A stretch of 59,057 nucleotides of DNA, from IMG/VR virus record IMGVR_UViG_3300031539_000031, positions 1 through 59,057 of that record. One strand, 5' to 3'. This DNA comes from a virus. This document shows positions 1 through 59,057 of this stretch, one piece after another. A program made the position numbers and the translations under genes. Numbering within the stretch: position 1 is the first letter of the stretch; the number at the start of each line of letters is the position of its first letter. Under the pieces are notes generated by a model. It was not told where the DNA came from. It worked only from the letters and a program-made list of their open reading frames with translations, and ran no database searches.

Positions 1-127
1 CGAAGGCATATTCCATTTCATATTTATCAAAATTAGCATCTTTAACTCTGGAATAACGAATATTTGATGCTCCGTACCACCATCTACCTGTTTTAATGTG
101 CCTTGCTCTGAATTTAATCTCTCTCAT
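1..127. repeat. Terminal direct repeat, left copy
   Basis: These 127 bases are identical to the last 127 bases of the window. On the minus strand they encode the N-terminal part of the YopX-like gene that is complete at the right end. The length equals a common maximum assembly k-mer, so this is most simply the overlap of a circularly closed contig rather than a biological terminal repeat. Confidence 0.95.
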
Positions 128-291
128 GCTTCCTCCTTTATTTTAAGAGCTACTTCACAAGTCTCGCACCAAACTTGACGGTGTAAACAATCTGATTCAG
201 TAAAGGGGCAGGGTGTTAAGTCTAAAATATTCTCCAGGTCTCTTATAAGTTTCTCCTCGTCTGGGTCTCCGATATAAATTTCTTTAGTCAT
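124..291 (-). CDS. Hypothetical Cys-rich protein, 55 aa
   Basis: The frame opens with ATG at 291 behind an AAGGAGGTG ribosome site and ends with TGA at 124-126, which overlaps the ATG of the YopX-like gene (ATGA). The protein is acidic at the N-terminus and has four cysteines in the second half (CPF, DC, WCETC), suggesting a small metal-binding fold. It sits in the tightly overlapped minus-strand early operon. No function is recognised. Confidence 0.7.
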   Translation of the reverse strand: MTKEIYIGDPDEEKLIRDLENILDLTPCPFTESDCLHRQVWCETCEVALKIKEEA

Positions 292-300
292 TTCACCTCC

Positions 301-489
301 TTAGTCACAGCCAGATAGTTCACCAAAACTTTTTATAAACTCTCCAAGTAATTTGTCTAACTTGCGCCATTCGCTTATATTTTCTTGGTCTGATTCTGTG
401 TAGGATGCTAAGATTGCACGAAGACTCCCCTTCGCATGTTCCCATTCCATGTAGCGCATAACCTCAATGGCAGTAATACCACTATTCAT
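301..489 (-). CDS. Hypothetical early protein, 62 aa
   Basis: ATG at 489 follows GGTAGGAAGAA and overlaps the stop of the gene upstream (ATGA). The protein is mostly helical by composition, with an N-terminal segment around MRYMEWEHAKGSL. No family is recognised. Translational coupling with the upstream zinc-ribbon gene is likely from the 4-base overlap. Confidence 0.6.
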   Translation of the reverse strand: MNSGITAIEVMRYMEWEHAKGSLRAILASYTESDQENISEWRKLDKLLGEFIKSFGELSGCD

Positions 490-671
490 TTCTTCCTACC
501 TTCCCACCATGCGTCTAACATGGCATCGTAAATGCTTTGTGCTGCTTTCGTTACCTCTTTAAACCCCTCTTTGTCTTTAGGGCATAGGTATTGCAAACCC
601 CATTGTGTAAACATAGGTCTGGTTTCAATACTTACTTCTTCCTGGCAGTAATCACACTTTTTTACCAACAC
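486..671 (-). CDS. Small zinc-ribbon-like protein, 61 aa, GTG start
   Basis: The frame is open further upstream, but that part lies over a better-supported gene. I choose GTG at 671 because it follows AAAGGAGAATAAA and begins one base after the stop of the upstream gene. The protein starts VLVKKCDYC and has a Cys pair (CDYC) and a later Cys (LCPKD), consistent with a small metal-binding domain. It ends overlapping the next ATG. Function unknown. Confidence 0.6.
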   Translation of the reverse strand: MLVKKCDYCQEEVSIETRPMFTQWGLQYLCPKDKEGFKEVTKAAQSIYDAMLDAWWEGRKK

Positions 672-672
672 T

Positions 673-873
673 TTATTCTCCTTTAATAATATTCCCAAAA
701 TGTATTCCGTATTCAACGGTGTTTTCTTGCTGGTAATCTTCCGCCCATATAATGGCTTTCTTGAGGCTCTTCTCACGCCGTAATTCACTTCCTGTACCCG
801 TATCGGCGCACAAGATTGATATGACGTATTCCCTTTCAACTCTTGTAATTTCAAGGTAATTATTTGCACTCAT
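673..873 (-). CDS. Hypothetical early protein, 66 aa
   Basis: ATG at 873 has a strong AAGGAGGTACAAG ribosome site and overlaps the upstream stop (ATGA). The protein begins with a beta-rich stretch (YLEITRVEREYVISILC) and has a central basic helix. Function not recognised. This frame is preferred over the overlapping frame because of the ribosome site and the coupled start. Confidence 0.65.
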   Translation of the reverse strand: MSANNYLEITRVEREYVISILCADTGTGSELRREKSLKKAIIWAEDYQQENTVEYGIHFGNIIKGE

Positions 874-1064
874 TCTTGTACCTCCTTATAAATCATACCT
901 AGTTTTCTTATTGTTCTGTTATGTTTAAAGATATTCTTTTCACACTGGTCGCACAGGTTAGTCCGCCACTTCTTTGTTAAGTTTTCAAAGAGTTCAAAGA
1001 TAGCATACCCGTAAACATCAGGTTCTACTTTAAGTTGTAGTGTACGTCCGCATTTACATTTCAT
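870..1064 (-). CDS. Zinc-ribbon protein, 64 aa
   Basis: The N-terminus carries MKCKCG and a second pair LCDQCEKN near residue 38, a two-knuckle arrangement typical of small phage zinc ribbons. It overlaps both neighbours by four bases, so it is part of a translationally coupled string. Likely a nucleic-acid or protein-binding accessory factor; this is inference from the Cys pattern only. Confidence 0.65.
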   Translation of the reverse strand: MKCKCGRTLQLKVEPDVYGYAIFELFENLTKKWRTNLCDQCEKNIFKHNRTIRKLGMIYKEVQE

Positions 1065-1423
1065 TTAACATCGCCTTTAAAGATATACATTCTACGGGCT
1101 ACGACTATTCTTAGGGCTTTAAGGCAGTGTAGTTGTATGCCAGAAGCTACAACGTCTTCGTATTTAACTTTGTGTATAACTTCGTAAGAACATCTAAATT
1201 GTCTAGCACTTATTAAACTTGTGAAAATATGAAACCCAGTAGGATAACGCATATCCAAGTTGTCAATATCATCTTTCTTACTATCCTCATACCATTTATC
1301 ACATCCATATCTTTTGCTCCCATTAAATTGGGGGGTTAGATGGTAGGATTGGTCTTTTTTAAAGACTTTGTACCCTTCGCCCGTTCCCTCTTTTATTACT
1401 TTGTCAACCTTACTCAAGCACAT
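1061..1423 (-). CDS. Conserved phage protein of unknown function, 120 aa
   Basis: ATG at 1423 is preceded by TTGGAGGTGTAAAT. The protein begins MCLSKVDKV and contains GYKVFK, YPTGFHIF, KYEDVVASG and a C-terminal VVARRMYIF segment. I associate this pattern with small uncharacterised phage proteins that start MCL.KV, but no activity is known to me. The last codons overlap the next start. Confidence 0.7.
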   Translation of the reverse strand: MCLSKVDKVIKEGTGEGYKVFKKDQSYHLTPQFNGSKRYGCDKWYEDSKKDDIDNLDMRYPTGFHIFTSLISARQFRCSYEVIHKVKYEDVVASGIQLHCLKALRIVVARRMYIFKGDVK

Positions 1424-1425
1424 AT

Positions 1426-1560
1426 TTACACCTCCAAATATTTAATATCAAGTTTAGAAGCTATTAGTATTACATCTCTATTTAAGTGTCTGTCTATTCT
1501 GCACCATCTTCTACCTGACTGGTGCGACCTGTGCTTTATTCCTATAGATTTAATCTTCAC
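1426..1560 (-). CDS. Small basic hypothetical protein, 44 aa
   Basis: GTG at 1560 overlaps the upstream TGA (GTGA), and the TAA at 1426-1428 lies just before the next ATG, with the next gene's ribosome site inside its last codons. The protein is basic in its first half (KHRSHQSGRRW) and hydrophobic later. It fills an otherwise unexplained gap between coupled genes. No function recognised. Confidence 0.6.
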   Translation of the reverse strand: MKIKSIGIKHRSHQSGRRWCRIDRHLNRDVILIASKLDIKYLEV

Positions 1561-1838
1561 TTTACATCTCCTAAGAAGTTAAAAGTACCAGCGACCAAAC
1601 CCATAAAAGATGGTAAAGCCTCTGCGTTGATGTATTGTTTGTGTTCCAATAGGAACTGTTTAATATCCTCCTCTGTAACTCCCTCTGGTTCATCGCCATA
1701 TTTACAACATTCAAAGTCAAGTATCTCAAGAAGCCCATAATACAATCTTTGCTCTGGGTCGCTTGGTACTGGTTGCCCCAAATTTGAATGAACTCCCGCC
1801 CTTTGTGTTATTTGTTCTAATTGTTTAGATGTTAGCAT
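1557..1838 (-). CDS. Hypothetical early protein, 93 aa
   Basis: ATG at 1838 follows AAAAGGAGGGAAC. The protein is acidic and probably helical (LYYGLLEILDFECC, EEDIKQFLLEHKQYI). No domain recognised. The stop overlaps the GTG start of the next small gene. Confidence 0.65.
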   Translation of the reverse strand: MLTSKQLEQITQRAGVHSNLGQPVPSDPEQRLYYGLLEILDFECCKYGDEPEGVTEEDIKQFLLEHKQYINAEALPSFMGLVAGTFNFLGDVK

Positions 1839-1849
1839 GTTCCCTCCTT

Positions 1850-1972
1850 TTAGTTCTGAATTCCTTTAGATAAAACAGGCATATATTCATACCCATATCG
1901 TGCTAAGAATAGTTTACGTAAGGTATCACTTGAACTATCTCTACCTCTAATCTTTACCCAGAGTATTTTCAT
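1850..1972 (-). CDS. Small hypothetical protein, 40 aa
   Basis: ATG at 1972 overlaps the stop of the membrane-protein gene (ATGA) and the TAA at 1850 leaves room for the next gene's AAGGAGG site. The product begins MKILWVKIRGRDSSSDTLRK. It occupies the gap exactly and is likely translated by coupling. Function unknown. Confidence 0.6.
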   Translation of the reverse strand: MKILWVKIRGRDSSSDTLRKLFLARYGYEYMPVLSKGIQN

Positions 1973-2178
1973 TCTGCCCTCTTGTATAAACTTATTAGAC
2001 TAAAAACAGCCAGGATAACTAAAATCACTATTACAGATACTTCCACGGCCAGAATTACATTGTTTGGCTCCGAGATGTAAAACCTGCCGTATCTTATGAT
2101 GTTGGAGAAGTGCCACAATATGCCTAACCCGAAGGCTATTGTACTTATACTGGTTGTTATCTGCAATTTATCCTTCAT
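1969..2178 (-). CDS. Small two-span membrane protein, 69 aa
   Basis: Two hydrophobic segments are visible: about residues 10-30 (SISTIAFGLGILWHF) and 42-63 (ILAVEVSVIVILVILAVF). The N-terminus (MKDK) and C-terminus (YKRAE) are basic. The ribosome site is GGAGAGGGAAA. It sits in the early operon rather than beside the lysis genes, so a role in host takeover or membrane modification is as likely as holin function. Confidence 0.65.
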   Translation of the reverse strand: MKDKLQITTSISTIAFGLGILWHFSNIIRYGRFYISEPNNVILAVEVSVIVILVILAVFSLISLYKRAE

Positions 2179-2208
2179 TTTCCCTCTCCTTAGTGTAAAC
2201 TTTACGTT

Positions 2209-2577
2209 TCATTCTGTCCTGAGAGGTTCTCTACGAATGTTCGGAGTTTGACGGCGTGGATTTTCGTGGTGGCTTCTCTGAGCCTGTCTTGCATCGTCTG
2301 TAACATAACCATTCCAGCCGTGTTCAGACAGATACTTACATACTTTATACATGGCCTTAATTTGTTCGGCTGCTGCCAGGGGGTTCTCCGGGTTGATTTC
2401 CTGACAGGCATTCCAAGCAGAGACGATTAGTTGGGCGTCTGCTTCGGTATCTATATGAGCTAAATATGTACTACGTGCTTTTTCTGGTTGAGCATAAATA
2501 TGAAAGTCATCATTCTCTCTGTCATATATAAATTTTAACTCTCCTTTGGTGCATCCTAGTGTTGGTTTAGTGTTCAT
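2209..2577 (-). CDS. Conserved phage hypothetical protein, 122 aa, possibly frameshifted
   Basis: The first ~90 residues look like real coding sequence and resemble phage proteins with the signature ADAQLIVSAWNACQEINPEN. After HGWNGYVTDD the frame becomes Arg-rich and atypical (HHENPRRQTPNIRRE), while the overlapping frame (bases 2202 to about 2310) reads as plausible coding sequence (LQTMQDRLREATTKI). Either an indel breaks the gene near 2310 or a second small gene begins at an internal ATG there. Confidence 0.6.
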   Translation of the reverse strand: MNTKPTLGCTKGELKFIYDRENDDFHIYAQPEKARSTYLAHIDTEADAQLIVSAWNACQEINPENPLAAAEQIKAMYKVCKYLSEHGWNGYVTDDARQAQRSHHENPRRQTPNIRREPLRTE

Positions 2578-2604
2578 GGTCTCCTCCTTTAACCTCTAAG
2601 GTGG

Positions 2605-2784
2605 CTAAACTTCCTCATAATCTGCTACGATACGCTTACAGAGTTCTAGTATTTTGTGACGGGCGTTTGTTTCGTTATCGTCAGTATAGTCTGCGCCGGA
2701 GCGTTCAGGTGCTTCCCAGTTATCGTAGCAATCCTGTAGGTCTTTTAACGTGTTCCTGAATCTACAATAGCTCATGTTACCCAT
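2605..2784 (-). CDS. Conserved phage hypothetical protein, 59 aa
   Basis: ATG at 2784 follows AAGGAGGAAAGAATA. The product begins MGNMSYCRFRNT and has DLQDCYDNWE and a C-terminal helix ARHKILELCKRIV. I recognise the MSYCRFxNT..DLQDC pattern from small uncharacterised phage proteins. It fills the space between its neighbours in the same operon. Confidence 0.75.
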   Translation of the reverse strand: MGNMSYCRFRNTLKDLQDCYDNWEAPERSGADYTDDNETNARHKILELCKRIVADYEEV

Positions 2785-2814
2785 TATTCTTTCCTCCTTG
2801 TCTACCCCTTATAG

Positions 2815-3021
2815 TTAGGACTCTTTTACAACGCCCCACCCACCACGATTATAATTTAAGTTCTCGTCATAAAGTAATTCCCCGCTTGTGTAACCTTGCT
2901 CAAGAAATTCTTTGACGTGTTCCTGTTCGGATTCAGGCATTTCCTGGTCTTTCTCGTACCAATAGGATATAATGTAATCCTTCGGTACACTTGCCTCAAT
3001 TTCAATAGTCCTGTTGTCCAT
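2815..3021 (-). CDS. Hypothetical early protein, 68 aa
   Basis: ATG at 3021 follows AAAGGGAGGAGAAAATA. The protein is strongly acidic (EKDQEMPESEQEHVKEF) with a beta-like N-terminus (TIEIEASV) and C-terminal GGWGVV. The stop is followed by the repeated leader element CTATAAGGGGTAG that also precedes two neighbouring genes. Function unknown. Confidence 0.6.
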   Translation of the reverse strand: MDNRTIEIEASVPKDYIISYWYEKDQEMPESEQEHVKEFLEQGYTSGELLYDENLNYNRGGWGVVKES

Positions 3022-3064
3022 TATTTTCTCCTCCCTTTATACACTACCCTTATAGGGGTCATGT

Positions 3065-3310
3065 TTATTTGCTGTCGTAAGCAGTTTGAAGATTTAACCA
3101 AAATTGCGCTCCTGTTCCAAAAGCCGTTGAAAGCTTATGTGCTAACATGAGAGTTATCCGCCTTTTCCCGTCTAGCATTTCCTCAACGAGTTTCAACTTA
3201 CAACCCATTTCCGTAGCAAGCGTTTCATACGACCACCCCCTAGTGCCTAATTCCTCTTTTATGAGTTCGCTTGGAGGAAACACCTCTGCTGGGATTCTCC
3301 TTTCATTCAT
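3065..3310 (-). CDS. HigA-like antitoxin / XRE-type HTH protein
   Basis: The protein contains PPSELIKEELGTRGWSY, an HTH (ETLATEMGCKLKLVEEMLDG) and AFGTGAQFWLNLQTAYD, a pattern typical of the HigA/VapI antitoxin family. I choose ATG at 3310 because GGAG lies seven bases upstream; a GTG three codons earlier abuts the ribosome site. No HigB-like toxin is adjacent, so it is an orphan, perhaps neutralising host toxins or acting as an early repressor. Function is inferred from family. Confidence 0.75.
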   Translation of the reverse strand: MNERRIPAEVFPPSELIKEELGTRGWSYETLATEMGCKLKLVEEMLDGKRRITLMLAHKLSTAFGTGAQFWLNLQTAYDSK

Positions 3311-3346
3311 TCTCTTCACTCCTTTCTTGTCTACCCCTTATAGGGG

Positions 3347-3544
3347 TTAGGACTTTCTTATTAATCTTCCCTCTGGCGCATCTATGTGATATGATTCTAA
3401 TTCACGAGTTAGCCAGCAATAAGCACATACTGCCCTCTGGTCTATTTCAGCACCCGTAAGGTAGCAATTCATGTGTTCTTTATTAGGCGGACATCGTGTT
3501 AAATCTATATCAATATTATTTATTCGTAATTCAACAATTCCCAC
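3347..3544 (-). CDS. Hypothetical Cys-containing protein, 65 aa
   Basis: The sequence has CPPN, MNCYL and VCAYCW, suggesting a metal site. It begins MGIVELRINNIDID. Its stop is directly followed by the leader repeat CCCCTATAAGGGGTAG. No function recognised. Confidence 0.55.
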   Translation of the reverse strand: MGIVELRINNIDIDLTRCPPNKEHMNCYLTGAEIDQRAVCAYCWLTRELESYHIDAPEGRLIRKS

Positions 3545-3566
3545 TCTCTTTACTCCTCCCTTTTAT

Positions 3567-3878
3567 TCAGGATAGGGCTAGGACTAATACGCTTTCCCAT
3601 AGTTGTAAAGCTCTAATTTTAGCGTCCTTCTTTTTGGCGTGATATTTCTCTTTACTTAGCTTGTAAAGATTTTTTGATTTAATGAAATGGTATATACCGG
3701 AAACAAACCTCTTTTTGCCGTTATGCTGAACTGGCTCAGTAGTCCAAAAATACTGATGTTTATAACCTTTGTGATGGTAATATCTATAAGCAGGACTACG
3801 AGACGTGAATAATTGTATTAATACTGGGTCACTATTAATAATGTTCTCAAGAGCTTGACGTGTCTTTTCTAAAGTCAT
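3567..3878 (-). CDS. Hypothetical basic protein, 103 aa
   Basis: ATG at 3878 is preceded by GGGGGTAAAGGAA, a leader nearly identical to those of the genes starting at 4109 and 4439. The protein is rich in Lys, Tyr and His (YYHHKGYKHQYFW, KNLYKLSKEKYHAKKKD), suggesting nucleic-acid contact. No family recognised. Confidence 0.6.
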   Translation of the reverse strand: MTLEKTRQALENIINSDPVLIQLFTSRSPAYRYYHHKGYKHQYFWTTEPVQHNGKKRFVSGIYHFIKSKNLYKLSKEKYHAKKKDAKIRALQLWESVLVLALS

Positions 3879-3953
3879 TTCCTTTACCCCCTTTTAGGCT
3901 TTTATCTCTGAGGGTGTTCGCATCACCCCCAGGACATAAGAGTCTAACTTACT

Positions 3954-4109
3954 TTATACCCTATCAAAGGCCAGATAAGATATGAGTTTCCATTGCGTGC
4001 CATCACGCTTATAAGATTCCAAAGCCCAGTGGCGCAATGCTCTATCAGGTATTCTCGCCTTTAGTCTTCGTGCGACCCTTAACATATCCTTGAAATTTCT
4101 TGGTTTCAT
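3954..4109 (-). CDS. Small basic hypothetical protein, 51 aa
   Basis: ATG at 4109 follows GGAGGTTAAGGAA, a strong ribosome site. The product is highly basic in its first half (MKPRNFKDMLRVARRLKAR) and helical, and explains most of the space between the neighbouring genes. It could be a small DNA- or RNA-binding protein; no family is recognised. Confidence 0.65.
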   Translation of the reverse strand: MKPRNFKDMLRVARRLKARIPDRALRHWALESYKRDGTQWKLISYLAFDRV

Positions 4110-4202
4110 TTCCTTAACCTCCATATTTATTTACTTATATTATGAGCTTACCCGCTCACTGGCTACCCTGATAACACGGCACCAGGGCAGCCGGTCAAGG
4201 GG

Positions 4203-4439
4203 TTAGCTATTTACATAGTCAATAATTGATTTTGCGCAGGCCGGGCAGTAAGGCTCATCTTCTACTAAATTGACCAATTTAGTTGTGCCACATTGATTGC
4301 AGGTAGCCCTTATGGTCATTTCCCATTTATCAAACTCTCTTAGCACTGTGTTGTAGCCTCCGCAGTTTTTGCAGCTTTCGTATGTGATAGCAGGATGATT
4401 CTTTCGTATATTCTGTAGTTCTTTTTCAGTTAGTTTCAT
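4203..4439 (-). CDS. Zinc-ribbon protein, 78 aa, first gene of the leftward early operon
   Basis: Three Cys pairs are visible: CKNCGG near 23, CNQCG near 47 and YCPAC near 65. ATG at 4439 follows GGGAGGTAAAGGAA. It is the first gene downstream of the leftward promoter at 4471-4499, so it is probably expressed immediately after infection. Possible transcriptional regulator; inferred from position and the zinc pattern. Confidence 0.65.
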   Translation of the reverse strand: MKLTEKELQNIRKNHPAITYESCKNCGGYNTVLREFDKWEMTIRATCNQCGTTKLVNLVEDEPYCPACAKSIIDYVNS

Positions 4440-4470
4440 TTCCTTTACCTCCCATGTATTCTATATCTAA

Positions 4471-4499
4471 ACTTTACACCCGTATTAGGTACTTGTCAA
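4471..4499 (-). promoter_or_regulatory. Leftward early promoter
   Basis: On the minus strand TTGACA (4494-4499) is followed after 17 bases by TAAAGT (4471-4476). It lies upstream of the first minus-strand early gene, with about 30 bases of leader containing a ribosome site. It is divergent from the rightward promoter at 4535-4563. Confidence 0.7.
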
Positions 4500-4534
4500 T
4501 AGGTTTTGGGTTAAAATGGCATATTTATTTTTAC

Positions 4535-4563
4535 TTGACGGCCTGTAAAGGTTATGATACAAT
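4535..4563 (+). promoter_or_regulatory. Rightward promoter
   Basis: TTGACG (4535-4540), a 17-base spacer and TACAAT (4558-4563). The ATG of the next gene starts only six bases after the -10 box, so transcription would begin at or next to the start codon. Probably drives the terminase/glycan block. Confidence 0.75.
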
Positions 4564-4569
4564 AAAGAT

Positions 4570-4950
4570 ATGAAGCGTGGTAGACCTAAAAAGAACTTAA
4601 AATTACGAGCTGGTGAACTTGCGATAATAGATAAAGGTATGGCCGAATCTAAAGCGGGTAAGACAATTAAAAGGGAATCTTGCGCCAGGTATGTTCCCAA
4701 ATTAACGCCTTTAAAAGACTTAACACTGGAAGAGATTAAAAGACAGAAGACAGATGTTTGCCAATTCCCAGATTGGAAGCGTAAAGCTATGGTAAATAGT
4801 AATTACTCTAATGAATGTTACATCCCTACTGCAGATTATAATAAAATGTATCCGGGTAAACTAGAGGAATTATATAATAATCGTTATATCAAACCTACTA
4901 AGGAAGAGGTAAACAAATATGGAAAAACTACCTATAAAGAGAGAACTTAA
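4570..4950 (+). CDS. Hypothetical basic protein, AT-hook-like N-terminus, 126 aa
   Basis: The first residues MKRGRPKKN resemble an AT-hook (GRP core with flanking basics). The rest is rich in Lys and Tyr with no recognised domain. The start codon is six bases from the -10 box and has no Shine-Dalgarno, so the mRNA is probably leaderless. The 3' end overlaps the small-terminase-like gene by 32 bases, suggesting a shared role in DNA recognition or packaging. This is inference from position. Confidence 0.65.
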   Translation: MKRGRPKKNLKLRAGELAIIDKGMAESKAGKTIKRESCARYVPKLTPLKDLTLEEIKRQKTDVCQFPDWKRKAMVNSNYSNECYIPTADYNKMYPGKLEELYNNRYIKPTKEEVNKYGKTTYKERT

Positions 4951-5323
4951 TGCAGAGCAGATATTATTCGCTAAATGGCTATCGGTCCCCGGGCAGCAGA
5001 AGGGCACACAGAAAGATTTAGCAATAGAATTGGGAGTCTCTGACCAGACTTTATGCAATTGGAAGAAAGACCCCCGGATTATAGAAATAAAAAGAGAATA
5101 TATAGATGCCATGGGAGACGATTTGGTCCCTGATGCTATAGAAGCTCTAAAAAAACAATTAACATCAAAGAATGAGATGGTAGCCAACAAAGCAGCTAAA
5201 GACATATTAGACAGATGGGGGCAGACAAGGCAATTAGGCAGGATAACATCTATAAAAGAGTTCTACGTATACTTAGAGAATAAGGGTAAAGTAATCGACA
5301 TTACTGCCGAAGATGTGGAATGA
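4919..5323 (+). CDS. Putative terminase small subunit (HTH)
   Basis: 134 aa. An HTH is visible at about residues 31-52 (KDLAIELGVSDQTLCNWKKD), followed by a helical region and a C-terminal tail. This layout matches phage small terminases of the phBC6A51/insertion-element HTH type. GGAAGAGG precedes the ATG. The large subunit begins only at 22828, so the packaging pair is split by a 17.5-kb insertion. An alternative is a transposase-like HTH regulator. Confidence 0.65.
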   Translation: MEKLPIKRELNAEQILFAKWLSVPGQQKGTQKDLAIELGVSDQTLCNWKKDPRIIEIKREYIDAMGDDLVPDAIEALKKQLTSKNEMVANKAAKDILDRWGQTRQLGRITSIKEFYVYLENKGKVIDITAEDVE

Positions 5324-5415
5324 TGTTTGAATTTTGGTGTGGATTTATAACCGGCGCGGGGTTTGTTTTGGTAATAGTAGCTTTTTGTCTATGGCGAATA
5401 AGTAAAAGGGCTTAA
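5323..5415 (+). CDS. Single-span membrane peptide, 30 aa
   Basis: ATG at 5323 overlaps the terminase small-subunit stop (TGATG). The product is one hydrophobic helix (FITGAGFVLVIVAFCLW) with a basic C-terminus (RISKRA). It is too short to classify; coupling to the upstream stop supports translation. Confidence 0.45.
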   Translation: MFEFWCGFITGAGFVLVIVAFCLWRISKRA

Positions 5416-5416
5416 T

Positions 5417-5602
5417 ATTGATGAATTTGTACATCATATAGATATGGACAAGTCAAACAACAAGAAAAATAATTTGCACATTTCAAAACAATACGCTCAT
5501 AAAAAGATACATGCAACATTTAATCATTTATGCAAAGAACTTATGGCTAGGGGTATAGTAACTTTTGATAAGGAGAGTGAAGGTTATGGATTGCAGCCCT
5601 GA
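5417..5602 (+). pseudogene. HNH endonuclease C-terminal remnant
   Basis: An open stretch without a normal start codon encodes VHHIDMDKSNNKKNNLHI and a following KKIHATFNHL, which is the HNH core of homing endonucleases (V-H-H-I-D-x-D-K-x-N-N). The N-terminal half is missing. It probably decayed after an insertion here. The following gene starts within it. Confidence 0.6.
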
Positions 5603-6005
5603 GTATATCAAGATGTGTAATTGTCCTGAGATACAGCAATACAAGGTTCATAGACAAACAGATATGTATTTGCACAAGGGGATTGACGGGGATGAAGTTA
5701 TGGCTGGCTATAATCTTACTTATGTTGCGAACTCTATCTGGCTACCCCGTCAAGACCAGTTACAGGAGATGGTATCTCTTGATTCATTAAAAGAGAGGCA
5801 TTGGTGGTATAAAGGGATAAGCCTCACAGAATGTCTTATATGGGGGATGGTTGATTTCGTAGATGCAGGCACTCATGATTATATATTTTGCATGAAAGGT
5901 TACGCCAAACAGTTCATCTCTATGGAACAACTTGGGTTAGCCTTTTGTATGGCTGAAAAATATAACAAATGTTGGGATGGAGAGTCGTGGAAATTAAGAC
6001 AATAG
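5586..6005 (+). CDS. Conserved phage hypothetical protein, 139 aa
   Basis: I choose ATG at 5586, behind AAGGAGAGTGAAGGTT. The product begins MDCSPEYIKMCNCPEIQ and includes WLPRQDQLQEM and a C-terminal CWDGESWKL. The pattern YIxMC..xEIQ with WLPRQDQLQ is familiar from uncharacterised phage proteins. Its 3' end overlaps the HNH gene, which may have inserted just behind it. Confidence 0.65.
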   Translation: MDCSPEYIKMCNCPEIQQYKVHRQTDMYLHKGIDGDEVMAGYNLTYVANSIWLPRQDQLQEMVSLDSLKERHWWYKGISLTECLIWGMVDFVDAGTHDYIFCMKGYAKQFISMEQLGLAFCMAEKYNKCWDGESWKLRQ

Positions 6006-6391
6006 AATTTAATGGCAAAAAATACAGACCGGTTTGTGTTTGTGGGAGATGGGTTAATCGTTCTACTACTAACCCTAGAACTTATTTATCTCGTGATATG
6101 TGGTGTTTCTATACAAACGAAGTATTGGGGAATCGTGATATTATACATCATATTAATAGGGATTCACTTGATGATAGAATGAGCAACTTTGAGAAGTATT
6201 ATTGGGGACTTCACTCATCAAAACATCTAACTGGTATTAAACGTAGTGAGGAAACTCGTAGAAAAATCAGTATTGGTAAATCAAAACCTAATCCTGTTAG
6301 AAGTTTAAATATCTTGGGAGAGAATAACCCTAATTGGAAGGGTGGATTCTCTAATTCTTATAAGTATAGCCCTTATCGTAACTTAGTGTAA
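5969..6391 (+). CDS. HNH homing endonuclease with NUMOD-like motif
   Basis: 140 aa. The core IIHHINRDSLDDRMSNF matches the HNH H-H-I-N-x-D pattern, and SEETRRKISIGKS is a NUMOD3-type DNA-binding motif followed by NPNWKGG. It starts inside the end of the upstream gene; a GTG six codons in (behind GGAGAG) is an alternative start. Free-standing homing nucleases spread themselves between related phages; no intron is visible here. Confidence 0.8.
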   Translation: MLGWRVVEIKTIEFNGKKYRPVCVCGRWVNRSTTNPRTYLSRDMWCFYTNEVLGNRDIIHHINRDSLDDRMSNFEKYYWGLHSSKHLTGIKRSEETRRKISIGKSKPNPVRSLNILGENNPNWKGGFSNSYKYSPYRNLV

Positions 6392-6600
6392 TGAAAGAGA
6401 AATTTAATAAAATACGGAACGGTACTAAGTGGGTAATAGTATAAAAGCAATTACGGGCTAATCCCTCTTCTATAAAGGATGAAGATGTTTGCCAACTCAA
6501 ATATATAAGGAGGACAACAGTGGATAATAAATGTCTTAAACTAACAAAAGGTAATACCCCTATTGAATATATTAACAATGGGGGGGTATATGGCTCATAA
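6391..6600 (+). pseudogene. Small ORF interrupted by one in-frame TAA
   Basis: From ATG 6391, which overlaps the HNH stop, 17 codons are read to a TAA at 6442-6444, after which the same frame stays open to 6600. The second half (QLRANPSSIKDEDVCQLKYI) reads as plausible coding sequence. A GTG at 6520 behind AAGGAGGACAACA could restart translation of a 26-aa product. Either a nonsense mutation or two tiny genes. Confidence 0.4.
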
Positions 6601-6652
6601 GAATAGAGGTACCAATGCGGGTTACGTAAAACTGATGGTATCAGGCACTTAG
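6590..6652 (+). CDS. Possible 20-aa peptide
   Basis: ATG at 6590 follows a run of seven G (GGGGGGG) and overlaps the previous stop; the product is MAHKNRGTNAGYVKLMVSGT. Support is limited to the ribosome-site-like G run and the overlap. Confidence 0.25.
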   Translation: MAHKNRGTNAGYVKLMVSGT

Positions 6653-6663
6653 CTGATATTGAT

Positions 6664-6954
6664 ATGGAGAATAAGGCCACTAATATGAAGGCTATTTTAA
6701 ACAAGGGTATTATGGTACTGGGTAGTATGTTTTTAATTTCTTATCTTGTACTTAAAGTTTTAGCCAATGCTGTCCAAAAGGCTAGGCACGAATTCTATGA
6801 CACCAGGCAAGATAATGGCAGAGGTACAAAAGCTAGTCTCAAAGATGGGGCTAACAATTATGTTTATGTAAAGGTAGGGGGTCATAATTTACAAACATTG
6901 CGACAGGCTCTGAGAGCATGCCTCTTAGAAAATCCAATTAAAAATAAGTTTTAG
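6664..6954 (+). CDS. Hypothetical single-span membrane protein, 96 aa
   Basis: A hydrophobic helix covers about residues 16-36 (IMVLGSMFLISYLVLKVLA), followed by a soluble basic/Gly-rich tail. No clear ribosome site precedes the first ATG; an in-frame ATG seven codons later is possible. No family recognised. Confidence 0.5.
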   Translation: MENKATNMKAILNKGIMVLGSMFLISYLVLKVLANAVQKARHEFYDTRQDNGRGTKASLKDGANNYVYVKVGGHNLQTLRQALRACLLENPIKNKF

Positions 6955-6958
6955 GATT

Positions 6959-8377
6959 ATGTCAATAATAACATTTAACAGTGATACGAAGCACCGGAAG
7001 TCCTGGTTCACGGGGTTAAGTTTTAGTCACCCTGCCAAGATGATGCTGCCCTTACAACTCTGGATTATAGACAACTATACCCAGCCAGGTGACGTGATAC
7101 TTGACCCTTTGGCTGGCTCCGGTACTGTCATGGTGGGCTGTTCAATGGGCAGGCATGTTATCTGCGTGGAGCTTGAAAAGAAGTTCTGCGACATGATGCA
7201 AGGCAACTGGGCGAAGATACAGCAGCGTGGTTCTCAGCTCGGTCATTCTATGGGAACGGCCCAAATAATACAGGGTGATGCCAGACAATTAGAGGGGATA
7301 CTGTGCGATTCTATTATATCTTCACCACCTTACGGCAACCGCTTATCAGATGCAGAGGTTGATGATAACGACCCCCAGAGAATGTCCTATCGGCAGGCAT
7401 TGGGGAAGGTAGACAAGATTATAACCAGCCCGCCTTATGCAGCGCAAATACAAGGCTCTGGTGCTGATGCTGCCCGTAAGAGGATAGCAGAAGGAAAGTA
7501 TAATGGATTACGCCCTGATGTCTGGCTCTCCAAAGGTAACATAGCTGGTTCTACTTATGGGGATGGTTACTCAAAGGACCCTGATAATATTGGATGCTTA
7601 CCCTATGGCAAATTGGATGCTGTAATAACGTCTCCACCGCACGGCGGAAACTCCGAGCCTTACATGAGCAAAGACTTATTGAGAATACGCACGGAGATGG
7701 GGCGGGACCCGAGTAAACCATCAGCGCAAACCGAAGGCTACGGCGATAACCCCAACAATCTGGGTAACTTATCTTATGGTTCTATTGACTCCATTATCAC
7801 AAGTCCACCGTATGAGGAAGCAATCGGGGAGAAACACCACTCGCCAGCACATGAAAGAATATCTAAAGATATACATTGGGATACGACTTATACGGAGCGA
7901 GGCCGACCAGACAACATCGGTAACTTAAAATCAGCCTCATATTTAGAGGCCATGCTTCAGGTATATCAACAGTGCTTTGCCGTGCTGAAGCCTCAAGGTT
8001 TACTAATTCTCGTTACTAAAAACTTTATCAGGAATCGCCAGGAAGTACGTCTTGATGAGGACACTATCAAACTATGTGAGACGGCGGGCTTTACTTTTAA
8101 GGAACGCCACTATCGGAAACTCCAATCTCAATCATTCTGGCGCACGATTGCCTTACTGAAATGCGATAATCGTAAAGGCAGTAAGACAAACCCGAAATGT
8201 AAATTAGGACTAAAATGCCCAGTTAAGATTGATAAAGCCATAATTGCCATGTTATTACCTATGGATACCGAAGAACGAATTAAAACAATAGAGATAATAG
8301 AAAAACTATGCCCCCATTTTATAAACACTATGCCAAAATTGGATAAAGAGGACATATTAATCTTTAGTAAAGAATAA
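6959..8377 (+). CDS. DNA methyltransferase with four SPPY/SPPH motifs
   Basis: 472 aa. A SAM-binding motif (DPLAGSGTVMVG, about 49-60) is N-terminal, followed by SPPY-type catalytic motifs near residues 122, 157, 225 (SPPH) and 282. Two of them sit in a repeated context: a P-x-N-x-G-x-L-x-YG stretch, then D-x-x-ITSPP. It belongs to the amino-methyltransferase class (N4-cytosine or N6-adenine). Only one motif is normally needed, so the others may be degenerate copies or give extra specificity. Likely protects phage DNA from restriction. Confidence 0.8.
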   Translation: MSIITFNSDTKHRKSWFTGLSFSHPAKMMLPLQLWIIDNYTQPGDVILDPLAGSGTVMVGCSMGRHVICVELEKKFCDMMQGNWAKIQQRGSQLGHSMGTAQIIQGDARQLEGILCDSIISSPPYGNRLSDAEVDDNDPQRMSYRQALGKVDKIITSPPYAAQIQGSGADAARKRIAEGKYNGLRPDVWLSKGNIAGSTYGDGYSKDPDNIGCLPYGKLDAVITSPPHGGNSEPYMSKDLLRIRTEMGRDPSKPSAQTEGYGDNPNNLGNLSYGSIDSIITSPPYEEAIGEKHHSPAHERISKDIHWDTTYTERGRPDNIGNLKSASYLEAMLQVYQQCFAVLKPQGLLILVTKNFIRNRQEVRLDEDTIKLCETAGFTFKERHYRKLQSQSFWRTIALLKCDNRKGSKTNPKCKLGLKCPVKIDKAIIAMLLPMDTEERIKTIEIIEKLCPHFINTMPKLDKEDILIFSKE

Positions 8378-8428
8378 TCTTACATTAAATAAATAGAAGG
8401 TGAAATATTTATCCCTGATGAGGTTTAA

Positions 8429-8623
8429 ATGGATATAGAACTTAATGAAATCGCTTACTTAGCTAATGCCTTGAATAGCCAAACAGCCGATATACATCGC
8501 ATTTGTAAAGAACTTAAAGTAACCATTAAAATCTTGGAAGCTAAATGCAGAAGTCTAGATACTATCCAAACTCATATATTTAAAAACATTAATTTAATAA
8601 GTAAAGGAAGTTTAAAAGAATAA
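8429..8623 (+). CDS. Small coiled-coil-like protein, 64 aa
   Basis: Mostly helical with heptad-like spacing (IHRICKELKVTIKILEAKCRSL). No ribosome site of note (GATGAGGT is nearby). Function unknown. Confidence 0.5.
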   Translation: MDIELNEIAYLANALNSQTADIHRICKELKVTIKILEAKCRSLDTIQTHIFKNINLISKGSLKE

Positions 8624-8640
8624 AAAAAGGAGTAGGTATT

Positions 8641-9069
8641 ATGGGAAAAAACAATGTAATGGGCGCAGTATCACTAACGCCAGACCGCAAGGCACGCTTT
8701 GAGAGCTTTGCGGGGTCAAGGGGTATGACTCTATCTAAGATGTTTAGGGAAGCTGCTAACTTTTACATGGAATTTGACTTCGACTTGTTTTGTATGCTCA
8801 AGGTTGTCTCCCAGGATACGGGACTCCCGATGGGTAATATTATCGAACGCTATTGTCTGGCTTTTATGGCCGAGCTTGAGGCCGAGGACAGGGTATCCGG
8901 TGGGCGGATAAACAAAGCCATGATAGAGCTAGCCCCCGGTATGAATGCCCTTGAATTTTATAACTTCTGGCTGAAAATGAGCATACAGGAATTAAGCGAT
9001 AACTTGCAAAAACAGGCCGATATCGATTCTAAGGAAGAGGTAGTGCCTAAGTATTGGAAGTCTAAATGA
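8641..9069 (+). CDS. Hypothetical protein with ribbon-helix-helix-like N-terminus, 142 aa
   Basis: A strong AAAAAAGGAG site precedes ATG 8641. Residues 8-45 (VSLTPDRKARFESFAGSRG, then MTLSKMFREAANFYM) look like a ribbon-helix-helix DNA-binding segment. The stop overlaps the NeuB start (ATGA-type), so it may be co-translated with the glycan cassette and could regulate it. Regulation is inference. Confidence 0.55.
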   Translation: MGKNNVMGAVSLTPDRKARFESFAGSRGMTLSKMFREAANFYMEFDFDLFCMLKVVSQDTGLPMGNIIERYCLAFMAELEAEDRVSGGRINKAMIELAPGMNALEFYNFWLKMSIQELSDNLQKQADIDSKEEVVPKYWKSK

Positions 9070-10100
9070 TAATTGACGGTAAGCATATAGGTGATGAGTG
9101 CTACGTTATAGCTGAAATAGGCCATAATCACGGAGGTAGTTTACAAACGGCCTTAGAGATGATTAAAGTAGCTAAAGAATGCGGTGCGGATGCTGTCAAG
9201 TTCCAGAAGAGGGATAACAAAACACTTTACACTAAAGAACTGTACGACTCGCCCTATGTCAATGAGAACAGTTACGGCAAGACTTACGGAGAACACCGTG
9301 AAGCACTGGAGTTTAATGATGAATACCATAAATTACAGATATACTCTAAAGAAATCGGTATAACGATGTTCGCCACCGCCTTTGATTTTAAGAGTGCCGA
9401 CTTTCTCTTTGATTTAGGTGTGCCGGCTTTCAAGATAGCGTCCGGTGATTTAACCAACACCCCTCTATTGGAGTATGTAGCTCATTTCCAGAAACCGATG
9501 ATAGTCTCCACTGGGGGAGGTACGATAACTGATGTTGTAAGAGCGTATAGCACTATTATGCCGATTAATTCTCAGTTGTGTTTCATGCAATGCACCTGTA
9601 GTTACCCCTGTGATTTTAAAGAGATGAACTTAAACGTAGTCAAGACCTATCGAGAGATATTCCCTGGTATAGTTGTAGGACTCTCCGCCCACGATAGCGG
9701 TATTGCGATGTCCTTAGTGGGTTATATGTTGGGAGCGAGAATTATAGAGAAGCATTTTACCTTAAACAGAGCCTCAAAGGGAACCGACCATGCTTTCTCC
9801 TTAGAACCTCAAGGACTCAGGAAGTTAGTACGTGACTTAAAGAGAGCGCACTTAGCTTTAGGCGATGGTATTAAGCAATTTTACGCCAGCGAATCGAATG
9901 GTCTACGCAAGATGGGTAAGAAATTAGTGGTTTCAAGTGACTTACCGATTGGTCATACCTTAACGTATGATGATATTGCCATAAAATCTCCCAACGATGG
10001 TTTACCCCCTTATGAGATAAGTAATGTCATCGGGAAGAATACTCTCAGGGCATTAAAGGAGGATGAGAACGTCACTTTTGAGGATTTAGTAGATGGGTAG
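9066..10100 (+). CDS. NeuB-family nonulosonate (sialic-acid-like) synthase, copy 1
   Basis: 344 aa, the usual NeuB length. The TIM-barrel motifs AEIGHNHGGS (about 16-25), ADAVKFQK, FKIASGDLTN, STGGG and IIEKHFTLNR are all present, and a C-terminal SAF domain (KLVVSSDLPIGHTLTYDD) follows. Family members condense phosphoenolpyruvate with a hexosamine to make a nine-carbon nonulosonic acid. The exact sugar (sialic, legionaminic, pseudaminic) cannot be read from sequence. The stop overlaps the next gene. Confidence 0.88.
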   Translation: MIIDGKHIGDECYVIAEIGHNHGGSLQTALEMIKVAKECGADAVKFQKRDNKTLYTKELYDSPYVNENSYGKTYGEHREALEFNDEYHKLQIYSKEIGITMFATAFDFKSADFLFDLGVPAFKIASGDLTNTPLLEYVAHFQKPMIVSTGGGTITDVVRAYSTIMPINSQLCFMQCTCSYPCDFKEMNLNVVKTYREIFPGIVVGLSAHDSGIAMSLVGYMLGARIIEKHFTLNRASKGTDHAFSLEPQGLRKLVRDLKRAHLALGDGIKQFYASESNGLRKMGKKLVVSSDLPIGHTLTYDDIAIKSPNDGLPPYEISNVIGKNTLRALKEDENVTFEDLVDG

Positions 10101-12117
10101 AAACTACTCGCTGTATAGAGGTACTATCCAGGTAAATGATAATTTTAGTGTCCTTAAAACAATGCTGGATGATACAGAGGCAGCCCCCGGGATTTATAAA
10201 CCTACTATTTACTGGAAGACTTATGAAAAGTTCTCTCTCCCCGAATTATTACATTTAGGATTGCATGATTTTAGGAGAAGAAAGGAAACAATCCTCTCTA
10301 AATTCGGGGCGACTGATTATAACCCGGAAATACCAATTGATTTTAAGAAAAGCAAAATTATAGAGAAGCTGCATAATGCACAAATTAGATTAATTGACAA
10401 GGCAGTTCGTCATAGAATGAAAACCTCCGTAGATAAAGAGTCTAAACGAATAGGGGCTAAATCATTCAGGGAATTTGAAGCATCTGTAGTTGGCAACCCC
10501 GAACACGTCATTGAAATAGACGGCAAGTTGTACACCTATAAAATCCTGCATTATTACAGGCAGTATTTATATTGCTGTCGCTATATTAACTTTGATTCGG
10601 TTAAAACAATGGTTGAACTTGGCAGTGGGGCGGGGAAACAGGCCGAAGTGATTAAGAAATTGTATCCTGATATCTGTATATTGCTTTTTGATATCCCCCC
10701 TCAATTATACGTATGCCAGCAGTATTTATCTGCTGTTTTCCCTGATTGTGTAGTGCCTTACGAATCTACCAGAGAGATGACAAAGTTGCCGGAAGACCGA
10801 AGGGGTAAAATCTTCTTATTCGGGAGTCATAAATTCCCCATTCTTGATAGTATCGAGAGCGACTTATTCTGGAGTGCGTGCTCCTTTCAGGAGATGGAGC
10901 CGGAAGTGGTGGCGAATTATTTAAGCTATGTGAATCGTTCCGCGAAAACCGTTTACCTGGCTCAAATGATGGAAGGGAAGCATTTAATTTCAAAAACCCG
11001 ATCCAGGGGGGTATTTAAACCCACGGTCTTTGAGGACTACAAACGTGGGCTTTCAAATTTTAATCTATTAGATTGTTCACCAACCCCTATGGCATCATCG
11101 GATAAAGAAAGCAGTTCTTTCTGGGTGCGTAAACTAAAAGTAGACACTGAGGTTACAAAAGAAGAGAAAGTTGATTTGCAGAATAGCAGTAATGCCCTCT
11201 TAAATTGGTTTCTCCACCCGTCCGATTTAGAAGGGCATACTCTATACATGATAGCTATGAATATCAAGGCTGCATACCATAATCTCCACATGTTTGAGGG
11301 AGAGGAAATTGAGAAAGACATCCCATCTATAGATTGGTCTAAGTATAAGGACCAAGATTACATAGAACCCTTGAAACGATTACAGCAAACGGAGAAATTA
11401 AATCACTATATATCTCATTTCATTCTACATGGGAGTCTGGCAACCCGTGATTACATTAAAGGGTGGAGTGATGTCGATGCTCTTCTGGTGATTAAAAAGG
11501 AAACGTTGGACGACCCGGGCAAATTACTTGAATTACGAGAGTTATGTCTTGCAATGCACCCTATTCTTGGGGAAATAGACCCCTTACACCATCATGGATT
11601 GCAGTTTATTACAGAATATGATTTAGAGGCTTATCCCGATACGTTCCTACCCCCCGTTATCTTTGATTACTCCGTTTCACTCCTGGGGCAAAGTAAAATG
11701 AACCTTAGAGTAAGGGACTGTGGTGAGGAATGGTTTGTAGTATTCCATAAAATATGTGAGACCTTAAAACAAGCCTGCGAACAGGGTGAATTGAGGCATC
11801 ACCCCTACAAGGGGGAGTTTCTTTTAAGCCACTTTAGAAATGATGCGATGTACCAACTCAAATATCTGCTCTCGTTAGTCATGCTGCTGCCATCCTACTA
11901 TCTTGGGCTTAAAGGGAAGAGTGTTTATAAGAAATATTCCTTTGATGCTTGCCCCAAGTTTAAGAATTGGGGAATTGTTGAGAAGGCTTCTAATATACGT
12001 AGCCTTTGGGTTGAAACAGAAGGGAACAAAATCTCTGGTTGGGTAAAGGAAATACTTGGTGAAGACTACCTGTGTGAAGCATCTAAACTGGCTGAGGAGA
12101 TGAATGACCGACTTTAA
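10093..12117 (+). CDS. Sugar O-methyltransferase (NanM-like) fused to nucleotidyltransferase domain
   Basis: 674 aa. Residues ~1-350 match the putative sugar O-methyltransferase family: MVELGSGAGKQAEVIKKLYP is the SAM site, and LFDIPPQLYVCQQYL follows. Residues ~440-540 contain a polymerase-beta-type nucleotidyltransferase motif (HGSLATRDYIKGWSDVD, with the DxD pair), then a helical C-terminal part. The two activities in one chain are unusual. The NTase half resembles the separate gene that follows. Likely modifies or activates a glycan precursor; substrate unknown. Confidence 0.7.
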   Translation: MGRNYSLYRGTIQVNDNFSVLKTMLDDTEAAPGIYKPTIYWKTYEKFSLPELLHLGLHDFRRRKETILSKFGATDYNPEIPIDFKKSKIIEKLHNAQIRLIDKAVRHRMKTSVDKESKRIGAKSFREFEASVVGNPEHVIEIDGKLYTYKILHYYRQYLYCCRYINFDSVKTMVELGSGAGKQAEVIKKLYPDICILLFDIPPQLYVCQQYLSAVFPDCVVPYESTREMTKLPEDRRGKIFLFGSHKFPILDSIESDLFWSACSFQEMEPEVVANYLSYVNRSAKTVYLAQMMEGKHLISKTRSRGVFKPTVFEDYKRGLSNFNLLDCSPTPMASSDKESSSFWVRKLKVDTEVTKEEKVDLQNSSNALLNWFLHPSDLEGHTLYMIAMNIKAAYHNLHMFEGEEIEKDIPSIDWSKYKDQDYIEPLKRLQQTEKLNHYISHFILHGSLATRDYIKGWSDVDALLVIKKETLDDPGKLLELRELCLAMHPILGEIDPLHHHGLQFITEYDLEAYPDTFLPPVIFDYSVSLLGQSKMNLRVRDCGEEWFVVFHKICETLKQACEQGELRHHPYKGEFLLSHFRNDAMYQLKYLLSLVMLLPSYYLGLKGKSVYKKYSFDACPKFKNWGIVEKASNIRSLWVETEGNKISGWVKEILGEDYLCEASKLAEEMNDRL

Positions 12118-12973
12118 ATATCCACCTGTTTTAAGCATGGCAGACTACATGGAGGTGATTGACTTATTCTGTCAGGACAATAGGAAAGCGAAGGCTATTT
12201 ATACTATCGGCACTATAAACGACCCTGGTATCTCAGATATTGACTTTCTGGTAGTTGATGCTGTGCCTAAAATCAGTCCGAAGGTCAGGGAATACCTTGT
12301 GGGTGGCAATGTGCTTGTTATGCCGGAATCTATGATGAAATACATCAATTATTTGGAACGGTTTGACTTGCAGCAGGTCTGGGGTGATGAATTAGAAATT
12401 GAAAAGAACGAAAACGAATTATTTGATGCCATTGAAATTATAGAGTGGCTTCCTGAGCGTATCTGCCTGCTGGAACATCTTAAGAGTGTCCATGATATTA
12501 GACGGACTCTATTGTATTTGAAATCAATGGATTTAAGTATCAGGAATGTTGAAAAATATCTTAATATCGCATTCCCCAGGATTAGCAATGAGGAAATCCG
12601 TAGCAATTACCGTGCTTTATCTAATGTCGTGGGTGAATATATTAGGGTAGCGCATCAGGCGTGGGAAATGTTTGAAGAGAGAACAAACTTCTTTACAGGG
12701 GAGGTTGATGGTAGCGTGAATTTCTCCAATTATTATACGTTTACAAACCGATTTCCCTTGTTGATGCAATACCTGTGCTATATAACCTCAATACAGTGTA
12801 GTTTTTCACGGAGACTGAGGCGGTTCGCCCAACTAAAGGGTTATCTATCTTTCAATGACTGGGATTTAGAATGCTTGATTTCATTTCGGGTGGGCTTAAT
12901 GAATGAATTATACCAGTGGTTTGTAAAGGAGAACCTTAAATCGGGGATGATTAAATATGGATGGATTCTCTAA
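12104..12973 (+). CDS. Nucleotidyltransferase-like protein, 289 aa
   Basis: Residues ~33-50 carry TIGTINDPGISDIDFLVVD, the G-[ST]...G-x-S-D-x-D-x-x-V pattern of the polymerase-beta nucleotidyltransferase fold. The rest is helical, like the C-terminal half of the preceding fusion. It overlaps the previous gene by 14 bases. The pair may be diverged paralogues acting on the same small molecule. Substrate unknown. Confidence 0.6.
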   Translation: MTDFKYPPVLSMADYMEVIDLFCQDNRKAKAIYTIGTINDPGISDIDFLVVDAVPKISPKVREYLVGGNVLVMPESMMKYINYLERFDLQQVWGDELEIEKNENELFDAIEIIEWLPERICLLEHLKSVHDIRRTLLYLKSMDLSIRNVEKYLNIAFPRISNEEIRSNYRALSNVVGEYIRVAHQAWEMFEERTNFFTGEVDGSVNFSNYYTFTNRFPLLMQYLCYITSIQCSFSRRLRRFAQLKGYLSFNDWDLECLISFRVGLMNELYQWFVKENLKSGMIKYGWIL

Positions 12974-13049
12974 AGAACTACGCCTGCTCGGTAGGCCAAA
13001 GGTTTTCCCATTCTGGGACAATATGATAGAAATATATGCGGTGAAATAG
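12957..13049 (+). CDS. Possible 30-aa peptide
   Basis: ATG at 12957 lies within the end of the upstream gene and the TAG at 13047-13049 overlaps the GTG start of the next. The product (MDGFSKELRLLGRPKVFPFW and ten more residues) looks like normal coding composition. It explains the only gap in this stretch of overlapping genes. Confidence 0.4.
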   Translation: MDGFSKELRLLGRPKVFPFWDNMIEIYAVK

Positions 13050-13873
13050 TGATTATAGGTTGCATAAACAAAACATTCAGTAAACTACCCCGCCGGTGGA
13101 ATGGTTTACACCTTGAAGACAGCCACTACTATTGTATAATTAATCCCTGTTTTCTGCGTGGGGAGCAGAGTGTCCCCTATGCACTATTATTCGGGCAGGA
13201 AATCTTTGAGTTGATATCCGTTCACGTACCCCTTAATTTAGGGGGTAGTGTTCTGGATGTAGGTTGTGGAGATGGTAGATTGGCCTCTGCCTTTGTCAGA
13301 GGGAATAAGAATAAATTTCATGGTATTTATGCGGGTTTTGATGTTGACCCAAATAGAATCAAGGCATTAAAACAACTACTAAGAACAAACGACAATTTTT
13401 CATTTATATATGCGGATATATTCCACCCCTACTACAATACAAAAGGAACGATACAGCCTGATGAGTACAGGTTTGAATACCCCGATGAGAGTTTTGACCT
13501 TGTTATATTCAATTCAATTTTCACCCACATTCGGTTAAAAACAATTGAACGTAATTTAAGAGAAGCCTACCGTTGTTTAAAACCTGGAGGGAAGGTATGG
13601 GCAACATTCTATCTTATAGACCAGTTCTATAATCCCAAGTATAAAGGATTGAAATGGCACTTTAACTGGAAATGCGAAGAGGGATTTACGGCAGTACATG
13701 ATACCCCTTCGTCTTGCATGGCCTATCCAATCAAAAAGGTAGGTGTTTTATGTAAGGAGATAGGCTTTTCTATTGAGAAATACATAATCGGCTATTGGAA
13801 GATAATTAGACGAACACTGGATAATACCGAGCAGGACGTTTTGATATTAAGGAAACCAGATGGAATGGAATAA
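13049..13873 (+). CDS. Class I SAM-dependent methyltransferase
   Basis: 274 aa with GTG start. Motif I is SVLDVGCGDGRLASAF (about 67-82), followed by YAGFDVDPNRI, FDLVIFNSIFTHI and an LKPGGKVWATF strand typical of Methyltransf_11/25 enzymes. No DNA-methylase catalytic motif is present, so a sugar or other small-molecule substrate is likelier, in line with its place in the glycan block. Confidence 0.75.
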   Translation: MIIGCINKTFSKLPRRWNGLHLEDSHYYCIINPCFLRGEQSVPYALLFGQEIFELISVHVPLNLGGSVLDVGCGDGRLASAFVRGNKNKFHGIYAGFDVDPNRIKALKQLLRTNDNFSFIYADIFHPYYNTKGTIQPDEYRFEYPDESFDLVIFNSIFTHIRLKTIERNLREAYRCLKPGGKVWATFYLIDQFYNPKYKGLKWHFNWKCEEGFTAVHDTPSSCMAYPIKKVGVLCKEIGFSIEKYIIGYWKIIRRTLDNTEQDVLILRKPDGME

Positions 13874-15203
13874 CTTAGAGTTACCATTGGCCTATTATCA
13901 GGATGATGCTGTTTATCATATTTGCGGTGATGCATTAAAGGTACTTCCCGAACTGCCGAGTGATAGCATTGACTTATTGGCTACTGACCCGCCGTATGGG
14001 ATAGGGTTCATGGGGAAGGACTGGGACAAGGCGTTACCCGATAAAAGGATATGGCAAGAATGTTTCAGGGTATTAAAGGACGGGTCGTTCGCCTTTGTGA
14101 TGAGCATACCCAGAGCCGACTGTCTCTCAAGGATGATTATAAGTTTAGAGGATGCGGGATTCATGGTGAACTTCACGCCTATCTTCTGGGCGTATGCCAG
14201 TGGATTCCCGAAGGCGCAGAATATCAGTAAAGCAGTGGATAAGAGGTTGGGGGCTGAAAGGGAAGTGGTGGGTGATGACCCCGAAGCCAAGCGAAGAAAT
14301 AAAGCCACGACTAAATTTTCCAATCTCTACGGTGATATAAATGACTTACCCGTTATCCCCCTAACAGCTCCCGCCACTCCCCAAGCCAAAGCCCTAGACG
14401 GCAGTTATGGGGGATTCCAACCAAAACCCGCCGTTGAAATCATAATCGTGGCGATGAAGCCGTTAAGTGAAAAGACCTTTGTTGACCAGGCTCTTAGAAA
14501 CAGGAAGGGTATCACGTGGCTGGATGACGGACGGATACCCTATGAGAGTGAAGTTGACAAAGACATACTAGAAGCAAAAGCCAGTAAGGTTTTTAGTGGC
14601 GTAAAACCTTTTGGTGGGGTTAATGGTATAGGTAGTGCCCTGAAGCCAAATAATCAAGGTCGTTTTCCAGCCAATCTCTTAGTCAGTGATGATGTACTGA
14701 ATGACGGTAGGGTAACAAAGTCAACTGGCGGTAATCAGGCTAACAGAACCGATGCTATATGGGGTAATGCTAGATATTCTCCTGAGTCAAAAGGATTAGG
14801 CGACTCTGGTTCATTCTCCCGCTACTTTGATTTAGACAAGTGGGCTGAAACACTCCCCTTTTTAATCGTACCAAAAGCCAGCAAGTCAGAGAAGAATAAA
14901 TATCTTGATAAAGGAGAAACTCCATTCTTGCCATCGGGAGCATTTGAAACAAACGGCGGTGAAAAGAAACACACTTTAATGAGAAATAATCACCCCACCG
15001 TCAAGCCTCTTAAACTCATGTCCTATCTAATCATGCTAGGTTCAAGGGAAGGTGATATAGTCTTAGACCCCTTCGGCGGTTCGGGTACTACGGCACTGGC
15101 CAGCAAGCAGTTAAATCGGCGTTGCATTATCTCGGAGTTAAAAGAGCCGTATTGTGAAATCGCAGCTAAAAGATGTTCACAAAGTGTAATGAGGTTAGGA
15201 TGA
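13860..15203 (+). CDS. N4/N6 DNA methyltransferase (DPPY, beta-class order)
   Basis: 447 aa. LLATDPPYGIGF lies at about 39-50 and LDPFGGSGTTAL near the C-terminus, i.e. catalytic motif before SAM motif. NHPTVKPLKLMSYLI precedes the SAM motif, as in many phage orphan methyltransferases. A long insertion (about 130-330) probably holds target recognition. No restriction partner is nearby. It interrupts the glycan genes and overlaps neighbours on both sides. Confidence 0.85.
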   Translation: MEWNNLELPLAYYQDDAVYHICGDALKVLPELPSDSIDLLATDPPYGIGFMGKDWDKALPDKRIWQECFRVLKDGSFAFVMSIPRADCLSRMIISLEDAGFMVNFTPIFWAYASGFPKAQNISKAVDKRLGAEREVVGDDPEAKRRNKATTKFSNLYGDINDLPVIPLTAPATPQAKALDGSYGGFQPKPAVEIIIVAMKPLSEKTFVDQALRNRKGITWLDDGRIPYESEVDKDILEAKASKVFSGVKPFGGVNGIGSALKPNNQGRFPANLLVSDDVLNDGRVTKSTGGNQANRTDAIWGNARYSPESKGLGDSGSFSRYFDLDKWAETLPFLIVPKASKSEKNKYLDKGETPFLPSGAFETNGGEKKHTLMRNNHPTVKPLKLMSYLIMLGSREGDIVLDPFGGSGTTALASKQLNRRCIISELKEPYCEIAAKRCSQSVMRLG

Positions 15204-16342
15204 ATAATATTGTACTTGTAACGCACTGTGTAGATACCGAGGGGCCAATTGGTGGTGATGTCCGCAGGAGAGAAGACGGCTCACAGGAGTTCATGGGCAC
15301 ATGGGAAGAGATAATGGAGTCGTTGGGTGAACTTACATCTGACCGTTTCCGCCAATTACACGCTGATAGTTTCGGCAATCCCTATTTGTATAACTGGTTT
15401 CTCATGGACTTCACAGGGTTTAAGACAAATCCTAAGAACCGTGTTACGAAATATAATGATACCTATGACCACATCATTTCATTGCCTACTCAATTCGACC
15501 ACCTGTACTGGCATTACCATCACCCCCCAACGAACGGGGTAGGCGACCAATGGAGTGGTGATTGGGATTCAAGCGATGAATATAATAATATTCTCTGCCA
15601 CAGGTTGATTGACCGACATGATTTCCCCGAAGTGTTCCGTGCGGGCGGGACGATTGAAGACAACAAGTGCTCCCACTGGCTTGAGAAGAATATTATGGTT
15701 GACTATTCCAACCGTGTTTCTAAAAAGTCGTACCCCACGGATAACATTTTTGACTTCAACTGGTTTGGTACACCATCACACCAGGGCTTTTATCATCCTT
15801 CTTTTGAAGACTTTACAAAGCCCGGGAGTATGAGGCGATATATTGTAAAATGCAATGATTTAAAATCTCGGTTATGCGAGGTAAATCAATACGATGTAGA
15901 TGAATGCTTTGCTATGGCCAGATATTATGAACGGCCTATTTTACTGTCTTACTTCAGCCACGACCATCGAGATATGAGGGAAGAGACCGACTGCGTATAT
16001 AAAATGCTTACCAAGGCGTCACTTAAATATAATATTAACTGGGAATACTGCGGTGCACTCGCGGCTGTCCAGCGATTAGACAATCTTGATATTAAAAAAG
16101 TATTTATGGATGTTGAAATAATTAGAGACATGATGGTCATTAAAACCGATAGCCCTATTTACCAGGATGAACCATTTGTTGCCGTAAAGTACGATAGAGA
16201 GTATGCCAGACTATACCCTATCAGGGTAGATGATTGGTGGTGGTGTAATATTCGGTACGCCTTAGATATTGGGGTTGCGGTAACTTCTTTAAGTGGGAAT
16301 AAGACCGTGTGGAGTAAAAATGTTAGCTATTATACAGGCTAG
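15200..16342 (+). CDS. Polysaccharide-deacetylase-like protein
   Basis: 380 aa from ATG 15200, which overlaps the methyltransferase stop (ATGA); the frame is open a little further upstream. The N-terminus LVTHCVDTEGPIGG has the H/D-x-E placement of polysaccharide-deacetylase-like catalytic strands, and FSHDHRDMREET later could supply metal or catalytic His. It ends overlapping the SpsF-like gene. A deacetylase or related hydrolase on a surface sugar is the best guess; I am not certain of the family. Confidence 0.5.
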   Translation: MNNIVLVTHCVDTEGPIGGDVRRREDGSQEFMGTWEEIMESLGELTSDRFRQLHADSFGNPYLYNWFLMDFTGFKTNPKNRVTKYNDTYDHIISLPTQFDHLYWHYHHPPTNGVGDQWSGDWDSSDEYNNILCHRLIDRHDFPEVFRAGGTIEDNKCSHWLEKNIMVDYSNRVSKKSYPTDNIFDFNWFGTPSHQGFYHPSFEDFTKPGSMRRYIVKCNDLKSRLCEVNQYDVDECFAMARYYERPILLSYFSHDHRDMREETDCVYKMLTKASLKYNINWEYCGALAAVQRLDNLDIKKVFMDVEIIRDMMVIKTDSPIYQDEPFVAVKYDREYARLYPIRVDDWWWCNIRYALDIGVAVTSLSGNKTVWSKNVSYYTG

Positions 16343-17036
16343 AATGAGGTCGAAAAGGTTTAAGGGGAAGGTGCTTAAAGAGATAAGCGGTAAGCCTCTC
16401 CTGTGGCATGTTGTTAATCGTGTGCGACATTCCAAGATTGATGATTTGGTTGTGGCTACTACCATTAATCCAGAAGACGACCCGATTGTAAGGTTTGCAG
16501 AAGAATACCATATTAAAACTTTCCGTGGTAGCGAGGAAGACGTGCTAGACCGTTTCTATCAAGCAGCCAAGAAAGTTAAGAATATCGTGCGGGTTTGCGG
16601 GGATAACCCATTGATTGACCCAGAGACAATTGATACAGTTATTAATCTTTATGATGGATATGACTACTTTAGTAACAGAAGTTACCCCGAAGGGTTGCAC
16701 GTAGAGGTCTTTTCTTTTGAAGTATTAGAGCAGGCATGGAAGGAAGCCAAATCTTTTGAACGGGAGCATGTTACCCCATTTATTTATCATCATGACGAGC
16801 GTTTCAAGATAGGGGGCATTGTGGCGAATCTTCCCCCGATGAGATTGTGTGTAGACTATCCCTGTGATTTAGAATTAGTAAGAGAGGTCTACAAGAAGTT
16901 ATGGCAGGGGGATATATTTAATACTGGTGACATCTGTCACCTATTTGAAGTTCACCCGGAATTACTGGAAATCAACAAAGGAATTCCACGGCTTGAAGGA
17001 TACCATGAAAGTCAGCGTAATCATCACCTGTTATAA
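16320..17036 (+). CDS. SpsF-type nucleotidyl (cytidylyl) transferase
   Basis: 238 aa from ATG 16320. The nucleotide-binding start MLAIIQARMRSKRFKGKVL is the classic SpsF/NeuA signature (x-Q-A-R-M-x-S-x-R-x-x-G-K), followed by VVATTINPEDD, VRVCGDNPLIDP and EREHVTPFIY. SpsF-like enzymes activate sugars for surface glycans and are often next to NeuB/SpsE genes, as here. It may activate a different sugar from the NeuA-like enzyme at 22124. Confidence 0.82.
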   Translation: MLAIIQARMRSKRFKGKVLKEISGKPLLWHVVNRVRHSKIDDLVVATTINPEDDPIVRFAEEYHIKTFRGSEEDVLDRFYQAAKKVKNIVRVCGDNPLIDPETIDTVINLYDGYDYFSNRSYPEGLHVEVFSFEVLEQAWKEAKSFEREHVTPFIYHHDERFKIGGIVANLPPMRLCVDYPCDLELVREVYKKLWQGDIFNTGDICHLFEVHPELLEINKGIPRLEGYHESQRNHHLL

Positions 17037-17667
17037 CTTAGCGGATTATATTGACAGGGCTACACGGAGTTGCTTGAATCAGACTCTCCCGGAAGAGGAG
17101 TTTGAAGTTATAGTTGTTGACGATGCCAGCACGGATTATAGCAGAAAAATTATTACAGGTCTTGGGCATTTTGTCAAACCGATTTTCCTGGAGAAGAATG
17201 TTGGGGTAGCTGAAGCATCTAACATCGGGATAGAAAAAGCTAAAGGTAAATACATTATTAGAGTTGATGGGGATGATTACATTAACCGGAACATACTTTT
17301 TATTATGTCGGAGATTCTTGAATGGAATGATGATATCGGGTTCGTTTATTGCGACCAGATTAAAGTAGACGAGGGGGAAGAGAGAAGGGTTGAAATAAAC
17401 ACATTGGAAAAACTCTTAAATAATGGTGCTGGTGTGATGTTCCGTAAGTCCTATCTTGAATCAATAGGATTATATGACCCCAAATTGAGAACCAGTGAAG
17501 ATTATGATTTGATTCTCAGGTATATGAAGAATTTTAACGGCTACCATTTGCGGTTGCCATATTACCGCTACTTCCAGAGGGAGGGCAGCCTAAGTAAGTC
17601 ACCTGATAGGGCTACATTACAGAGTGAAATAAGGGGAAGGCAATGTCGGAATTCTTTGATAGATTAG
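17005..17667 (+). CDS. GT2 family glycosyltransferase
   Basis: 220 aa from ATG 17005. VSVIITCYNLADYIDRAT opens a GT-A fold; VIVVDDASTD and IRVDGDDYI supply the nucleotide-sugar and DxD metal motifs. SEDYDLILRYM follows in the acceptor region. No membrane segment, so likely a cytosolic enzyme transferring an activated sugar. Overlaps both neighbours. Confidence 0.82.
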   Translation: MKVSVIITCYNLADYIDRATRSCLNQTLPEEEFEVIVVDDASTDYSRKIITGLGHFVKPIFLEKNVGVAEASNIGIEKAKGKYIIRVDGDDYINRNILFIMSEILEWNDDIGFVYCDQIKVDEGEERRVEINTLEKLLNNGAGVMFRKSYLESIGLYDPKLRTSEDYDLILRYMKNFNGYHLRLPYYRYFQREGSLSKSPDRATLQSEIRGRQCRNSLID

Positions 17668-18716
17668 GGGAAAGAGCCTATATTATTGCCGAAGCTGGGG
17701 TGAATCATCTCGGCTCTCTGGAGCTTGGCGAAAGGTTAATCAGGGGGGCAAAGGAATCTGGGGCGGATGCCATAAAATTCCAAACCTATAAGGCTGAGAA
17801 GCTAACCACGAAAGATGCCCCTAGATTCTGGGATTGGGATGGTGAATGTGAAGGGTCTCAATATGACTCTTACTCACTTTTAGATTCCTTTGGCTATAAA
17901 GAGCATAAGAAGTTAAAGGAATTATGTGATAAATACGGGATAGACTTTCTGTCTACCGCATTTGATAATGAAGCCGTTGACTACCTGGATAAGTTAGGCA
18001 TGAAAGCCTTTAAGATAGCTTCTTGTGATTTAACCAACCATCCCCTTTTAAAGTATATCGCCAAAAAGGGAAAGCCTATTTTACTATCCACCGGGGGCAG
18101 TACGATAAATGAGATTCACGAAGCCGTGGATATAATCGAACCGATAAATAAAGAGATTGTCATTATGCACTGCACTCTATGTTATCCTACCAAAAATAAG
18201 GATGCAAATATAAATGCTATCAGTCATTTGAAGAATGAGTTCCCCTATTTAATCGGGCTATCCGATCATACTTTGGGTATCTTAACACCTGTTATAGCCA
18301 GAACTTTAGGGGCGGTATTAATTGAGAAGCATTATACGGTAGATAAAACTTTAGGTAAGAGCGCGGACCATTGTATATCGGTTGACACTGATGAATTAAA
18401 AAAACTTATTGAGCAGGTGAGAATATGTGAGACGCTTCTGGGGGGGAAGAAGCAAGTTGCGGATTGTGAAGTAAGAGCCAGGAAGTACGCACGGCGGAGT
18501 ATCGTTTTAGCTAAAAATCTGTCAAAGGGGCGTATACTGCGTGAAAAAGACCTGATATTTAAAAGGCCGGGGACGGGGATATCCCCCAGCCTGTTAGATG
18601 GAGTAATCGGTAAAAAAATTAACACTGATATTACCAAAGATTCTATATTGGCATGGAGTATGCTTGAAAGCGATAGAAAATATATAAACACTATAAGGAT
18701 ACCTTATGAGGATTAA
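17643..18716 (+). CDS. NeuB-family nonulosonate synthase, copy 2
   Basis: 357 aa. AEAGVNHLGSLELGERLI, ADAIKFQTYKAEKL, FKIASCDLTNHPLLKYI, LSTGGS, IGLSDHTLG and IEKHYTVDKTLGKSADH are standard NeuB/SpsE motifs, and a SAF domain ends the protein (RSIVLAKNLSKGRIL). It is diverged from the first copy over most of its length and is closer to the canonical family. Having two suggests two substrates or products. Confidence 0.88.
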   Translation: MSEFFDRLGERAYIIAEAGVNHLGSLELGERLIRGAKESGADAIKFQTYKAEKLTTKDAPRFWDWDGECEGSQYDSYSLLDSFGYKEHKKLKELCDKYGIDFLSTAFDNEAVDYLDKLGMKAFKIASCDLTNHPLLKYIAKKGKPILLSTGGSTINEIHEAVDIIEPINKEIVIMHCTLCYPTKNKDANINAISHLKNEFPYLIGLSDHTLGILTPVIARTLGAVLIEKHYTVDKTLGKSADHCISVDTDELKKLIEQVRICETLLGGKKQVADCEVRARKYARRSIVLAKNLSKGRILREKDLIFKRPGTGISPSLLDGVIGKKINTDITKDSILAWSMLESDRKYINTIRIPYED

Positions 18717-20145
18717 TGAAAAAGAAGGCGCAGAGGGAACACTATGGCGTGAATTGTGGGGAGCCTATATCGAGGCTACCAAATCCTTATGGAGTAAATT
18801 TCCCGAAGTTCTGGCCGGAGGCTTTTATCTTATTTCCCCCTATCATTCTGCTTTCGGATTAAAAACTAAAATGAGGAATTGTATTTTATTTATTCAATTC
18901 ATCATATTATTCGTTCTCCACCCCTTGAAACTGAATTTCACTTTTGACCCCTGTGATGCGGTTATATTTTGCTCTTCTACTAAACCAAGTATTCAGGAAT
19001 CTATGTTACCTCTTGTAGCTCGGCTGGTAAAAAGGGGATATCGCTGCGCAGTTATCACTTCTTCCAATATGTATATATGGGTGGCTGATGTCTACCCTAA
19101 AATAAGTATTACCACTATTGTCAATTTCAGAAAGCGATTAACCTACGGGTACAATCGGGTATCTTCATTCAAAATATTTTGCAGGGCATTATTGATAACA
19201 GCTATTTTGTATGCCCAAATCATCCGTAAACACCCCCTTGATTTTACTAAGTTACTCCACAATCCCCTTAAAGTTTTATACATGATGATGATGAGTTCCC
19301 ACAAGTTGAGCGTTGCCGGCGATATACTCAGACAACTCAAGCCCCGCCTTATGGTTACGATGCAGGAAAGGTTGCCGATTGCAGCGGAGTTGCTTTTATC
19401 TAAAGAAGCGGATAAATTCTATAAGATTCTGTATCACTATGAAGAGCCGATGATATTCTCTGCCCCGATAATATCTCAAGAGGTTTGTGTTTGGAATCAG
19501 ACAATGATAGATGAACTGTTAAAAGTCTCAGACCGAACCCCGACTTATACTATTGTTGGGAGTCAGGAAATCAGCAATGCGCTCATAAATACTAAAGTAA
19601 TTTCTAGTGGTGATAAACCTGTATTCCTTTACCTGTCACAGTTCGGGCAATTGAATGATGGTTTTACTGAGGCTCCTAGAGAAGCTATGTCATGGATAGA
19701 GTACGCGGCAAAGGAATGCAGTGATTGGTATTTTGTCATAAAGCGCAGAGCATTCCATTACGATGTGGTTGACCCTGGTGCAGAAAAACTTAAATACGAT
19801 AATGTTTTCATTCCAGATGAGAAGATGGATTTTAACCTTTGTATGCGTTGGTCTAATGTGGCTGTTGTGGGGTCTATCTATTCTATGGGGCTTTTTACTG
19901 TAGCAGGGATTGGGAAAGAATCATTTAGATTACTTGTCCCACACAGAACGAATAAACACCCTATCATTGATGAAATTTCAACCCCCGTTCATTCAAAAGA
20001 GGAGTTAGTAAAGTTGCTAAAAAACTTTACTCGTGGTAAAATATCAATGAAAGATTTAAAAGAGGATTCAAGATTCCCTTACAGGGGGCAAACTTTAAAT
20101 AGAATGGAAAGTTTATGCCTGAAGCATTTAGGGAATAAAGTATGA
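18706..20145 (+). CDS. Putative glycosyl/glycerol-phosphate transferase, GT-B-like
   Basis: 479 aa. A hydrophobic stretch (ILFIQFIILFVLHPL, about 65-80) could bind the membrane. The C-terminal half has PVFLYLSQFGQLN, a long WYFVIKRRAFH segment and SNVAVVGSIYSMGLFTVAGIG, resembling the nucleotide-binding half of GT-B enzymes such as CDP-glycerol or SpsB-like transferases of similar length. The assignment is weak by sequence but supported by the flanking NeuB and dehydratase genes. Confidence 0.5.
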   Translation: MRINEKEGAEGTLWRELWGAYIEATKSLWSKFPEVLAGGFYLISPYHSAFGLKTKMRNCILFIQFIILFVLHPLKLNFTFDPCDAVIFCSSTKPSIQESMLPLVARLVKRGYRCAVITSSNMYIWVADVYPKISITTIVNFRKRLTYGYNRVSSFKIFCRALLITAILYAQIIRKHPLDFTKLLHNPLKVLYMMMMSSHKLSVAGDILRQLKPRLMVTMQERLPIAAELLLSKEADKFYKILYHYEEPMIFSAPIISQEVCVWNQTMIDELLKVSDRTPTYTIVGSQEISNALINTKVISSGDKPVFLYLSQFGQLNDGFTEAPREAMSWIEYAAKECSDWYFVIKRRAFHYDVVDPGAEKLKYDNVFIPDEKMDFNLCMRWSNVAVVGSIYSMGLFTVAGIGKESFRLLVPHRTNKHPIIDEISTPVHSKEELVKLLKNFTRGKISMKDLKEDSRFPYRGQTLNRMESLCLKHLGNKV

Positions 20146-21125
20146 AGACGATTTTAATCACAGGTATAGCAGGGTTTTTCGGGCATCATTTATTGGAGCA
20201 TATTCTGAAGGATACCGATTGGAACGTTATTGGTTTAGAGGGGATAAACTATGCAGGGAATTTAGGGCGGGTTAAAGATATTGGTATCTTTACTGAAAAT
20301 GAGCACCGTGTAAAGTTTGTCTGGCATGACTTACGTTCATCTTTTAATGATACAGTTATTAATCAAATAGGGCAGGTTGATTACATTGTTCACCTTGCAG
20401 CCGAGACGCATGTTGAAAGAAGTCTGATTGATTCAAGGCCATTTGTATTAAGTAACGTACTTGGGACTTGCCATCTTCTTGAATATACCAAGCACTATCA
20501 GAAGAAACTTACTAAATATATTCAATTCTCCACCGATGAGGTTTTCGGACCCGCTCCACCTGGGGTCGATTACAAAGAATGGGACACACACAGACCATCT
20601 AACCCGTATTCCGGGGCTAAAGCCGGGGCTGATGATTTAGCACTTTCCTTTGCGCACTCTTTCCAGATACCGATTATCATTACTCATACAATGAATATGT
20701 TTGGGGAGAGACAGCATGAGGAAAAGTTTCTGCCGATGACAATCAAGAAAATACTCACAGGTGAGACGGTTACTATTCACGGGCAGAAGGATAGTATTAG
20801 TACCAGGAAATGGATTCATTGTAGGAATGTAGCTAATGCGGTTACATTCTTATTGGCTAAGGGAGAGCCGGAGGATAAGTATAATATTGCGGGTGAAGAA
20901 CTGGACGTTCTTAGTTTTGCCCAGTTCATATCTAAAGTTATAGGCAAGCCACTTATATATGAATTTCTGGATTTCCACGCCACCCGTCCAGGCCACGACC
21001 TCCGCTATAGTTTAGATGGTAGTAAACTTGCAAGCATGGGTTGGAAACCCCCCATAGAGTTTCTGCCTTCATTGGAGAGGGTTATAAAATGGACACTGCA
21101 AAATAAACAATGGATAGGTCTTTAA
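20142..21125 (+). CDS. NAD-dependent nucleotide-sugar dehydratase/epimerase (RmlB/LegB-like)
   Basis: 327 aa extended SDR. GIAGFFGHHLLEHIL is the Rossmann dinucleotide motif, HLAAETHVERS and FSTDEVFGPAP match 4,6-dehydratase-type enzymes, and NPYSGAKAGADD holds the YxxxK pair. RPGHDLRYSLDGSKL is typical of RmlB-like C-termini. It would make a 4-keto-6-deoxy sugar nucleotide, the first committed step toward legionaminic- or pseudaminic-type sugars. Confidence 0.82.
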   Translation: MKTILITGIAGFFGHHLLEHILKDTDWNVIGLEGINYAGNLGRVKDIGIFTENEHRVKFVWHDLRSSFNDTVINQIGQVDYIVHLAAETHVERSLIDSRPFVLSNVLGTCHLLEYTKHYQKKLTKYIQFSTDEVFGPAPPGVDYKEWDTHRPSNPYSGAKAGADDLALSFAHSFQIPIIITHTMNMFGERQHEEKFLPMTIKKILTGETVTIHGQKDSISTRKWIHCRNVANAVTFLLAKGEPEDKYNIAGEELDVLSFAQFISKVIGKPLIYEFLDFHATRPGHDLRYSLDGSKLASMGWKPPIEFLPSLERVIKWTLQNKQWIGL

Positions 21126-21132
21126 GGGGGGA

Positions 21133-21306
21133 ATGATGAAACAGAATGTATGTGAATATCCTTGTTGGGATGGTGGGGTTTATATAGAAACTGCATGGCA
21201 AGATGATATTCGTCTGAAGAAGCGGTTCGCCGTAGAGAGGAAAGAGAAGATTGCAGCCATGAACTCTATAAAGAGATTCTTTTGGAGACTTCTTATAAAT
21301 GACTAA
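21133..21306 (+). CDS. Hypothetical protein, 57 aa
   Basis: Double ATG at 21133/21136 behind GGGGGGAA. The N-terminus has NVCEYPCWDGG, the rest is basic and helical (LKKRFAVERKEKIAAM). The stop overlaps the ATG of the SDR gene (ATGACTAA). Unknown function. Confidence 0.6.
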   Translation: MMKQNVCEYPCWDGGVYIETAWQDDIRLKKRFAVERKEKIAAMNSIKRFFWRLLIND

Positions 21307-21994
21307 TCTATTTGATTTAACTGGTAAAAAGGCAGTAGTGACTGGCGGTAAGGGTCTTTTAGCTCCTATATGGTGCGAGACTTTAAGAACGGCTGGTGCA
21401 GATGTTCATATAATAGATTTGCCAATGGATGATGTCAGGGATAGAGAGAAATTAAATTTCCTTGCTGGTCATTGGTCTCCTGTTGATATTATCGTAAACA
21501 ACGCTGCCATAGACAACCCGCCGACTTCAAAAGCTACATTCTTTGGGAACTGTAAAGAAATATTAGACGTTAATCTACAGGGTGCGGTTAATGTCTGCGA
21601 GGCTTTCATACCTTCAATGATTAAAAACGGCGGGGGAGTGATTGTAAACATAGGTTCTATTCAAGGATATGGTGGTGCTGATTACAGGAACTATCCAGAG
21701 GACTTTGAGAAACCAATAGGATACAATTTAAGTAAGTGGGGTCTAAGAGGTTTAAGTAAATCAATCTGCGTTCAATACGGTAGATACAACATACGGGCAG
21801 TCACACCGTCATTTAGTGCTTACGATGGTGGGAAGTTAGAACCTGCATTCCTAGAGAAGTTCCTGCACAATATCCCTCTTAATAGGTGTGTCTCTAAGGA
21901 GAGTCTGCAAATGACGCTCTTATATGCTGTATGCTGTCCCGAACTTACAGGCGTAGACTGGAGAGTAGATGGAGGTTTAGGCGCATGGGCGTGA
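21299..21994 (+). CDS. Short-chain dehydrogenase/reductase
   Basis: 231 aa. VVTGGKGLLAPIWCETL is a TGxxxGxG-like cofactor motif, IIVNNAAIDN the NNAG equivalent, and YNLSKWGLRGLSK the catalytic YxxxK; VDWRVDGGLGAW ends the protein as in many SDRs. SDRs of this type occur beside NeuB genes in nonulosonate loci (PtmA-like). Likely reduces or oxidises a sugar nucleotide. Confidence 0.8.
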   Translation: MTNLFDLTGKKAVVTGGKGLLAPIWCETLRTAGADVHIIDLPMDDVRDREKLNFLAGHWSPVDIIVNNAAIDNPPTSKATFFGNCKEILDVNLQGAVNVCEAFIPSMIKNGGGVIVNIGSIQGYGGADYRNYPEDFEKPIGYNLSKWGLRGLSKSICVQYGRYNIRAVTPSFSAYDGGKLEPAFLEKFLHNIPLNRCVSKESLQMTLLYAVCCPELTGVDWRVDGGLGAWA

Positions 21995-22131
21995 AAATGA
22001 TAAAACTACCTGTTTATAAAGATATGGATTCACCATTAGAATATATAAGATTAGAACTTAAAGATGAAGTATGGGATAAATTAAAAGAATACGCACCTCC
22101 CCTTACAATTGTAGAGGATATAAATGACTAA
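21985..22131 (+). CDS. Small hypothetical protein, 48 aa
   Basis: ATG 21985 lies nine bases after GGAGG inside the end of the SDR gene. Product begins MGVKMIKLPVYKDMDSPLEY and is rich in charged residues. It overlaps the NeuA-like gene start. No family recognised. Confidence 0.5.
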   Translation: MGVKMIKLPVYKDMDSPLEYIRLELKDEVWDKLKEYAPPLTIVEDIND

Positions 22132-22828
22132 TTGTGTAGCCCTAATCCCCTGTCGCAGTGGCTCTAAGAGAATACCTGATAAGAATATTAAACTCTTAGG
22201 GGGCAATCCTCTTATTTACTGGACGATTAAAGCTGCTTTAGAGAGTAAGGTATTTGATGATGTTATAGTTTCAACCAATTCAGATAAGTACGCCGACATT
22301 GCCAGAAGCTACGGGGCTGAAGTGATAATGAGACCTGAAGAGTACGCTACTGATATATCCCCTGACATCCAATGGGTTAAATACACCTTAGACAACGTAC
22401 AATCAATATCTGGGCGTTTTTATGATTGCTTTAGTATCTTACGACCTACCTCACCTTTTCGTACACCAGAAACGATACAAAGGGCATGGCGAGAATTTAC
22501 AGCACAGGAGGTAGATTCACTGAGGGCTGTAGAGAAGTGTAGCCAGCACCCTTGCAAGATGTGGCGTATTGAAAACAAATATATGATGTTACCACTATAC
22601 CCAGAGATGCACAGCCAACCCTATCAGACATTACCTGAAATATATATTCAAAACGCCTCTCTTGAAATAGCATGGACTAGAGTTTTAGATAAAGATTCTA
22701 TATCAGGGTTTTATGTAATGCCCTTCTTTACTCAGGGATATGGAGGCTTTGATATAAACACAGAGATGGACTGGCAGATTGCCGAGGAGTTAATACGCAC
22801 TAATAAAGTGAAATTACCGATGATTTAA
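22124..22828 (+). CDS. CMP-nonulosonate (acylneuraminate) cytidylyltransferase, NeuA-like
   Basis: 234 aa. ALIPCRSGSKRIPDKNIKLL is the CMP-sialate synthetase nucleotide motif; VIVSTNSDKYADIARSYGA, RPTSPFRTPETI and the C-terminal GFDINTEMDWQIAE complete the family pattern. It would couple CTP to a NeuB product for transfer by a glycosyltransferase. It is the last gene before the large terminase, whose ATG overlaps its stop (TAATG). Confidence 0.85.
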   Translation: MTNCVALIPCRSGSKRIPDKNIKLLGGNPLIYWTIKAALESKVFDDVIVSTNSDKYADIARSYGAEVIMRPEEYATDISPDIQWVKYTLDNVQSISGRFYDCFSILRPTSPFRTPETIQRAWREFTAQEVDSLRAVEKCSQHPCKMWRIENKYMMLPLYPEMHSQPYQTLPEIYIQNASLEIAWTRVLDKDSISGFYVMPFFTQGYGGFDINTEMDWQIAEELIRTNKVKLPMI

Positions 22829-24252
22829 TGGATAATCCCTTTACAGAAGTAATAAGTAAGATAAAAGAAGATAAGCGTCAGAAAGTCCCTCTGTTAAGTG
22901 GGGAGGGTTCTGAGGTTGTCAATTACTGGCGTTTAAATCCCGTTAGATTCATAGAAGATGTATTAGGGGTCAAACTATGGTCTAAACAGGCCCAGATTTG
23001 CAACTCAGTGCGTGACAACCCACGTACAAGCGTGAGGTCGTGTTCTGCTGTAGGGAAGACGGGAGTTAGTGCTTTAATAGTGTTATGGTTCCTGTGTGCT
23101 TTCAGGCCGGCTACCGTTCTGACAACTGGTAGGAGTTTTAGACAGGTTAAAGAGCAGTTATGGAGGGAGATACGTACCAGACATGCACAATCTCGAAGAC
23201 CAATAGGGGGTGAGATTACTCAGGTATCCTTAAATCTCGCGGAAGACTGGTTTGCTCTTGGGTTCTCTACTGATGAATCGGACAGAGTAACGGGGTATCA
23301 TAATAGACACGTATTAGTTATCGTGGATGAGGCCAGCGGGGTCCCTGAAGAAGTTTACGGGGCTTTAGATAATCCTTTAAGTTCGGGGTGGACTCGTCAG
23401 TTAATTATAGGCAACCCTACTCAGTCGGTGGGTAAATTCAGGGATAGTTTTACTTCTGCTACTTTCAATTCGTTCCACATATCGGCATTTGATACGCCCA
23501 ATTTCACCGGAGAAGAGGGCGATTTTTCTTTTTTGATTTCTAAAGAATATGTTGAAGCTAAGAAGTTAGAATGGGGGGAAGATAATCCATTATATGAAGT
23601 TTTTATTAAAGGGGACTTCCCCTCCGGTGAGACCGATAGGTTAATCCCCTTTGGGGCGGCTGAACTGGCAATTAACAGAGAAATAAAACCCGATAAAGAA
23701 GAAGAATACGCAATGGGGATTGATACAGCTAGATTTGGCGAAGATGAAAACGCCCTATATATAAGACACGGAAGTAGGGTAATTAAAAGCGTCTTCTGGA
23801 AGAAATCCGATACCGAAGCCTCTATTGGTAAAATAGTGCATGAACTAAAACTCTTAAAAGAAGCCGAAACCCCATGCAATATTATTAACATAGATGAGGG
23901 CTATAATCCAGGTATTGTTGACGGGTTGAAAGCATTAAAATACAAAGTTAATGGAATTACATTTCAATCAAAAGCTAAAAATCATAAACTATTTGCTAAT
24001 GTTCGTGCTGAAATGTTCTGGAATCTTGCAGATAGATTTAAGGCAGGAACGATTGATATCCCTAACGATAAGGTATTATTAAAGCAAGTAACAGACATTA
24101 AGAAAAAACCCTTAGACAGACAGGACAAAATCATAATAGAGTCTAAGGAAGATATGAAAGCAAGGGGCTTAAAATCACCTGACAGAGCTGATGCATTAGC
24201 TTTATGCTTTATGAACCCAGTCCCTAGACCCTTGAGTATCAGGTGGGTTTAA
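22828..24252 (+). CDS. terL: Terminase large subunit
   Basis: 474 aa. Walker A is SCSAVGKTG (about 71-79), a variant with Ala-Val in place of the usual Gly-rich loop; Walker B is HVLVIVDEASG (161-171). The RNase-H-like nuclease has GIDTARFGEDENAL (297-310), NIDEGYN and SPDRADALALCF near the end. It powers DNA packaging through the portal. It is co-transcribed with the glycan genes, not with the portal, which lies 2.2 kb further on after a terminator. Confidence 0.9.
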   Translation: MDNPFTEVISKIKEDKRQKVPLLSGEGSEVVNYWRLNPVRFIEDVLGVKLWSKQAQICNSVRDNPRTSVRSCSAVGKTGVSALIVLWFLCAFRPATVLTTGRSFRQVKEQLWREIRTRHAQSRRPIGGEITQVSLNLAEDWFALGFSTDESDRVTGYHNRHVLVIVDEASGVPEEVYGALDNPLSSGWTRQLIIGNPTQSVGKFRDSFTSATFNSFHISAFDTPNFTGEEGDFSFLISKEYVEAKKLEWGEDNPLYEVFIKGDFPSGETDRLIPFGAAELAINREIKPDKEEEYAMGIDTARFGEDENALYIRHGSRVIKSVFWKKSDTEASIGKIVHELKLLKEAETPCNIINIDEGYNPGIVDGLKALKYKVNGITFQSKAKNHKLFANVRAEMFWNLADRFKAGTIDIPNDKVLLKQVTDIKKKPLDRQDKIIIESKEDMKARGLKSPDRADALALCFMNPVPRPLSIRWV

Positions 24253-24468
24253 AGGTAACGTGTCCGCTTTCACCTCCTCATAGTCTATAAATTTAACTCC
24301 TTCTAAACCTTCTTCTATGTTAGTAATTACATAATCGTGATTTTCACATAATAAATCAATGATATTAATGGATGTGCCATCTTCCAGTAACTTCTGAGCG
24401 ATAGGTTTTATTACAGGTACAACGATTTTAAGTAGTATCTGGTCGTACTTGGTAAATACCTTTTTCAT
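24202..24468 (-). CDS. Hypothetical protein, 88 aa
   Basis: ATG at 24468 overlaps the stop of the upstream minus gene (ATGA). Its last 17 codons overlap the terminase 3' end tail to tail. Helical N-terminus (YDQILLKIVVPVIKPIAQKLL) and acidic middle. No family recognised. Confidence 0.55.
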   Translation of the reverse strand: MKKVFTKYDQILLKIVVPVIKPIAQKLLEDGTSINIIDLLCENHDYVITNIEEGLEGVKFIDYEEVKADTLPLNPPDTQGSRDWVHKA

Positions 24469-24785
24469 TTATCTTCCTCATCAGGGATAAAGACTAAATT
24501 ACCTTTCCTTCCCATGTAGGAATGAGGTTCCTTGAGACCGATGAAACCAGCGAGATTAGCACCATGTAAATATGATTGGTAAACATCATTAGGTATTCCT
24601 TCTTTTATCAAAGCCTTTAGCATCGCATCTGCGCCGAGTTCAAAGGCTTGACTACCTTCTGCCCTTTGCGAAGCACTTATCATCCCTCCATAACTCCCAG
24701 CATCAAATCTATAATATTCTAATATAGTGTCTGCTAATTTAGCCTTATCGTACGGGTTCTCCCATCCTTCTTCAGGTCTCCACAT
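24465..24785 (-). CDS. Hypothetical protein, 106 aa
   Basis: ATG at 24785 has TAGGAGGTGAAAT upstream and a promoter at 24804-24832. Sequence includes YRFDAGSYGGMISAS and AFELGADAMLKAL. No recognised family. It and its downstream partner form a small isolated minus-strand operon between packaging and head genes. Confidence 0.6.
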   Translation of the reverse strand: MWRPEEGWENPYDKAKLADTILEYYRFDAGSYGGMISASQRAEGSQAFELGADAMLKALIKEGIPNDVYQSYLHGANLAGFIGLKEPHSYMGRKGNLVFIPDEEDK

Positions 24786-24803
24786 ATTTCACCTCCTATA
24801 TAT

Positions 24804-24832
24804 AGTTTACATCTTTTAAGTAGAGAAGTCAA
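24804..24832 (-). promoter_or_regulatory. Minus-strand promoter for the 24.2-24.8 kb pair
   Basis: TTGACT (24827-24832), 17 bases, TAAACT (24804-24809) on the minus strand, followed by an AGGAGGTG ribosome site. The -10 is weak (4/6), similar to the TAAAGT box of the main leftward promoter. Confidence 0.55.
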
Positions 24833-24866
24833 ACAGACGTAAAAAGGGGTAGTGGGTCAATATGCT

Positions 24867-24917
24867 AGAATACCCCTAGATGGCCTGAGAAACTATCTAA
24901 GGGTATTCTTTTATTTG
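24867..24917 (+). terminator. Rho-independent terminator
   Basis: AGAATACCC (24867-24875) pairs with GGGTATTCT (24901-24909), then TAGAT with ATCTA inside after one mismatch, with a 13-base loop. TTTATTT follows on the plus strand. It would end rightward transcription coming through the terminase gene, separating it from the tRNA and virion block. Confidence 0.7.
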
Positions 24918-24945
24918 GGGTCTTTTTATTTGACCCAGTTTGACC

Positions 24946-25032
24946 GGGGAGTTGTCAGAGTGGTTGATTGTACTCGACTTAAAATCGAGAGGCTGTGCGA
25001 GCAGCCCAGGAGTTCGAATCTCCTACTCCCCG
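24946..25032 (+). tRNA. tRNA-Leu (anticodon UAA)
   Basis: Acceptor GGGGAGT/ACTCCCC, D arm with GTGGTTGA, anticodon stem CTCGA/TCGAG with loop CTTAAAA (anticodon TAA), long variable arm GGCTG/CAGCC as required for leucine, and T arm AGGAG-TTCGAAT-CTCCT. No CCA is encoded. It may supply a leucine codon that the AT-rich phage uses more than the host does. Confidence 0.93.
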
Positions 25033-25118
25033 CTCAAGTATTATTATAGCATATGAATAGAATTTGTCAAGTCAAGAGCGAAACTTAACTCTTAAGGGAA
25101 TGGCAAAAAGGAGGCAAA

Positions 25119-25154
25119 ATGGTTATTAATCATTCATTCGAGGAACAACTATAG
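25119..25154 (+). CDS. Possible 11-aa leader peptide
   Basis: A strong AAAAAGGAGGCAAA site precedes ATG 25119; the product is MVINHSFEEQL. It lies 70 bases before the structured RNA. Such a short ORF with such a good ribosome site suggests a leader peptide acting on downstream folding; not provable from sequence. Confidence 0.35.
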   Translation: MVINHSFEEQL

Positions 25155-25225
25155 AAGAGATTATAAAACTAGGTCATTGACAATGTAACCATGTTGCCAT
25201 AAAATTAACACGCCCATAACTGGGT

Positions 25226-25423
25226 ATGGTGACACGGTGTTACCGTGCAGTGTGTGCAGGCAACCCTAGGAACACGGGCACAATGGATGCCTGGAAAGGG
25301 GGTTAAATGCACATACTAAAGTTGGTTAAAATGGCAGTGAAAAGTTGGCTAACAAGAAAACGACGTAAACAAATACGCCGTATGTTACTAGCGGAGTAAC
25401 TTGTCAGAGCACCGTGTCACCAT
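25226..25423 (+). ncRNA. Large structured RNA candidate closed by a 14-bp stem
   Basis: ATGGTGACACGGTG (25226-25239) is the exact reverse complement of CACCGTGTCACCAT (25410-25423). Inside, GTGTGTGCA (25250-25258) can pair with TGCACATAC (25308-25316), AACCC with GGGTT (25262-25266/25300-25304), and GTTAC/GTAAC form a 5-bp hairpin near 25384-25400. The 5' strand can instead form a local CACGGT-GTT-ACCGTG hairpin, so two folds compete. The inner stem covers the ribosome site and ATG of a 30-codon ORF. No known RNA family was recognised. Confidence 0.55.
25307..25399 (+). CDS. 30-aa arginine-rich peptide inside the structured RNA
   Basis: ATG 25307 follows AAAGGGGG by five bases. The product starts MHILKLVKMAVKSWL and has TRKRRKQIRRML near its end, a basic amphipathic helix. 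Its ribosome site and start codon are predicted to be in stems, so translation could depend on RNA refolding. Arginine-rich peptides of this size can bind RNA hairpins, as phage N-type antiterminators do; that role here is speculation. Confidence 0.45.
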   Translation: MHILKLVKMAVKSWLTRKRRKQIRRMLLAE

Positions 25424-25479
25424 TTTATATCAAACATTCATGATTTGTCAATCCCCTCTCTGATTAACTCAACCCTCAT

Positions 25480-25764
25480 TCAAATTGACCCACTACCTTT
25501 TTCTTTATTCTCTTGATAATACTTGTAAGCTTTCATCTTGTTACATTTACGGCAGTAAGTCTCAAGGTTATCCCACCTTGTTTTATTCTTAGTAAAGTTT
25601 ACTAGTGGTTGATATTTCTTACAAATAGTACATTTTTTGAGACCATTTATATATCCGTATGCACCAATACTATGTTTAAATTTCGTATGACATTCTCTAC
25701 AACGACAGGATGTATGTGAGAAGTAAGTGAGTTCCTTATGGCAAACTATACAATAACTATTCAT
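25480..25764 (-). CDS. Zinc-finger protein of homing-nuclease-associated type, 94 aa
   Basis: CIVCHKELTYF and CRCRECHTKF form an N-terminal zinc site; CTICKKYQPLVNF...YCRKCNK with a following KAYKYYQENKE is the motif often found at the N-terminus of endonuclease VII/HNH proteins in phages. No catalytic HNH follows, so it may be a truncated or stand-alone DNA-binding module. The ATG is six bases from a consensus -10 box, with no ribosome site. Confidence 0.65.
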   Translation of the reverse strand: MNSYCIVCHKELTYFSHTSCRCRECHTKFKHSIGAYGYINGLKKCTICKKYQPLVNFTKNKTRWDNLETYCRKCNKMKAYKYYQENKEKGSGSI

Positions 25765-25770
25765 ACTTTA

Positions 25771-25814
25771 ATTATACACTAATACCATAACCCTTTTCAA
25801 GCATGGTGTATAAT
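25771..25814. promoter_or_regulatory. Divergent promoter region with 9-bp inverted repeat
   Basis: On the minus strand TTGAAA (25795-25800), 18 bases, TATAAT (25771-25776) precede the zinc-finger gene. On the plus strand a TATAAT occurs at 25809-25814 with a poor -35. The two boxes are the ends of an exact inverted repeat ATTATACAC (25771-25779) / GTGTATAAT (25806-25814), so one dimeric protein could cover both. Confidence 0.6.
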
Positions 25815-25876
25815 TATAAGTAGAGATATAAGTATACAAGCATATAAGCATATTGGTTGTCATGGGGGATAAATAA

Positions 25877-26146
25877 ATGCATAAGCATGACCATGAGTGT
25901 GGGGAGTGCAAGCACGATTGTTTACACTACTGTTCTTGTTGTGGTAAAGTTTATTGTTGCAAATGCAAACAGGAATGGGGGAATTATAGTTATATATCTC
26001 CTTATTATCCTATAACTACTCCCAATTGGCCTAGAGACCCTTATACTTGGACTTACTCAAAGCCTACTGCCATCCCCACAACTACTACCATTCCTTACGT
26101 TTTTACCAGTGCCACAACCATAACATCTTGCGCACACAATCACTAA
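25877..26146 (+). CDS. His/Cys-rich protein with Thr-rich tail, 89 aa
   Basis: The first 35 residues are packed with Cys and His (MHKHDHECGECKHDCLHYC, then CCGKVYCCKC), a metal-binding domain. The C-terminal half is rich in Pro, Thr and Tyr (PTTTTIPYVFTSATT). GGGGGATAAATA precedes the ATG. Could be a minor virion or metal-storage protein; no family recognised. Confidence 0.6.
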   Translation: MHKHDHECGECKHDCLHYCSCCGKVYCCKCKQEWGNYSYISPYYPITTPNWPRDPYTWTYSKPTAIPTTTTIPYVFTSATTITSCAHNH

Positions 26147-26233
26147 AAGAATATTGGGTGACATAGGGATAAATCCTAAGAGTAAATTATTACACTCTGA
26201 TAAAGCAGGTGGGGGCTGGATAGTAACTTAGAC

Positions 26234-26261
26234 TTGGCAAGTAAGACTTTTTATATAGAAT
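26234..26261 (+). promoter_or_regulatory. Promoter of the virion operon
   Basis: TTGGCA (26234-26239), 16 bases, TAGAAT (26256-26261). Transcription would begin at about 26268, inside or just before the tRNA-like RNA, and run into the portal gene. Confidence 0.6.
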
Positions 26262-26262
26262 A

Positions 26263-26423
26263 CTGGGGTGGCGGAATGGATAACGCACTAAAGGGTCTGG
26301 TCGTATAGCAGAAACGTCAAACCTCACATCATTTGTGGTAACGATGTGAGTACCAGTCTAGGGTGAACGTAACGTAATATGCCTGCCACTAGGGGTCTTA
26401 CGTAGGCAAATCCCTAGCCTCAG
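26263..26423 (+). ncRNA. tRNA-like structured leader upstream of the portal gene
   Basis: The 5' end has an acceptor-like CTGGGG and a D-arm-like GCGGAATGGATAACGC; the 3' end has CTAGGG/CCCTAG (26389-26394/26412-26417) stacked directly on CCTCAG (26418-26423), which pairs with CTGGGG (26263-26268). The middle, about 95 bases, has no anticodon arm but holds CTCACATC/GATGTGAG (26323-26330/26343-26350) inside CTGGT/ACCAG. The T-like loop is 17 bases, not 7. It ends six bases before the portal start. Could be a decayed tRNA or a regulatory tRNA mimic. Confidence 0.45.
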
Positions 26424-26428
26424 ATTGA

Positions 26429-28342
26429 TTGAGAGATACGAGATTGGCGATTTTAGATAGGTTCTTCACTAGGGTTCCTAAGAGAAAATCAAGTTCCATA
26501 TCTGTCCCCTGGGAAATCCCCGATGATAGAAATACGGATGGTCTTCTGAGAGCTTATGGGGAAGTTTACTCTTTATTTGGCATTGCTTTAAGAATTGCTA
26601 CAGCTGTTTCTGAAGTCAAGTGGAGATTGTATAAGGGTTCTGAGAGAAGCGAGCGTTCTCAAGTCTCCAAACACCCCATTTTAACATTACTGGATTATGC
26701 CAATAAATTCCAAACAGGTCAAGAGATTATGGAACTCACCCAGTTGCACATGGACCTGGCGGGGAAAGCCTATTGGTACTTGCCGAAGACTGGATTAAAC
26801 GTACCTGGCGAAATATGGGTTATGGACCCCAATTTAGTAAAACCCATCCCCTCTAAAAGCGGGTTTATAGCAGGGTATGTTTACAGGAACGGGTTAGAGC
26901 AGATACCCTTTAGTACAAATGATATTATACGCTTCCCCATGCCCGACCCGCGCAACCAACTAGGTGGTATAGGTTATGCTCAAGCTGCTGCTATTGAACT
27001 GGACTCCGAGAATTACGCTGGTATATGGAACAGGAATTTCTTTTACAACTCTGCCAGGCCGGACGGGGCTTTAGAAACTGATGAGACCCTAACAGAAGAA
27101 CAGTTTGAACAATTAAAAAGTCAGTGGGAATCCAGACATGGCGGGATTTCAAGATCACATAAGATAGCGATTTTAGAAGGCGGGATTAAATACAGACAAA
27201 TCCAGGTAAATCAGAAGGACATGGATTTCTCCCAGTTAAGAAAGCAAACTAGGGAAAATATTATGTTTGCTTTTGGGATACCTCAATCCGTCATGGGGGT
27301 ATCTGAGAATGTTAATAGAGCCAATGCCGAAGCGGGAGACTATACATTTGCACGATGGTTAATTAAACCACGCCTGACAAGAATTAAAAACAAACTAAAT
27401 GAACAGTTAATACCGATGTTCCCACAAGCTAAAGGTGTTGAAATAGACTTTGATGAGGTAGTGCCTGAGACAATTGACCAAAAAAGGGACTTGGCTGAAT
27501 CAGGGGTTAGGGCTGGGTGGTTGACAATAAATGAAGCTCGCAAGATGAATGGGTTCGATACTGCTAAAGGTGGGGATGTTTTCCTGATTCCATTTAACAT
27601 GATGCCTACTCCCTCGGATGAGGAGATTGTAAAACCCGAACCGCCCGCATCACCTCCAGAAGAAGCCCCCCCCGAAGAACCAAAGTCTAAGGGGTTCTCT
27701 GAAGAGCAAAAAGAGGCTAGGTGGTTATCTTATATATTTAAAACTGGAAGGCAGGAAATTAAGTTTCAAAACGCATTTAAAACTTTACTCGATGAGCAGT
27801 CTGATGAAGTCATTTCTAATTACATAAATCATGGTGAAGCGGAATTTGATGTAGATATTTGGAACAATAGATTTAAAAATGTATTTAAAGTTTTAATAGG
27901 CTTAGTTTATGAAGATGCGTGTGAGAATGTTAAGCAACCCGACCCATACGCTTTAGAGTGGATAGAACAAAGAGCTTTAGAGATGGCAACCTCCATAAAT
28001 ATGACTACAAAAGCATCTCTAAGGATGGCTTTAAGGGAAGGGATAGGTCAGGGGGAAAGTGTTTCCGAGATTACACGCAGGATAAAAGGGTTCTTTGCAG
28101 AGACTTACAAAGGCAGGGCGCAGAAGATAGCTCGGACTGAAGTTATAGCAGCATCTAATGAGGGGGCTTTAAGAGGTTACGAGGACGCGGGTATAGAGAA
28201 GGCTGAATTCTACGCTGCCCTGGATGAACGTATGTGCCCAGATTGCGAATCATTACACGGTAATATTTACCCGATAGAAGAGGCTCACGGTATTATCCCA
28301 GTTCACCCCTCATGCCGTTGTACATATATACCTATTGTTTAG
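26429..28342 (+). CDS. Portal protein fused to MuF-type head morphogenesis domain
   Basis: 637 aa, TTG start assumed; a second TTG at 26444 is possible. Residues ~1-410 are an HK97-like portal (GKAYWYLPKTGLNVPGEIW, FGIPQSVMGVSENVN). A Pro/Glu linker (about 395-425) leads to a C-terminal domain with KIARTEVIAASNEGALRGY and HPSCRCTYIPI, the MuF signature. The portal forms the dodecameric packaging channel; MuF parts are minor head proteins. Fusion of the two is known in some phages. Confidence 0.9.
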   Translation: MRDTRLAILDRFFTRVPKRKSSSISVPWEIPDDRNTDGLLRAYGEVYSLFGIALRIATAVSEVKWRLYKGSERSERSQVSKHPILTLLDYANKFQTGQEIMELTQLHMDLAGKAYWYLPKTGLNVPGEIWVMDPNLVKPIPSKSGFIAGYVYRNGLEQIPFSTNDIIRFPMPDPRNQLGGIGYAQAAAIELDSENYAGIWNRNFFYNSARPDGALETDETLTEEQFEQLKSQWESRHGGISRSHKIAILEGGIKYRQIQVNQKDMDFSQLRKQTRENIMFAFGIPQSVMGVSENVNRANAEAGDYTFARWLIKPRLTRIKNKLNEQLIPMFPQAKGVEIDFDEVVPETIDQKRDLAESGVRAGWLTINEARKMNGFDTAKGGDVFLIPFNMMPTPSDEEIVKPEPPASPPEEAPPEEPKSKGFSEEQKEARWLSYIFKTGRQEIKFQNAFKTLLDEQSDEVISNYINHGEAEFDVDIWNNRFKNVFKVLIGLVYEDACENVKQPDPYALEWIEQRALEMATSINMTTKASLRMALREGIGQGESVSEITRRIKGFFAETYKGRAQKIARTEVIAASNEGALRGYEDAGIEKAEFYAALDERMCPDCESLHGNIYPIEEAHGIIPVHPSCRCTYIPIV

Positions 28343-28350
28343 GAGGTTTT

Positions 28351-29493
28351 ATGGAAACTATTTATAAAGTCCTGGAAGATTGCGAAGTTAAGAAACTTGG
28401 TGAGAGGCAATACGAATTTGTTGCTTCAACTTCTACTCAAGACAGAGATGGTGAAGTTATTAATGCAGAGGGTTGGGATACTAAGAACTTTAAAAAGAAC
28501 CCCGTGATTATGTATGCCCACGATTATCATTCATTACCCGTAGGCCGAGCACCGAGGGTTTGGATGTCTGACGGGAAGTTGAAAAACACTGTTGAATTCC
28601 CACCCGAAGGAACTTATGAATTCGCTGATATTGTTGAAAGGTTAGTTGACACAGGCTATTTAAAAACTGAATCAGTCGGGTTCATACCTAAGAAGTGGGA
28701 AGATGGCGATGGTGAGAAAGCCCCCAGACGGACATATACCAAACAGGAACTATTAGAGATTTCAATTGTACCTGTTCCCTCAAACCCCGATGCTTTACGA
28801 AACGCAGTAGAGGACGGTGTGATTACAACTAAGGAATTTGAAGCTATCACAAAACCCGAAGAGACTGACGAATATATCAGGATTCCAGTAAATGATTGTA
28901 AAGTTACGGCCACAATAGATATATCCAAAAAGGAAGGTATCAAGGCTTTATATTGTGGCGAAGAAAAGCAAGTCAGAACGTATCTCTTTAAGAAAGAAGC
29001 CCCCTATAACTGGACTATGGCAAGGGCTAAGAAATGGGTAGAGGAACACAAGTCTGTAGATGATGAGATTACTAAAGTTGATAATACCACGATTGAGAAT
29101 ATAACCATTGAAGTAGAGGAAAAGGATAAACCAGTGAGTCAGGCTGCAATTATAGATGAACTGGATTACTTAATAAGGTGTCTTGATGACGTAGGGTTGA
29201 ATGAGGATGCTATAAAGGAGGCATGGGGATTAGTGAGAAAAATTATGCGTTTGTCAGGTGACGACATACCTGTTGACATAGAAGAAAAGGTGGGGGCGGT
29301 ACTGAGTAAAAAGAACAAGAACAAATTAAACCAGATTAAAAATCTGGCGCAAGAAGTGATTGACTCAGCACAAACCGAACCCGAAGCAGAACCAGAAAAA
29401 GAGGATGATAAAGCGATAACGCAGGAAATGGTAATTGATATAGTCAAGAATGCCGTGTCTAACGCTATCGCTAGAGCACAAGGTAAAGTTTAA
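28351..29493 (+). CDS. HK97-family prohead protease
   Basis: 380 aa from ATG 28351, seven bases after AGGAGG; the longer frame overlaps the portal. Catalytic His is in YAHDYHSLPVGRA (about 55-67) and Ser in KTESVGF (about 108). It cleaves capsid scaffold residues during head maturation. The C-terminal 170 residues after the protease domain are charged and helical (KNKNKLNQIKNLAQEVID), perhaps a scaffold domain. Confidence 0.88.
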   Translation: METIYKVLEDCEVKKLGERQYEFVASTSTQDRDGEVINAEGWDTKNFKKNPVIMYAHDYHSLPVGRAPRVWMSDGKLKNTVEFPPEGTYEFADIVERLVDTGYLKTESVGFIPKKWEDGDGEKAPRRTYTKQELLEISIVPVPSNPDALRNAVEDGVITTKEFEAITKPEETDEYIRIPVNDCKVTATIDISKKEGIKALYCGEEKQVRTYLFKKEAPYNWTMARAKKWVEEHKSVDDEITKVDNTTIENITIEVEEKDKPVSQAAIIDELDYLIRCLDDVGLNEDAIKEAWGLVRKIMRLSGDDIPVDIEEKVGAVLSKKNKNKLNQIKNLAQEVIDSAQTEPEAEPEKEDDKAITQEMVIDIVKNAVSNAIARAQGKV

Positions 29494-29504
29494 CAGGAGG
29501 TAAA

Positions 29505-30710
29505 ATGGAAACTTTAACATTAGAACAAATCGCAGAAATAGCAACTAAGGCAGCTAATGAAGCGGTTGAAAAATTAAAGGAGCCGGAGAAAAAGGAAATT
29601 CACGTAGAGGTCATTGCTAACCCTGAAGATAAGTTACTGAAAGACCCGAAGGGTGGCTTTAAGAGTATGGGGCACTTCTTTACTGACCTCATCAGGGCAG
29701 AGGGTCCAGGCAATGCTCCCCCGCAAACCCTCAAAGACTACGATAGGGCACTCAGAAAGACAGCCGGATACATGGAAGAGGGCGACCTTAGTCAGGGTGG
29801 CTATTTAGTCCCCGAAGAGTTCAGGGCGGTTCTTTTACAGACAGCTATGGAAACTTCCATAGTGAAGTCAAGGGCAACAAATATCCCGATGGCAACCAAC
29901 AGAGTTGTCATACCAGCCTTGATAGATGACGACCATTCCACTGATTATTTTGGTGGGGTTGTTATCTACAGGACAGAAGAGAAGGGTGAAAAGACTCCCA
30001 AGAATCCAGTATTCGGTAAAATTGGGCTGACCTTACACAAATTAACAGGGTTATGCTATATAACTGATGAACTTTTAACGGATTCAGTTATATCTATTGA
30101 ACCTATAGTTAGAAGCACATTCGGACAGGCCATAGCGTTTGTGCAGGACTACGACTTCTTGAGGGGGTCTGGTGCTAACCAGGCACTGGGAGTTTTCAAT
30201 GCAGCCAACCCTTCACTCATCACGGTATCCAAAGAAACGAACCAGGTAGCCGACACCATTGTCTTTGAGAACATCGTTAAGATGTGGCAGAGAATGTACC
30301 CTGCCGGACACGCAAAGGCAGTATGGATAGCCAACATCAATTGTTTCCAGCAGTTGGCTTCAATGAGCCTGCCGTCTGGTACTGCTGGGGTGCCCGTATG
30401 GATGCCTGCCGGTGGTATTGCCGGAGCACCATTCCAGACCCTGATGGGCAGACCTCTAATCTTCACCGAGAAAATGGCCACGCTAGGTGACCTGTATGAC
30501 ATAGGCTTAGTTGACTTTTCTCAATATCTTATCGGTGAAAAGGGTGGTGGAGTTAATATGGCTTCATCTATCCATGTCAGGTTCATCTATGATGAGGTTG
30601 CTTTCAGGTTCGTTATGAGGTATGATGGCCAGCCTTGGTGGCTCTCTACACTAACCCCGAAGGCGGGAAGCACCTTGAGTCCGTTTATCACTTTGGCCGA
30701 GCGTGCCTAG
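29505..30710 (+). CDS. Major capsid protein, HK97 fold
   Basis: 401 aa. An N-terminal helical delta-like domain (EQIAEIATKAANEAVEKLKE) precedes the mature fold: GYLVPEEFRAVLLQ, RGSGANQALGVFN, LMGRPLIFTEKM and VAFRFVMRYDGQPW are HK97-type landmarks. The mature chain probably begins near residue 90-105 after protease cleavage. AGGAGGTAAA precedes the ATG. It follows the protease by 11 bases. Confidence 0.92.
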   Translation: METLTLEQIAEIATKAANEAVEKLKEPEKKEIHVEVIANPEDKLLKDPKGGFKSMGHFFTDLIRAEGPGNAPPQTLKDYDRALRKTAGYMEEGDLSQGGYLVPEEFRAVLLQTAMETSIVKSRATNIPMATNRVVIPALIDDDHSTDYFGGVVIYRTEEKGEKTPKNPVFGKIGLTLHKLTGLCYITDELLTDSVISIEPIVRSTFGQAIAFVQDYDFLRGSGANQALGVFNAANPSLITVSKETNQVADTIVFENIVKMWQRMYPAGHAKAVWIANINCFQQLASMSLPSGTAGVPVWMPAGGIAGAPFQTLMGRPLIFTEKMATLGDLYDIGLVDFSQYLIGEKGGGVNMASSIHVRFIYDEVAFRFVMRYDGQPWWLSTLTPKAGSTLSPFITLAERA

Positions 30711-30735
30711 TTTAATCTAATAAGGAGGAAATGAA

Positions 30736-31230
30736 ATGGGAGTATATACATTTAGTCAAGATAATCTGATAATCCCGCTGAACTTAGCAGGTGCAACTGC
30801 TGGGACTGCTGCCGAGATGGATTCCTTTAACATGAGGGGGTATGACCAGGCAACTGTAATCTTCACTCAAAGTGCCTCAGTAGCTGGGAATAATGTGCTA
30901 ACAATGGAGACTGGTGCTTCAAATAGTGCGGATACTAGTGATGCCACATTCCATTATAGGTGGGGTAGTGCTACTGTTGGTGCTTCTAACTCTGATAAAT
31001 TAACCGCTGATGCCACAGCCTCTACCCTGACCATGACAGCTACAACCTATCAGGGCAAGATGCTAGTCATAGAACTGCACGCTGACGAACTGCCCAAGTC
31101 CGGTGAAACAGTCTATTCTTGGGTAACTCCAGACATCGATGGCACTGCTACTAAGGGTTTTATTAGTGGGATTGCAATCCTAAGTAAACCCCGCTATGCA
31201 AAGGCTGTAATGCCTACAGCTGTCAGTTAA
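30736..31230 (+). CDS. Probable head decoration or structural protein, 164 aa
   Basis: Beta-rich and Ala/Thr/Ser-rich (AGATAGTAAEMDSFNMRGY, TLTMTATTYQGKMLVIEL), placed directly after the capsid gene with AAGGAGGAA. This position and composition fit capsid decoration proteins. No named family recognised. Confidence 0.6.
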   Translation: MGVYTFSQDNLIIPLNLAGATAGTAAEMDSFNMRGYDQATVIFTQSASVAGNNVLTMETGASNSADTSDATFHYRWGSATVGASNSDKLTADATASTLTMTATTYQGKMLVIELHADELPKSGETVYSWVTPDIDGTATKGFISGIAILSKPRYAKAVMPTAVS

Positions 31231-31241
31231 GGAAGAGAGGG

Positions 31242-31403
31242 ATGATGAGAGTTTTCATGTTTGGTTGTCCTATTGAATATAGTGATGAACCAATCAAGCC
31301 TAAAAGAAAATATAGGCGGAAGGGGACAAAAGCCCCTTCCGCCCCACGGAAAGATAAAATGGTGCATAGTGCGCCTATTGTAAAAGGGGGAACCACTCCC
31401 TAA
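31242..31403 (+). CDS. Small basic protein, 53 aa
   Basis: Double ATG behind AGAGAGGG. Basic middle (KPKRKYRRKGTKAP). An 11-bp perfect hairpin (31315-31343) lies inside the reading frame, which suggests the RNA structure may matter more than the peptide. Unknown function. Confidence 0.45.
   Translation: MMRVFMFGCPIEYSDEPIKPKRKYRRKGTKAPSAPRKDKMVHSAPIVKGGTTP
31315..31343 (+). promoter_or_regulatory. Perfect 11-bp hairpin within capsid operon
   Basis: GGCGGAAGGGG (31315-31325) and CCCCTTCCGCC (31333-31343) with a 7-base loop ACAAAAG. No T-run follows, so it is not a standard terminator; it could slow polymerase or protect upstream capsid mRNA from 3' exonucleases. Confidence 0.55.
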
Positions 31404-31428
31404 TAAACTATAAGTATGGAGGAATCAA

Positions 31429-31773
31429 ATGGTAGCTAATGTTAAATCAAGCTGGAGGTCGGGTAATCTGGTCTTTGAACATGTTGTGTCCGGTGCTGCA
31501 ATCCACTATGGAATCAGTGGCACAGGGTTAGATGTTAAATTCTGGGGAGACACAGCCAGCGTATACATGATGTGGGATTACAGTGCGGATAATTGGGTCT
31601 GTGCATCTCAAACCCATATAGATATGGCCGCCGATAAAGCTATGTTAATCTTTAAGGCTGGTAGTGCTTGTGGTGATAGCCCAACAGCCGATGCGGAAAC
31701 AGGGTGGCTTAACGCATATATTACTTCTGAAACTGCCACAAATCTAGTCTATATACCGTACTATACTACTTAA
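31429..31773 (+). CDS. Virion surface/decoration-like protein, paralogue 1, 114 aa
   Basis: Shares most residues with the next gene: VANVKSSW, SGNLVFEHVVSGAAIHYG and GTGLDVKFWGDTASVYM. GGAGGAATCAA precedes ATG. Beta-rich; likely a capsid-bound or fibre protein by position. The family also resembles short structural proteins encoded behind capsid genes in environmental phages, but I cannot name it. Confidence 0.6.
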   Translation: MVANVKSSWRSGNLVFEHVVSGAAIHYGISGTGLDVKFWGDTASVYMMWDYSADNWVCASQTHIDMAADKAMLIFKAGSACGDSPTADAETGWLNAYITSETATNLVYIPYYTT

Positions 31774-31787
31774 AAAGGAGGAAACAA

Positions 31788-32135
31788 ATGCCTGTAGCTA
31801 ATGTGAAATCCAGTTGGCAGTCTGGGAATTTAGTCTTTGAGCATGTAGTTTCCGGGGCTGCTATTCATTACGGGGTAAATGGTACGGGTCTTGACGTTAA
31901 GTTTTGGGGTGATACGGCTAGTGTATATATGCTTTGGGATTACAGTGCGGATAACCTAGTTTGTGCATCACAAACGAACATAGATATGTCGGCTGCTAAG
32001 CCCATGTTAATCTTCAAAGTTGGAACTTCGGCAAGTTCTAACCCAACGACTTATCCTGAAGCTGGTTGGCTTAATGTGCATATCGCCACTGACGCAGCGT
32101 CTTCTATAGTCTACGTACCGTACTACGTTTCATAA
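31788..32135 (+). CDS. Virion surface/decoration-like protein, paralogue 2, 115 aa
   Basis: Tandem duplicate of the previous gene, near-identical through the first 60 residues and more diverged in the last 40. Own AAGGAGGAAACAA ribosome site. Divergence concentrated in the C-terminal half suggests that part is exposed or interacts with different partners. Confidence 0.6.
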   Translation: MPVANVKSSWQSGNLVFEHVVSGAAIHYGVNGTGLDVKFWGDTASVYMLWDYSADNLVCASQTNIDMSAAKPMLIFKVGTSASSNPTTYPEAGWLNVHIATDAASSIVYVPYYVS

Positions 32136-32156
32136 AATAAAAGGAGGAGTTAACGT

Positions 32157-33773
32157 TTGAAAGGGAATGATGTGAAAGACTTAATCTTGTTAGCAAAGGG
32201 GCACACAAGAAGGGAGTGCCCATTCGATGGAGCCGAAGTGTGGGGAGTTAATGATGTCGGTAGTTTCCCCGAATTCAAGGGGAAAAAGATTGACAGGCTA
32301 TTCACCTTTGACCCAAGGTCGGATGAGTTCATCAAAGATATGAAGGCAGTAGCCCCTATTACCAGTTGGCGTGATTATGCTGATGTCAAATACCCGATAG
32401 ATGAACTAATTGAACACTTCGGGACCAGGTACTTTACCAACACAATAAGTTTTATGGTTGCCCTGGCCATCTATGAGGGGTTCACTCGTATTAGAATGTA
32501 TGGGGTGGATGCTCCCTATGGGGGTATCTACTTCATGGAAAAGAGTGGTCTTGAATACTGGATAGGCAGAGCGCAACAAGCTGGTATGGAGATAATACCC
32601 TGTAAAGAATCACATATCTTAAGAACCCATGATGACCAGTTGTATGGGGAGAGAAAAGGGAAAAGGCTCATCCCTCTTTATTTATCAGAGCGTATGATAA
32701 TCATAAATACATTACCAACAAAGGGAAACTATGATACGATTTACCGTTCTGGTCTTGTAAGGTGGTTCGTTGGCCTGAAGGATAAGGAGCGCATAGAGCA
32801 CAAGGTTGAACTCGGCCATAGTACGGAAGGGCATTTAGCTTATAAGTGTGACCACGAATTCCTCACCAAAGTCTATTTCACGGAGTGGGCACTTGAATAC
32901 CTGATAGACTTGCTAAGGAATATGGAAAGAGAAGGGAAATTACCAATCAATATGGTCTCTGTCTATGAGAAGTTAGTTCTCTGTAACACACCTGATAAGG
33001 TAGGGGACACTAACGAAAAGGAAGTTAGGGTTTCCTATATCTTGCCCACCAAGAACAGGGAAAATATCATCAGGAAATCCTTAGAAGATATCAGAAAACT
33101 CCTTACACCAAAAGATGAATTGATTGTCGTTGATGGGAGCACTAACAATGATACATTGAAAGTTCTTGAGGAATATGCGGATGTAATAACTAGAATTATT
33201 CCCGTAGAAAATGATGGGCATGCTCATGGTCTTAACATAGGTATTATGGAATCCAGAGGTGAGTATGTCAAACCACTTGCTGATGATGATGTAGTTTCAC
33301 CGGAGGAGATGGAGAGGGCGATAGATTATTTGAATGAAAACAGGGATATCGACCTGCTCGTTTGTGGGGGTGTCAAGCAACAGGGCGTACATCAGTTCGT
33401 AACAGTAGCCCCAAAGAATTACGGTCATGACGTAAAGGATGTATTCACATACGGGGCTTGCATGGTTGGGTTTATACATAGACGTGATTCATTTAGTAAG
33501 TTAGGACTGTATGACACTTCTTATGTTGATATTGACCAAGAAATTGCAACAAGGGCAATTAGCATGGGACTTAAAGTTAAATTCTTCCCGGGTAAGCATT
33601 ATTTCCATGCTACTCATACAAACAGCACCGGGTATCTTCAATTAGCTCAATGGAATAAGGACAACCGTAATCTAATAAAACAATATTGTCCTAGAGTTTT
33701 CTACTACAAGTATTTAATAGGCAATAAGATTCGCTCTTTCAAATCCAATATAAGGGGATGGCTTACTTCTTAA
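32157..33773 (+). CDS. DUF115/MAF-like domain fused to GT2 glycosyltransferase
   Basis: 538 aa. TTG start eight bases after AGGAGG. Residues ~8-160 (LILLAKGHTRRECPFDG, EVWGVNDVGSFPEF, FTFDPR) resemble the DUF115/MAF Rossmann-like domain of flagellin-glycosylation proteins. Residues ~290-510 form a GT2 domain: VSYILPTKNRENIIRKSL, ELIVVDGSTNND and PLADDDVVS. A gene of this kind inside the capsid-to-connector operon suggests it glycosylates a virion protein, perhaps with sugars from the 9-22 kb cassette. The partnership is inferred. Confidence 0.65.
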   Translation: MKGNDVKDLILLAKGHTRRECPFDGAEVWGVNDVGSFPEFKGKKIDRLFTFDPRSDEFIKDMKAVAPITSWRDYADVKYPIDELIEHFGTRYFTNTISFMVALAIYEGFTRIRMYGVDAPYGGIYFMEKSGLEYWIGRAQQAGMEIIPCKESHILRTHDDQLYGERKGKRLIPLYLSERMIIINTLPTKGNYDTIYRSGLVRWFVGLKDKERIEHKVELGHSTEGHLAYKCDHEFLTKVYFTEWALEYLIDLLRNMEREGKLPINMVSVYEKLVLCNTPDKVGDTNEKEVRVSYILPTKNRENIIRKSLEDIRKLLTPKDELIVVDGSTNNDTLKVLEEYADVITRIIPVENDGHAHGLNIGIMESRGEYVKPLADDDVVSPEEMERAIDYLNENRDIDLLVCGGVKQQGVHQFVTVAPKNYGHDVKDVFTYGACMVGFIHRRDSFSKLGLYDTSYVDIDQEIATRAISMGLKVKFFPGKHYFHATHTNSTGYLQLAQWNKDNRNLIKQYCPRVFYYKYLIGNKIRSFKSNIRGWLTS

Positions 33774-33782
33774 GAGGATAAT

Positions 33783-33947
33783 GTGAAACACTTTACATTA
33801 AAGAGACTGCAAAGCGATAAGGATGATTTGGAAAAACAATACCAGAATCTTAAAAGACAACATAAAAACATTGGGGAACAAGCATTGATGGTTCAGGGGG
33901 CTATCAAATATATCAATCAAACGATAGAGAAGTTAACCGGGGAATAG
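33783..33947 (+). CDS. Coiled-coil protein, 54 aa
   Basis: GTG at 33783 behind AGAGGATAAT. Heptad-like helix (LQSDKDDLEKQYQNLKRQHK). The stop lies at the start of the first of two strong hairpins. Possible scaffold or assembly helper by position. Confidence 0.5.
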   Translation: MKHFTLKRLQSDKDDLEKQYQNLKRQHKNIGEQALMVQGAIKYINQTIEKLTGE

Positions 33948-34004
33948 CTGGTCGGAAACGGCCAGCACATCATCCCTAAGGCGGGGGGTGAGATTCCCCC
34001 CGCC
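33947..34004 (+). promoter_or_regulatory. Two adjacent strong hairpins
   Basis: GCTGGTCG (33947-33954), GAAA tetraloop, CGGCCAGC (33959-33966) with one G-T pair; then GGCGGGGGG (33980-33988), loop TGAGATT, CCCCCCGCC (33996-34004), 9 bp perfect. No T-run follows. The second resembles the hairpin at 31315. Likely controls transcript level or stability between structural genes. Confidence 0.6.
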
Positions 34005-34028
34005 TAATAGTAAGGAGGTATTAAATAA

Positions 34029-34316
34029 ATGAGTATAAGACCTAATTCTATAACTAGAATGACTGCCACGGGCGATTTAACGGGTGGTCCCGCAGAGCTT
34101 CTATGGTTGAACATAGCTAACAGTGCCACGCTCGGCCTGGCTGCGTCCTTATTTGACGCCTCAACCCCTACTAGTGGGGCAAGAATGACTATCGAAGTAG
34201 GGGCGGATGATACATACTTCGCCCACTTTGGAAGTGGCTATATCTGGAATACCAAAGTCCATGTTGGGACAGTGGACGCAGGATTAATAATTACAGGTGC
34301 TTTTGTAAGTGCATAA
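34029..34316 (+). CDS. Probable virion structural protein, 95 aa
   Basis: AAGGAGGTATTAAATAA precedes ATG. Beta-rich with many Thr/Ala/Gly (TGDLTGGPAELLWLN, TVDAGLIITGAF). Resembles small head-fibre or decoration proteins by size and composition. No firm family. Confidence 0.5.
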   Translation: MSIRPNSITRMTATGDLTGGPAELLWLNIANSATLGLAASLFDASTPTSGARMTIEVGADDTYFAHFGSGYIWNTKVHVGTVDAGLIITGAFVSA

Positions 34317-34346
34317 ATAAAATGACATTTAATTTTACGTTAAACA

Positions 34347-34481
34347 ATGATTAAAAAGGTTCGTGAACAAGCGGTTGTTGAAAGAACTCATTGTCCTAGA
34401 TGCGATTATCCTTTATACAAAAAGTCTGATGGGGCTTTACGATGCCAATACTGTGGGGCGAATTATCCCCCGAGGAAATGA
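34347..34481 (+). CDS. Zinc-ribbon protein, paralogue 1, 44 aa
   Basis: MIKKVREQAVVERTHCPRCD followed by a second knuckle CQYCG. Clearly related to the gene at 34569. The DNA upstream of its ATG matches the first codons of that paralogue but with a one-base length difference, so this copy has lost its original N-terminus. Confidence 0.6.
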   Translation: MIKKVREQAVVERTHCPRCDYPLYKKSDGALRCQYCGANYPPRK

Positions 34482-34567
34482 TGAAGAAGGAAGGGGTTTA
34501 TTTCTTACTAGCGTTCTACATGGTTATAGTAGCTACAATTTGCATGATTAAATTTTTAATAGGTTAA
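34478..34567 (+). CDS. Single-span membrane peptide, 29 aa
   Basis: ATGATG overlaps the previous TGA. MMKKEG then a hydrophobic helix (VYFLLAFYMVIVATICMI). Sits between two zinc-ribbon paralogues. Unknown role. Confidence 0.4.
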   Translation: MMKKEGVYFLLAFYMVIVATICMIKFLIG

Positions 34568-34568
34568 A

Positions 34569-34745
34569 ATGTCATTTGAAACTCTATTAAATATGATTAA
34601 GAAGGTTCGAGAGCAAGAGGTTGAAGAACTGACCTTATGCCCCGATTGCGATTATCCTTTAAGTAAAAAGACTGACGGAACTTTACACTGTCTATACTGT
34701 GGGTATTCATGGCCGAGGAGAATTAGTAATGCCAGAAATCGGTGA
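34569..34745 (+). CDS. Zinc-ribbon protein, paralogue 2, 58 aa
   Basis: MSFETLLNMIKKVREQEVEE, then CPDCDYPL and CLYCGYSWPRR. Intact version of the paralogue at 34347. Its end overlaps the HNH gene by 17 bases, possibly the result of HNH insertion. Confidence 0.6.
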   Translation: MSFETLLNMIKKVREQEVEELTLCPDCDYPLSKKTDGTLHCLYCGYSWPRRISNARNR

Positions 34746-35190
34746 GATAAAAGCGGGTAAGTATATAGGGTATAGCCCATTTTCAGATAATAGATATATC
34801 TGGCTCGCCTGTATTGATTGTGGCAAAAAACGATGGGTTGGTTACTCAAGCCTTAAGCGTTCTAACTATCATGGCAGATGCAAAAGTTGTGATGCCAAAG
34901 CTATACCAAGACCATCGCAATATAGAGGGAGGCATTTATCAACCGAGGGTTATGTCATGGTTCAACTTCCCCCAAGTGATTTCTTCTACCCTATGACTGA
35001 AAAGACAGGATATATAAAAGAGCATAGGTTGATTATGGCAAGACATTTGAAAAGATGTTTGATGCCATTTGAGGTGGTGCATCATAAAGAAAAGCCAATT
35101 AATGATAATCGCATAAGCAATCTATCTCTGGAAACTGCTGGAAGTCATGTTGCTTATCATAATAGTCATGGGGCATATAGGGGGCGTTAG
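34729..35190 (+). CDS. HNH homing endonuclease, 153 aa
   Basis: From ATG 34729 behind GAGGAGAATTAGTA. N-terminal zinc site (CIDCGKKRW, CKSCDAK) and an HNH core VVHHKEKPINDNRISNL. Domain order is that of free-standing phage HNH nucleases. It is inserted between structural genes without an intron. Confidence 0.85.
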   Translation: MPEIGEIKAGKYIGYSPFSDNRYIWLACIDCGKKRWVGYSSLKRSNYHGRCKSCDAKAIPRPSQYRGRHLSTEGYVMVQLPPSDFFYPMTEKTGYIKEHRLIMARHLKRCLMPFEVVHHKEKPINDNRISNLSLETAGSHVAYHNSHGAYRGR

Positions 35191-36009
35191 ATGAATTTAT
35201 ATGCTGATGTAACAACTTTGAAGAGTAGCGCCTATTTAGATAAAAGTGCCACGACTGATAATTTATACCTCCGTGACCTATTAGAAGCATCTTCACGAAT
35301 GGAAGACGATTACACAGGAAGGCACTTCTACGCCTATAACGGCACTCAATATCTCGATGGTGCCGGTACTACGATGTGGACTCCTGATATCCTTTCTATA
35401 TCTACATTAAAAACTGACGAAGATGATGACGCAACCTTTGAAAATACCCTAAGTGTTAATACGGATTATTATTTATACCCCTTGAATTCAGTCGTAAAGA
35501 CAAGGGCGGTGATTAGAAACCAGGGTTCTTATTCGAGTTTTGCCAATGGTATCAGAAAGGGTGTGGAGATTACAGGTGTGTTTGGTTATGGGAATGGAAC
35601 ATCATCCACCCCCTATGTTGATAGTGGTCTTATCTTATCCTCTTCTATAGGTGCTACGGATACCACATGCACTGTTAGCGCGAGTGGTAATTTTTCCATA
35701 GGCCAAACTTTATTAATGGATAGCGAGCAATGTTATATAGACAATATGTCTTCAAGCACCCTAACAATAGAAAGAGGTATAAACGGAACGTCAGCTACCA
35801 CTCATTCTGCTACAACTACACTTTACATATACGAATATCCAGAACCTATTAAAGAGGCATGTTTAATTCAGGCTATGCGGTGGTGGTCACGTAAAGATTC
35901 AGCCTTTGCGGATGTTGTCGGAGTGCCTGAACTCGGAACTGTAATAGCCAAGAAAGGGCTTGACCCGGACGTGATAGAAATCTTGAGACCTTATAAGAGA
36001 TATGCTTAA
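35191..36009 (+). CDS. Head-tail connector (gp6-like adaptor), 272 aa
   Basis: N-terminus MNLYADVTTLKSSAYL and LRDLLEASSRMEDDYTGRHF, then a C-terminal helix EACLIQAMRWWSRKDSAF are typical of HK97 gp6/SPP1 gp15-type connectors; a beta-rich insert (about 145-215: TCTVSASGNFSIGQTLLMDS) is longer than usual. It would form the ring under the portal. Confidence 0.75.
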   Translation: MNLYADVTTLKSSAYLDKSATTDNLYLRDLLEASSRMEDDYTGRHFYAYNGTQYLDGAGTTMWTPDILSISTLKTDEDDDATFENTLSVNTDYYLYPLNSVVKTRAVIRNQGSYSSFANGIRKGVEITGVFGYGNGTSSTPYVDSGLILSSSIGATDTTCTVSASGNFSIGQTLLMDSEQCYIDNMSSSTLTIERGINGTSATTHSATTTLYIYEYPEPIKEACLIQAMRWWSRKDSAFADVVGVPELGTVIAKKGLDPDVIEILRPYKRYA

Positions 36010-36164
36010 ATGTGAGGCAATAAATGAGGATTGGGAATGTTCTCACCGCAATGGGGACAATAGAATGGCAAGTCGAGAAGTGGCTCAAAAGACCCCGACT
36101 TTACCAACTTATTGCAATAAGGACATTTAATCTGGAATAATTCCAACCTTATTACCTTATCCAT
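36006..36164 (-). CDS. Small zinc-ribbon protein with own promoter, 52 aa
   Basis: ATG 36164 is six bases from a TATTAT -10 box and has no ribosome site. CPYCNKLV and CPHCGENIP make a zinc ribbon. It is antisense to the structural operon, and its stop overlaps the connector stop by four bases. A moron-like insertion. Confidence 0.65.
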   Translation of the reverse strand: MDKVIRLELFQIKCPYCNKLVKSGSFEPLLDLPFYCPHCGENIPNPHLLPHI

Positions 36165-36170
36165 ATTTGT

Positions 36171-36199
36171 ATAATAGCACGAAAATATAGAGATGTCAA
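36171..36199 (-). promoter_or_regulatory. Consensus promoter for minus-strand zinc-ribbon gene
   Basis: TTGACA (36194-36199), 17 bases, TATTAT (36171-36176), then six bases to the ATG. Predicted transcript would be leaderless. Confidence 0.75.
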
Positions 36200-36592
36200 A
36201 TGCTTAATTTTAAAATTGTAGGATTAGACAAATTAAATAAAAAGCTCGGTGAAGGTATTAAAAAACCTTTAATCAGTGGTATTAAAAAGATAGTCTTCAC
36301 TTTAGAAGGAGAGACAAAAGTTGCCACACCTGTCGGGTTAAGTGGTGACTTGAGTTCGTCAGAATTTTCTAAATATGGTGCTACTGAGGGTATGGTAGGA
36401 ACGAATAAGGAATATGCACCTTTCGTAGAATATGGGACACAATACATGGAGGCTAGGCATGTTACTAGGAATAATCAGACAAGGGTTCTCGGTCAAGGGA
36501 TGTTCTCTTTCGGTTTAGAGCAATTAAAAAAGAAAATGGGTAATTTATTAAAAGGTATTGCCATTAATATAGAAAATAGGTGGGGTAGTTAA
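36200..36592 (+). CDS. HK97 gp10-like head-tail/neck protein, 130 aa
   Basis: KVATPVGLSGDL, EYAPFVEYGTQYMEAR and the preceding helices match the HK97-gp10 tail-completion family. ATG directly follows the minus-strand promoter's -35 box. Overlaps the next gene by one base. Confidence 0.78.
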   Translation: MLNFKIVGLDKLNKKLGEGIKKPLISGIKKIVFTLEGETKVATPVGLSGDLSSSEFSKYGATEGMVGTNKEYAPFVEYGTQYMEARHVTRNNQTRVLGQGMFSFGLEQLKKKMGNLLKGIAINIENRWGS

Positions 36593-37005
36593 TGTCTATT
36601 GAATCAATCGGCACGGCTTTAGGGGTTAAACTTGAAGGCATATCAGGTCTGAGAGTCTACAATCCTGCTGAGTTGCCTAAAAGTATAAAAGAGTTTCCCT
36701 GTGCTTTAATCATGCCAGGTGAGATAAATTACCATGACACGATGGGGGGAGCTTCTTATTTAACGATTAATTATAGAGTTATTATAGCGGTCTCAAATCA
36801 AGACCAGCCGGATAAATTAAATAAACTAATGGACTACATAGAACCAACAGGAACGTACTCAGTAGTGGCGAAGGTAGAGGCGGATGGGACGCTTGGGGGC
36901 ACGGCTTCTGATTGCATAGTATTAAGTAATGCAGGAGTAGGGACTACGATGTGGGGTGGCATAGCTCTTTTGAGTACGGAGTTTGTAGTACAGGTCTTTT
37001 CATAG
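36592..37005 (+). CDS. Probable tail terminator protein, 137 aa
   Basis: The order gp6-gp10-terminator-tube is standard, and this protein has the size and mixed alpha/beta composition of terminators (FPCALIMPGEINY, INYRVIIAVSNQDQ, ALLSTEFVVQVFS). Assigned mainly by position. Confidence 0.6.
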   Translation: MSIESIGTALGVKLEGISGLRVYNPAELPKSIKEFPCALIMPGEINYHDTMGGASYLTINYRVIIAVSNQDQPDKLNKLMDYIEPTGTYSVVAKVEADGTLGGTASDCIVLSNAGVGTTMWGGIALLSTEFVVQVFS

Positions 37006-37014
37006 GGGGTTAAT

Positions 37015-37746
37015 ATGGGTAGAACTCACGCTAAGAATTCTGAAATATTTGTAGATGAATTTGACTTTTCAGGTTTAGTAAATGCTATAGATATAGCTAT
37101 AGAAAATCCTGTGGCAGAGGTTACGGCATTCAGTGATACGGATGCCACATTCGTAGATGGGAAACCAAGTTTCTCTATTACACTCAATGGTTTATATTCT
37201 ACCGATTATGATGCCGAGATGTTTGCTGATTTAACTTCTTCAAACAGGTTACTTACAGTTTCACCAGGGGATTCCGCTACAGCAGGTGGGGTAGCTTATT
37301 TCGGACAGGGGGATATCACTTCAAGGCCTATAACATCAAACATAGGTGAGGCCATTCTTTTAAATACAACATGGAATGGTAATAAACCATTGACCAGAGG
37401 GAAAATTCTTTACAGAGGGATTGCCACCGCCAGTGTAGCCGGTACGGGTTATCATTTGGGTGCGGTTGCATCAACAGAACAGTTAATAGCTTTCCAGCAT
37501 GTTATGAGTGCGACTGCTGGTACTACATTGATTACCATTATAGAAAGCGATAGCACTTCGGCTTTCGGTATTGCTTCCACGGCGGTAACATTTACCACAG
37601 TTTCCACTTCCGATATTGCTGAAAGGAAAGCTACTGCCGGGGCTATGACAGATACATGGTATAGAACACACATGGAAATAACAGGCGCATCGGCATCTTA
37701 TGACATATTAGTGGTTGCGGGGATAGCACCCCTCGGCTCATCTTAG
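37015..37746 (+). CDS. Major tail (tube) protein, paralogue 1 with C-terminal extension, 243 aa
   Basis: Shares NPVAEVTAFSDTDATFVDGK with the two following proteins but carries about 100 extra residues after position 140 (GYHLGAVASTEQLIAFQHV and on). Beta-rich; expected to form or cap the tail tube. The extension may be a surface domain. Confidence 0.7.
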   Translation: MGRTHAKNSEIFVDEFDFSGLVNAIDIAIENPVAEVTAFSDTDATFVDGKPSFSITLNGLYSTDYDAEMFADLTSSNRLLTVSPGDSATAGGVAYFGQGDITSRPITSNIGEAILLNTTWNGNKPLTRGKILYRGIATASVAGTGYHLGAVASTEQLIAFQHVMSATAGTTLITIIESDSTSAFGIASTAVTFTTVSTSDIAERKATAGAMTDTWYRTHMEITGASASYDILVVAGIAPLGSS

Positions 37747-37755
37747 GAGGTAAAT

Positions 37756-38169
37756 ATGGCAAGGACATTTGGGGGTAACGCAGATTTTACTCTTGGGGCT
37801 ACAGCCTTAGAGTCCTGGCTTAATTCTATAACGATGAATGTGGATGTCCCTGTTTCGGAAATAACTGCATTCTCTGATACTTACCAGAATGTGGTGGCGG
37901 GAAAGAAGAATGTCACACTAGAATTAGCGGGTGTATTAGATACAACTTCGGCTGCTGCGGATGCTATTATCTTTGGGTGTATTGGGAAAGGGGTTGCAAC
38001 TATGACGTTTAAGCCTCTTGGGTCTACAACTGCTTATTACCAAACTTCATCATCGGGATTAACGGGGACTCTGGTAAAAAGCTATTCAATATCATTACCT
38101 GTGGGGGATAAAGGTAGTTTCACCGCATCTCTACAGGATTCAGCAAGCACGGTTAGAAAAACCGCATAA
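37756..38169 (+). CDS. Major tail (tube) protein, paralogue 2, 137 aa
   Basis: VPVSEITAFSDTYQNVVAGK aligns with the neighbouring paralogues. Compact tube-protein size. AGGAGGTAAAT ribosome site. Confidence 0.7.
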   Translation: MARTFGGNADFTLGATALESWLNSITMNVDVPVSEITAFSDTYQNVVAGKKNVTLELAGVLDTTSAAADAIIFGCIGKGVATMTFKPLGSTTAYYQTSSSGLTGTLVKSYSISLPVGDKGSFTASLQDSASTVRKTA

Positions 38170-38178
38170 GGAGGAATT

Positions 38179-38589
38179 ATGGCAAGAGCACATGGGAAAG
38201 ACGCAAATTTTGCATTCGGTACAGCAACAAAACTAGAGAATGAGGTTAATGCGGTAACGCTAAACTTTGATGTCCCAGTAGCAGAAATAACCGCATTCAG
38301 TGATACTTATCAGAATGTAGTGGCGGGAAAACCAGCAGCCACCATTGATATCGCAGGGGCATGGCAATCAACAGCCACGGGGGGGGATGCTGTAATATTC
38401 GCTGCTTTAGGTGGGGCAGCCTTGAATTATGACTTTGAACCCGATGGCACTACTGGATATGATGGTTATGCTGTCCCGACTAACTATTCAATTACAGCTA
38501 ATACAAACGATGCCATTAAATACACGGCTACATTCCAACATAACGGTAAGAATGCTGCGATAGATGGCAGTGCACCGAGCAGAGCCTAA
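38179..38589 (+). CDS. Major tail (tube) protein, paralogue 3, 136 aa
   Basis: VPVAEITAFSDTYQNVVAGK is nearly identical to paralogue 2. It is immediately upstream of the tail chaperones, the usual place of the main tube gene. AAGGAGGAATT ribosome site. Confidence 0.72.
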   Translation: MARAHGKDANFAFGTATKLENEVNAVTLNFDVPVAEITAFSDTYQNVVAGKPAATIDIAGAWQSTATGGDAVIFAALGGAALNYDFEPDGTTGYDGYAVPTNYSITANTNDAIKYTATFQHNGKNAAIDGSAPSRA

Positions 38590-38600
38590 ATTAAGGAGGG

Positions 38601-39026
38601 ATGATGAGTAAAATACCAACCAGGAAAGTCAAGAGCGATGACTGTGTAATCCATATAGGGCGTGAAGTGGATGTCAAGACACAGGAAATAACCAGTGAGG
38701 GGGAAGCCTACTACGTCCACAAAGGTGAGTGGGTAGAGATTATCCCCCTATTCTCCGTTAGACAATACATAGCGTGGAATAAACTTAGAAACTCGCTTAC
38801 GGGCAATGAAGATGCGATGGAGAGAGCTTTAGATTCACTTTGCAAAGAACTTTCTAACAAGGTTGTGAAGTGGAACTGGACAGACAATGAGGGGAATAAA
38901 CTACCTCAACCTTATAAGAAACCAGAAATTATTATGGACTTGAATGAGGAGGAATTAATCTGGCTGAGTACGGCCTTAGTTGAAACTCAAGGTCAACGAA
39001 AAAACGCCTCTACGCCCTCGGCTTAG
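38601..39026 (+). CDS. Tail assembly chaperone, gpG-like, 141 aa
   Basis: Located between tube and tape-measure genes. Helical acidic C-terminus (DLNEEELIWLSTALVET). Contains a slippery A AAA AAC at 38999-39005 near its end; most ribosomes stop at TAG 39024-39026, some shift to -1 and read on to 39259. This is the conserved gpG/gpGT arrangement of long-tailed phages. Confidence 0.8.
   Translation: MMSKIPTRKVKSDDCVIHIGREVDVKTQEITSEGEAYYVHKGEWVEIIPLFSVRQYIAWNKLRNSLTGNEDAMERALDSLCKELSNKVVKWNWTDNEGNKLPQPYKKPEIIMDLNEEELIWLSTALVETQGQRKNASTPSA
38999..39005 (+). promoter_or_regulatory. -1 ribosomal frameshift site (A AAA AAC)
   Basis: The heptamer is in the correct zero-frame register (CGA AAA AAC, codons at 38997, 39000 and 39003), nine codons before the gpG-like stop region. 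The -1 frame downstream stays open for 84 codons. Confidence 0.85.
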
Positions 39027-39259
39027 AACTTATTGACGAGGGCAATCAGACACCAGAGAGTTTATTAAGTGTAATATGTGAGAGTTTTAATTGTCTACCT
39101 AGTGAAGCATTAGAGGAAGACCCTCAAATGATTATCGCTATACTAGAATGTAGATTAGCTCAGGAAGCTAAAAGACAGTTCAATGAAAACGCTGGCAAAT
39201 TAAGTGGGAATGCTGCGGATTTGTGGGCTGAGATAAATATAGGATTAAAGAGGAGGTAG
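39005..39259 (+). CDS. gpT-like extension made by -1 frameshifting
   Basis: The -1 frame reads RLYALGLELIDEGNQTPESL and continues for 84 residues to TAG 39257-39259, giving a predicted fusion of about 219 aa with the upstream gene. It has no start codon of its own near the beginning. AILECRLAQEAKRQFNENA is helical, as in gpT parts that recruit the tape measure. Confidence 0.8.
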   Translation, partial: RLYALGLELIDEGNQTPESLLSVICESFNCLPSEALEEDPQMIIAILECRLAQEAKRQFNENAGKLSGNAADLWAEINIGLKRR

Positions 39260-39261
39260 TA

Positions 39262-39741
39262 TTAATCTGGTGGTCTTATTACTATTTCCCAATCATTAAT
39301 ATTAGCTGCGGAAACTTCAACGTAATATTCTCCTACCCCAGCATAACTATATGTTGTCCCGCTAGTATCGCTTGGGAATAGACAGGATTCTACATTAAAA
39401 AGGGTTTCACCTCTCGGATAGATATAAAATGAAAACATTGCCCATTCTGGCTCGCCCGTAGTGTAAGACCAATCAATAATCCATTCTTCTGTAGTTACGG
39501 TGAATGGTGGCGTTTTCCTGTCCCCGCTACCAGTTAATACAATGGGTTCAAAAATGATTTGTGGTTCAGGTTGTGTGATTGGAGAAAGAATATCTTGTTG
39601 CTCAGTTGATTCGATTATTACTGGTTCAGTAGGCGTTGGTGCAAGGGTAACATCTAACGGGATGGGGGATATATTCTCCTCACAAGATAAAGGTATGAGA
39701 ACGATAAATATAATCGGTAATAAAAATTCTAATCCCCTCAT
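39262..39741 (-). CDS. Putative lipoprotein (moron), 159 aa
   Basis: MRGLEFLLPIIFIVLIPLSC is a signal peptide ending in a lipobox-like PLSC with Cys20, imperfect at -3. The mature part has a Pro/Glu/Thr-rich linker (about 25-70) and a beta-sandwich-like C-terminus (TFVTTEEW-type strands, YAGVGEYYVEVSA). It is antisense in the tail operon with its own promoter and GGGAGG site, the pattern of a moron. Phage lipoproteins often block superinfection; that role is inferred. Confidence 0.75.
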   Translation of the reverse strand: MRGLEFLLPIIFIVLIPLSCEENISPIPLDVTLAPTPTEPVIIESTEQQDILSPITQPEPQIIFEPIVLTGSGDRKTPPFTVTTEEWIIDWSYTTGEPEWAMFSFYIYPRGETLFNVESCLFPSDTSGTTYSYAGVGEYYVEVSAANINDWEIVIRPPD

Positions 39742-39759
39742 ATTCCAACCTCCCTATTA

Positions 39760-39788
39760 AGTATAAAACTATTTAAAGGATTTGTCAA
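39760..39788 (-). promoter_or_regulatory. Consensus promoter of the lipoprotein gene
   Basis: TTGACA (39783-39788), 17 bases, TATACT (39760-39765), with GGGAGG before the ATG at 39741. Near-perfect sigma70-type promoter, so expression could be independent of the tail operon. Confidence 0.8.
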
Positions 39789-39829
39789 TGGCTGAAGCTG
39801 CTAAAGAAGTGGTAGGGGAAAGGTTTTAG
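39788..39829 (+). other. 13-codon ORF resembling the tape-measure start
   Basis: MAEAAKEVVGERF begins like the tape-measure protein (MADAAK...). It lies on the plus strand between the lipoprotein promoter and the HNH gene. It may be the remnant of an earlier tape-measure start displaced by insertion of the HNH gene; similarity over six residues is weak evidence. Confidence 0.3.
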
Positions 39830-40421
39830 AGTTATGGCTAGTATGGCAAACACAACAAAGCGTAATGAGATTATGCAATTTATTGGCTTGTTCCCAATCC
39901 CCATTAAATTCCCGAAAGGGAATGATGTGGTGAACATCAAGTCTGACTTGCCTTGTCTTTTTGTGGCAATGTTGGCAATGATAGTCATCTCTCTTAAGGG
40001 CAAGTTTACGATGGCTAGGCCAAGTAGGGCCATAATAAGGCTCATATCCACCTTTATAACCTGGATGGTTTTCTGGCTTCATTCTAATAAATTTATACCA
40101 GCAATTCAGCGAGCAAAAACGTGCGATACGTTTTCTAGAGTAAGCATGACGGGATACCTCGAATTCCTCACCACAGAATTCACAGATATTTATAATCAAT
40201 GGTTTTCTAAGTTTCAGAACAGGCTTACCAATTTTTGCTTTACTTATATGTCGCCCCCATTTAACAGAGTGAGGGAGAAGACGCCCTTTATAACGGATAG
40301 CCTTACATTTTGTAGAGCAAGTAGCATATTTCCCGATTGCCGAAGGATAAACATAAAACGATTTTCCGCATACAGAACATATTTGGTTAATACCTTTAAG
40401 TGCTTTGCCCTTACCTCTCAT
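39801..40421 (-). CDS. HNH endonuclease with zinc-finger N-terminus, 206 aa
   Basis: I start at ATG 40421, seven bases after a TATAAT box; an upstream TTG overlaps the promoter. CSVCGKSFYVYPS and CEFCGEEFEVSRH are zinc motifs; CQHCHKKTRQVRLDVHHIIP with NLITLCCVCHTSHN is the HNH core. It is antisense between tail chaperone and tape measure. Homing-type gene. Confidence 0.82.
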   Translation of the reverse strand: MRGKGKALKGINQICSVCGKSFYVYPSAIGKYATCSTKCKAIRYKGRLLPHSVKWGRHISKAKIGKPVLKLRKPLIINICEFCGEEFEVSRHAYSRKRIARFCSLNCWYKFIRMKPENHPGYKGGYEPYYGPTWPSHRKLALKRDDYHCQHCHKKTRQVRLDVHHIIPFREFNGDWEQANKLHNLITLCCVCHTSHNSKTFPLPLL

Positions 40422-40428
40422 AATACTA

Positions 40429-40457
40429 ATTATAGCATACGAGTCATACATTAGCAA
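40429..40457 (-). promoter_or_regulatory. Promoter of the minus-strand HNH gene
   Basis: TTGCTA (40452-40457), 17 bases, TATAAT (40429-40434) with TGC just upstream (extended -10). Seven bases to the ATG, so probably leaderless. Confidence 0.65.
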
Positions 40458-40484
40458 ATTATAATCCTATTGGAGGAAATTTAA

Positions 40485-42278
40485 ATGGCAGATGCAGCCA
40501 AGCTTGCTATATCCATATCGGCAGATGACAAGGCAAGTGCTGTAATGGGTCGTCTGCAAAATAGTTTGGGCGGTCTTAGGAAGGCTGGCATGGCTATGAC
40601 AGCCGCTGGTGGGGCAATTGTAGGAATCTTTGGCATGGCTGGCAAATCTGCTGCTGAATTTGAGGGCGGGATGCGAGAAGTAAACTCCATGATGGGGTTA
40701 GGGCAAGCTGAATTTCAAGCTATGTCTGACCAAGTATTAGACTTATCCAAAGATATAGGGGTGGACGCCGTTGCTTCAACCAAGGCATTATATCAAGCTA
40801 TTTCCGCTGGTATGCCAAAAGAGAATGTTGTTGATTTTATGGCAATAGCCACTAAAGCTGCTATTGCCGGTGTGACTGAAACTGAAGTTGCCGTTGATGG
40901 TCTAACCACTGTAATGAACGCCTTTAAACTCCCGATGAGCGATGCCCAGAAAGTGGCCGACATTATGTTTACCACTGTCAAGGGTGGTAAAACCACATTA
41001 GAAGAGTTGGCGGCTTCAATGTTTAATGTTGCGCCTATCGCTGCTTCTGCGGGGGTAGAGTTTGGAGTTGTATCGGCAGCATTGGCTACCATGACGAAGC
41101 AAGGTGTTCCTACAGCACAAGCTACAACCCAACTCAGGCAAGCAATGGTAGCATTAATGAAACCAACTGTAGATATGGCAACGATAGTAGATAAGTTGGG
41201 CTATGCTTCAAGCAGAGCAATGCTTGACGAACTTGGCCTCGCTAAAACACTGGATACTCTCCGAGAAGCAACTGGTGGCAGCGATGAAATGCTTATGAAG
41301 ATGTTTGGCTCCGTAGAGGCTGGTTCAGCAGTATTAGCATTAACAGGGAAGAATGCTGAAATGTTTGCGGCTGATTTAGTAGCTATCAAATCGGCAACAA
41401 AGGGGGCGGGCGCAGCCACCGATGCCTTTAATGAAATTAACAAGGGTGCAGGGCGACAGTTTGAGGCAATGAAAGAGAAGATGAAAGGTGTGCTAATTTC
41501 CCTGGGGCAGCAATTCATCCCACTGGTCACAACACTCGCCACTAAAATTTCCGGGGTGGTTGAGAAAATTATAGCATGGATGAAAGAAAATCCCCAATTA
41601 GCCAAGATGATTACTTTAGTTGCTGGCGCAATTGGGGTGTTGATGCTAGCCCTCGGCCCGCTTTTAGTTGTGTTGCCTGGTATTGTTGCCGCCCTCCCAG
41701 TTCTAGGGGCTGCCTTTGCTGCTATAACGGGTCCGATAGGGATTGTGGTTGGAGCGATAGCAGGATTGGTTGCTATAGGTGTATTAGTTTACAAAAACTG
41801 GGATACGATTAAGGCAAAGACTGTTGAAATATGGGAAAGTATTGTTGATTTCTTCAAAGGGATTCCGGAGAAAATAGGGGCTGCATTCTCTACAGTAAAA
41901 GATATTATTTTATCACCTTTCAGGGCTGCGTGGACTGGTATTGGTATTGGCCTAAACTGGCTGATAAACCAGATAAACAAAATCAAGTTTACTTTTCCTG
42001 ATTGGATTCCAGGTATTGGGGGTAAAGGATGGGAAGGGTTTAATATCCCTGCGGTAGAATTACCCTCATTCAAAAACGGAGGTATAGTCCCTGGCATGAT
42101 AGGGCAACCAGTTCCGATTCTAGCACATGGTGGTGAACGGGTTAGCTCCAATGGTGGCGGTACGCCTGTTTTCAATATCTATGTCGCAGGTTCTATATTA
42201 ACCGAGAGAGATTTAAGGGACACATTAAGAGAAGCATTTATCGACATTAAGTTAGCGAATACTACAACAGGATTTTAA
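40485..42278 (+). CDS. Tape measure protein, TP901 type, 597 aa
   Basis: The N-terminal ~330 residues have the TP901 core (STKALYQAISAGMPKENVVD, VAVDGLTTVMNAFKLP, TTQLRQAMVALMKPT). Hydrophobic segments follow at about 375-440 (MITLVAGAIGVLMLALGPLL). At the usual 0.15 nm per residue the tail would be around 90 nm long. AGGAGGAAATTTAA precedes the ATG. Confidence 0.9.
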   Translation: MADAAKLAISISADDKASAVMGRLQNSLGGLRKAGMAMTAAGGAIVGIFGMAGKSAAEFEGGMREVNSMMGLGQAEFQAMSDQVLDLSKDIGVDAVASTKALYQAISAGMPKENVVDFMAIATKAAIAGVTETEVAVDGLTTVMNAFKLPMSDAQKVADIMFTTVKGGKTTLEELAASMFNVAPIAASAGVEFGVVSAALATMTKQGVPTAQATTQLRQAMVALMKPTVDMATIVDKLGYASSRAMLDELGLAKTLDTLREATGGSDEMLMKMFGSVEAGSAVLALTGKNAEMFAADLVAIKSATKGAGAATDAFNEINKGAGRQFEAMKEKMKGVLISLGQQFIPLVTTLATKISGVVEKIIAWMKENPQLAKMITLVAGAIGVLMLALGPLLVVLPGIVAALPVLGAAFAAITGPIGIVVGAIAGLVAIGVLVYKNWDTIKAKTVEIWESIVDFFKGIPEKIGAAFSTVKDIILSPFRAAWTGIGIGLNWLINQINKIKFTFPDWIPGIGGKGWEGFNIPAVELPSFKNGGIVPGMIGQPVPILAHGGERVSSNGGGTPVFNIYVAGSILTERDLRDTLREAFIDIKLANTTTGF

Positions 42279-42280
42279 TT

Positions 42281-42826
42281 ATGGCTACTTTAACTTTAAG
42301 ACCTAATGATACGGGGAGTGAGACAAGCATTTCTTACCAATATCCTAACTCAACTTATCATTGGGATAAAGTAGATGATGTAACTCCAGATGAAGACTCA
42401 ACCTGTGTTTACAATGTCCTTGTTACGTCATATCAGAGAGACTTGTATAACCTTCCCGTTTCCGGTGGCTCTGGGGCAATCGAGTTCATCAGGGTTTATT
42501 TCCGATGTTACGACCCTGAGAAAGTGAGTTATGCCAAAGCGTCTATAAAGAGTGGCTCAACGGTAACTGACGGTACGGAACAATCTATTACTGACACCTG
42601 GACTACTTATTCGGAAAGATGGGATATTAACCCCGATACAAGTATAGCATGGACGTGGGTGGACATAGATGCCCTACAGATTGGCGTGTCTCTTAAAAAA
42701 GCTGAGAGTGGTGCTGCATTTTGCACTCAGGTCTATGTTGAAATTGTTACAATGGAAGGACATTTAATGCGTGATACACACAGTGGGTCATACTATTATA
42801 GAGGTGCAGGGCCTACAAGGTCCTGA
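42281..42826 (+). CDS. Tail-associated beta-rich protein, 181 aa
   Basis: Begins right after the tape measure. LRPNDTGSETSISYQYP and IAWTWVDIDALQIGVSL match the C-terminal domain of the 922-residue tail protein encoded at 43330. Likely a distal tail or tail-tip jelly-roll domain; function inferred from position. Confidence 0.6.
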   Translation: MATLTLRPNDTGSETSISYQYPNSTYHWDKVDDVTPDEDSTCVYNVLVTSYQRDLYNLPVSGGSGAIEFIRVYFRCYDPEKVSYAKASIKSGSTVTDGTEQSITDTWTTYSERWDINPDTSIAWTWVDIDALQIGVSLKKAESGAAFCTQVYVEIVTMEGHLMRDTHSGSYYYRGAGPTRS

Positions 42827-42867
42827 ACGTGAAGGACAACTAATACAAAATTCTAAGGAGGTTTAAC

Positions 42868-43290
42868 ATGTCAGCCGGAAGTTGGCTTTTTACTAACACA
42901 GGGAGAACAAGTCTGATAAATGGAACATTTGATGTAGATACAGATGCTTTCAAGATGGCATTGTTCACAAGTTCCTCAGACATAGGGGCAGCCACAGCAT
43001 CCTATCCAGCGAGCAATGAAGTTGCACAGGCTAATGGATATCTCACAGGTGGGGTATCTGTTGATTTAATTCTAACAGGTACTACCGCTGTAAAGTGTGA
43101 TGTGAGCACTGACCCAATATGGACGGCAAGCGGGGGTTCACTTGTAGCACGTTGGGGAGCACTTTACGAAGTGAGTGGTAATGTACTTTGCTACGCCTTA
43201 CTTGATTCAGCATCAGCCGATGTCACCGCTACTGATGGGAATACCCTGACTGTTGCGACTCATGCGAATGGCGTGTTCACTTTGTCCTAA
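42868..43290 (+). CDS. Virion structural protein, 140 aa
   Basis: AAGGAGGTTTAAC ribosome site. Beta-rich sequence with FKMALFTSSSDIGA and WGALYEVSGNVLCYALLD, a pattern shared by small tail-associated phage proteins. Specific role unknown. Confidence 0.55.
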   Translation: MSAGSWLFTNTGRTSLINGTFDVDTDAFKMALFTSSSDIGAATASYPASNEVAQANGYLTGGVSVDLILTGTTAVKCDVSTDPIWTASGGSLVARWGALYEVSGNVLCYALLDSASADVTATDGNTLTVATHANGVFTLS

Positions 43291-43329
43291 GCAAAGGCCC
43301 AATCCTATGAAATGTAAAGACTGTCTTAT

Positions 43330-46098
43330 ATGGCATACTTAGCTAACTGGTCTTATCGTAAAGCGATTGTCGTAGCGCATACCGATGATGGAGCACAGGC
43401 CAATTACCAGCTTAAACTATTAGTAGGTGAATCATCGGGAGCAACTGGCGAGCAGGTTGACTGCGGGGGTAAGGTTGCCTCAGACTTTGACGACCTTCGC
43501 TTTACTGCTGATGATGGCACAACCCTGCTAGACTATTGGATTGAAAGCATTACAGGTGCTTCGCCTAACGGTCTAGCCACTGTCTGGGTTGAAGTACCTT
43601 CTATCGCTGCACACCCTGACGATACCACTATCTATATGTACTACGGCGGCACTGAAACAGCAGTTACATCTGGGGCAAATACATTCATAGTCTTTGACAA
43701 CTTTGAGCGTGGCAATGACGGCGATACAGTAGGTGGTGATTGGACAGAGATATCTGCTCATGTCCATATCTCTACCGAACAAGATATCGGGGATGTTGCT
43801 GGATATACTGGCACACGGTCAGCTAAGTTTATAGGTTCAGACCCATCCCCGCAAGCAACTATTCCTGTCACCTTTAGTGCTAAAAATGCCATACGATTTA
43901 GGTATTATAAAGAGACTGCGCCTGTAATATATTTCTACCATCAGGCTGGGGCAGGAAGTTATTTGAGGATTACCCAGTTTGATGCAGCAGAAGACATATT
44001 CGTCTATGATGGTGCATCTTATGTTGATACTACCTTGAATTGTCTTGCAGATACATGGGGATATTGTGAGATATACAACTTTGCCGCTAACACCATTGAC
44101 CTTAATGTGGATGAGAATGTAAAAACTGGTTGCGATATTACAAATACATTTGATTATGCTATTAACGTATTTAAGGTTCTTGGAGACCTTGTTGCAACAA
44201 GGGATACATGGATTGATGATTTTATAGTCCGCAACTGGACTGCCAATGAGCCGACATGGGGGAGTTTTGGTGGAGAAGAAGTCGTAGTAACCCCTGACAC
44301 TTTGAAACTTACCCTCACCACCTATGCCCTGGATGTCGGCATTGATTTCGTGGTAACCCCCTCAACTCTGGCACTTACCTTAATAACTTATGCATTGGAA
44401 GTTTATGTTATAAATGGTTCTACTTTCCCTTATAAATTCCCTATAACATTTCAACTGGATAACTGTGAAGTAAGAATAGGATTTGATTCTGACCCGATGG
44501 ATGCCACCCAGACTTGGACTGATGTATCCAGAGATGTTCAAACAATTTCTATTAACAGGGGTAGACAGCATGAATTGGATAGGTTTGAGGCAGGCGAGGC
44601 GATTATTGTTCTAAGGGATACTTCTTATTGGTTCTGGCCTGACAATACGCAAGGTGCTTATTACGATAACGTAAAGATAGGTAAAGCCGTCAACATAAAC
44701 CGTACTCACGAAGGTGTACTTTACCATTTATATACAGGATACATAACATCAATAACCCCTGGGTGGACAGGACAACCTAATATCGGACCTAACGTGACAA
44801 TCAGGTGCGGAGATTTTATCAATAATCTATCTCACACTTTACTTAACGATGCTTCAGGATACGACCAGGAGTTAAGCGGTACTAGAGTAGGGAACGTCCT
44901 TAGTGATGCTTCATTCCCTTCAGGGGATATAGATGCAGATGTAGGGCAGGAAAATATGATATCTTCCGGGGCGTTAGCTAATGTAAATGCCCAGACCCAT
45001 TTACTAAGCGTCATGGAATCTGAAATAGGGGCTTTCTACATGGCTGCTGATGGAGACGCACAGTTTGAAGATAGGTCTCACAGAAACGCCTCCCCCCATG
45101 ATACCGCGCAGTCCATTTTTGGTGACGACTCCGGTGAGATGCAATACACTGACGTTTCATTCACTATGGATAACAAGTTCCTCTATAATGAGATTAGATT
45201 AAACCGATCCGGTGGTACTGAGCAGACAGCCTCCGATGCTACATCACAAACAACCTATGGCACAAGGACACTATCTAAAACAGGTCTATTATTAACTTCC
45301 GATGTGATAGTTGATATCTATTGTGATTTCTACCTTTCAAGATATAAAGACCAGGGTAATGTAATGAGGCTTAGAAGTATCATTATCAACCCTCAAAGCG
45401 ACCCTGATAATCTATGGCCGAAGGTTTTAGGTTATGAGATTTCTACCAGAATTACCATTAGATTGAACTCAGGGTATGTTGATGGTGATTACTTTATAGA
45501 GGGTATCCAGCATACCTACGATAATCAAACAAAACTATGGACTACCAAGTGGATGCTAAGTGACGCTACCAGTTACTACCCCGCTCAGAGTCCTTTAGAG
45601 GAAACTATAAGGCCAAACGCTGCGGGAGATTCTACACAATGCCTTGCTGTCGGGACTTCGCCAAACTGGGAATGTGTCAATGATTCTACGGCGGATGATG
45701 CTACAACATACGTTAGAGGGCAAAACGAGACTGGCACTGTCGCATGGTACAAAGACCTCTACAATATGGGGGTTACTAATTATTCTTCGGGAACTATAAA
45801 TAGTGTTAAATTCTATACACGATATAAGCATGATAACGCACCAACATATGTCCCATTGATAGTCAAAACGAATGGCACAGAGTACACACCGCTAGGAACA
45901 AAGGCAGCGGGTCTACCCACGATAAACTGGACAACAGAGAATTATACATATACCACTAACCCAAAAACAGGTTTAGCCTGGACGTGGGCTGAAATAGCAG
46001 CTTTACAGGTGGGTTGTACACTAGGGACAGGTTCGATTAGTGGTTATAACTATGTCACTCAGCAATATGCAGTAGTAAATTACACACCTACATGGTAA
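43330..46098 (+). CDS. Large tail protein with DUF2341-like N-terminus, 922 aa
   Basis: Residues ~4-105 (WSYRKAIVVAHTDDGAQANY, DYWIESI, IYMYYGG) match DUF2341, a jelly-roll often near carbohydrate-binding folds; a concanavalin-like region follows. The middle (about 370-760) resembles tail-tip proteins (VSRDVQTISINRGRQHELDR). The last ~160 residues repeat the domain of the 42281 gene. Probably the distal tail/receptor-contact protein. Confidence 0.7.
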   Translation: MAYLANWSYRKAIVVAHTDDGAQANYQLKLLVGESSGATGEQVDCGGKVASDFDDLRFTADDGTTLLDYWIESITGASPNGLATVWVEVPSIAAHPDDTTIYMYYGGTETAVTSGANTFIVFDNFERGNDGDTVGGDWTEISAHVHISTEQDIGDVAGYTGTRSAKFIGSDPSPQATIPVTFSAKNAIRFRYYKETAPVIYFYHQAGAGSYLRITQFDAAEDIFVYDGASYVDTTLNCLADTWGYCEIYNFAANTIDLNVDENVKTGCDITNTFDYAINVFKVLGDLVATRDTWIDDFIVRNWTANEPTWGSFGGEEVVVTPDTLKLTLTTYALDVGIDFVVTPSTLALTLITYALEVYVINGSTFPYKFPITFQLDNCEVRIGFDSDPMDATQTWTDVSRDVQTISINRGRQHELDRFEAGEAIIVLRDTSYWFWPDNTQGAYYDNVKIGKAVNINRTHEGVLYHLYTGYITSITPGWTGQPNIGPNVTIRCGDFINNLSHTLLNDASGYDQELSGTRVGNVLSDASFPSGDIDADVGQENMISSGALANVNAQTHLLSVMESEIGAFYMAADGDAQFEDRSHRNASPHDTAQSIFGDDSGEMQYTDVSFTMDNKFLYNEIRLNRSGGTEQTASDATSQTTYGTRTLSKTGLLLTSDVIVDIYCDFYLSRYKDQGNVMRLRSIIINPQSDPDNLWPKVLGYEISTRITIRLNSGYVDGDYFIEGIQHTYDNQTKLWTTKWMLSDATSYYPAQSPLEETIRPNAAGDSTQCLAVGTSPNWECVNDSTADDATTYVRGQNETGTVAWYKDLYNMGVTNYSSGTINSVKFYTRYKHDNAPTYVPLIVKTNGTEYTPLGTKAAGLPTINWTTENYTYTTNPKTGLAWTWAEIAALQVGCTLGTGSISGYNYVTQQYAVVNYTPTW

Positions 46099-46107
46099 GG
46101 AGTTAAA

Positions 46108-46647
46108 ATGGCCAATTCATTTGTTATTGGAGAAATCAGACGTGGATATGAGATAGGCAAACTAGACCAGCGGCGAGGTTATATTTGGCAATCATGTGAA
46201 ATTTGCGAAACTCTCAATTGGGCTAGAATTCATAAAGGAAAGCCCTATTCCAAAAGATGTATGAAATGCGCCAATCGTGAAAGGTTAATAGGCAAAAAGA
46301 GAGAGCAATCTATCGCTTGGAATGGGGGCAAATCTCGTAGTGGAGGTTATGTAAAAGTACTAATGCCCGAAAACCCCCGTGCTGATGTAAAAGGATATAT
46401 GTTTGAGCATATCTATGTATGGGAAACTATTCACCAAATGCCCGTGCCTGATGGTTATGTTATACATCATTTGAATGGTATTAAAAGTGATAATCGCCCT
46501 AAAAATCTATGCGCCATGAAAAAAAGTTTACATATAGGTCAGACCCAACCGTACAAAAAGAAAATAAGGGAATTGGAAGTAGAAATTAAATTACTACGGA
46601 ATGCTCTAGAAAACAATCAAATGATTTTCAATATAGGAGAGAATTAA
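46108..46647 (+). CDS. HNH homing endonuclease, 179 aa
   Basis: Zinc pairs CEICETLNW and CMKCANRER are followed by GYVIHHLNGIKSDNRPKNL, an HNH core, and a C-terminal coiled coil (IRELEVEIKLLRNALENN). GGAGTTAAA precedes the ATG. Inserted between tail genes. Confidence 0.85.
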   Translation: MANSFVIGEIRRGYEIGKLDQRRGYIWQSCEICETLNWARIHKGKPYSKRCMKCANRERLIGKKREQSIAWNGGKSRSGGYVKVLMPENPRADVKGYMFEHIYVWETIHQMPVPDGYVIHHLNGIKSDNRPKNLCAMKKSLHIGQTQPYKKKIRELEVEIKLLRNALENNQMIFNIGEN

Positions 46648-46648
46648 T

Positions 46649-47059
46649 ATGAGCAATTCTTTAGCGCATACTACTCAGGGGACGACCCTAACTCAAGCGG
46701 AATATGAGGGGACTTCGGGGACTCATATAGTATCAATCGAGCACCACACCGCTAGTGATACACTTACAAAAGAAGAAACACTTTCGTTTCATACCAATCT
46801 AGGGGCTACCGCTTCTGTATCTTTAGCTTTACCACAGGATGCTGCAACAGGGTGTTTGTTTTCGTTTAGCGTGATGGCAAGTTTTGGATTAATAATAGAC
46901 CCTGGCGCAGCCGGCGGGATTTATATAAATGGAGCAAAGCAGGGAGATGATGCCCATATCTGGGCGGATGCTATAGGAGAGTCCATAACGCTAGTCAATG
47001 ATGGTAATGGAGATTGGGCTTCCCTATTCATGAGTGGAACTTGGGGTGTAGTAAGTTAG
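46649..47059 (+). CDS. Tail fibre-like structural protein, 136 aa
   Basis: Starts two bases after the HNH stop. Thr/Ser/Gly-rich, beta-like (HTTQGTTLTQAEYEGTSG, LIIDPGAAGGIYINGA, VNDGNGDWASLFMSGTWGV), similar in style to fibre or receptor-binding tips. Family not named. Confidence 0.55.
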   Translation: MSNSLAHTTQGTTLTQAEYEGTSGTHIVSIEHHTASDTLTKEETLSFHTNLGATASVSLALPQDAATGCLFSFSVMASFGLIIDPGAAGGIYINGAKQGDDAHIWADAIGESITLVNDGNGDWASLFMSGTWGVVS

Positions 47060-47067
47060 GAGTTGAT

Positions 47068-47310
47068 ATGAATAAATTAACACCAGCGAAAAGAGACCAA
47101 TATTTAATAGAACTTTATACTGCTGTTTTAGGAGTACCGGGTACGGATGATAAAGGTATGGCTGGCGATATTAAGGAGTTAGAAAAACATACCAAAAGAC
47201 AAAACGGCAGGATTTCAAAGAATACAATTTACATCGTAGCTTTATTCGGACTCATGGCTGGTCTGGGTCTATTGGAAGGTACTGGGATTATACATCTCTT
47301 TGGAGTTTAA
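47068..47310 (+). CDS. Holin-like membrane protein, 80 aa
   Basis: From ATG 47068 behind TAGGAGTTGAT. An N-terminal charged helix (DIKELEKHTKRQNGRISK) is followed by one membrane span (TIYIVALFGLMAGLGLLEG). This resembles XhlA-type holin partners. No endolysin is adjacent on the same strand. Confidence 0.5.
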   Translation: MNKLTPAKRDQYLIELYTAVLGVPGTDDKGMAGDIKELEKHTKRQNGRISKNTIYIVALFGLMAGLGLLEGTGIIHLFGV

Positions 47311-47316
47311 CTATGA

Positions 47317-47478
47317 GTGAGTGTCCCCGTAGTCTGCCCTATTTGCTATCAGAAAAACCCTTTTAGATACAAGACTGAAGATGATAGATTCAGATATTGG
47401 GAGTGCCGTTTTTGCGGACACATAGAGATACAACGTCTTGTTAATAAGGATGATTTAGATACTGAGTGGGATGTTTAG
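47317..47478 (+). CDS. Zinc-ribbon protein, 53 aa
   Basis: GTG 47317. CPICYQKNPFRYK and CRFCGHIEIQ form a two-knuckle ribbon. An ATG four bases earlier is in a different, short frame. Its stop overlaps the end of the convergent minus-strand gene by four bases, leaving no room for an intergenic terminator between the two operons. Confidence 0.55.
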   Translation: MSVPVVCPICYQKNPFRYKTEDDRFRYWECRFCGHIEIQRLVNKDDLDTEWDV

Positions 47479-47738
47479 TCCCCTCTTATACTACCAGCAA
47501 TTCGATTCCCTAATACATCCACCCCGGCACCAGCTACAAAGGCGATTACTATGTCCATTATTGATACCGCCCCTGCCAACTGATAACCTACGGCAAAGAC
47601 ACCACCTGCTACTAAAGCACGTATTACGGAAGAAGCAAACTTACGCCCTACAAATGGTTCGCCTGAATCAAGCCACCCCATAATAGCTGCTGCCAATCCC
47701 CCACCACATGCTGCCAATGCTACATAAAGAATCCCCAT
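47475..47738 (-). CDS. Small membrane protein, possible holin, 87 aa
   Basis: Hydrophobic segments at about 3-22 (ILYVALAACGGGLAAAIMGW), 36-55 and 58-75 (VSIMDIVIAFVAGAGVDVL). Three-span layout fits class I holins. It is the last gene of the minus-strand block, next to the cysteine-hydrolase-like gene. Confidence 0.55.
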   Translation of the reverse strand: MGILYVALAACGGGLAAAIMGWLDSGEPFVGRKFASSVIRALVAGGVFAVGYQLAGAVSIMDIVIAFVAGAGVDVLGNRIAGSIRGD

Positions 47739-47739
47739 T

Positions 47740-48204
47740 TTACCCTCCTATAAACCTTATTACTGACCCTTGCTTTGATTCAAGTTCTGTTTGTATTTTA
47801 TTTGTCTGAGGCTCTACGAAATAGAAATCTCCCAGGTAGTCTATAAAGCCGTTCAATGCGTGTAGATTAGTCCACAATATGAAGAACGGAATAGCCGACC
47901 AGGGGGGGATTGTTATATTACCTTTCAGTCTCCATGCGAAATCATCGCAGTCAAAACTCTCCCCTATGTACTTTAATTTGTTCGTAGTATCCCAATTCAG
48001 GAATCTTTTTATATCCTCTACGGTGCAGGTTTTGTAATAATAGTCAGGTAGATATAACGGAGCATCAGGGAACTTATCTATCAGAATAGAACTGAGTTCA
48101 TTTATATCCATATCCCCCTTATAAACTAAAGAGGGTGGTGTAATCTGCGCTTCCAGTTCTTTAATTCTCTGCTTACATCTTGCCAGTTCAATGATAATTC
48201 CCAT
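47740..48204 (-). CDS. Transglutaminase/papain-like or lectin-associated phage protein, 154 aa
   Basis: ESFDCDDFAWRLKG, NLHALNGFIDYLGDFYFVEP give a conserved Cys86, His115 and Glu131, a possible cysteine-hydrolase triad. The same signature occurs in environmental phage proteins labelled lectin-like. Next to a holin candidate, so a lysis or cell-wall role is possible. TCTCC-complement GGAGGAGATAA precedes the ATG. Confidence 0.55.
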   Translation of the reverse strand: MGIIIELARCKQRIKELEAQITPPSLVYKGDMDINELSSILIDKFPDAPLYLPDYYYKTCTVEDIKRFLNWDTTNKLKYIGESFDCDDFAWRLKGNITIPPWSAIPFFILWTNLHALNGFIDYLGDFYFVEPQTNKIQTELESKQGSVIRFIGG

Positions 48205-48291
48205 TTATCTCCTCCATCTATGCATAAAATCACAGAACATAGCGCATATCATCATTTCACAAAGCAAAAATATTGAATCAAACCACGTCAT
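48205..48291 (-). CDS. Membrane peptide, 28 aa
   Basis: ATG 48291 directly follows the upstream TAA. MTWFDSIFLLCEMMICAMFC is a single hydrophobic helix with a basic end (HRWRR). Its stop overlaps the next ribosome site. Possible lysis accessory; weak support. Confidence 0.4.
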   Translation of the reverse strand: MTWFDSIFLLCEMMICAMFCDFMHRWRR

Positions 48292-48480
48292 TTAATATCC
48301 TTTAATATAGTTCTTTTCAATGATTTCGTGCAGCAAATCGTAATCCTTGTAGTTTATAACAAAATAACCCTTTTTAGATTTAAACAATAATGTCATATTC
48401 TCTATATTATCACCGTCAACCTCAATCAGAACGTCAGTGATTTTACTATCTTCGCCATATGCTTCCCAAACGTAGTTCAT
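48292..48480 (-). CDS. Hypothetical protein, 62 aa
   Basis: AGGAGGTAAA precedes ATG 48480. Mixed alpha/beta, acidic (DVLIEVDGDNIENMTLLFKS). No family recognised. Confidence 0.6.
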   Translation of the reverse strand: MNYVWEAYGEDSKITDVLIEVDGDNIENMTLLFKSKKGYFVINYKDYDLLHEIIEKNYIKGY

Positions 48481-48508
48481 TTTACCTCCTTAATAGTTTT
48501 TATAGTAA

Positions 48509-48700
48509 TCATTTAATATCCTTTACACAGTAATCATCAATTAAAAGATAGGTTTTATAGTATAGTTCTTCAATGGCCGTAGGGATTAAATCGTGGCGGT
48601 TGTGTTCAAAAGCCAACAATGCAAGGTCTAGTATATTACGAGCAGAGCACAGTCTCTCCTCAAGGTCGTTGTCTAATTCCTCTGGCTCTTCGTCTTTCAT
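48509..48700 (-). CDS. Hypothetical helical protein, 63 aa
   Basis: Overlaps the upstream stop (ATGA). Acidic N-terminus (DEEPEELDNDLEERL) then hydrophobic helices (ILDLALLAFEHNRHDLI). Function unknown. Confidence 0.6.
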   Translation of the reverse strand: MKDEEPEELDNDLEERLCSARNILDLALLAFEHNRHDLIPTAIEELYYKTYLLIDDYCVKDIK

Positions 48701-48954
48701 TTCTTCCTCGCCCCCAATCTCTTAGTCTTTAATTTAAGAACTTTCTCCATAGCTACTATTGCTCTATCTAAGGCTTCGGAGTTATTTTTATCTATTAAAT
48801 TTATACTATCTTCCGTTGCTTCCTCTAAGATTAACTTAGGGCATGGTACAAAGTAACAGGGGCAACTTTTACTGCAGGTAGTGTTCGTACCAAAAAGCTG
48901 CTTCGCTAACTCGCAATAAGCTGGTGTGTATTCGTCATCAAACTTCTTAGCCAT
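48697..48954 (-). CDS. Cys-rich hypothetical protein, 85 aa
   Basis: CSKSCPCYFVPCPK near residues 27-40 carries four or more Cys, flanked by helices; the C-terminus is basic (KLKTKRLGARKK). Likely binds metal. Overlaps the next gene start. Confidence 0.6.
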   Translation of the reverse strand: MAKKFDDEYTPAYCELAKQLFGTNTTCSKSCPCYFVPCPKLILEEATEDSINLIDKNNSEALDRAIVAMEKVLKLKTKRLGARKK

Positions 48955-49016
48955 AACTCTTTACCAGAGGGCATGCTTTAAAGTTGTAAGTTTGTTTCAT
49001 ATCAGAGCCTTAAACT

Positions 49017-49340
49017 TTAAATCTTGAATGTTATTACAGTGACCATTGAAGATAGATTAAAACTTGGGTAAGCTCTTAACATGGCGGTTATTAAACTATC
49101 AACCCCATAATACTGAACTTTGCAAGCAAGATTATCAAACTCACCTATTGTTATATCCATGAAATCCTTATATTCTAATTTTGTAATAACACCCCTTGCA
49201 AGCTCTACCTCTTCACCCGTTTTCTCTAATACAATCGTATCCCCAACCTTAGATTGGGAACACCACTTATCACCAAGTCTTATCGTAGTATTTACCCCTT
49301 TGTGGTAACTCGGGTTTATGAATAACAATTTGTGTTCCAT
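49017..49340 (-). CDS. ASCH-like domain protein, 107 aa
   Basis: LLFINPSYHKGVNTTIRLGD and WCSQSKVGDTIVLEKTGEE, then GVITKLEYKDFMDI, follow the ASCH/PUA-like pattern (ligand loop, then a G-D-x-I strand). ASCH domains bind modified nucleosides or RNA. A strong promoter (49360-49388) lies just upstream, so it begins a transcription unit. Confidence 0.6.
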   Translation of the reverse strand: MEHKLLFINPSYHKGVNTTIRLGDKWCSQSKVGDTIVLEKTGEEVELARGVITKLEYKDFMDITIGEFDNLACKVQYYGVDSLITAMLRAYPSFNLSSMVTVITFKI

Positions 49341-49359
49341 CTCTTTACCTCCTATCCTT

Positions 49360-49388
49360 ATTATAGTTTAAACTTTACACCATGTCAA
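49360..49388 (-). promoter_or_regulatory. Perfect consensus leftward promoter
   Basis: TTGACA (49383-49388), 17 bases, TATAAT (49360-49365), followed by GGATAGGAGGTAAAGAG before ATG 49340. The spacer contains GTGTAAAGTTTA, a string also present at the main early promoter. Confidence 0.85.
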
Positions 49389-49621
49389 TAAAACCCTATA
49401 CTCTCTTTATTACTTCTTCTACTGAGTATCTGGTCAATCGGGTTATCGTTCCGTACTCTAAAAAACTTATCTCTTAAATTTAAAGGTATCTTGTCATCAT
49501 CAAAAGAATTATAGAATACTTTAGTTTCGTGACAATATTTACAGACACCTACACTTTCCCTTCCGTTTGGCTCTGGGAACTCCCAGTAGTGCTGACAGAT
49601 TAAAACTAATTGGTTATTCAT
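49385..49621 (-). CDS. Conserved phage zinc-knuckle protein, 78 aa
   Basis: HYWEFPEPNGRESVGVCKYC is a recurrent signature of small phage/viral-dark-matter proteins (H-x-W, P-x-G, C-x-x-C). The rest is charged. Function unknown; metal binding likely. Confidence 0.65.
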   Translation of the reverse strand: MNNQLVLICQHYWEFPEPNGRESVGVCKYCHETKVFYNSFDDDKIPLNLRDKFFRVRNDNPIDQILSRRSNKESIGFY

Positions 49622-49637
49622 ATTTAATTAGCCGATG

Positions 49638-49844
49638 TTAGTTTGCCGGCTCTATAAAGGTCTCATGGTAAAAAAGATAGCTATCGCTTGTCAGCCTTTT
49701 AACCCGTACTACGTCAAGGTCATTTCTATCAACGCCACAATACTTAAATCTCTTCCCTTCGGCTTTCTTCCTCAAGGAATCATGGACAGGGTAAAGGTGA
49801 TCAAGCCCGACCTGCGATATTTTGACGATTGTACCTGTTTTCAC
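49638..49844 (-). CDS. Hypothetical protein, 68 aa
   Basis: Begins MKTGTIVKISQVGLDHLYPV, a small beta-barrel-like start, with KRFKYCGVDRNDLDVVRV later. GGAGGTGAAAGGTGAAA precedes the ATG. No family recognised. Confidence 0.6.
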   Translation of the reverse strand: MKTGTIVKISQVGLDHLYPVHDSLRKKAEGKRFKYCGVDRNDLDVVRVKRLTSDSYLFYHETFIEPAN

Positions 49845-49876
49845 CTTTCACCTCCTGCCGTCCTACTGGACGATGG

Positions 49877-49999
49877 TTATTTGGGTATACACAGTTTTTC
49901 TATAGAGATTCCTCTATCCTTCCAGCAACAGGCGCCTTTATAATTACACCTACGATTCTTTTTGAAGGAGCAGAATCCCTTGTACTCACATTTTTTCAA
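49877..49999 (-). CDS. Cys-rich small protein, 40 aa, TTG start
   Basis: TTG at 49999 behind GTGAGGGCGAG. Seven Cys in 40 residues (KKCEYKGFCSFKKNRRCNYK, then GACC and LC). Fills the gap between two genes. A metal-binding mini-protein is likely; start codon uncertain. Confidence 0.45.
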   Translation of the reverse strand: MKKCEYKGFCSFKKNRRCNYKGACCWKDRGISIEKLCIPK

Positions 50000-50023
50000 C
50001 TCGCCCTCACTTCCTGATGCTAA

Positions 50024-50290
50024 TTAGCCTCCATGGTAGATTTGATAATATGGCGTATGCCCTTCCCATTTCTTATCGTCCCAACTATCTGGCATACGTT
50101 CCACCTGTATTTCGTAGCCCTCGCCATCAGTAGCAAAAATAACCGCTTCGGTCATAGAAGGGGTAGCACTCTTACCCTCCTTTATAGCTCTGTCAATGGC
50201 ATCACGTAAGAGTACCAATGCTTCTTTGTTACCAACTATCTTGGCCTCGGTATGCTCTGCTATTTGCGGATAAATATTCATTAAGTTCAT
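50024..50290 (-). CDS. Hypothetical protein, 88 aa
   Basis: ATG 50290 has GGGAGAGACAGTT upstream; an in-frame ATG at 50305 is the alternative. Sequence includes ALVLLRDAIDRAIKEGKS and EGYEIQVERMPDSWDD, a pattern I have seen only in uncharacterised phage proteins. Confidence 0.6.
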   Translation of the reverse strand: MNLMNIYPQIAEHTEAKIVGNKEALVLLRDAIDRAIKEGKSATPSMTEAVIFATDGEGYEIQVERMPDSWDDKKWEGHTPYYQIYHGG

Positions 50291-50355
50291 AACTGTCTCT
50301 CCCATTTTTACCTAGTTTATTTACACCTAATCAGGCTCGTTATCATGCCCTCTTT

Positions 50356-51033
50356 TTACCGGATGCTATTTTGCAACCTTCGTAGACCATCCTTTTCGAC
50401 TACCTTAATCCCACAACTCTGTAGGTGGCTCATCAGGCTTTCGATTTTAGACCATGATGGCTCCGGCAAACCATGACGGTAACTGTCTGCACCAATCTCA
50501 ACTATCTCAGGGTTAATATCCAATACCCATGACGTAAATATCTCAAGGTCAAAATCCATAATTGGTTCTATACTCAGAAACTTATGAGTGTTATTGTTCA
50601 TGGCAAAACTGTGATAACGACTTATCGGGTGTGGTGCTCTACTATAATCAATCTTCCTGTTTGTCTCTATTGTAGCTCCATGATAAATGTGTTCAGGCCA
50701 TACCAAGCCATTTAGAAACATATCAGGGCTTTTAGTTTGGAGCAAAAAGTTTGTTTCGGGATACTTTTCAATGACATTCAGAATAGAGTGCAATTGAGGC
50801 CATGTAGCAAAAGATATATCTCCCATGTCGGTAACAAACACGAAATCCCCAGGCTTAAAAGTCTTATCTAACTCATCGACATGAAAGGTCGGCTTGAATT
50901 TTGCAGTAGAATACCGAGGCGTATTAGCCAATTTCCCTAGAGCCAAATTCCTTGCCCAACAATAGGAGCACTCAAACCCACAACCTGTAAACGGATTCCA
51001 AGTTCTTGTTACAGTCTTGAACATCTTACTCAT
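50356..51033 (-). CDS. DUF5131 / Gp37-Gp68-like protein with radical-SAM Cys motif, 225 aa
   Basis: Residues 18-25 give C-x3-C-x2-C (GCGFECSYC), the 4Fe-4S motif of radical SAM enzymes, preceded by RTWNPFTGC as in the DUF5131 family. DFVFVTDMGDIS and LLQTKSPDMF follow. A TIM-barrel radical SAM reaction is likely, substrate unknown; DUF5131 proteins are common in mycobacterial and environmental phages. Confidence 0.78.
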   Translation of the reverse strand: MSKMFKTVTRTWNPFTGCGFECSYCWARNLALGKLANTPRYSTAKFKPTFHVDELDKTFKPGDFVFVTDMGDISFATWPQLHSILNVIEKYPETNFLLQTKSPDMFLNGLVWPEHIYHGATIETNRKIDYSRAPHPISRYHSFAMNNNTHKFLSIEPIMDFDLEIFTSWVLDINPEIVEIGADSYRHGLPEPSWSKIESLMSHLQSCGIKVVEKDGLRRLQNSIR

Positions 51034-51067
51034 TTAATTACCTCTCCCTTATTTGCTATTCCCCAAG

Positions 51068-51643
51068 CTAAACTTGAGACTGCAAATATACTAACCCCCT
51101 TATCTCCTGCCAATCTTTAACTCTGGTTAGTTTATTCTGTATGTCTAAACACTTTACATTCCACGACTGCTCATACAGGAGTTTTAAAGTACTGTTAGTA
51201 TTCATTAGTTTAGCAGGCGAGTCGTCTATGTGGACATCGTATGTTCCCAACCATTTTGTAACTAAATCATCAAACGGTATATTATATCTATTTAGCCACC
51301 TTTCAAGTTCTAATTGCCCCATATATTTAACCCTGTTTGAATAGATTATTATTTCATGTTTACCTCTCCACTCGTTAAGGGTTTCCAGCGCACCTTCATT
51401 GAACGTAGGCTCACCGAATACCTGTTCTTTAAACATCACGTCAATTTCTAAATTAGATACTCCGAGTACATCTGCTAAGTCATAGGCATAAATTTCTCTG
51501 GGGGATAGGTCTACATTAAAGTATTTCTTAACCAAGAATTTAAAGTCATAGGCACAAATCACGCCGTCAATATCAACCAGGATACGTTTAGGTCTCTTTA
51601 AGTATTCCTCTAAACACTCAATAGCATCTGTTTCAGCTTTCAT
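51068..51643 (-). CDS. HAD-family 5'(3')-deoxyribonucleotidase-like phosphatase
   Basis: 191 aa. ILVDIDGVICAYD (about 21-33) is HAD motif I (DxDGV), IIIYSNR motif II and YDVHIDDSPAKLM motif IV. Phages often use such enzymes to balance nucleotide pools. It overlaps the upstream small gene by four bases. Confidence 0.75.
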   Translation of the reverse strand: MKAETDAIECLEEYLKRPKRILVDIDGVICAYDFKFLVKKYFNVDLSPREIYAYDLADVLGVSNLEIDVMFKEQVFGEPTFNEGALETLNEWRGKHEIIIYSNRVKYMGQLELERWLNRYNIPFDDLVTKWLGTYDVHIDDSPAKLMNTNSTLKLLYEQSWNVKCLDIQNKLTRVKDWQEIRGLVYLQSQV

Positions 51644-51789
51644 TTCTCCTCCAATAGTATTTTAAAATACTCCTGTAATATATAAACAATCATAAAGTCC
51701 TGTATAGGGTTCTCTAAGAGGCGATAGTCCTTTCTCAATCTTTCATTACAGTTTTCTCTTATTCTATCTATTGTCTTCTGGTTTATCAT
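51640..51789 (-). CDS. Hypothetical helical protein, 49 aa
   Basis: ATG 51789 overlaps the methyltransferase stop, and its TGA overlaps the next ATG (ATGA). MINQKTIDRIRENCNERLRK then a hydrophobic C-terminal helix. Good coupling evidence on both sides. Confidence 0.6.
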   Translation of the reverse strand: MINQKTIDRIRENCNERLRKDYRLLENPIQDFMIVYILQEYFKILLEEK

Positions 51790-52349
51790 AACTCTATATC
51801 GCTATCTACTTCATTCCCCCAAGAGTCCCAACCAAAAGCCCGTCGTCTTGCAAATAGTTCTATACGAGAAGCATCGGGATATACTCGCATTATTAAATCA
51901 CGCATCGCTTCGGGCTTTTGAGAGTGTCGGCTTCTTGCTGCAAATATTACGTTTGCTTCACGGAGAGAAGCTGGAATGGGCATTTTCCCTCTGATGCCAA
52001 AAAGGACATGCTCGGTATTACCACGGAAATATGAGCCCATTCCAAGACCTGGCTGTTTTACCCACGTTAGTATAGTCCTGTAATCAAAACCCCAAGCTCG
52101 CATAATATGGAATGGAGTAAAAGAAGCATTTGTGTTGCGGTCACCATATAAACGAGGGTTAGTTATCCATAAAAATAAAGCGGAATCATCTGCTGCTATA
52201 TTAACAACTGGTAGCTTAGAAATTTCTATCATGCTCATTGTTGGATAGTTGTCCTCGGCTGTATTGCGTTCGTGACCATTATGGATATTCGGGCTTTTAC
52301 GATATTGCCACGGCGGGTCAGCATATATTATCTGATATTTCTTATTCAT
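51786..52349 (-). CDS. MT-A70 family N6-adenine methyltransferase
   Basis: 187 aa. IIYADPPWQYRKS is the DPPW catalytic motif, and SRHSQKPEAMRDLI with IELFARR the SAM-side motif typical of MT-A70 phage enzymes. Third DNA methyltransferase of the genome. No nuclease partner, so likely protective or regulatory. Confidence 0.88.
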   Translation of the reverse strand: MNKKYQIIYADPPWQYRKSPNIHNGHERNTAEDNYPTMSMIEISKLPVVNIAADDSALFLWITNPRLYGDRNTNASFTPFHIMRAWGFDYRTILTWVKQPGLGMGSYFRGNTEHVLFGIRGKMPIPASLREANVIFAARSRHSQKPEAMRDLIMRVYPDASRIELFARRRAFGWDSWGNEVDSDIEL

Positions 52350-52376
52350 CTTGATTTATCCGTTTGAATATCCCCT

Positions 52377-53231
52377 TTATATATCCAAGAAGTACGGTTT
52401 CAACTCCACGATTTTCTTATTACGTACCTTGAGTATCAGGAAGCCTATTTCTACCGGATCATACTCCGCAATCTCGGCATAACCTGAGAAGCCGTCTCCG
52501 TAAAGTTTAAGGAATGAGCCGGCGCATCCGTACCATCTGGCATCGGGGTGAATGTAAGGTTCGTTCTGTCCCCAGGAAGTATAGTGTTGTTTTATTTTCT
52601 CTCCGTCATCTGTTAAATAAAGTTCAAACGTAGGTTCGCTTACGAGTAATTTATGGACGTGGTGCTTAATCATTACAGCACAGTCCCCGGCCTTCTTTCT
52701 AAGGTGTCTTTTAAGTGTTAATCGCATATTAGCCACTACTCGGATAGGGTCATCGGCACTTGAGGTTATACCTTTATGACCATGAGTTTCAAATATCTTA
52801 TACATCAAATTATCATTTTTATCGTTTATCGCTATCTTGCAGGTCCAAGTCCCATAATCCACACCCAGAGTTTCACATACTTTTGCGGTAATATCTCCGA
52901 AACGCCATAGTTTGCGTTCGTGATTGCCCATTAAAATTGCCAGAAGTTTGTCCTTAATTGGCTCTCTATCCTTAATAGCTTCTTCCATTTGAACTAAAGG
53001 TAAAGGTTCTTTAAGCATCTCAGGGCTGAAACGCTTGTCATCAACCATAATTGCCTCTATCATATCCCCACCATCAACACCGTAGTTGTTCTTACAATCA
53101 TCATACTTTGAGTTCATCATGCTAACGAGTTTATCCCAACCCTTATTAGAACTCAATTCAGCACCTTTGTGTCTATCCCCGAAGAAAAAGATGTTGTGGT
53201 CATTTTCCAATTGGTGCGTTATTAATTTCAT
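52377..53231 (-). CDS. Calcineurin-like metallophosphoesterase
   Basis: 284 aa. GDRHKG (18-23), GGDMIE (54-59), GNHER (102-106) and THGH (149-152) are the metal-binding motifs in order; IKHHVHK adds a further His pair. Probably a DNA/RNA phosphodiesterase or phosphatase acting in DNA metabolism. Confidence 0.85.
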   Translation of the reverse strand: MKLITHQLENDHNIFFFGDRHKGAELSSNKGWDKLVSMMNSKYDDCKNNYGVDGGDMIEAIMVDDKRFSPEMLKEPLPLVQMEEAIKDREPIKDKLLAILMGNHERKLWRFGDITAKVCETLGVDYGTWTCKIAINDKNDNLMYKIFETHGHKGITSSADDPIRVVANMRLTLKRHLRKKAGDCAVMIKHHVHKLLVSEPTFELYLTDDGEKIKQHYTSWGQNEPYIHPDARWYGCAGSFLKLYGDGFSGYAEIAEYDPVEIGFLILKVRNKKIVELKPYFLDI

Positions 53232-53248
53232 ACTTTACCCCCTATCAT

Positions 53249-53674
53249 TTACCTTTCATAATGAAGACACCTGCAACCCATGCACATAATCCATTCCCCT
53301 TCTATTAATTTAACCCCGCAATCTCGACACCTGCCTTCTTCCATCATTCGTTTATACCGTTCATAATTTTTATTCTTCAGAACTTCGCTATTCCTGTTAC
53401 AATATTCCCTCATCTTCCTTTGATGCAAATACCAATGCTCGGCACAATACACACCTCCAACTGCTGGACTACTACACTTCTGGCAAAGCCCTAATTCTCT
53501 ATGTTTTTGACGATTTCTTCTAGTATACATATTATGATTTAAAAGATGTTTCTGGCATTTGGTATGCCCTTCTGCTGCGGGGCTTTTACATTTAATACAA
53601 ATCCCCAATTCTTTATGACTAGCATATAATCGCCTATTATGTTCTCTCTTTTTTTCTTTATCTTTATAAGGCAT
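53249..53674 (-). CDS. Triple zinc-finger phage protein, 141 aa
   Basis: Three similar knuckles: GICIKCKSPAAEGHTKC, GLCQKCSSPAVGGVYC and GRCRDCGVKLIEG, each followed by a basic helix (RRNRQKHREL). This repeated pattern is common in homing-associated phage proteins. ATG lies five bases from a TATAAC box, so it may be leaderless, but no good -35 is seen. Confidence 0.65.
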   Translation of the reverse strand: MPYKDKEKKREHNRRLYASHKELGICIKCKSPAAEGHTKCQKHLLNHNMYTRRNRQKHRELGLCQKCSSPAVGGVYCAEHWYLHQRKMREYCNRNSEVLKNKNYERYKRMMEEGRCRDCGVKLIEGEWIMCMGCRCLHYER

Positions 53675-53752
53675 ATAACGTTATACCCCCATAATCCCTC
53701 GTCTAACTTATATAAACGCCCCAATTCTCATTGTAGTGCGTTAAAACATGGT

Positions 53753-53905
53753 TCAAATATTAACCATGACCTTATTCTTAAAGTTTGGTTTTTCTTGGCA
53801 TCCTGGGCAGATTATCATAGCCCCGTCAGTCATGCGCCAGCTAGAAGTAAAGGTCTTTTTCTTATGGCAGGAATCACACTCTATTTTTTGGCCTACTTTA
53901 TCCAT
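53753..53905 (-). CDS. Zinc-ribbon protein, 50 aa
   Basis: ATG 53905 overlaps the upstream stop (TAATG). CDSCHKKKTFTSSWRMTD and CPGCQEKPNF form a zinc ribbon. No function recognised. Confidence 0.6.
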   Translation of the reverse strand: MDKVGQKIECDSCHKKKTFTSSWRMTDGAMIICPGCQEKPNFKNKVMVNI

Positions 53906-54105
53906 TAACTTCTCACTACGTGTGCGCATAACTCCTCAATCTCCTCTACATTTAAGATTTCTATACCTGCTATCTGTTGTAGTTCTGTCTTATCTAAAAT
54001 TAAAACATCGTCTACTAATTCTACACAGTGAAGAAGCCCGGGGTCTTCTATTAACTGAACATATAAAGCCTTTGCTTGTTTATCGTAGGTTACACGGGTT
54101 GGCAT
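53905..54105 (-). CDS. DUF2283 family protein, 66 aa
   Basis: VTYDKQAKALYVQLIED and ILDKTELQQIAGIEILNVEE match DUF2283 (x-Y-D-x-x-A-D-x-L-Y-x-x-L ... G-x-E-I-L). Family function unknown; found in phages and bacteria, sometimes beside toxin genes. Confidence 0.75.
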   Translation of the reverse strand: MPTRVTYDKQAKALYVQLIEDPGLLHCVELVDDVLILDKTELQQIAGIEILNVEEIEELCAHVVRS

Positions 54106-54107
54106 AA

Positions 54108-54311
54108 TTAATCCTCCTTCTTTAATCTATCAAGATATTCCTTTAGACGTTCGCAGGTATCGTGGCAACTCACTGTTCTTACATAATTCTCACCATGAAA
54201 TTTCGTCATTGAATAACTCCCGTGCCCAGATTGGCAGTTATCACATGGTGATGGTGTTCCCTTTTCTACTTTATGATACCCTGCTTTTAATAGTTCCTTT
54301 TCTGTTTTCAT
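54108..54311 (-). CDS. Hypothetical zinc-binding protein, 67 aa
   Basis: CDNCQSGHGSY and VSCHDTCERL suggest a metal site; C-terminal helix (LKEYLDRLKKED). Ribosome site less clear. Function unknown. Confidence 0.6.
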   Translation of the reverse strand: MKTEKELLKAGYHKVEKGTPSPCDNCQSGHGSYSMTKFHGENYVRTVSCHDTCERLKEYLDRLKKED

Positions 54312-54312
54312 A

Positions 54313-54687
54313 TTAAGCCTCCAACATCTTTATTTTCTCTGTAAACTCTTTTTTAAGTGCTTCCCTATCAGGCATACCTAGCGTCTGGTTTCTTTTATAC
54401 AGAGCGTCAAATCTTTTCTGGCCTAATATCTCTAAAAAGAACTCCGTTTTCTGTAGAGGATGCCCATCTAACCATGAGTGACATCCGTAGCAAACAGCGA
54501 CCACGTTATCCTTATCCCAGCGTGTGCTTTTGTCACCTCTTGAATGGTAGTGAGCGCAATGTAAAGTTTTCCATCCTTTATAAGAATTGGGTTTCTTTAA
54601 TAGCCAGCATCGTTTACAATGTCCGCCGGATAAAAGACGGACGTACTTTGAGAAGAGTTTATCCAGAGCGTCTATTTTAATCTTCAA
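54313..54687 (-). CDS. NinG/Rap-like HNH recombination nuclease
   Basis: 124 aa. CKRCWLL (24-27), LHCAHYHSRG (42-51) and AVCYGCHSWLDGHP (64-78) are the lambda NinG-type zinc/HNH motifs. NinG proteins act on recombination intermediates. Consistent with replication and recombination genes nearby. Confidence 0.8.
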   Translation of the reverse strand: MKIKIDALDKLFSKYVRLLSGGHCKRCWLLKKPNSYKGWKTLHCAHYHSRGDKSTRWDKDNVVAVCYGCHSWLDGHPLQKTEFFLEILGQKRFDALYKRNQTLGMPDREALKKEFTEKIKMLEA

Positions 54688-54859
54688 GGTGATCTTTTAA
54701 TTCTCCTATATTCTTAGCAGCTTTCTCTATTAGTTCGCCCATAACTTTACTCGCTTCTTCTGTAGTTTCAAGGCAATCATCTACTAGAGTAAATAATGAC
54801 GCGGCTTTGAAATATAACCTTTCAGCTTCCCTATAGTATTTTTGTTTTTTGGTTTCCAT
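54677..54859 (-). CDS. Hypothetical helical protein, 60 aa
   Basis: GGGGAGAAAG precedes ATG 54859. Helical throughout (YREAERLYFKAASLFTLVDD). Overlaps the NinG-like gene by 11 bases. Function unknown. Confidence 0.6.
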   Translation of the reverse strand: METKKQKYYREAERLYFKAASLFTLVDDCLETTEEASKVMGELIEKAAKNIGELKDHLED

Positions 54860-55031
54860 CTTTCTCCCCGCATTTCTCCATGTTCTCTTTACTACAATAA
54901 CAACCTAACATCCCCCAGAATTCAGGTTTCTCACAACACCCTCCAGTAGTAACAATATCACGACATACATCCTTGAACCCACATTCAGTACACTTTATTC
55001 TATATTTACAATCATCCATCTCTACTTCCAT
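54831..55031 (-). CDS. Cys-rich protein, 66 aa
   Basis: From ATG 55031, behind AGAGGGGTTAAA; a longer frame exists. CKYRIKCTECGFKDVC, GGCCEKPEFW and CYCSKENMEKC give about ten Cys, likely a metal cluster or several zinc sites. Unknown function. Confidence 0.6.
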   Translation of the reverse strand: MEVEMDDCKYRIKCTECGFKDVCRDIVTTGGCCEKPEFWGMLGCYCSKENMEKCGEKDGNQKTKIL

Positions 55032-55054
55032 TTTAACCCCTCTAAACTTTATAG

Positions 55055-56080
55055 TCAAGCATCTATAAACCCCGTAACTTTACAACGTGTACATGGTATA
55101 TTTGAATTGCCTTGTTTTTTCCATTTCTTACCATAGCAATCAGGACATTTAATAACCTCACGGAAATTAATTATTTTTGTTCCTTTACTAACTATCGTGT
55201 AAGAATAATTTTTACCAATAACGGGAGCATTTTTCTCCTTAACACCCTTTACAGTAAGTAGAATATCATCAGGATTTTCTCCAAAGCCATCAAGTAGTAG
55301 TTCAACATCTGAAAAGTCCCTTACGAATTGACCCCCACGTGGGTCATTTGAATATTCACTTTTCTGTAATGCAACAATAGCTATGCCTCTACCAAGATTA
55401 GCTTTAATTTCCTCAAGCACCTTGCCTATATCATAAAGTTCACTTGCATCAAGATTAATCCAATCTATGATATTTATTCTATCTTTAATAATATGTTCAG
55501 CATAATCCTCTCTTATTGGGAGAAGTGTGAATTTATCAAAACCCCTATCGTCTGTCCAATTAACCCATTTACTCATTACATCTAATCTATCTAAAAATCT
55601 AGGTGATGGTTCGTACCTATCATTAACCAATACGGTATATTCATTCCCCATTAAGACAGGGTTTTTATCTATATTCTCGGCACAAAAGTTAAGACACAGA
55701 GTCGTTTTACCCTTACTTTTTACACCACCTAAAGTTATCAAATCCCCTTCTCTCATAGTAATAAACTCTGCGAAGTTTAACCACATTTTTGTATCGTAAT
55801 CTCTAGGAAACCTCAAATCAAATGGTGGCCTACGTTCCCTTTGTTGCCCGAATACTTGTACGGGTTGTACTTGAATAATAACTTTATAAATACCATCTTG
55901 CCTACCCGAAGGCTTCAGTACTTTTTCCTCCACAAGACGGTGTACGACTACCCTTATTCCTTCCCACGCAGGGCTATTAGGGTCTATTTTTAATTCATTA
56001 CGTAATTTACTAACATCAATATTTCTACCTTGAATTGGCTTAATATATTCACGAACTTTATCAATTAGTTTTTCAGTCAT
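55055..56080 (-). CDS. RecA/DnaB-like ATPase, probable replicative helicase or loader, 341 aa
   Basis: An N-terminal winged-helix (about 5-65) precedes Walker A GGVKSKGKTT (118-127). INIIDWINLD and IAIVALQKSEYSNDPRGG resemble Walker B and RecA-fold sensor regions, and a C-terminal zinc ribbon (CPDCYGKKW, CTRCKVTGF) ends the protein. It begins beside iteron-like repeats, so an initiation role is plausible. Confidence 0.7.
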   Translation of the reverse strand: MTEKLIDKVREYIKPIQGRNIDVSKLRNELKIDPNSPAWEGIRVVVHRLVEEKVLKPSGRQDGIYKVIIQVQPVQVFGQQRERRPPFDLRFPRDYDTKMWLNFAEFITMREGDLITLGGVKSKGKTTLCLNFCAENIDKNPVLMGNEYTVLVNDRYEPSPRFLDRLDVMSKWVNWTDDRGFDKFTLLPIREDYAEHIIKDRINIIDWINLDASELYDIGKVLEEIKANLGRGIAIVALQKSEYSNDPRGGQFVRDFSDVELLLDGFGENPDDILLTVKGVKEKNAPVIGKNYSYTIVSKGTKIINFREVIKCPDCYGKKWKKQGNSNIPCTRCKVTGFIDA

Positions 56081-56081
56081 G

Positions 56082-56215
56082 TAACTCCTGTAATGCCTGT
56101 AACGTCTGTAATAATATGTAATATTGAGTCGTATCTAATTTGTAACGCTTGTAACGCTTTAGGCTCATATTACATCCCCTTATATAATAGTATTTTTTTA
56201 TATATACTCTTTATA
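56082..56215. repeat. Iteron-like 9-base repeats plus AT-rich tract; candidate origin
   Basis: TAACTCCTG, TAATGCCTG, TAACGTCTG, then TAATAATATG and, after 22 bases, TAACGCTTG and TAACGC run in phase at 56083-56155. An A/T-only stretch follows (56179-56208, with TTATATAATAG and TTTTTTTATATATA). Iterons next to an AT-rich element and the ATPase gene resemble a replication origin. Confidence 0.5.
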
Positions 56216-56452
56216 TTTCTTTTTAGGGAACTTAAGATGTTGCTCCTGATGTAGATGTTCGGTCTTGTTAGTTAATTGGTTTAATTCTTTATCTGTATTA
56301 TCTAGGATTTTGTATATTACTTTTCTATCATCCATGTGCCGGCTTATTATCTCTTCAAGCACGGATATTCTATAATGGAGTGAATTTACGGCAGTCTCTA
56401 TACTCTCCTGCCATTCTATCCTATCCATTAACATATCCCAATCTTCTTTCAT
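56198..56452 (-). CDS. Coiled-coil protein, 84 aa
   Basis: Heptad-like helix from residue 10 to 65 (ALHYRISVLEEIISRHMDDR-type), with basic C-terminus (KFPKKKYKEY). The end lies in the AT-rich tract. Function unknown. Confidence 0.55.
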   Translation of the reverse strand: MKEDWDMLMDRIEWQESIETAVNSLHYRISVLEEIISRHMDDRKVIYKILDNTDKELNQLTNKTEHLHQEQHLKFPKKKYKEYI

Positions 56453-56456
56453 TGAT

Positions 56457-56807
56457 TTAATCCATGTGGTTTATCCATTTTAAAATCAGTTTATTCATTG
56501 ACTTGGTAAGAACTGTTCGGATACCATAGGTTTTTATCATCCAATGTTCCATATCGCTGAGGTCTAAAAAGCCATCAACTTGCGCCTCAATATCAGTAAT
56601 GTTAGTGGATGTATCGCCAGTTAGTTTTATCTCCTTACTGATAATCTCCGCTACCCCCAAATTCTCACTTTTTGGAGAACGGTTATTTAAGTAAACCTGA
56701 ACCAACTCGCCGACTTGCCAATCCTTATCTTTACGAGGAAATCTGAATGTTGTAAATTCGTGTTGATTTAATTTATCCCACTTTTGGCAGAAACTTATAA
56801 TTCTCAT
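56457..56807 (-). CDS. ASCH/PUA-like protein, 116 aa
   Basis: IISFCQKWDKLNQHEFTTFR, KDWQVGELVQVYLNNRSP and GVAEIISKEIKL follow the ASCH domain plan (RNA/nucleoside binding). Second such protein in the genome. Confidence 0.6.
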   Translation of the reverse strand: MRIISFCQKWDKLNQHEFTTFRFPRKDKDWQVGELVQVYLNNRSPKSENLGVAEIISKEIKLTGDTSTNITDIEAQVDGFLDLSDMEHWMIKTYGIRTVLTKSMNKLILKWINHMD

Positions 56808-57159
56808 TCTCTCCTTCTCTATCCTTGAGGGCTTGCCAATCTTCCGTACTCAATTCTAAATGCTCAAATTTACTAGCATCTTTTTGAATCATCTCAGTTA
56901 GATTATGAGCTTTCAGGTATTTTAATATCCTCTCCCGTTCCTCTTTCTTGGCCTCTTCCACTTCTCGCTCTATCGTATCATTTGCTTTTTTATATACCTT
57001 CTGTACGGCCTCATTTACTCTGGCTGTGTGGAGGACGCAGATTTGGTCTACTATCTGTATTGCTCTTACTGCTAGTCTCTGCTCATCACGTATACCTTCC
57101 TCCCATAATTGATTCTTCGTCACTATAATCGCTTCTTCCCTGAACTCCTCATCAGTCAT
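56773..57159 (-). CDS. Hypothetical helical protein, 128 aa
   Basis: AGGAGGTCTAAC precedes ATG. Long charged helices (EREVEEAKKEERERILKYLK) suggest a coiled coil. Overlaps the ASCH-like gene by 35 bases. Function unknown. Confidence 0.6.
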   Translation of the reverse strand: MTDEEFREEAIIVTKNQLWEEGIRDEQRLAVRAIQIVDQICVLHTARVNEAVQKVYKKANDTIEREVEEAKKEERERILKYLKAHNLTEMIQKDASKFEHLELSTEDWQALKDREGENENYKFLPKVG

Positions 57160-57308
57160 GTTAGACCTCCTGTTAATTAGTGGTGGGGGCTGGTTTATCT
57201 AGTCCATTTAACAGTATCCTCTAGAATCACGGCTAGTTCCCGCACCATAACTGTACCCCCACCTGCCAGCCAGTAGACAGTAGGAACTGGTCTCAAAGGA
57301 CTATACTA

Positions 57309-57542
57309 CTACTCTTTTACCCCTGCCCTTTCCTCTTTTTCCGAGTTCTTATTAAGTTCTTGTATTCCAACAAGAACGGGTGGCTGGCTACCAGCCCCTT
57401 GCCGAAGCACTCTATTAGAAGTACCATAGGTAGGTGGCTGGCCTTGCTGGCTCATTCTGTCCGTGAATGGTATTCTATCCGTTCCCAGCTTTCGCTGTCG
57501 GGCGTCCCCAGTCCGGCAAGTGCTCTCCAGCAAGATATTCAG
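57309..57542 (-). CDS. Hypothetical protein, about 77 aa, CTG or TTG start
   Basis: AAAGGAG lies six bases before a CTG at 57542; a TTG at 57533 is in the same frame. Sequence is Gly/Gln/Pro-rich (SQQGQPPTYGTSNRVLRQ) with an acidic C-terminus. Position between an SSB-like candidate and helical protein suggests DNA metabolism. Between 57160 and 57308 I see only a 33-codon unproven frame. Confidence 0.4.
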   Translation of the reverse strand: MNILLESTCRTGDARQRKLGTDRIPFTDRMSQQGQPPTYGTSNRVLRQGAGSQPPVLVGIQELNKNSEKEERAGVKE

Positions 57543-57555
57543 TTGTACTCCTTTC

Positions 57556-58023
57556 TTAGTTTAATCCTGTAGTATGCTTTATGCGGTTTTTATACCACTC
57601 AACTAATTGCTTGGCAGTTTCCGCTCCAAATATTGTGCTTAATTTTTCCGCCCTTATCATATCCCCGATTTCTTTTGTCGTCATTCCTACTTCCTGACCA
57701 GAGGGTTTAAGAACTTCCTCCCGTGCCTTTATAAATTCGGCTTTAACTTCTGGGTCAAGCTCTGCTGTAGGTGGTGCTACTGGTGGTTTGATAAGGGCTT
57801 CTTTAACAGGCACAGCATTGTAGATATATTCCCGGTTGTATGCGACTGCAAAGTTTAATTGTAGAACTGCGCCGTCCTGCACTACGTCAAAGTATTGGAC
57901 ACGCTTATTACTTATCTTGTACTCAGTACCATTTTCGTCATTAAAAAGTAAATCCCCATAAGTATTGTCATGTTTATTGTGGACTGTTATTACCGCTTGT
58001 CTAGTTATCTGTTTCTCTACCAT
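57556..58023 (-). CDS. Hypothetical protein with OB-like N-terminus, 155 aa
   Basis: AAAGGAGGACAAAT precedes ATG. Beta-rich N-terminus (QAVITVHNKHDNTYGDLLFN, VVQDGAVLQLNFAVAYN), Pro-rich linker (KPPVAPPTAELD) and helical C-terminus. Could be a single-strand DNA-binding or annealing accessory; not a recognised family. Confidence 0.55.
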   Translation of the reverse strand: MVEKQITRQAVITVHNKHDNTYGDLLFNDENGTEYKISNKRVQYFDVVQDGAVLQLNFAVAYNREYIYNAVPVKEALIKPPVAPPTAELDPEVKAEFIKAREEVLKPSGQEVGMTTKEIGDMIRAEKLSTIFGAETAKQLVEWYKNRIKHTTGLN

Positions 58024-58252
58024 ATTTGTCCTCCTTTAGTGCTCTTTTCTTTTGACACTCATTTATATAATCGCACCTTGCCTTTGTGTATAAATCTGTA
58101 TCAAGTGGTATAAACCTTCCTAGACCAATAACATCAATTTCTAAAGTTATTTTTGGTCTATCTCTTAGATATTCAAAAGCACATTTTTCTATCACTGTCT
58201 CTGGTTCAATCTCGAAATAGTAATTATCCTGATAGTGTAATCCTACTTTCAT
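58001..58252 (-). CDS. Hypothetical protein, 83 aa
   Basis: I choose ATG 58252, eight bases after GGAG. Begins MKVGLHYQDNYYFEIEPE and has EIDVIGLGRFIPLD; C-terminus has CDYINECQKKRALKED. Overlaps neighbours on both sides. Function unknown. Confidence 0.6.
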   Translation of the reverse strand: MKVGLHYQDNYYFEIEPETVIEKCAFEYLRDRPKITLEIDVIGLGRFIPLDTDLYTKARCDYINECQKKRALKEDKYGRETDN

Positions 58253-58406
58253 CTTCCCACTCCTTTTTGATTTCTTCCCATACTTCACATTCACCTGACC
58301 TTAACAGGCATGGTTTAATTCTTCCTGAAGGGCGTTCCGTCAACTCGCAGTAATCCCACCATTCATCCTCAGATATCCGTTTACTTTTAATGTGAGGGCA
58401 TTTCAT
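58224..58406 (-). CDS. Cys-containing hypothetical protein, 60 aa
   Basis: MKCPHIKSKRISEDEWWDYC and LLRSGECEVWEEIKKEW. Overlaps the upstream stop by four bases (ATGA). Possible metal-binding protein. Confidence 0.6.
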   Translation of the reverse strand: MKCPHIKSKRISEDEWWDYCELTERPSGRIKPCLLRSGECEVWEEIKKEWEDESRITLSG

Positions 58407-58627
58407 TCTTTTCCCTCCCTTTTGGTTACTCCTATATCCTTGATGGCTTGTATTTGACCTTCATTCAATACTTTATTTACACCAGCGAATCTCCTGTCCA
58501 TTGTATTATCTTTGACCTTGTAATCACAATATTTACAGTGTTTTATTGACCATCCATAACCCATATAATTTGGCTCAAACGATTCAATCTCATCTAAGGT
58601 ATTCTGTTTACAATTAGGGCATTTCAT
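58403..58627 (-). CDS. Zinc-ribbon protein, 74 aa, own promoter
   Basis: MKCPNCKQNTLDE and HCKYCDYKV make a ribbon; C-terminal helix. The ATG is six bases from a TAGAAT -10 box and lacks a ribosome site, so its mRNA is probably leaderless. First gene of a leftward subunit. Confidence 0.7.
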   Translation of the reverse strand: MKCPNCKQNTLDEIESFEPNYMGYGWSIKHCKYCDYKVKDNTMDRRFAGVNKVLNEGQIQAIKDIGVTKREGKE

Positions 58628-58633
58628 ATCTTT

Positions 58634-58662
58634 ATTCTAACCTCTTTTCTTTACAGTGTCAA
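58634..58662 (-). promoter_or_regulatory. Consensus leftward promoter
   Basis: TTGACA (58657-58662), 17 bases, TAGAAT (58634-58639), then AAAGAT and the ATG. The -10-to-ATG sequence AATAAAGATATGAA is shared with the rightward promoter at 4558. Confidence 0.8.
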
Positions 58663-58667
58663 GTAAC

Positions 58668-59057
58668 TCAGGGTATGTTGATGTTGCCGATTACTTCCCT
58701 TCCGCTACAGTAATCACTGGTCAAGGGATACTTGTCCCCGTTCTCCAACCCATTGATGTTTTGGAAGTAAAACCCCGCTTCACTCCAGATTACTACCCAA
58801 TCTGCATAAGAGTATCTGCGGAGAATATCCCCTTCGTAAATCTCAATGCCGTTCTTATCCTTGAGACCTGTGTATTCACCTAGTGTATTAATATCGAGTA
58901 AGCCTTTCCTGATAAAACCCCAAAATTCCGCGAAGGCATATTCCATTTCATATTTATCAAAATTAGCATCTTTAACTCTGGAATAACGAATATTTGATGC
59001 TCCGTACCACCATCTACCTGTTTTAATGTGCCTTGCTCTGAATTTAATCTCTCTCAT
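58668..59057 (-). CDS. YopX family phage protein, 129 aa
   Basis: MREIKFRARHIKTGRWWYG, LGEYTGLKDKNGIEIYEGDI and a later VVIWSEAGFYF are YopX hallmarks. The start ATG is at the last base of the window; its ribosome site (AAAGGAGGAAGC) is at 128-139 when the circle is closed. Role unknown in the family. Confidence 0.88.
   Translation of the reverse strand: MREIKFRARHIKTGRWWYGASNIRYSRVKDANFDKYEMEYAFAEFWGFIRKGLLDINTLGEYTGLKDKNGIEIYEGDILRRYSYADWVVIWSEAGFYFQNINGLENGDKYPLTSDYCSGREVIGNINIP
58931..59057. repeat. Terminal direct repeat, right copy
   Basis: Identical to bases 1-127. Supports a closed circular or circularly permuted genome of about 58,930 bp. Confidence 0.95.

Follow-up and report, generated by a model that had tools for sequence, protein, structure and literature searches.

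The window, by which we mean the whole stretch of 59,057 bases that was analysed, corresponds to the viral record IMGVR_UViG_3300031539_000031. Identical direct repeats of 127 bp are found at its two ends (1-127 and 58931-59057), which indicates that the record is a complete viral genome and, therefore, that the cassette it carries is viral. Terminase, portal, protease, capsid, tape-measure and tail genes are present, and no integrase was found in the genome. The closest relative of the terminase belongs to a Methanosarcinales virus (33%) and that of the capsid to a Streptomyces phage (43%), a contradiction because of which no host is claimed. The cassette (9066-22828) is made up of intact genes on a single strand, overlapping or closely spaced, in a run that ends at the terminase large subunit gene at 22828. 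Families were assigned by Pfam and NCBIfam profiles, with the NCBIfam equivalog cut-offs applied. The genes of the cassette, three landmarks, and a glycosyltransferase gene located after the capsid gene, outside the region covered by the initial annotation, are as follows:

9066..10100, + strand: NeuB1, nonulosonate-type synthase of a head-linked viral clade (Pfam NeuB, 8e-76, plus SAF)
10093..12117, + strand: NanM-type sugar O-methyltransferase (N-terminal) fused to a nucleotidyltransferase-like domain (C-terminal) (TIGR04371)
12104..12973, + strand: module A protein, possibly nucleotidyltransferase-like (without Pfam match; homologues at the same position in viral contigs L088 and L089)
13049..13873, + strand: class I SAM methyltransferase (Methyltransf_11, 4e-15)
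13860..15203, + strand: DNA N4/N6 methyltransferase (N6_N4_Mtase, 1e-28)
15173..16342, + strand: module A protein with deacetylase-like motifs (CVDTEG, HYHH, FRAGG, SHDHR)
16326..17036, + strand: SpsF-type cytidylyltransferase (CTP_transf_3, 5e-34; PDB 6oew, 4e-22)
17002..17667, + strand: GT2 glycosyltransferase (Glycos_transf_2, 8e-28; 68% identity to an L088 protein)
17643..18716, + strand: NeuB2, second nonulosonate synthase, with 'RPG' kept (NeuB, 1e-79, plus SAF; nearest PDB entry PseI 8h2c, 4e-56)
18706..20145, + strand: orphan protein (without match in the libraries searched)
20142..21125, + strand: RmlB-type NDP-sugar 4,6-dehydratase with TDE and YxxxK (GDP_Man_Dehyd, 9e-48; PDB 1g1a, 4e-53)
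21299..21994, + strand: SDR oxidoreductase of viral module B (adh_short, 5e-20)
22124..22828, + strand: NeuA/PseF-type CMP-nonulosonate cytidylyltransferase (CTP_transf_3, 7e-25)
22828..24252, + strand: terminase large subunit, TerL, landmark (phrog_2, 5e-30)
26429..28342, + strand: portal with Mu-F-like domain, landmark (Phage_portal, 2e-69)
29505..30710, + strand: major capsid protein, landmark and candidate acceptor (Phage_capsid, 1e-43)
32157..33773, + strand: N-terminal GT42/Maf-like GTX domain (about residues 1-172) and C-terminal GT2, candidate nonulosonate transferase (GTX profile, 5e-21; GT2, 3e-19)

The initial annotation had read the run up to the terminase as a near-complete nonulosonate cassette, and most of the enzymes it named were recovered by the profiles: two NeuB-type synthases, both with a C-terminal SAF domain, the SpsF-type and NeuA-type nucleotidyltransferases, an RmlB/LegB-like dehydratase (GDP_Man_Dehyd/Epimerase), an SDR and a GT2. 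These synthesis genes are solid. The sugar O-methyltransferase scores 197 bits with TIGR04371 (NanM), above the cut-off of 44, with the correction that it is fused to a nucleotidyltransferase-like domain; residues 365-672 of the product match L088 and L089, no second NanM was found among 49 NeuB-bearing viral records, and the fusion used as search bait rendered no match in viral or genome contigs. The dehydratase gives 248 bits with TIGR01181 versus 109 with LegB, below the 365 of the dTDP-glucose 4,6-dehydratase equivalog, so that it is RmlB-like only. The nearest solved relative of the NeuA-type protein is CMP-Neu5Ac synthetase (PDB 1eyr, 2e-26), and its 133 bits with the PseF profile fall under the cut-off of 206. 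For the protein described as deacetylase-like (15173-16342) the motifs are present, and are invariant or nearly so in homologues from L088 and L089 (53-59% identical), but it has no match in Pfam or PDB. Two further assignments had to be given up: the GT-B-like identity of 18706-20145, a protein for which no relative was found in Pfam, NCBIfam, PHROGs, PDB sequences, plasmids or viral contigs, and the inclusion among the glycan genes of 13860-15203, a DNA methyltransferase that is probably outside the glycan pathway.

The aminotransferase, acetyltransferase and UDP/NDP-sugar-hydrolysing epimerase had been described as missing, and this was confirmed by individual Pfam scans together with a scan of 53 other ORFs, which detected no DegT aminotransferase, acetyltransferase or Epimerase_2 in the genome; by these Pfam scans a complete Neu, Leg or Pse pathway, with its NDP-sugar hydrolase/epimerase, is not encoded. 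Both NeuB proteins fall below the NnaB (288 and 343 versus 400 bits) and PseI (240 and 282 versus 340 bits) equivalog cut-offs, and under every other one, so that naming the exact sugar from NeuB profiles was rejected. Residues E17, K45, K123, H209 and H230 (NeuB1 numbering), which we take to be PEP/metal-site residues, are invariant in an alignment of 13 NeuB sequences. In NeuB1-type proteins the SAF domain lacks the 'RPG' arginine; that of NeuB1 is NANS-like, with 'KSP' at this place, and the SAF domain of human sialic acid synthase (1wvo) is matched by NeuB1 alone, not by NeuB2. Cellular relatives of NeuB1 (loci L305, L306 and L307) are followed by a KdsC-like HAD phosphatase, an SDR and an aldehyde dehydrogenase; the phosphatase and the aldehyde dehydrogenase were identified by their sequence motifs and by homology across the loci rather than by profiles. 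The phosphatase in these loci and the SAF domain without the arginine suggest that the substrate of NeuB1 is likely phosphorylated, in a KDN/NANS-like route, in which case the 'missing' amino-sugar steps would not be needed.

As judged from phylogeny and gene order, the cassette is a composite of two modules. Module A comprises the nucleotidyltransferase-like, deacetylase-like, cytidylyltransferase, GT2 and NeuB2 genes, and module B those of NeuB1, the SDR and NeuA; in the window, module A splits module B, with NeuB1 on one side and the SDR-NeuA pair on the other. In a NeuB tree the two synthases fall in separate clades, NeuB2 together with L088 and L089, and NeuB1 in a clade of 27 rows (24 viral, two cellular and the window NeuB1; SH-aLRT 97), most viral members of which occur in one conserved gene arrangement. 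L088 and L089 are viral contigs that carry nucleotidyltransferase-like, deacetylase-like and GT2 genes in the order of the window. The enzyme families thus uphold a viral nonulosonate cassette, but not the single pathway that had been proposed, since two modules are joined. Two other records, L004 and L005, were set aside as viral cassettes because a terminase was found in neither. It could be the case that the roles are split, with module B serving to decorate virions and module A acting on either the host surface or the virion glycan. The separate clades of the two NeuB types would fit such a division, as would the stretch examined around module A in L088 and L089, where the capsid-linked GTX gene described below was not found, the terminase match of L088 being far from its cassette. 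Both modules lie, however, in one overlapping run in the window, and we consider a division of roles improbable.

With the SDR of module B as bait, 22 contigs were retrieved from IMG/VR, 20 of them distinct after two near-identical pairs were reduced, with a median pairwise SDR identity of 48%; the window SDR is 40-66% identical to the SDRs of eight viral contigs. Gene order, scored as far as each contig extends, is constant in 22/22, as is the strand: terminase, NeuB1, SDR, NeuA, (transketolase), FkbM-like, portal, capsid. TerL lies upstream of the module in 17/17 contigs that extend that far, the portal and an FkbM-like gene lie downstream in 19/19, and the transketolase is placed between NeuA and the FkbM-like gene in nine of the 22 (the FkbM-like methyltransferase was named from motifs, the transketolase from Pfam). 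The window differs from these relatives in that the SDR-NeuA pair precedes TerL, where the others have the triad after TerL, and in that FkbM and transketolase are absent. A HAD gene is kept in two viral contigs. Such cassettes are mostly bacterial, which might suggest that the genes are debris or that bacterial DNA was misassembled into the record, but the genome is complete with terminal repeats, the overlapping ORFs are intact and the arrangement recurs in about 20 divergent viruses; we regard this reading as refuted by synteny and give it next to no credence. NeuB genes by themselves, as the initial annotation already stated, do occur in viruses; they are common, with at least 525 IMG/VR contigs, so that a rarity of NeuB in viruses is rejected and a NeuB alone in a viral contig is not striking. 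The most informative feature is instead the module placed among packaging and head genes, together with a GT42-like domain encoded after the capsid gene.

The cellular loci L305, L306 and L307 contain homologous genes in mostly the same order, with an extra phosphatase and aldehyde dehydrogenase. NeuA and transketolase come next in two of the three and lie nearby on the opposite strand in the third. They sit in a surface-glycan setting, adjoined in two archaeal genomes by ABC-exporter and FkbM genes. This setting favours the main rival explanation, that in infected cells the cassette alters the host surface, be it O-antigen, capsule, S-layer or flagellum, for instance to keep out competing phages or to disguise the cell. 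It is further favoured by the stand-alone GT2 beside NeuB2 and the extra dehydratase of the window, and by the prophage genes EpaA/EpaB and O-acetyltransferases that modify nonulosonates of Acinetobacter capsules (PMC12053666, PMC6586298). The lack of an integrase counts, on the other hand, against a role in lysogenic conversion. No flippase, polymerase or exporter was detected in the window by Pfam scans, and many divergent viruses have module B and the GT42-like gene set in among their packaging and capsid genes. A host-surface role is judged rather unlikely.

GTX is a previously unannotated family of about 280 residues encoded downstream of the capsid gene in viruses with module B, some of which carry a second, shorter copy ahead of the portal. 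Used as bait, which does not select for NeuB, it rendered 371 IMG/VR contigs. Among the best 80 of these 371, the capsid gene lies upstream of GTX on the same strand in all 50 loci with a capsid in view (median gap, 914 bp), and of the 14 loci that extend 4.5 kb or more beyond the portal on its upstream side, 11 have NeuB; of the other three, two (L174 and L180) show it at a greater distance when more of the contig is viewed. NeuB is absent between TerL and portal in four of the 11 loci of the same set that show both genes. No GTX member was found among 892 cellular genomes from three bacterial phyla, and no provirus was found in the cellular genome searches with GTX in these phyla or with the SDR in one archaeal phylum.

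In the window, the gene containing the GTX domain begins 1,447 bases downstream of the capsid gene. When a central member of GTX was modelled (pLDDT 78.5), its seven best PDB matches were CstII sialyltransferases (best E 6e-4, probability 1.0). The model of the window domain (pLDDT 90.6) has CstII 1ro8 as its best Foldseek match, the best E-value being to CstII with TM 0.52 and the highest TM, 0.65, to CMP-bound CstII; the Maf flagellin glycosyltransferase 5mu5 is matched at 0.56. These matches are remote (TM 0.36-0.65, with CstII best). Pyrophosphokinases, which belong to the same superfamily, are matched as well, the similar folds in question being thiamine pyrophosphokinase, HPPK and SteA. 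In a comparison of the GTX profile with all PDB sequences, GT42 sialyltransferases took places 1-9 with weak E-values (0.015-0.25); PF06002 (CST-I) gave no significant match, with one of 66 members at E 0.026 and none for the window domain. CstII and Maf both transfer nonulosonates. The most economical reading of these fold and profile matches, given the adjacent NeuB and NeuA genes, is that GTX would be a CMP-nonulosonate transferase. The window copy is divergent: of the 53 columns conserved in the family it matches only 25, and it is without the conserved His and QRP, so that its activity is uncertain. In the GTX gene of L181 (16998-18746) an intein-like insert lies directly after the conserved GVDM motif, a position hinting that this motif is functionally important.

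Other phages use glycosyltransferases of their own to hypermodify DNA (as cited in PMC12619734), and the window has DNA methyltransferase genes within or close to the cassette, from which it could be argued that the sugar is destined for viral DNA. Pfam scans found neither thymidylate synthase-like nor hydroxymethylase genes, and GTX tracks the capsid gene; in the lack of the supporting genes DNA hypermodification was rejected as very improbable.

The presence of the core gene set beside head genes in at least 20 other viruses suggests instead that viruses may coat their own particles with sugar. We lean, if only slightly, towards the explanation that enzymes of the virus produce and activate a nonulosonate, with which it then decorates its own head proteins, although the exact sugar, the transfer activity and the acceptor are what we infer. 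Module B would make and CMP-activate an acidic ulosonate-type sugar, probably by the phosphorylated route, with a host enzyme removing the phosphate. Module A (NeuB2, SpsF-type, GT2, deacetylase-like and NanM) might make or modify a second sugar, and the GT42-like/GT2 fusion would transfer sugar to the head proteins. A broader proposal, which we put forward more tentatively, is that in many uncultivated tailed viruses the capsid-linked GT42-like family (371 contigs) and the NeuB1-SDR-NeuA operon serve to cover capsids in a sialic-acid-like sugar that the virus itself makes and that is often methylated; the window would be a composite example, in which the nonulosonate module is accompanied by a second one and the GT42-like domain is fused to a GT2. 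If so, phages would encode synthesis, activation and transfer of such a coat beside their head genes, a large unannotated phage protein family would gain a function, and virion glycosylation would extend from host-supplied to virus-made sugars. This would bear on evasion of receptors, defences and immune recognition by virions, and would offer a source of new CMP-ulosonate enzymes.

Phage virion glycosylation and prophage modification of nonulosonates are already known, whereas no description of the head-linked NeuB1-SDR-NeuA module was found in the open-licence literature, although one may exist elsewhere. Phage glycosyltransferases decorate capsid and tail proteins of the mycobacteriophages Che8, Corndog and Myrna (Freeman 2023, cited in PMC12363180); the accessible part of PMC12363180 describes no phage-encoded nonulosonate synthesis, while the window has NeuB, NeuA and a head-linked GT42-like family. 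EpaA/EpaB (PMC12053666), from Acinetobacter prophages, and the phage O-acetyltransferases of PMC6586298 likewise act on nonulosonates, but are prophage-borne and modify the sugar of the host capsule, which they do not make. The VP4 spike of HRPV-1 bears 5-N-formyl-legionaminic acid made by the archaeal host with no viral pathway (PMC6137143), unlike the virus-encoded synthesis genes of the window. A sialyltransferase has been annotated in phage TayeBlu (PMC12772287). Compared with CstII (GT42) and Maf, which its predicted fold remotely resembles, GTX is viral and was unannotated, the window copy lacking residues conserved in the family.

Among 50,697 phage records (INPHARED), NeuB relatives were found in three, GTX in one and a module B SDR above about 31% identity in none; no isolate carrying the head-linked module was found. 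The marine cyanophage-like AG-345-L05 (L308, MH319754.1, 77482-98312) is a viral genome that, like the window, encodes NeuB, an SDR, NeuA and an RmlB-like protein, but it also has a DegT-like aminotransferase (by inspection), its SDR is about 30% identical and the genes are not head-linked in the stretch examined. A psbA-like gene was noted there by inspection, and an ORF beside NeuB has a start that is CstII-like by eye. In the Microcystis phage Mvi-Yong1342-1 (PP496355.1, L280), a GTX homologue annotated as a methyltransferase lies directly before the terminase genes, and a sugar O-methyltransferase is present too; among the isolates found, this phage comes closest. A second head-linked arrangement was observed in an unrelated SU10-like phage (L006, 3085-14314), where the terminase is surrounded by a NeuB fragment and SpsF-type, GT2 and NeuB genes, and the portal is followed by an MptE-like gene of the Maf superfamily.

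Several minor features were also observed. The transketolase directly follows NeuA in phage contigs such as L117 (6723-8033) and L124 (5181-6479), whereas in cells it goes together with the SDR and aldehyde dehydrogenase; oxidation by the SDR and subsequent removal of two carbons would perhaps shorten the ulosonate chain. Between the capsid and GTX-GT2 genes of the window, two tandem genes (31429-31773 and 31788-32135), 72% identical in DNA, encode proteins of 114-115 aa, and the product of 30736-31230 contains 23% Ser+Thr; all three products are candidate glycosylation acceptors. The genome has three DNA methyltransferase-type genes, two N4/N6 and one MT-A70 (6959-8377, 13860-15203 and 51786-52349), a DUF2341 domain in the tail protein at 43330-46098, and a tRNA-Leu (TAA) gene at 24946-25033, between terminase and portal.
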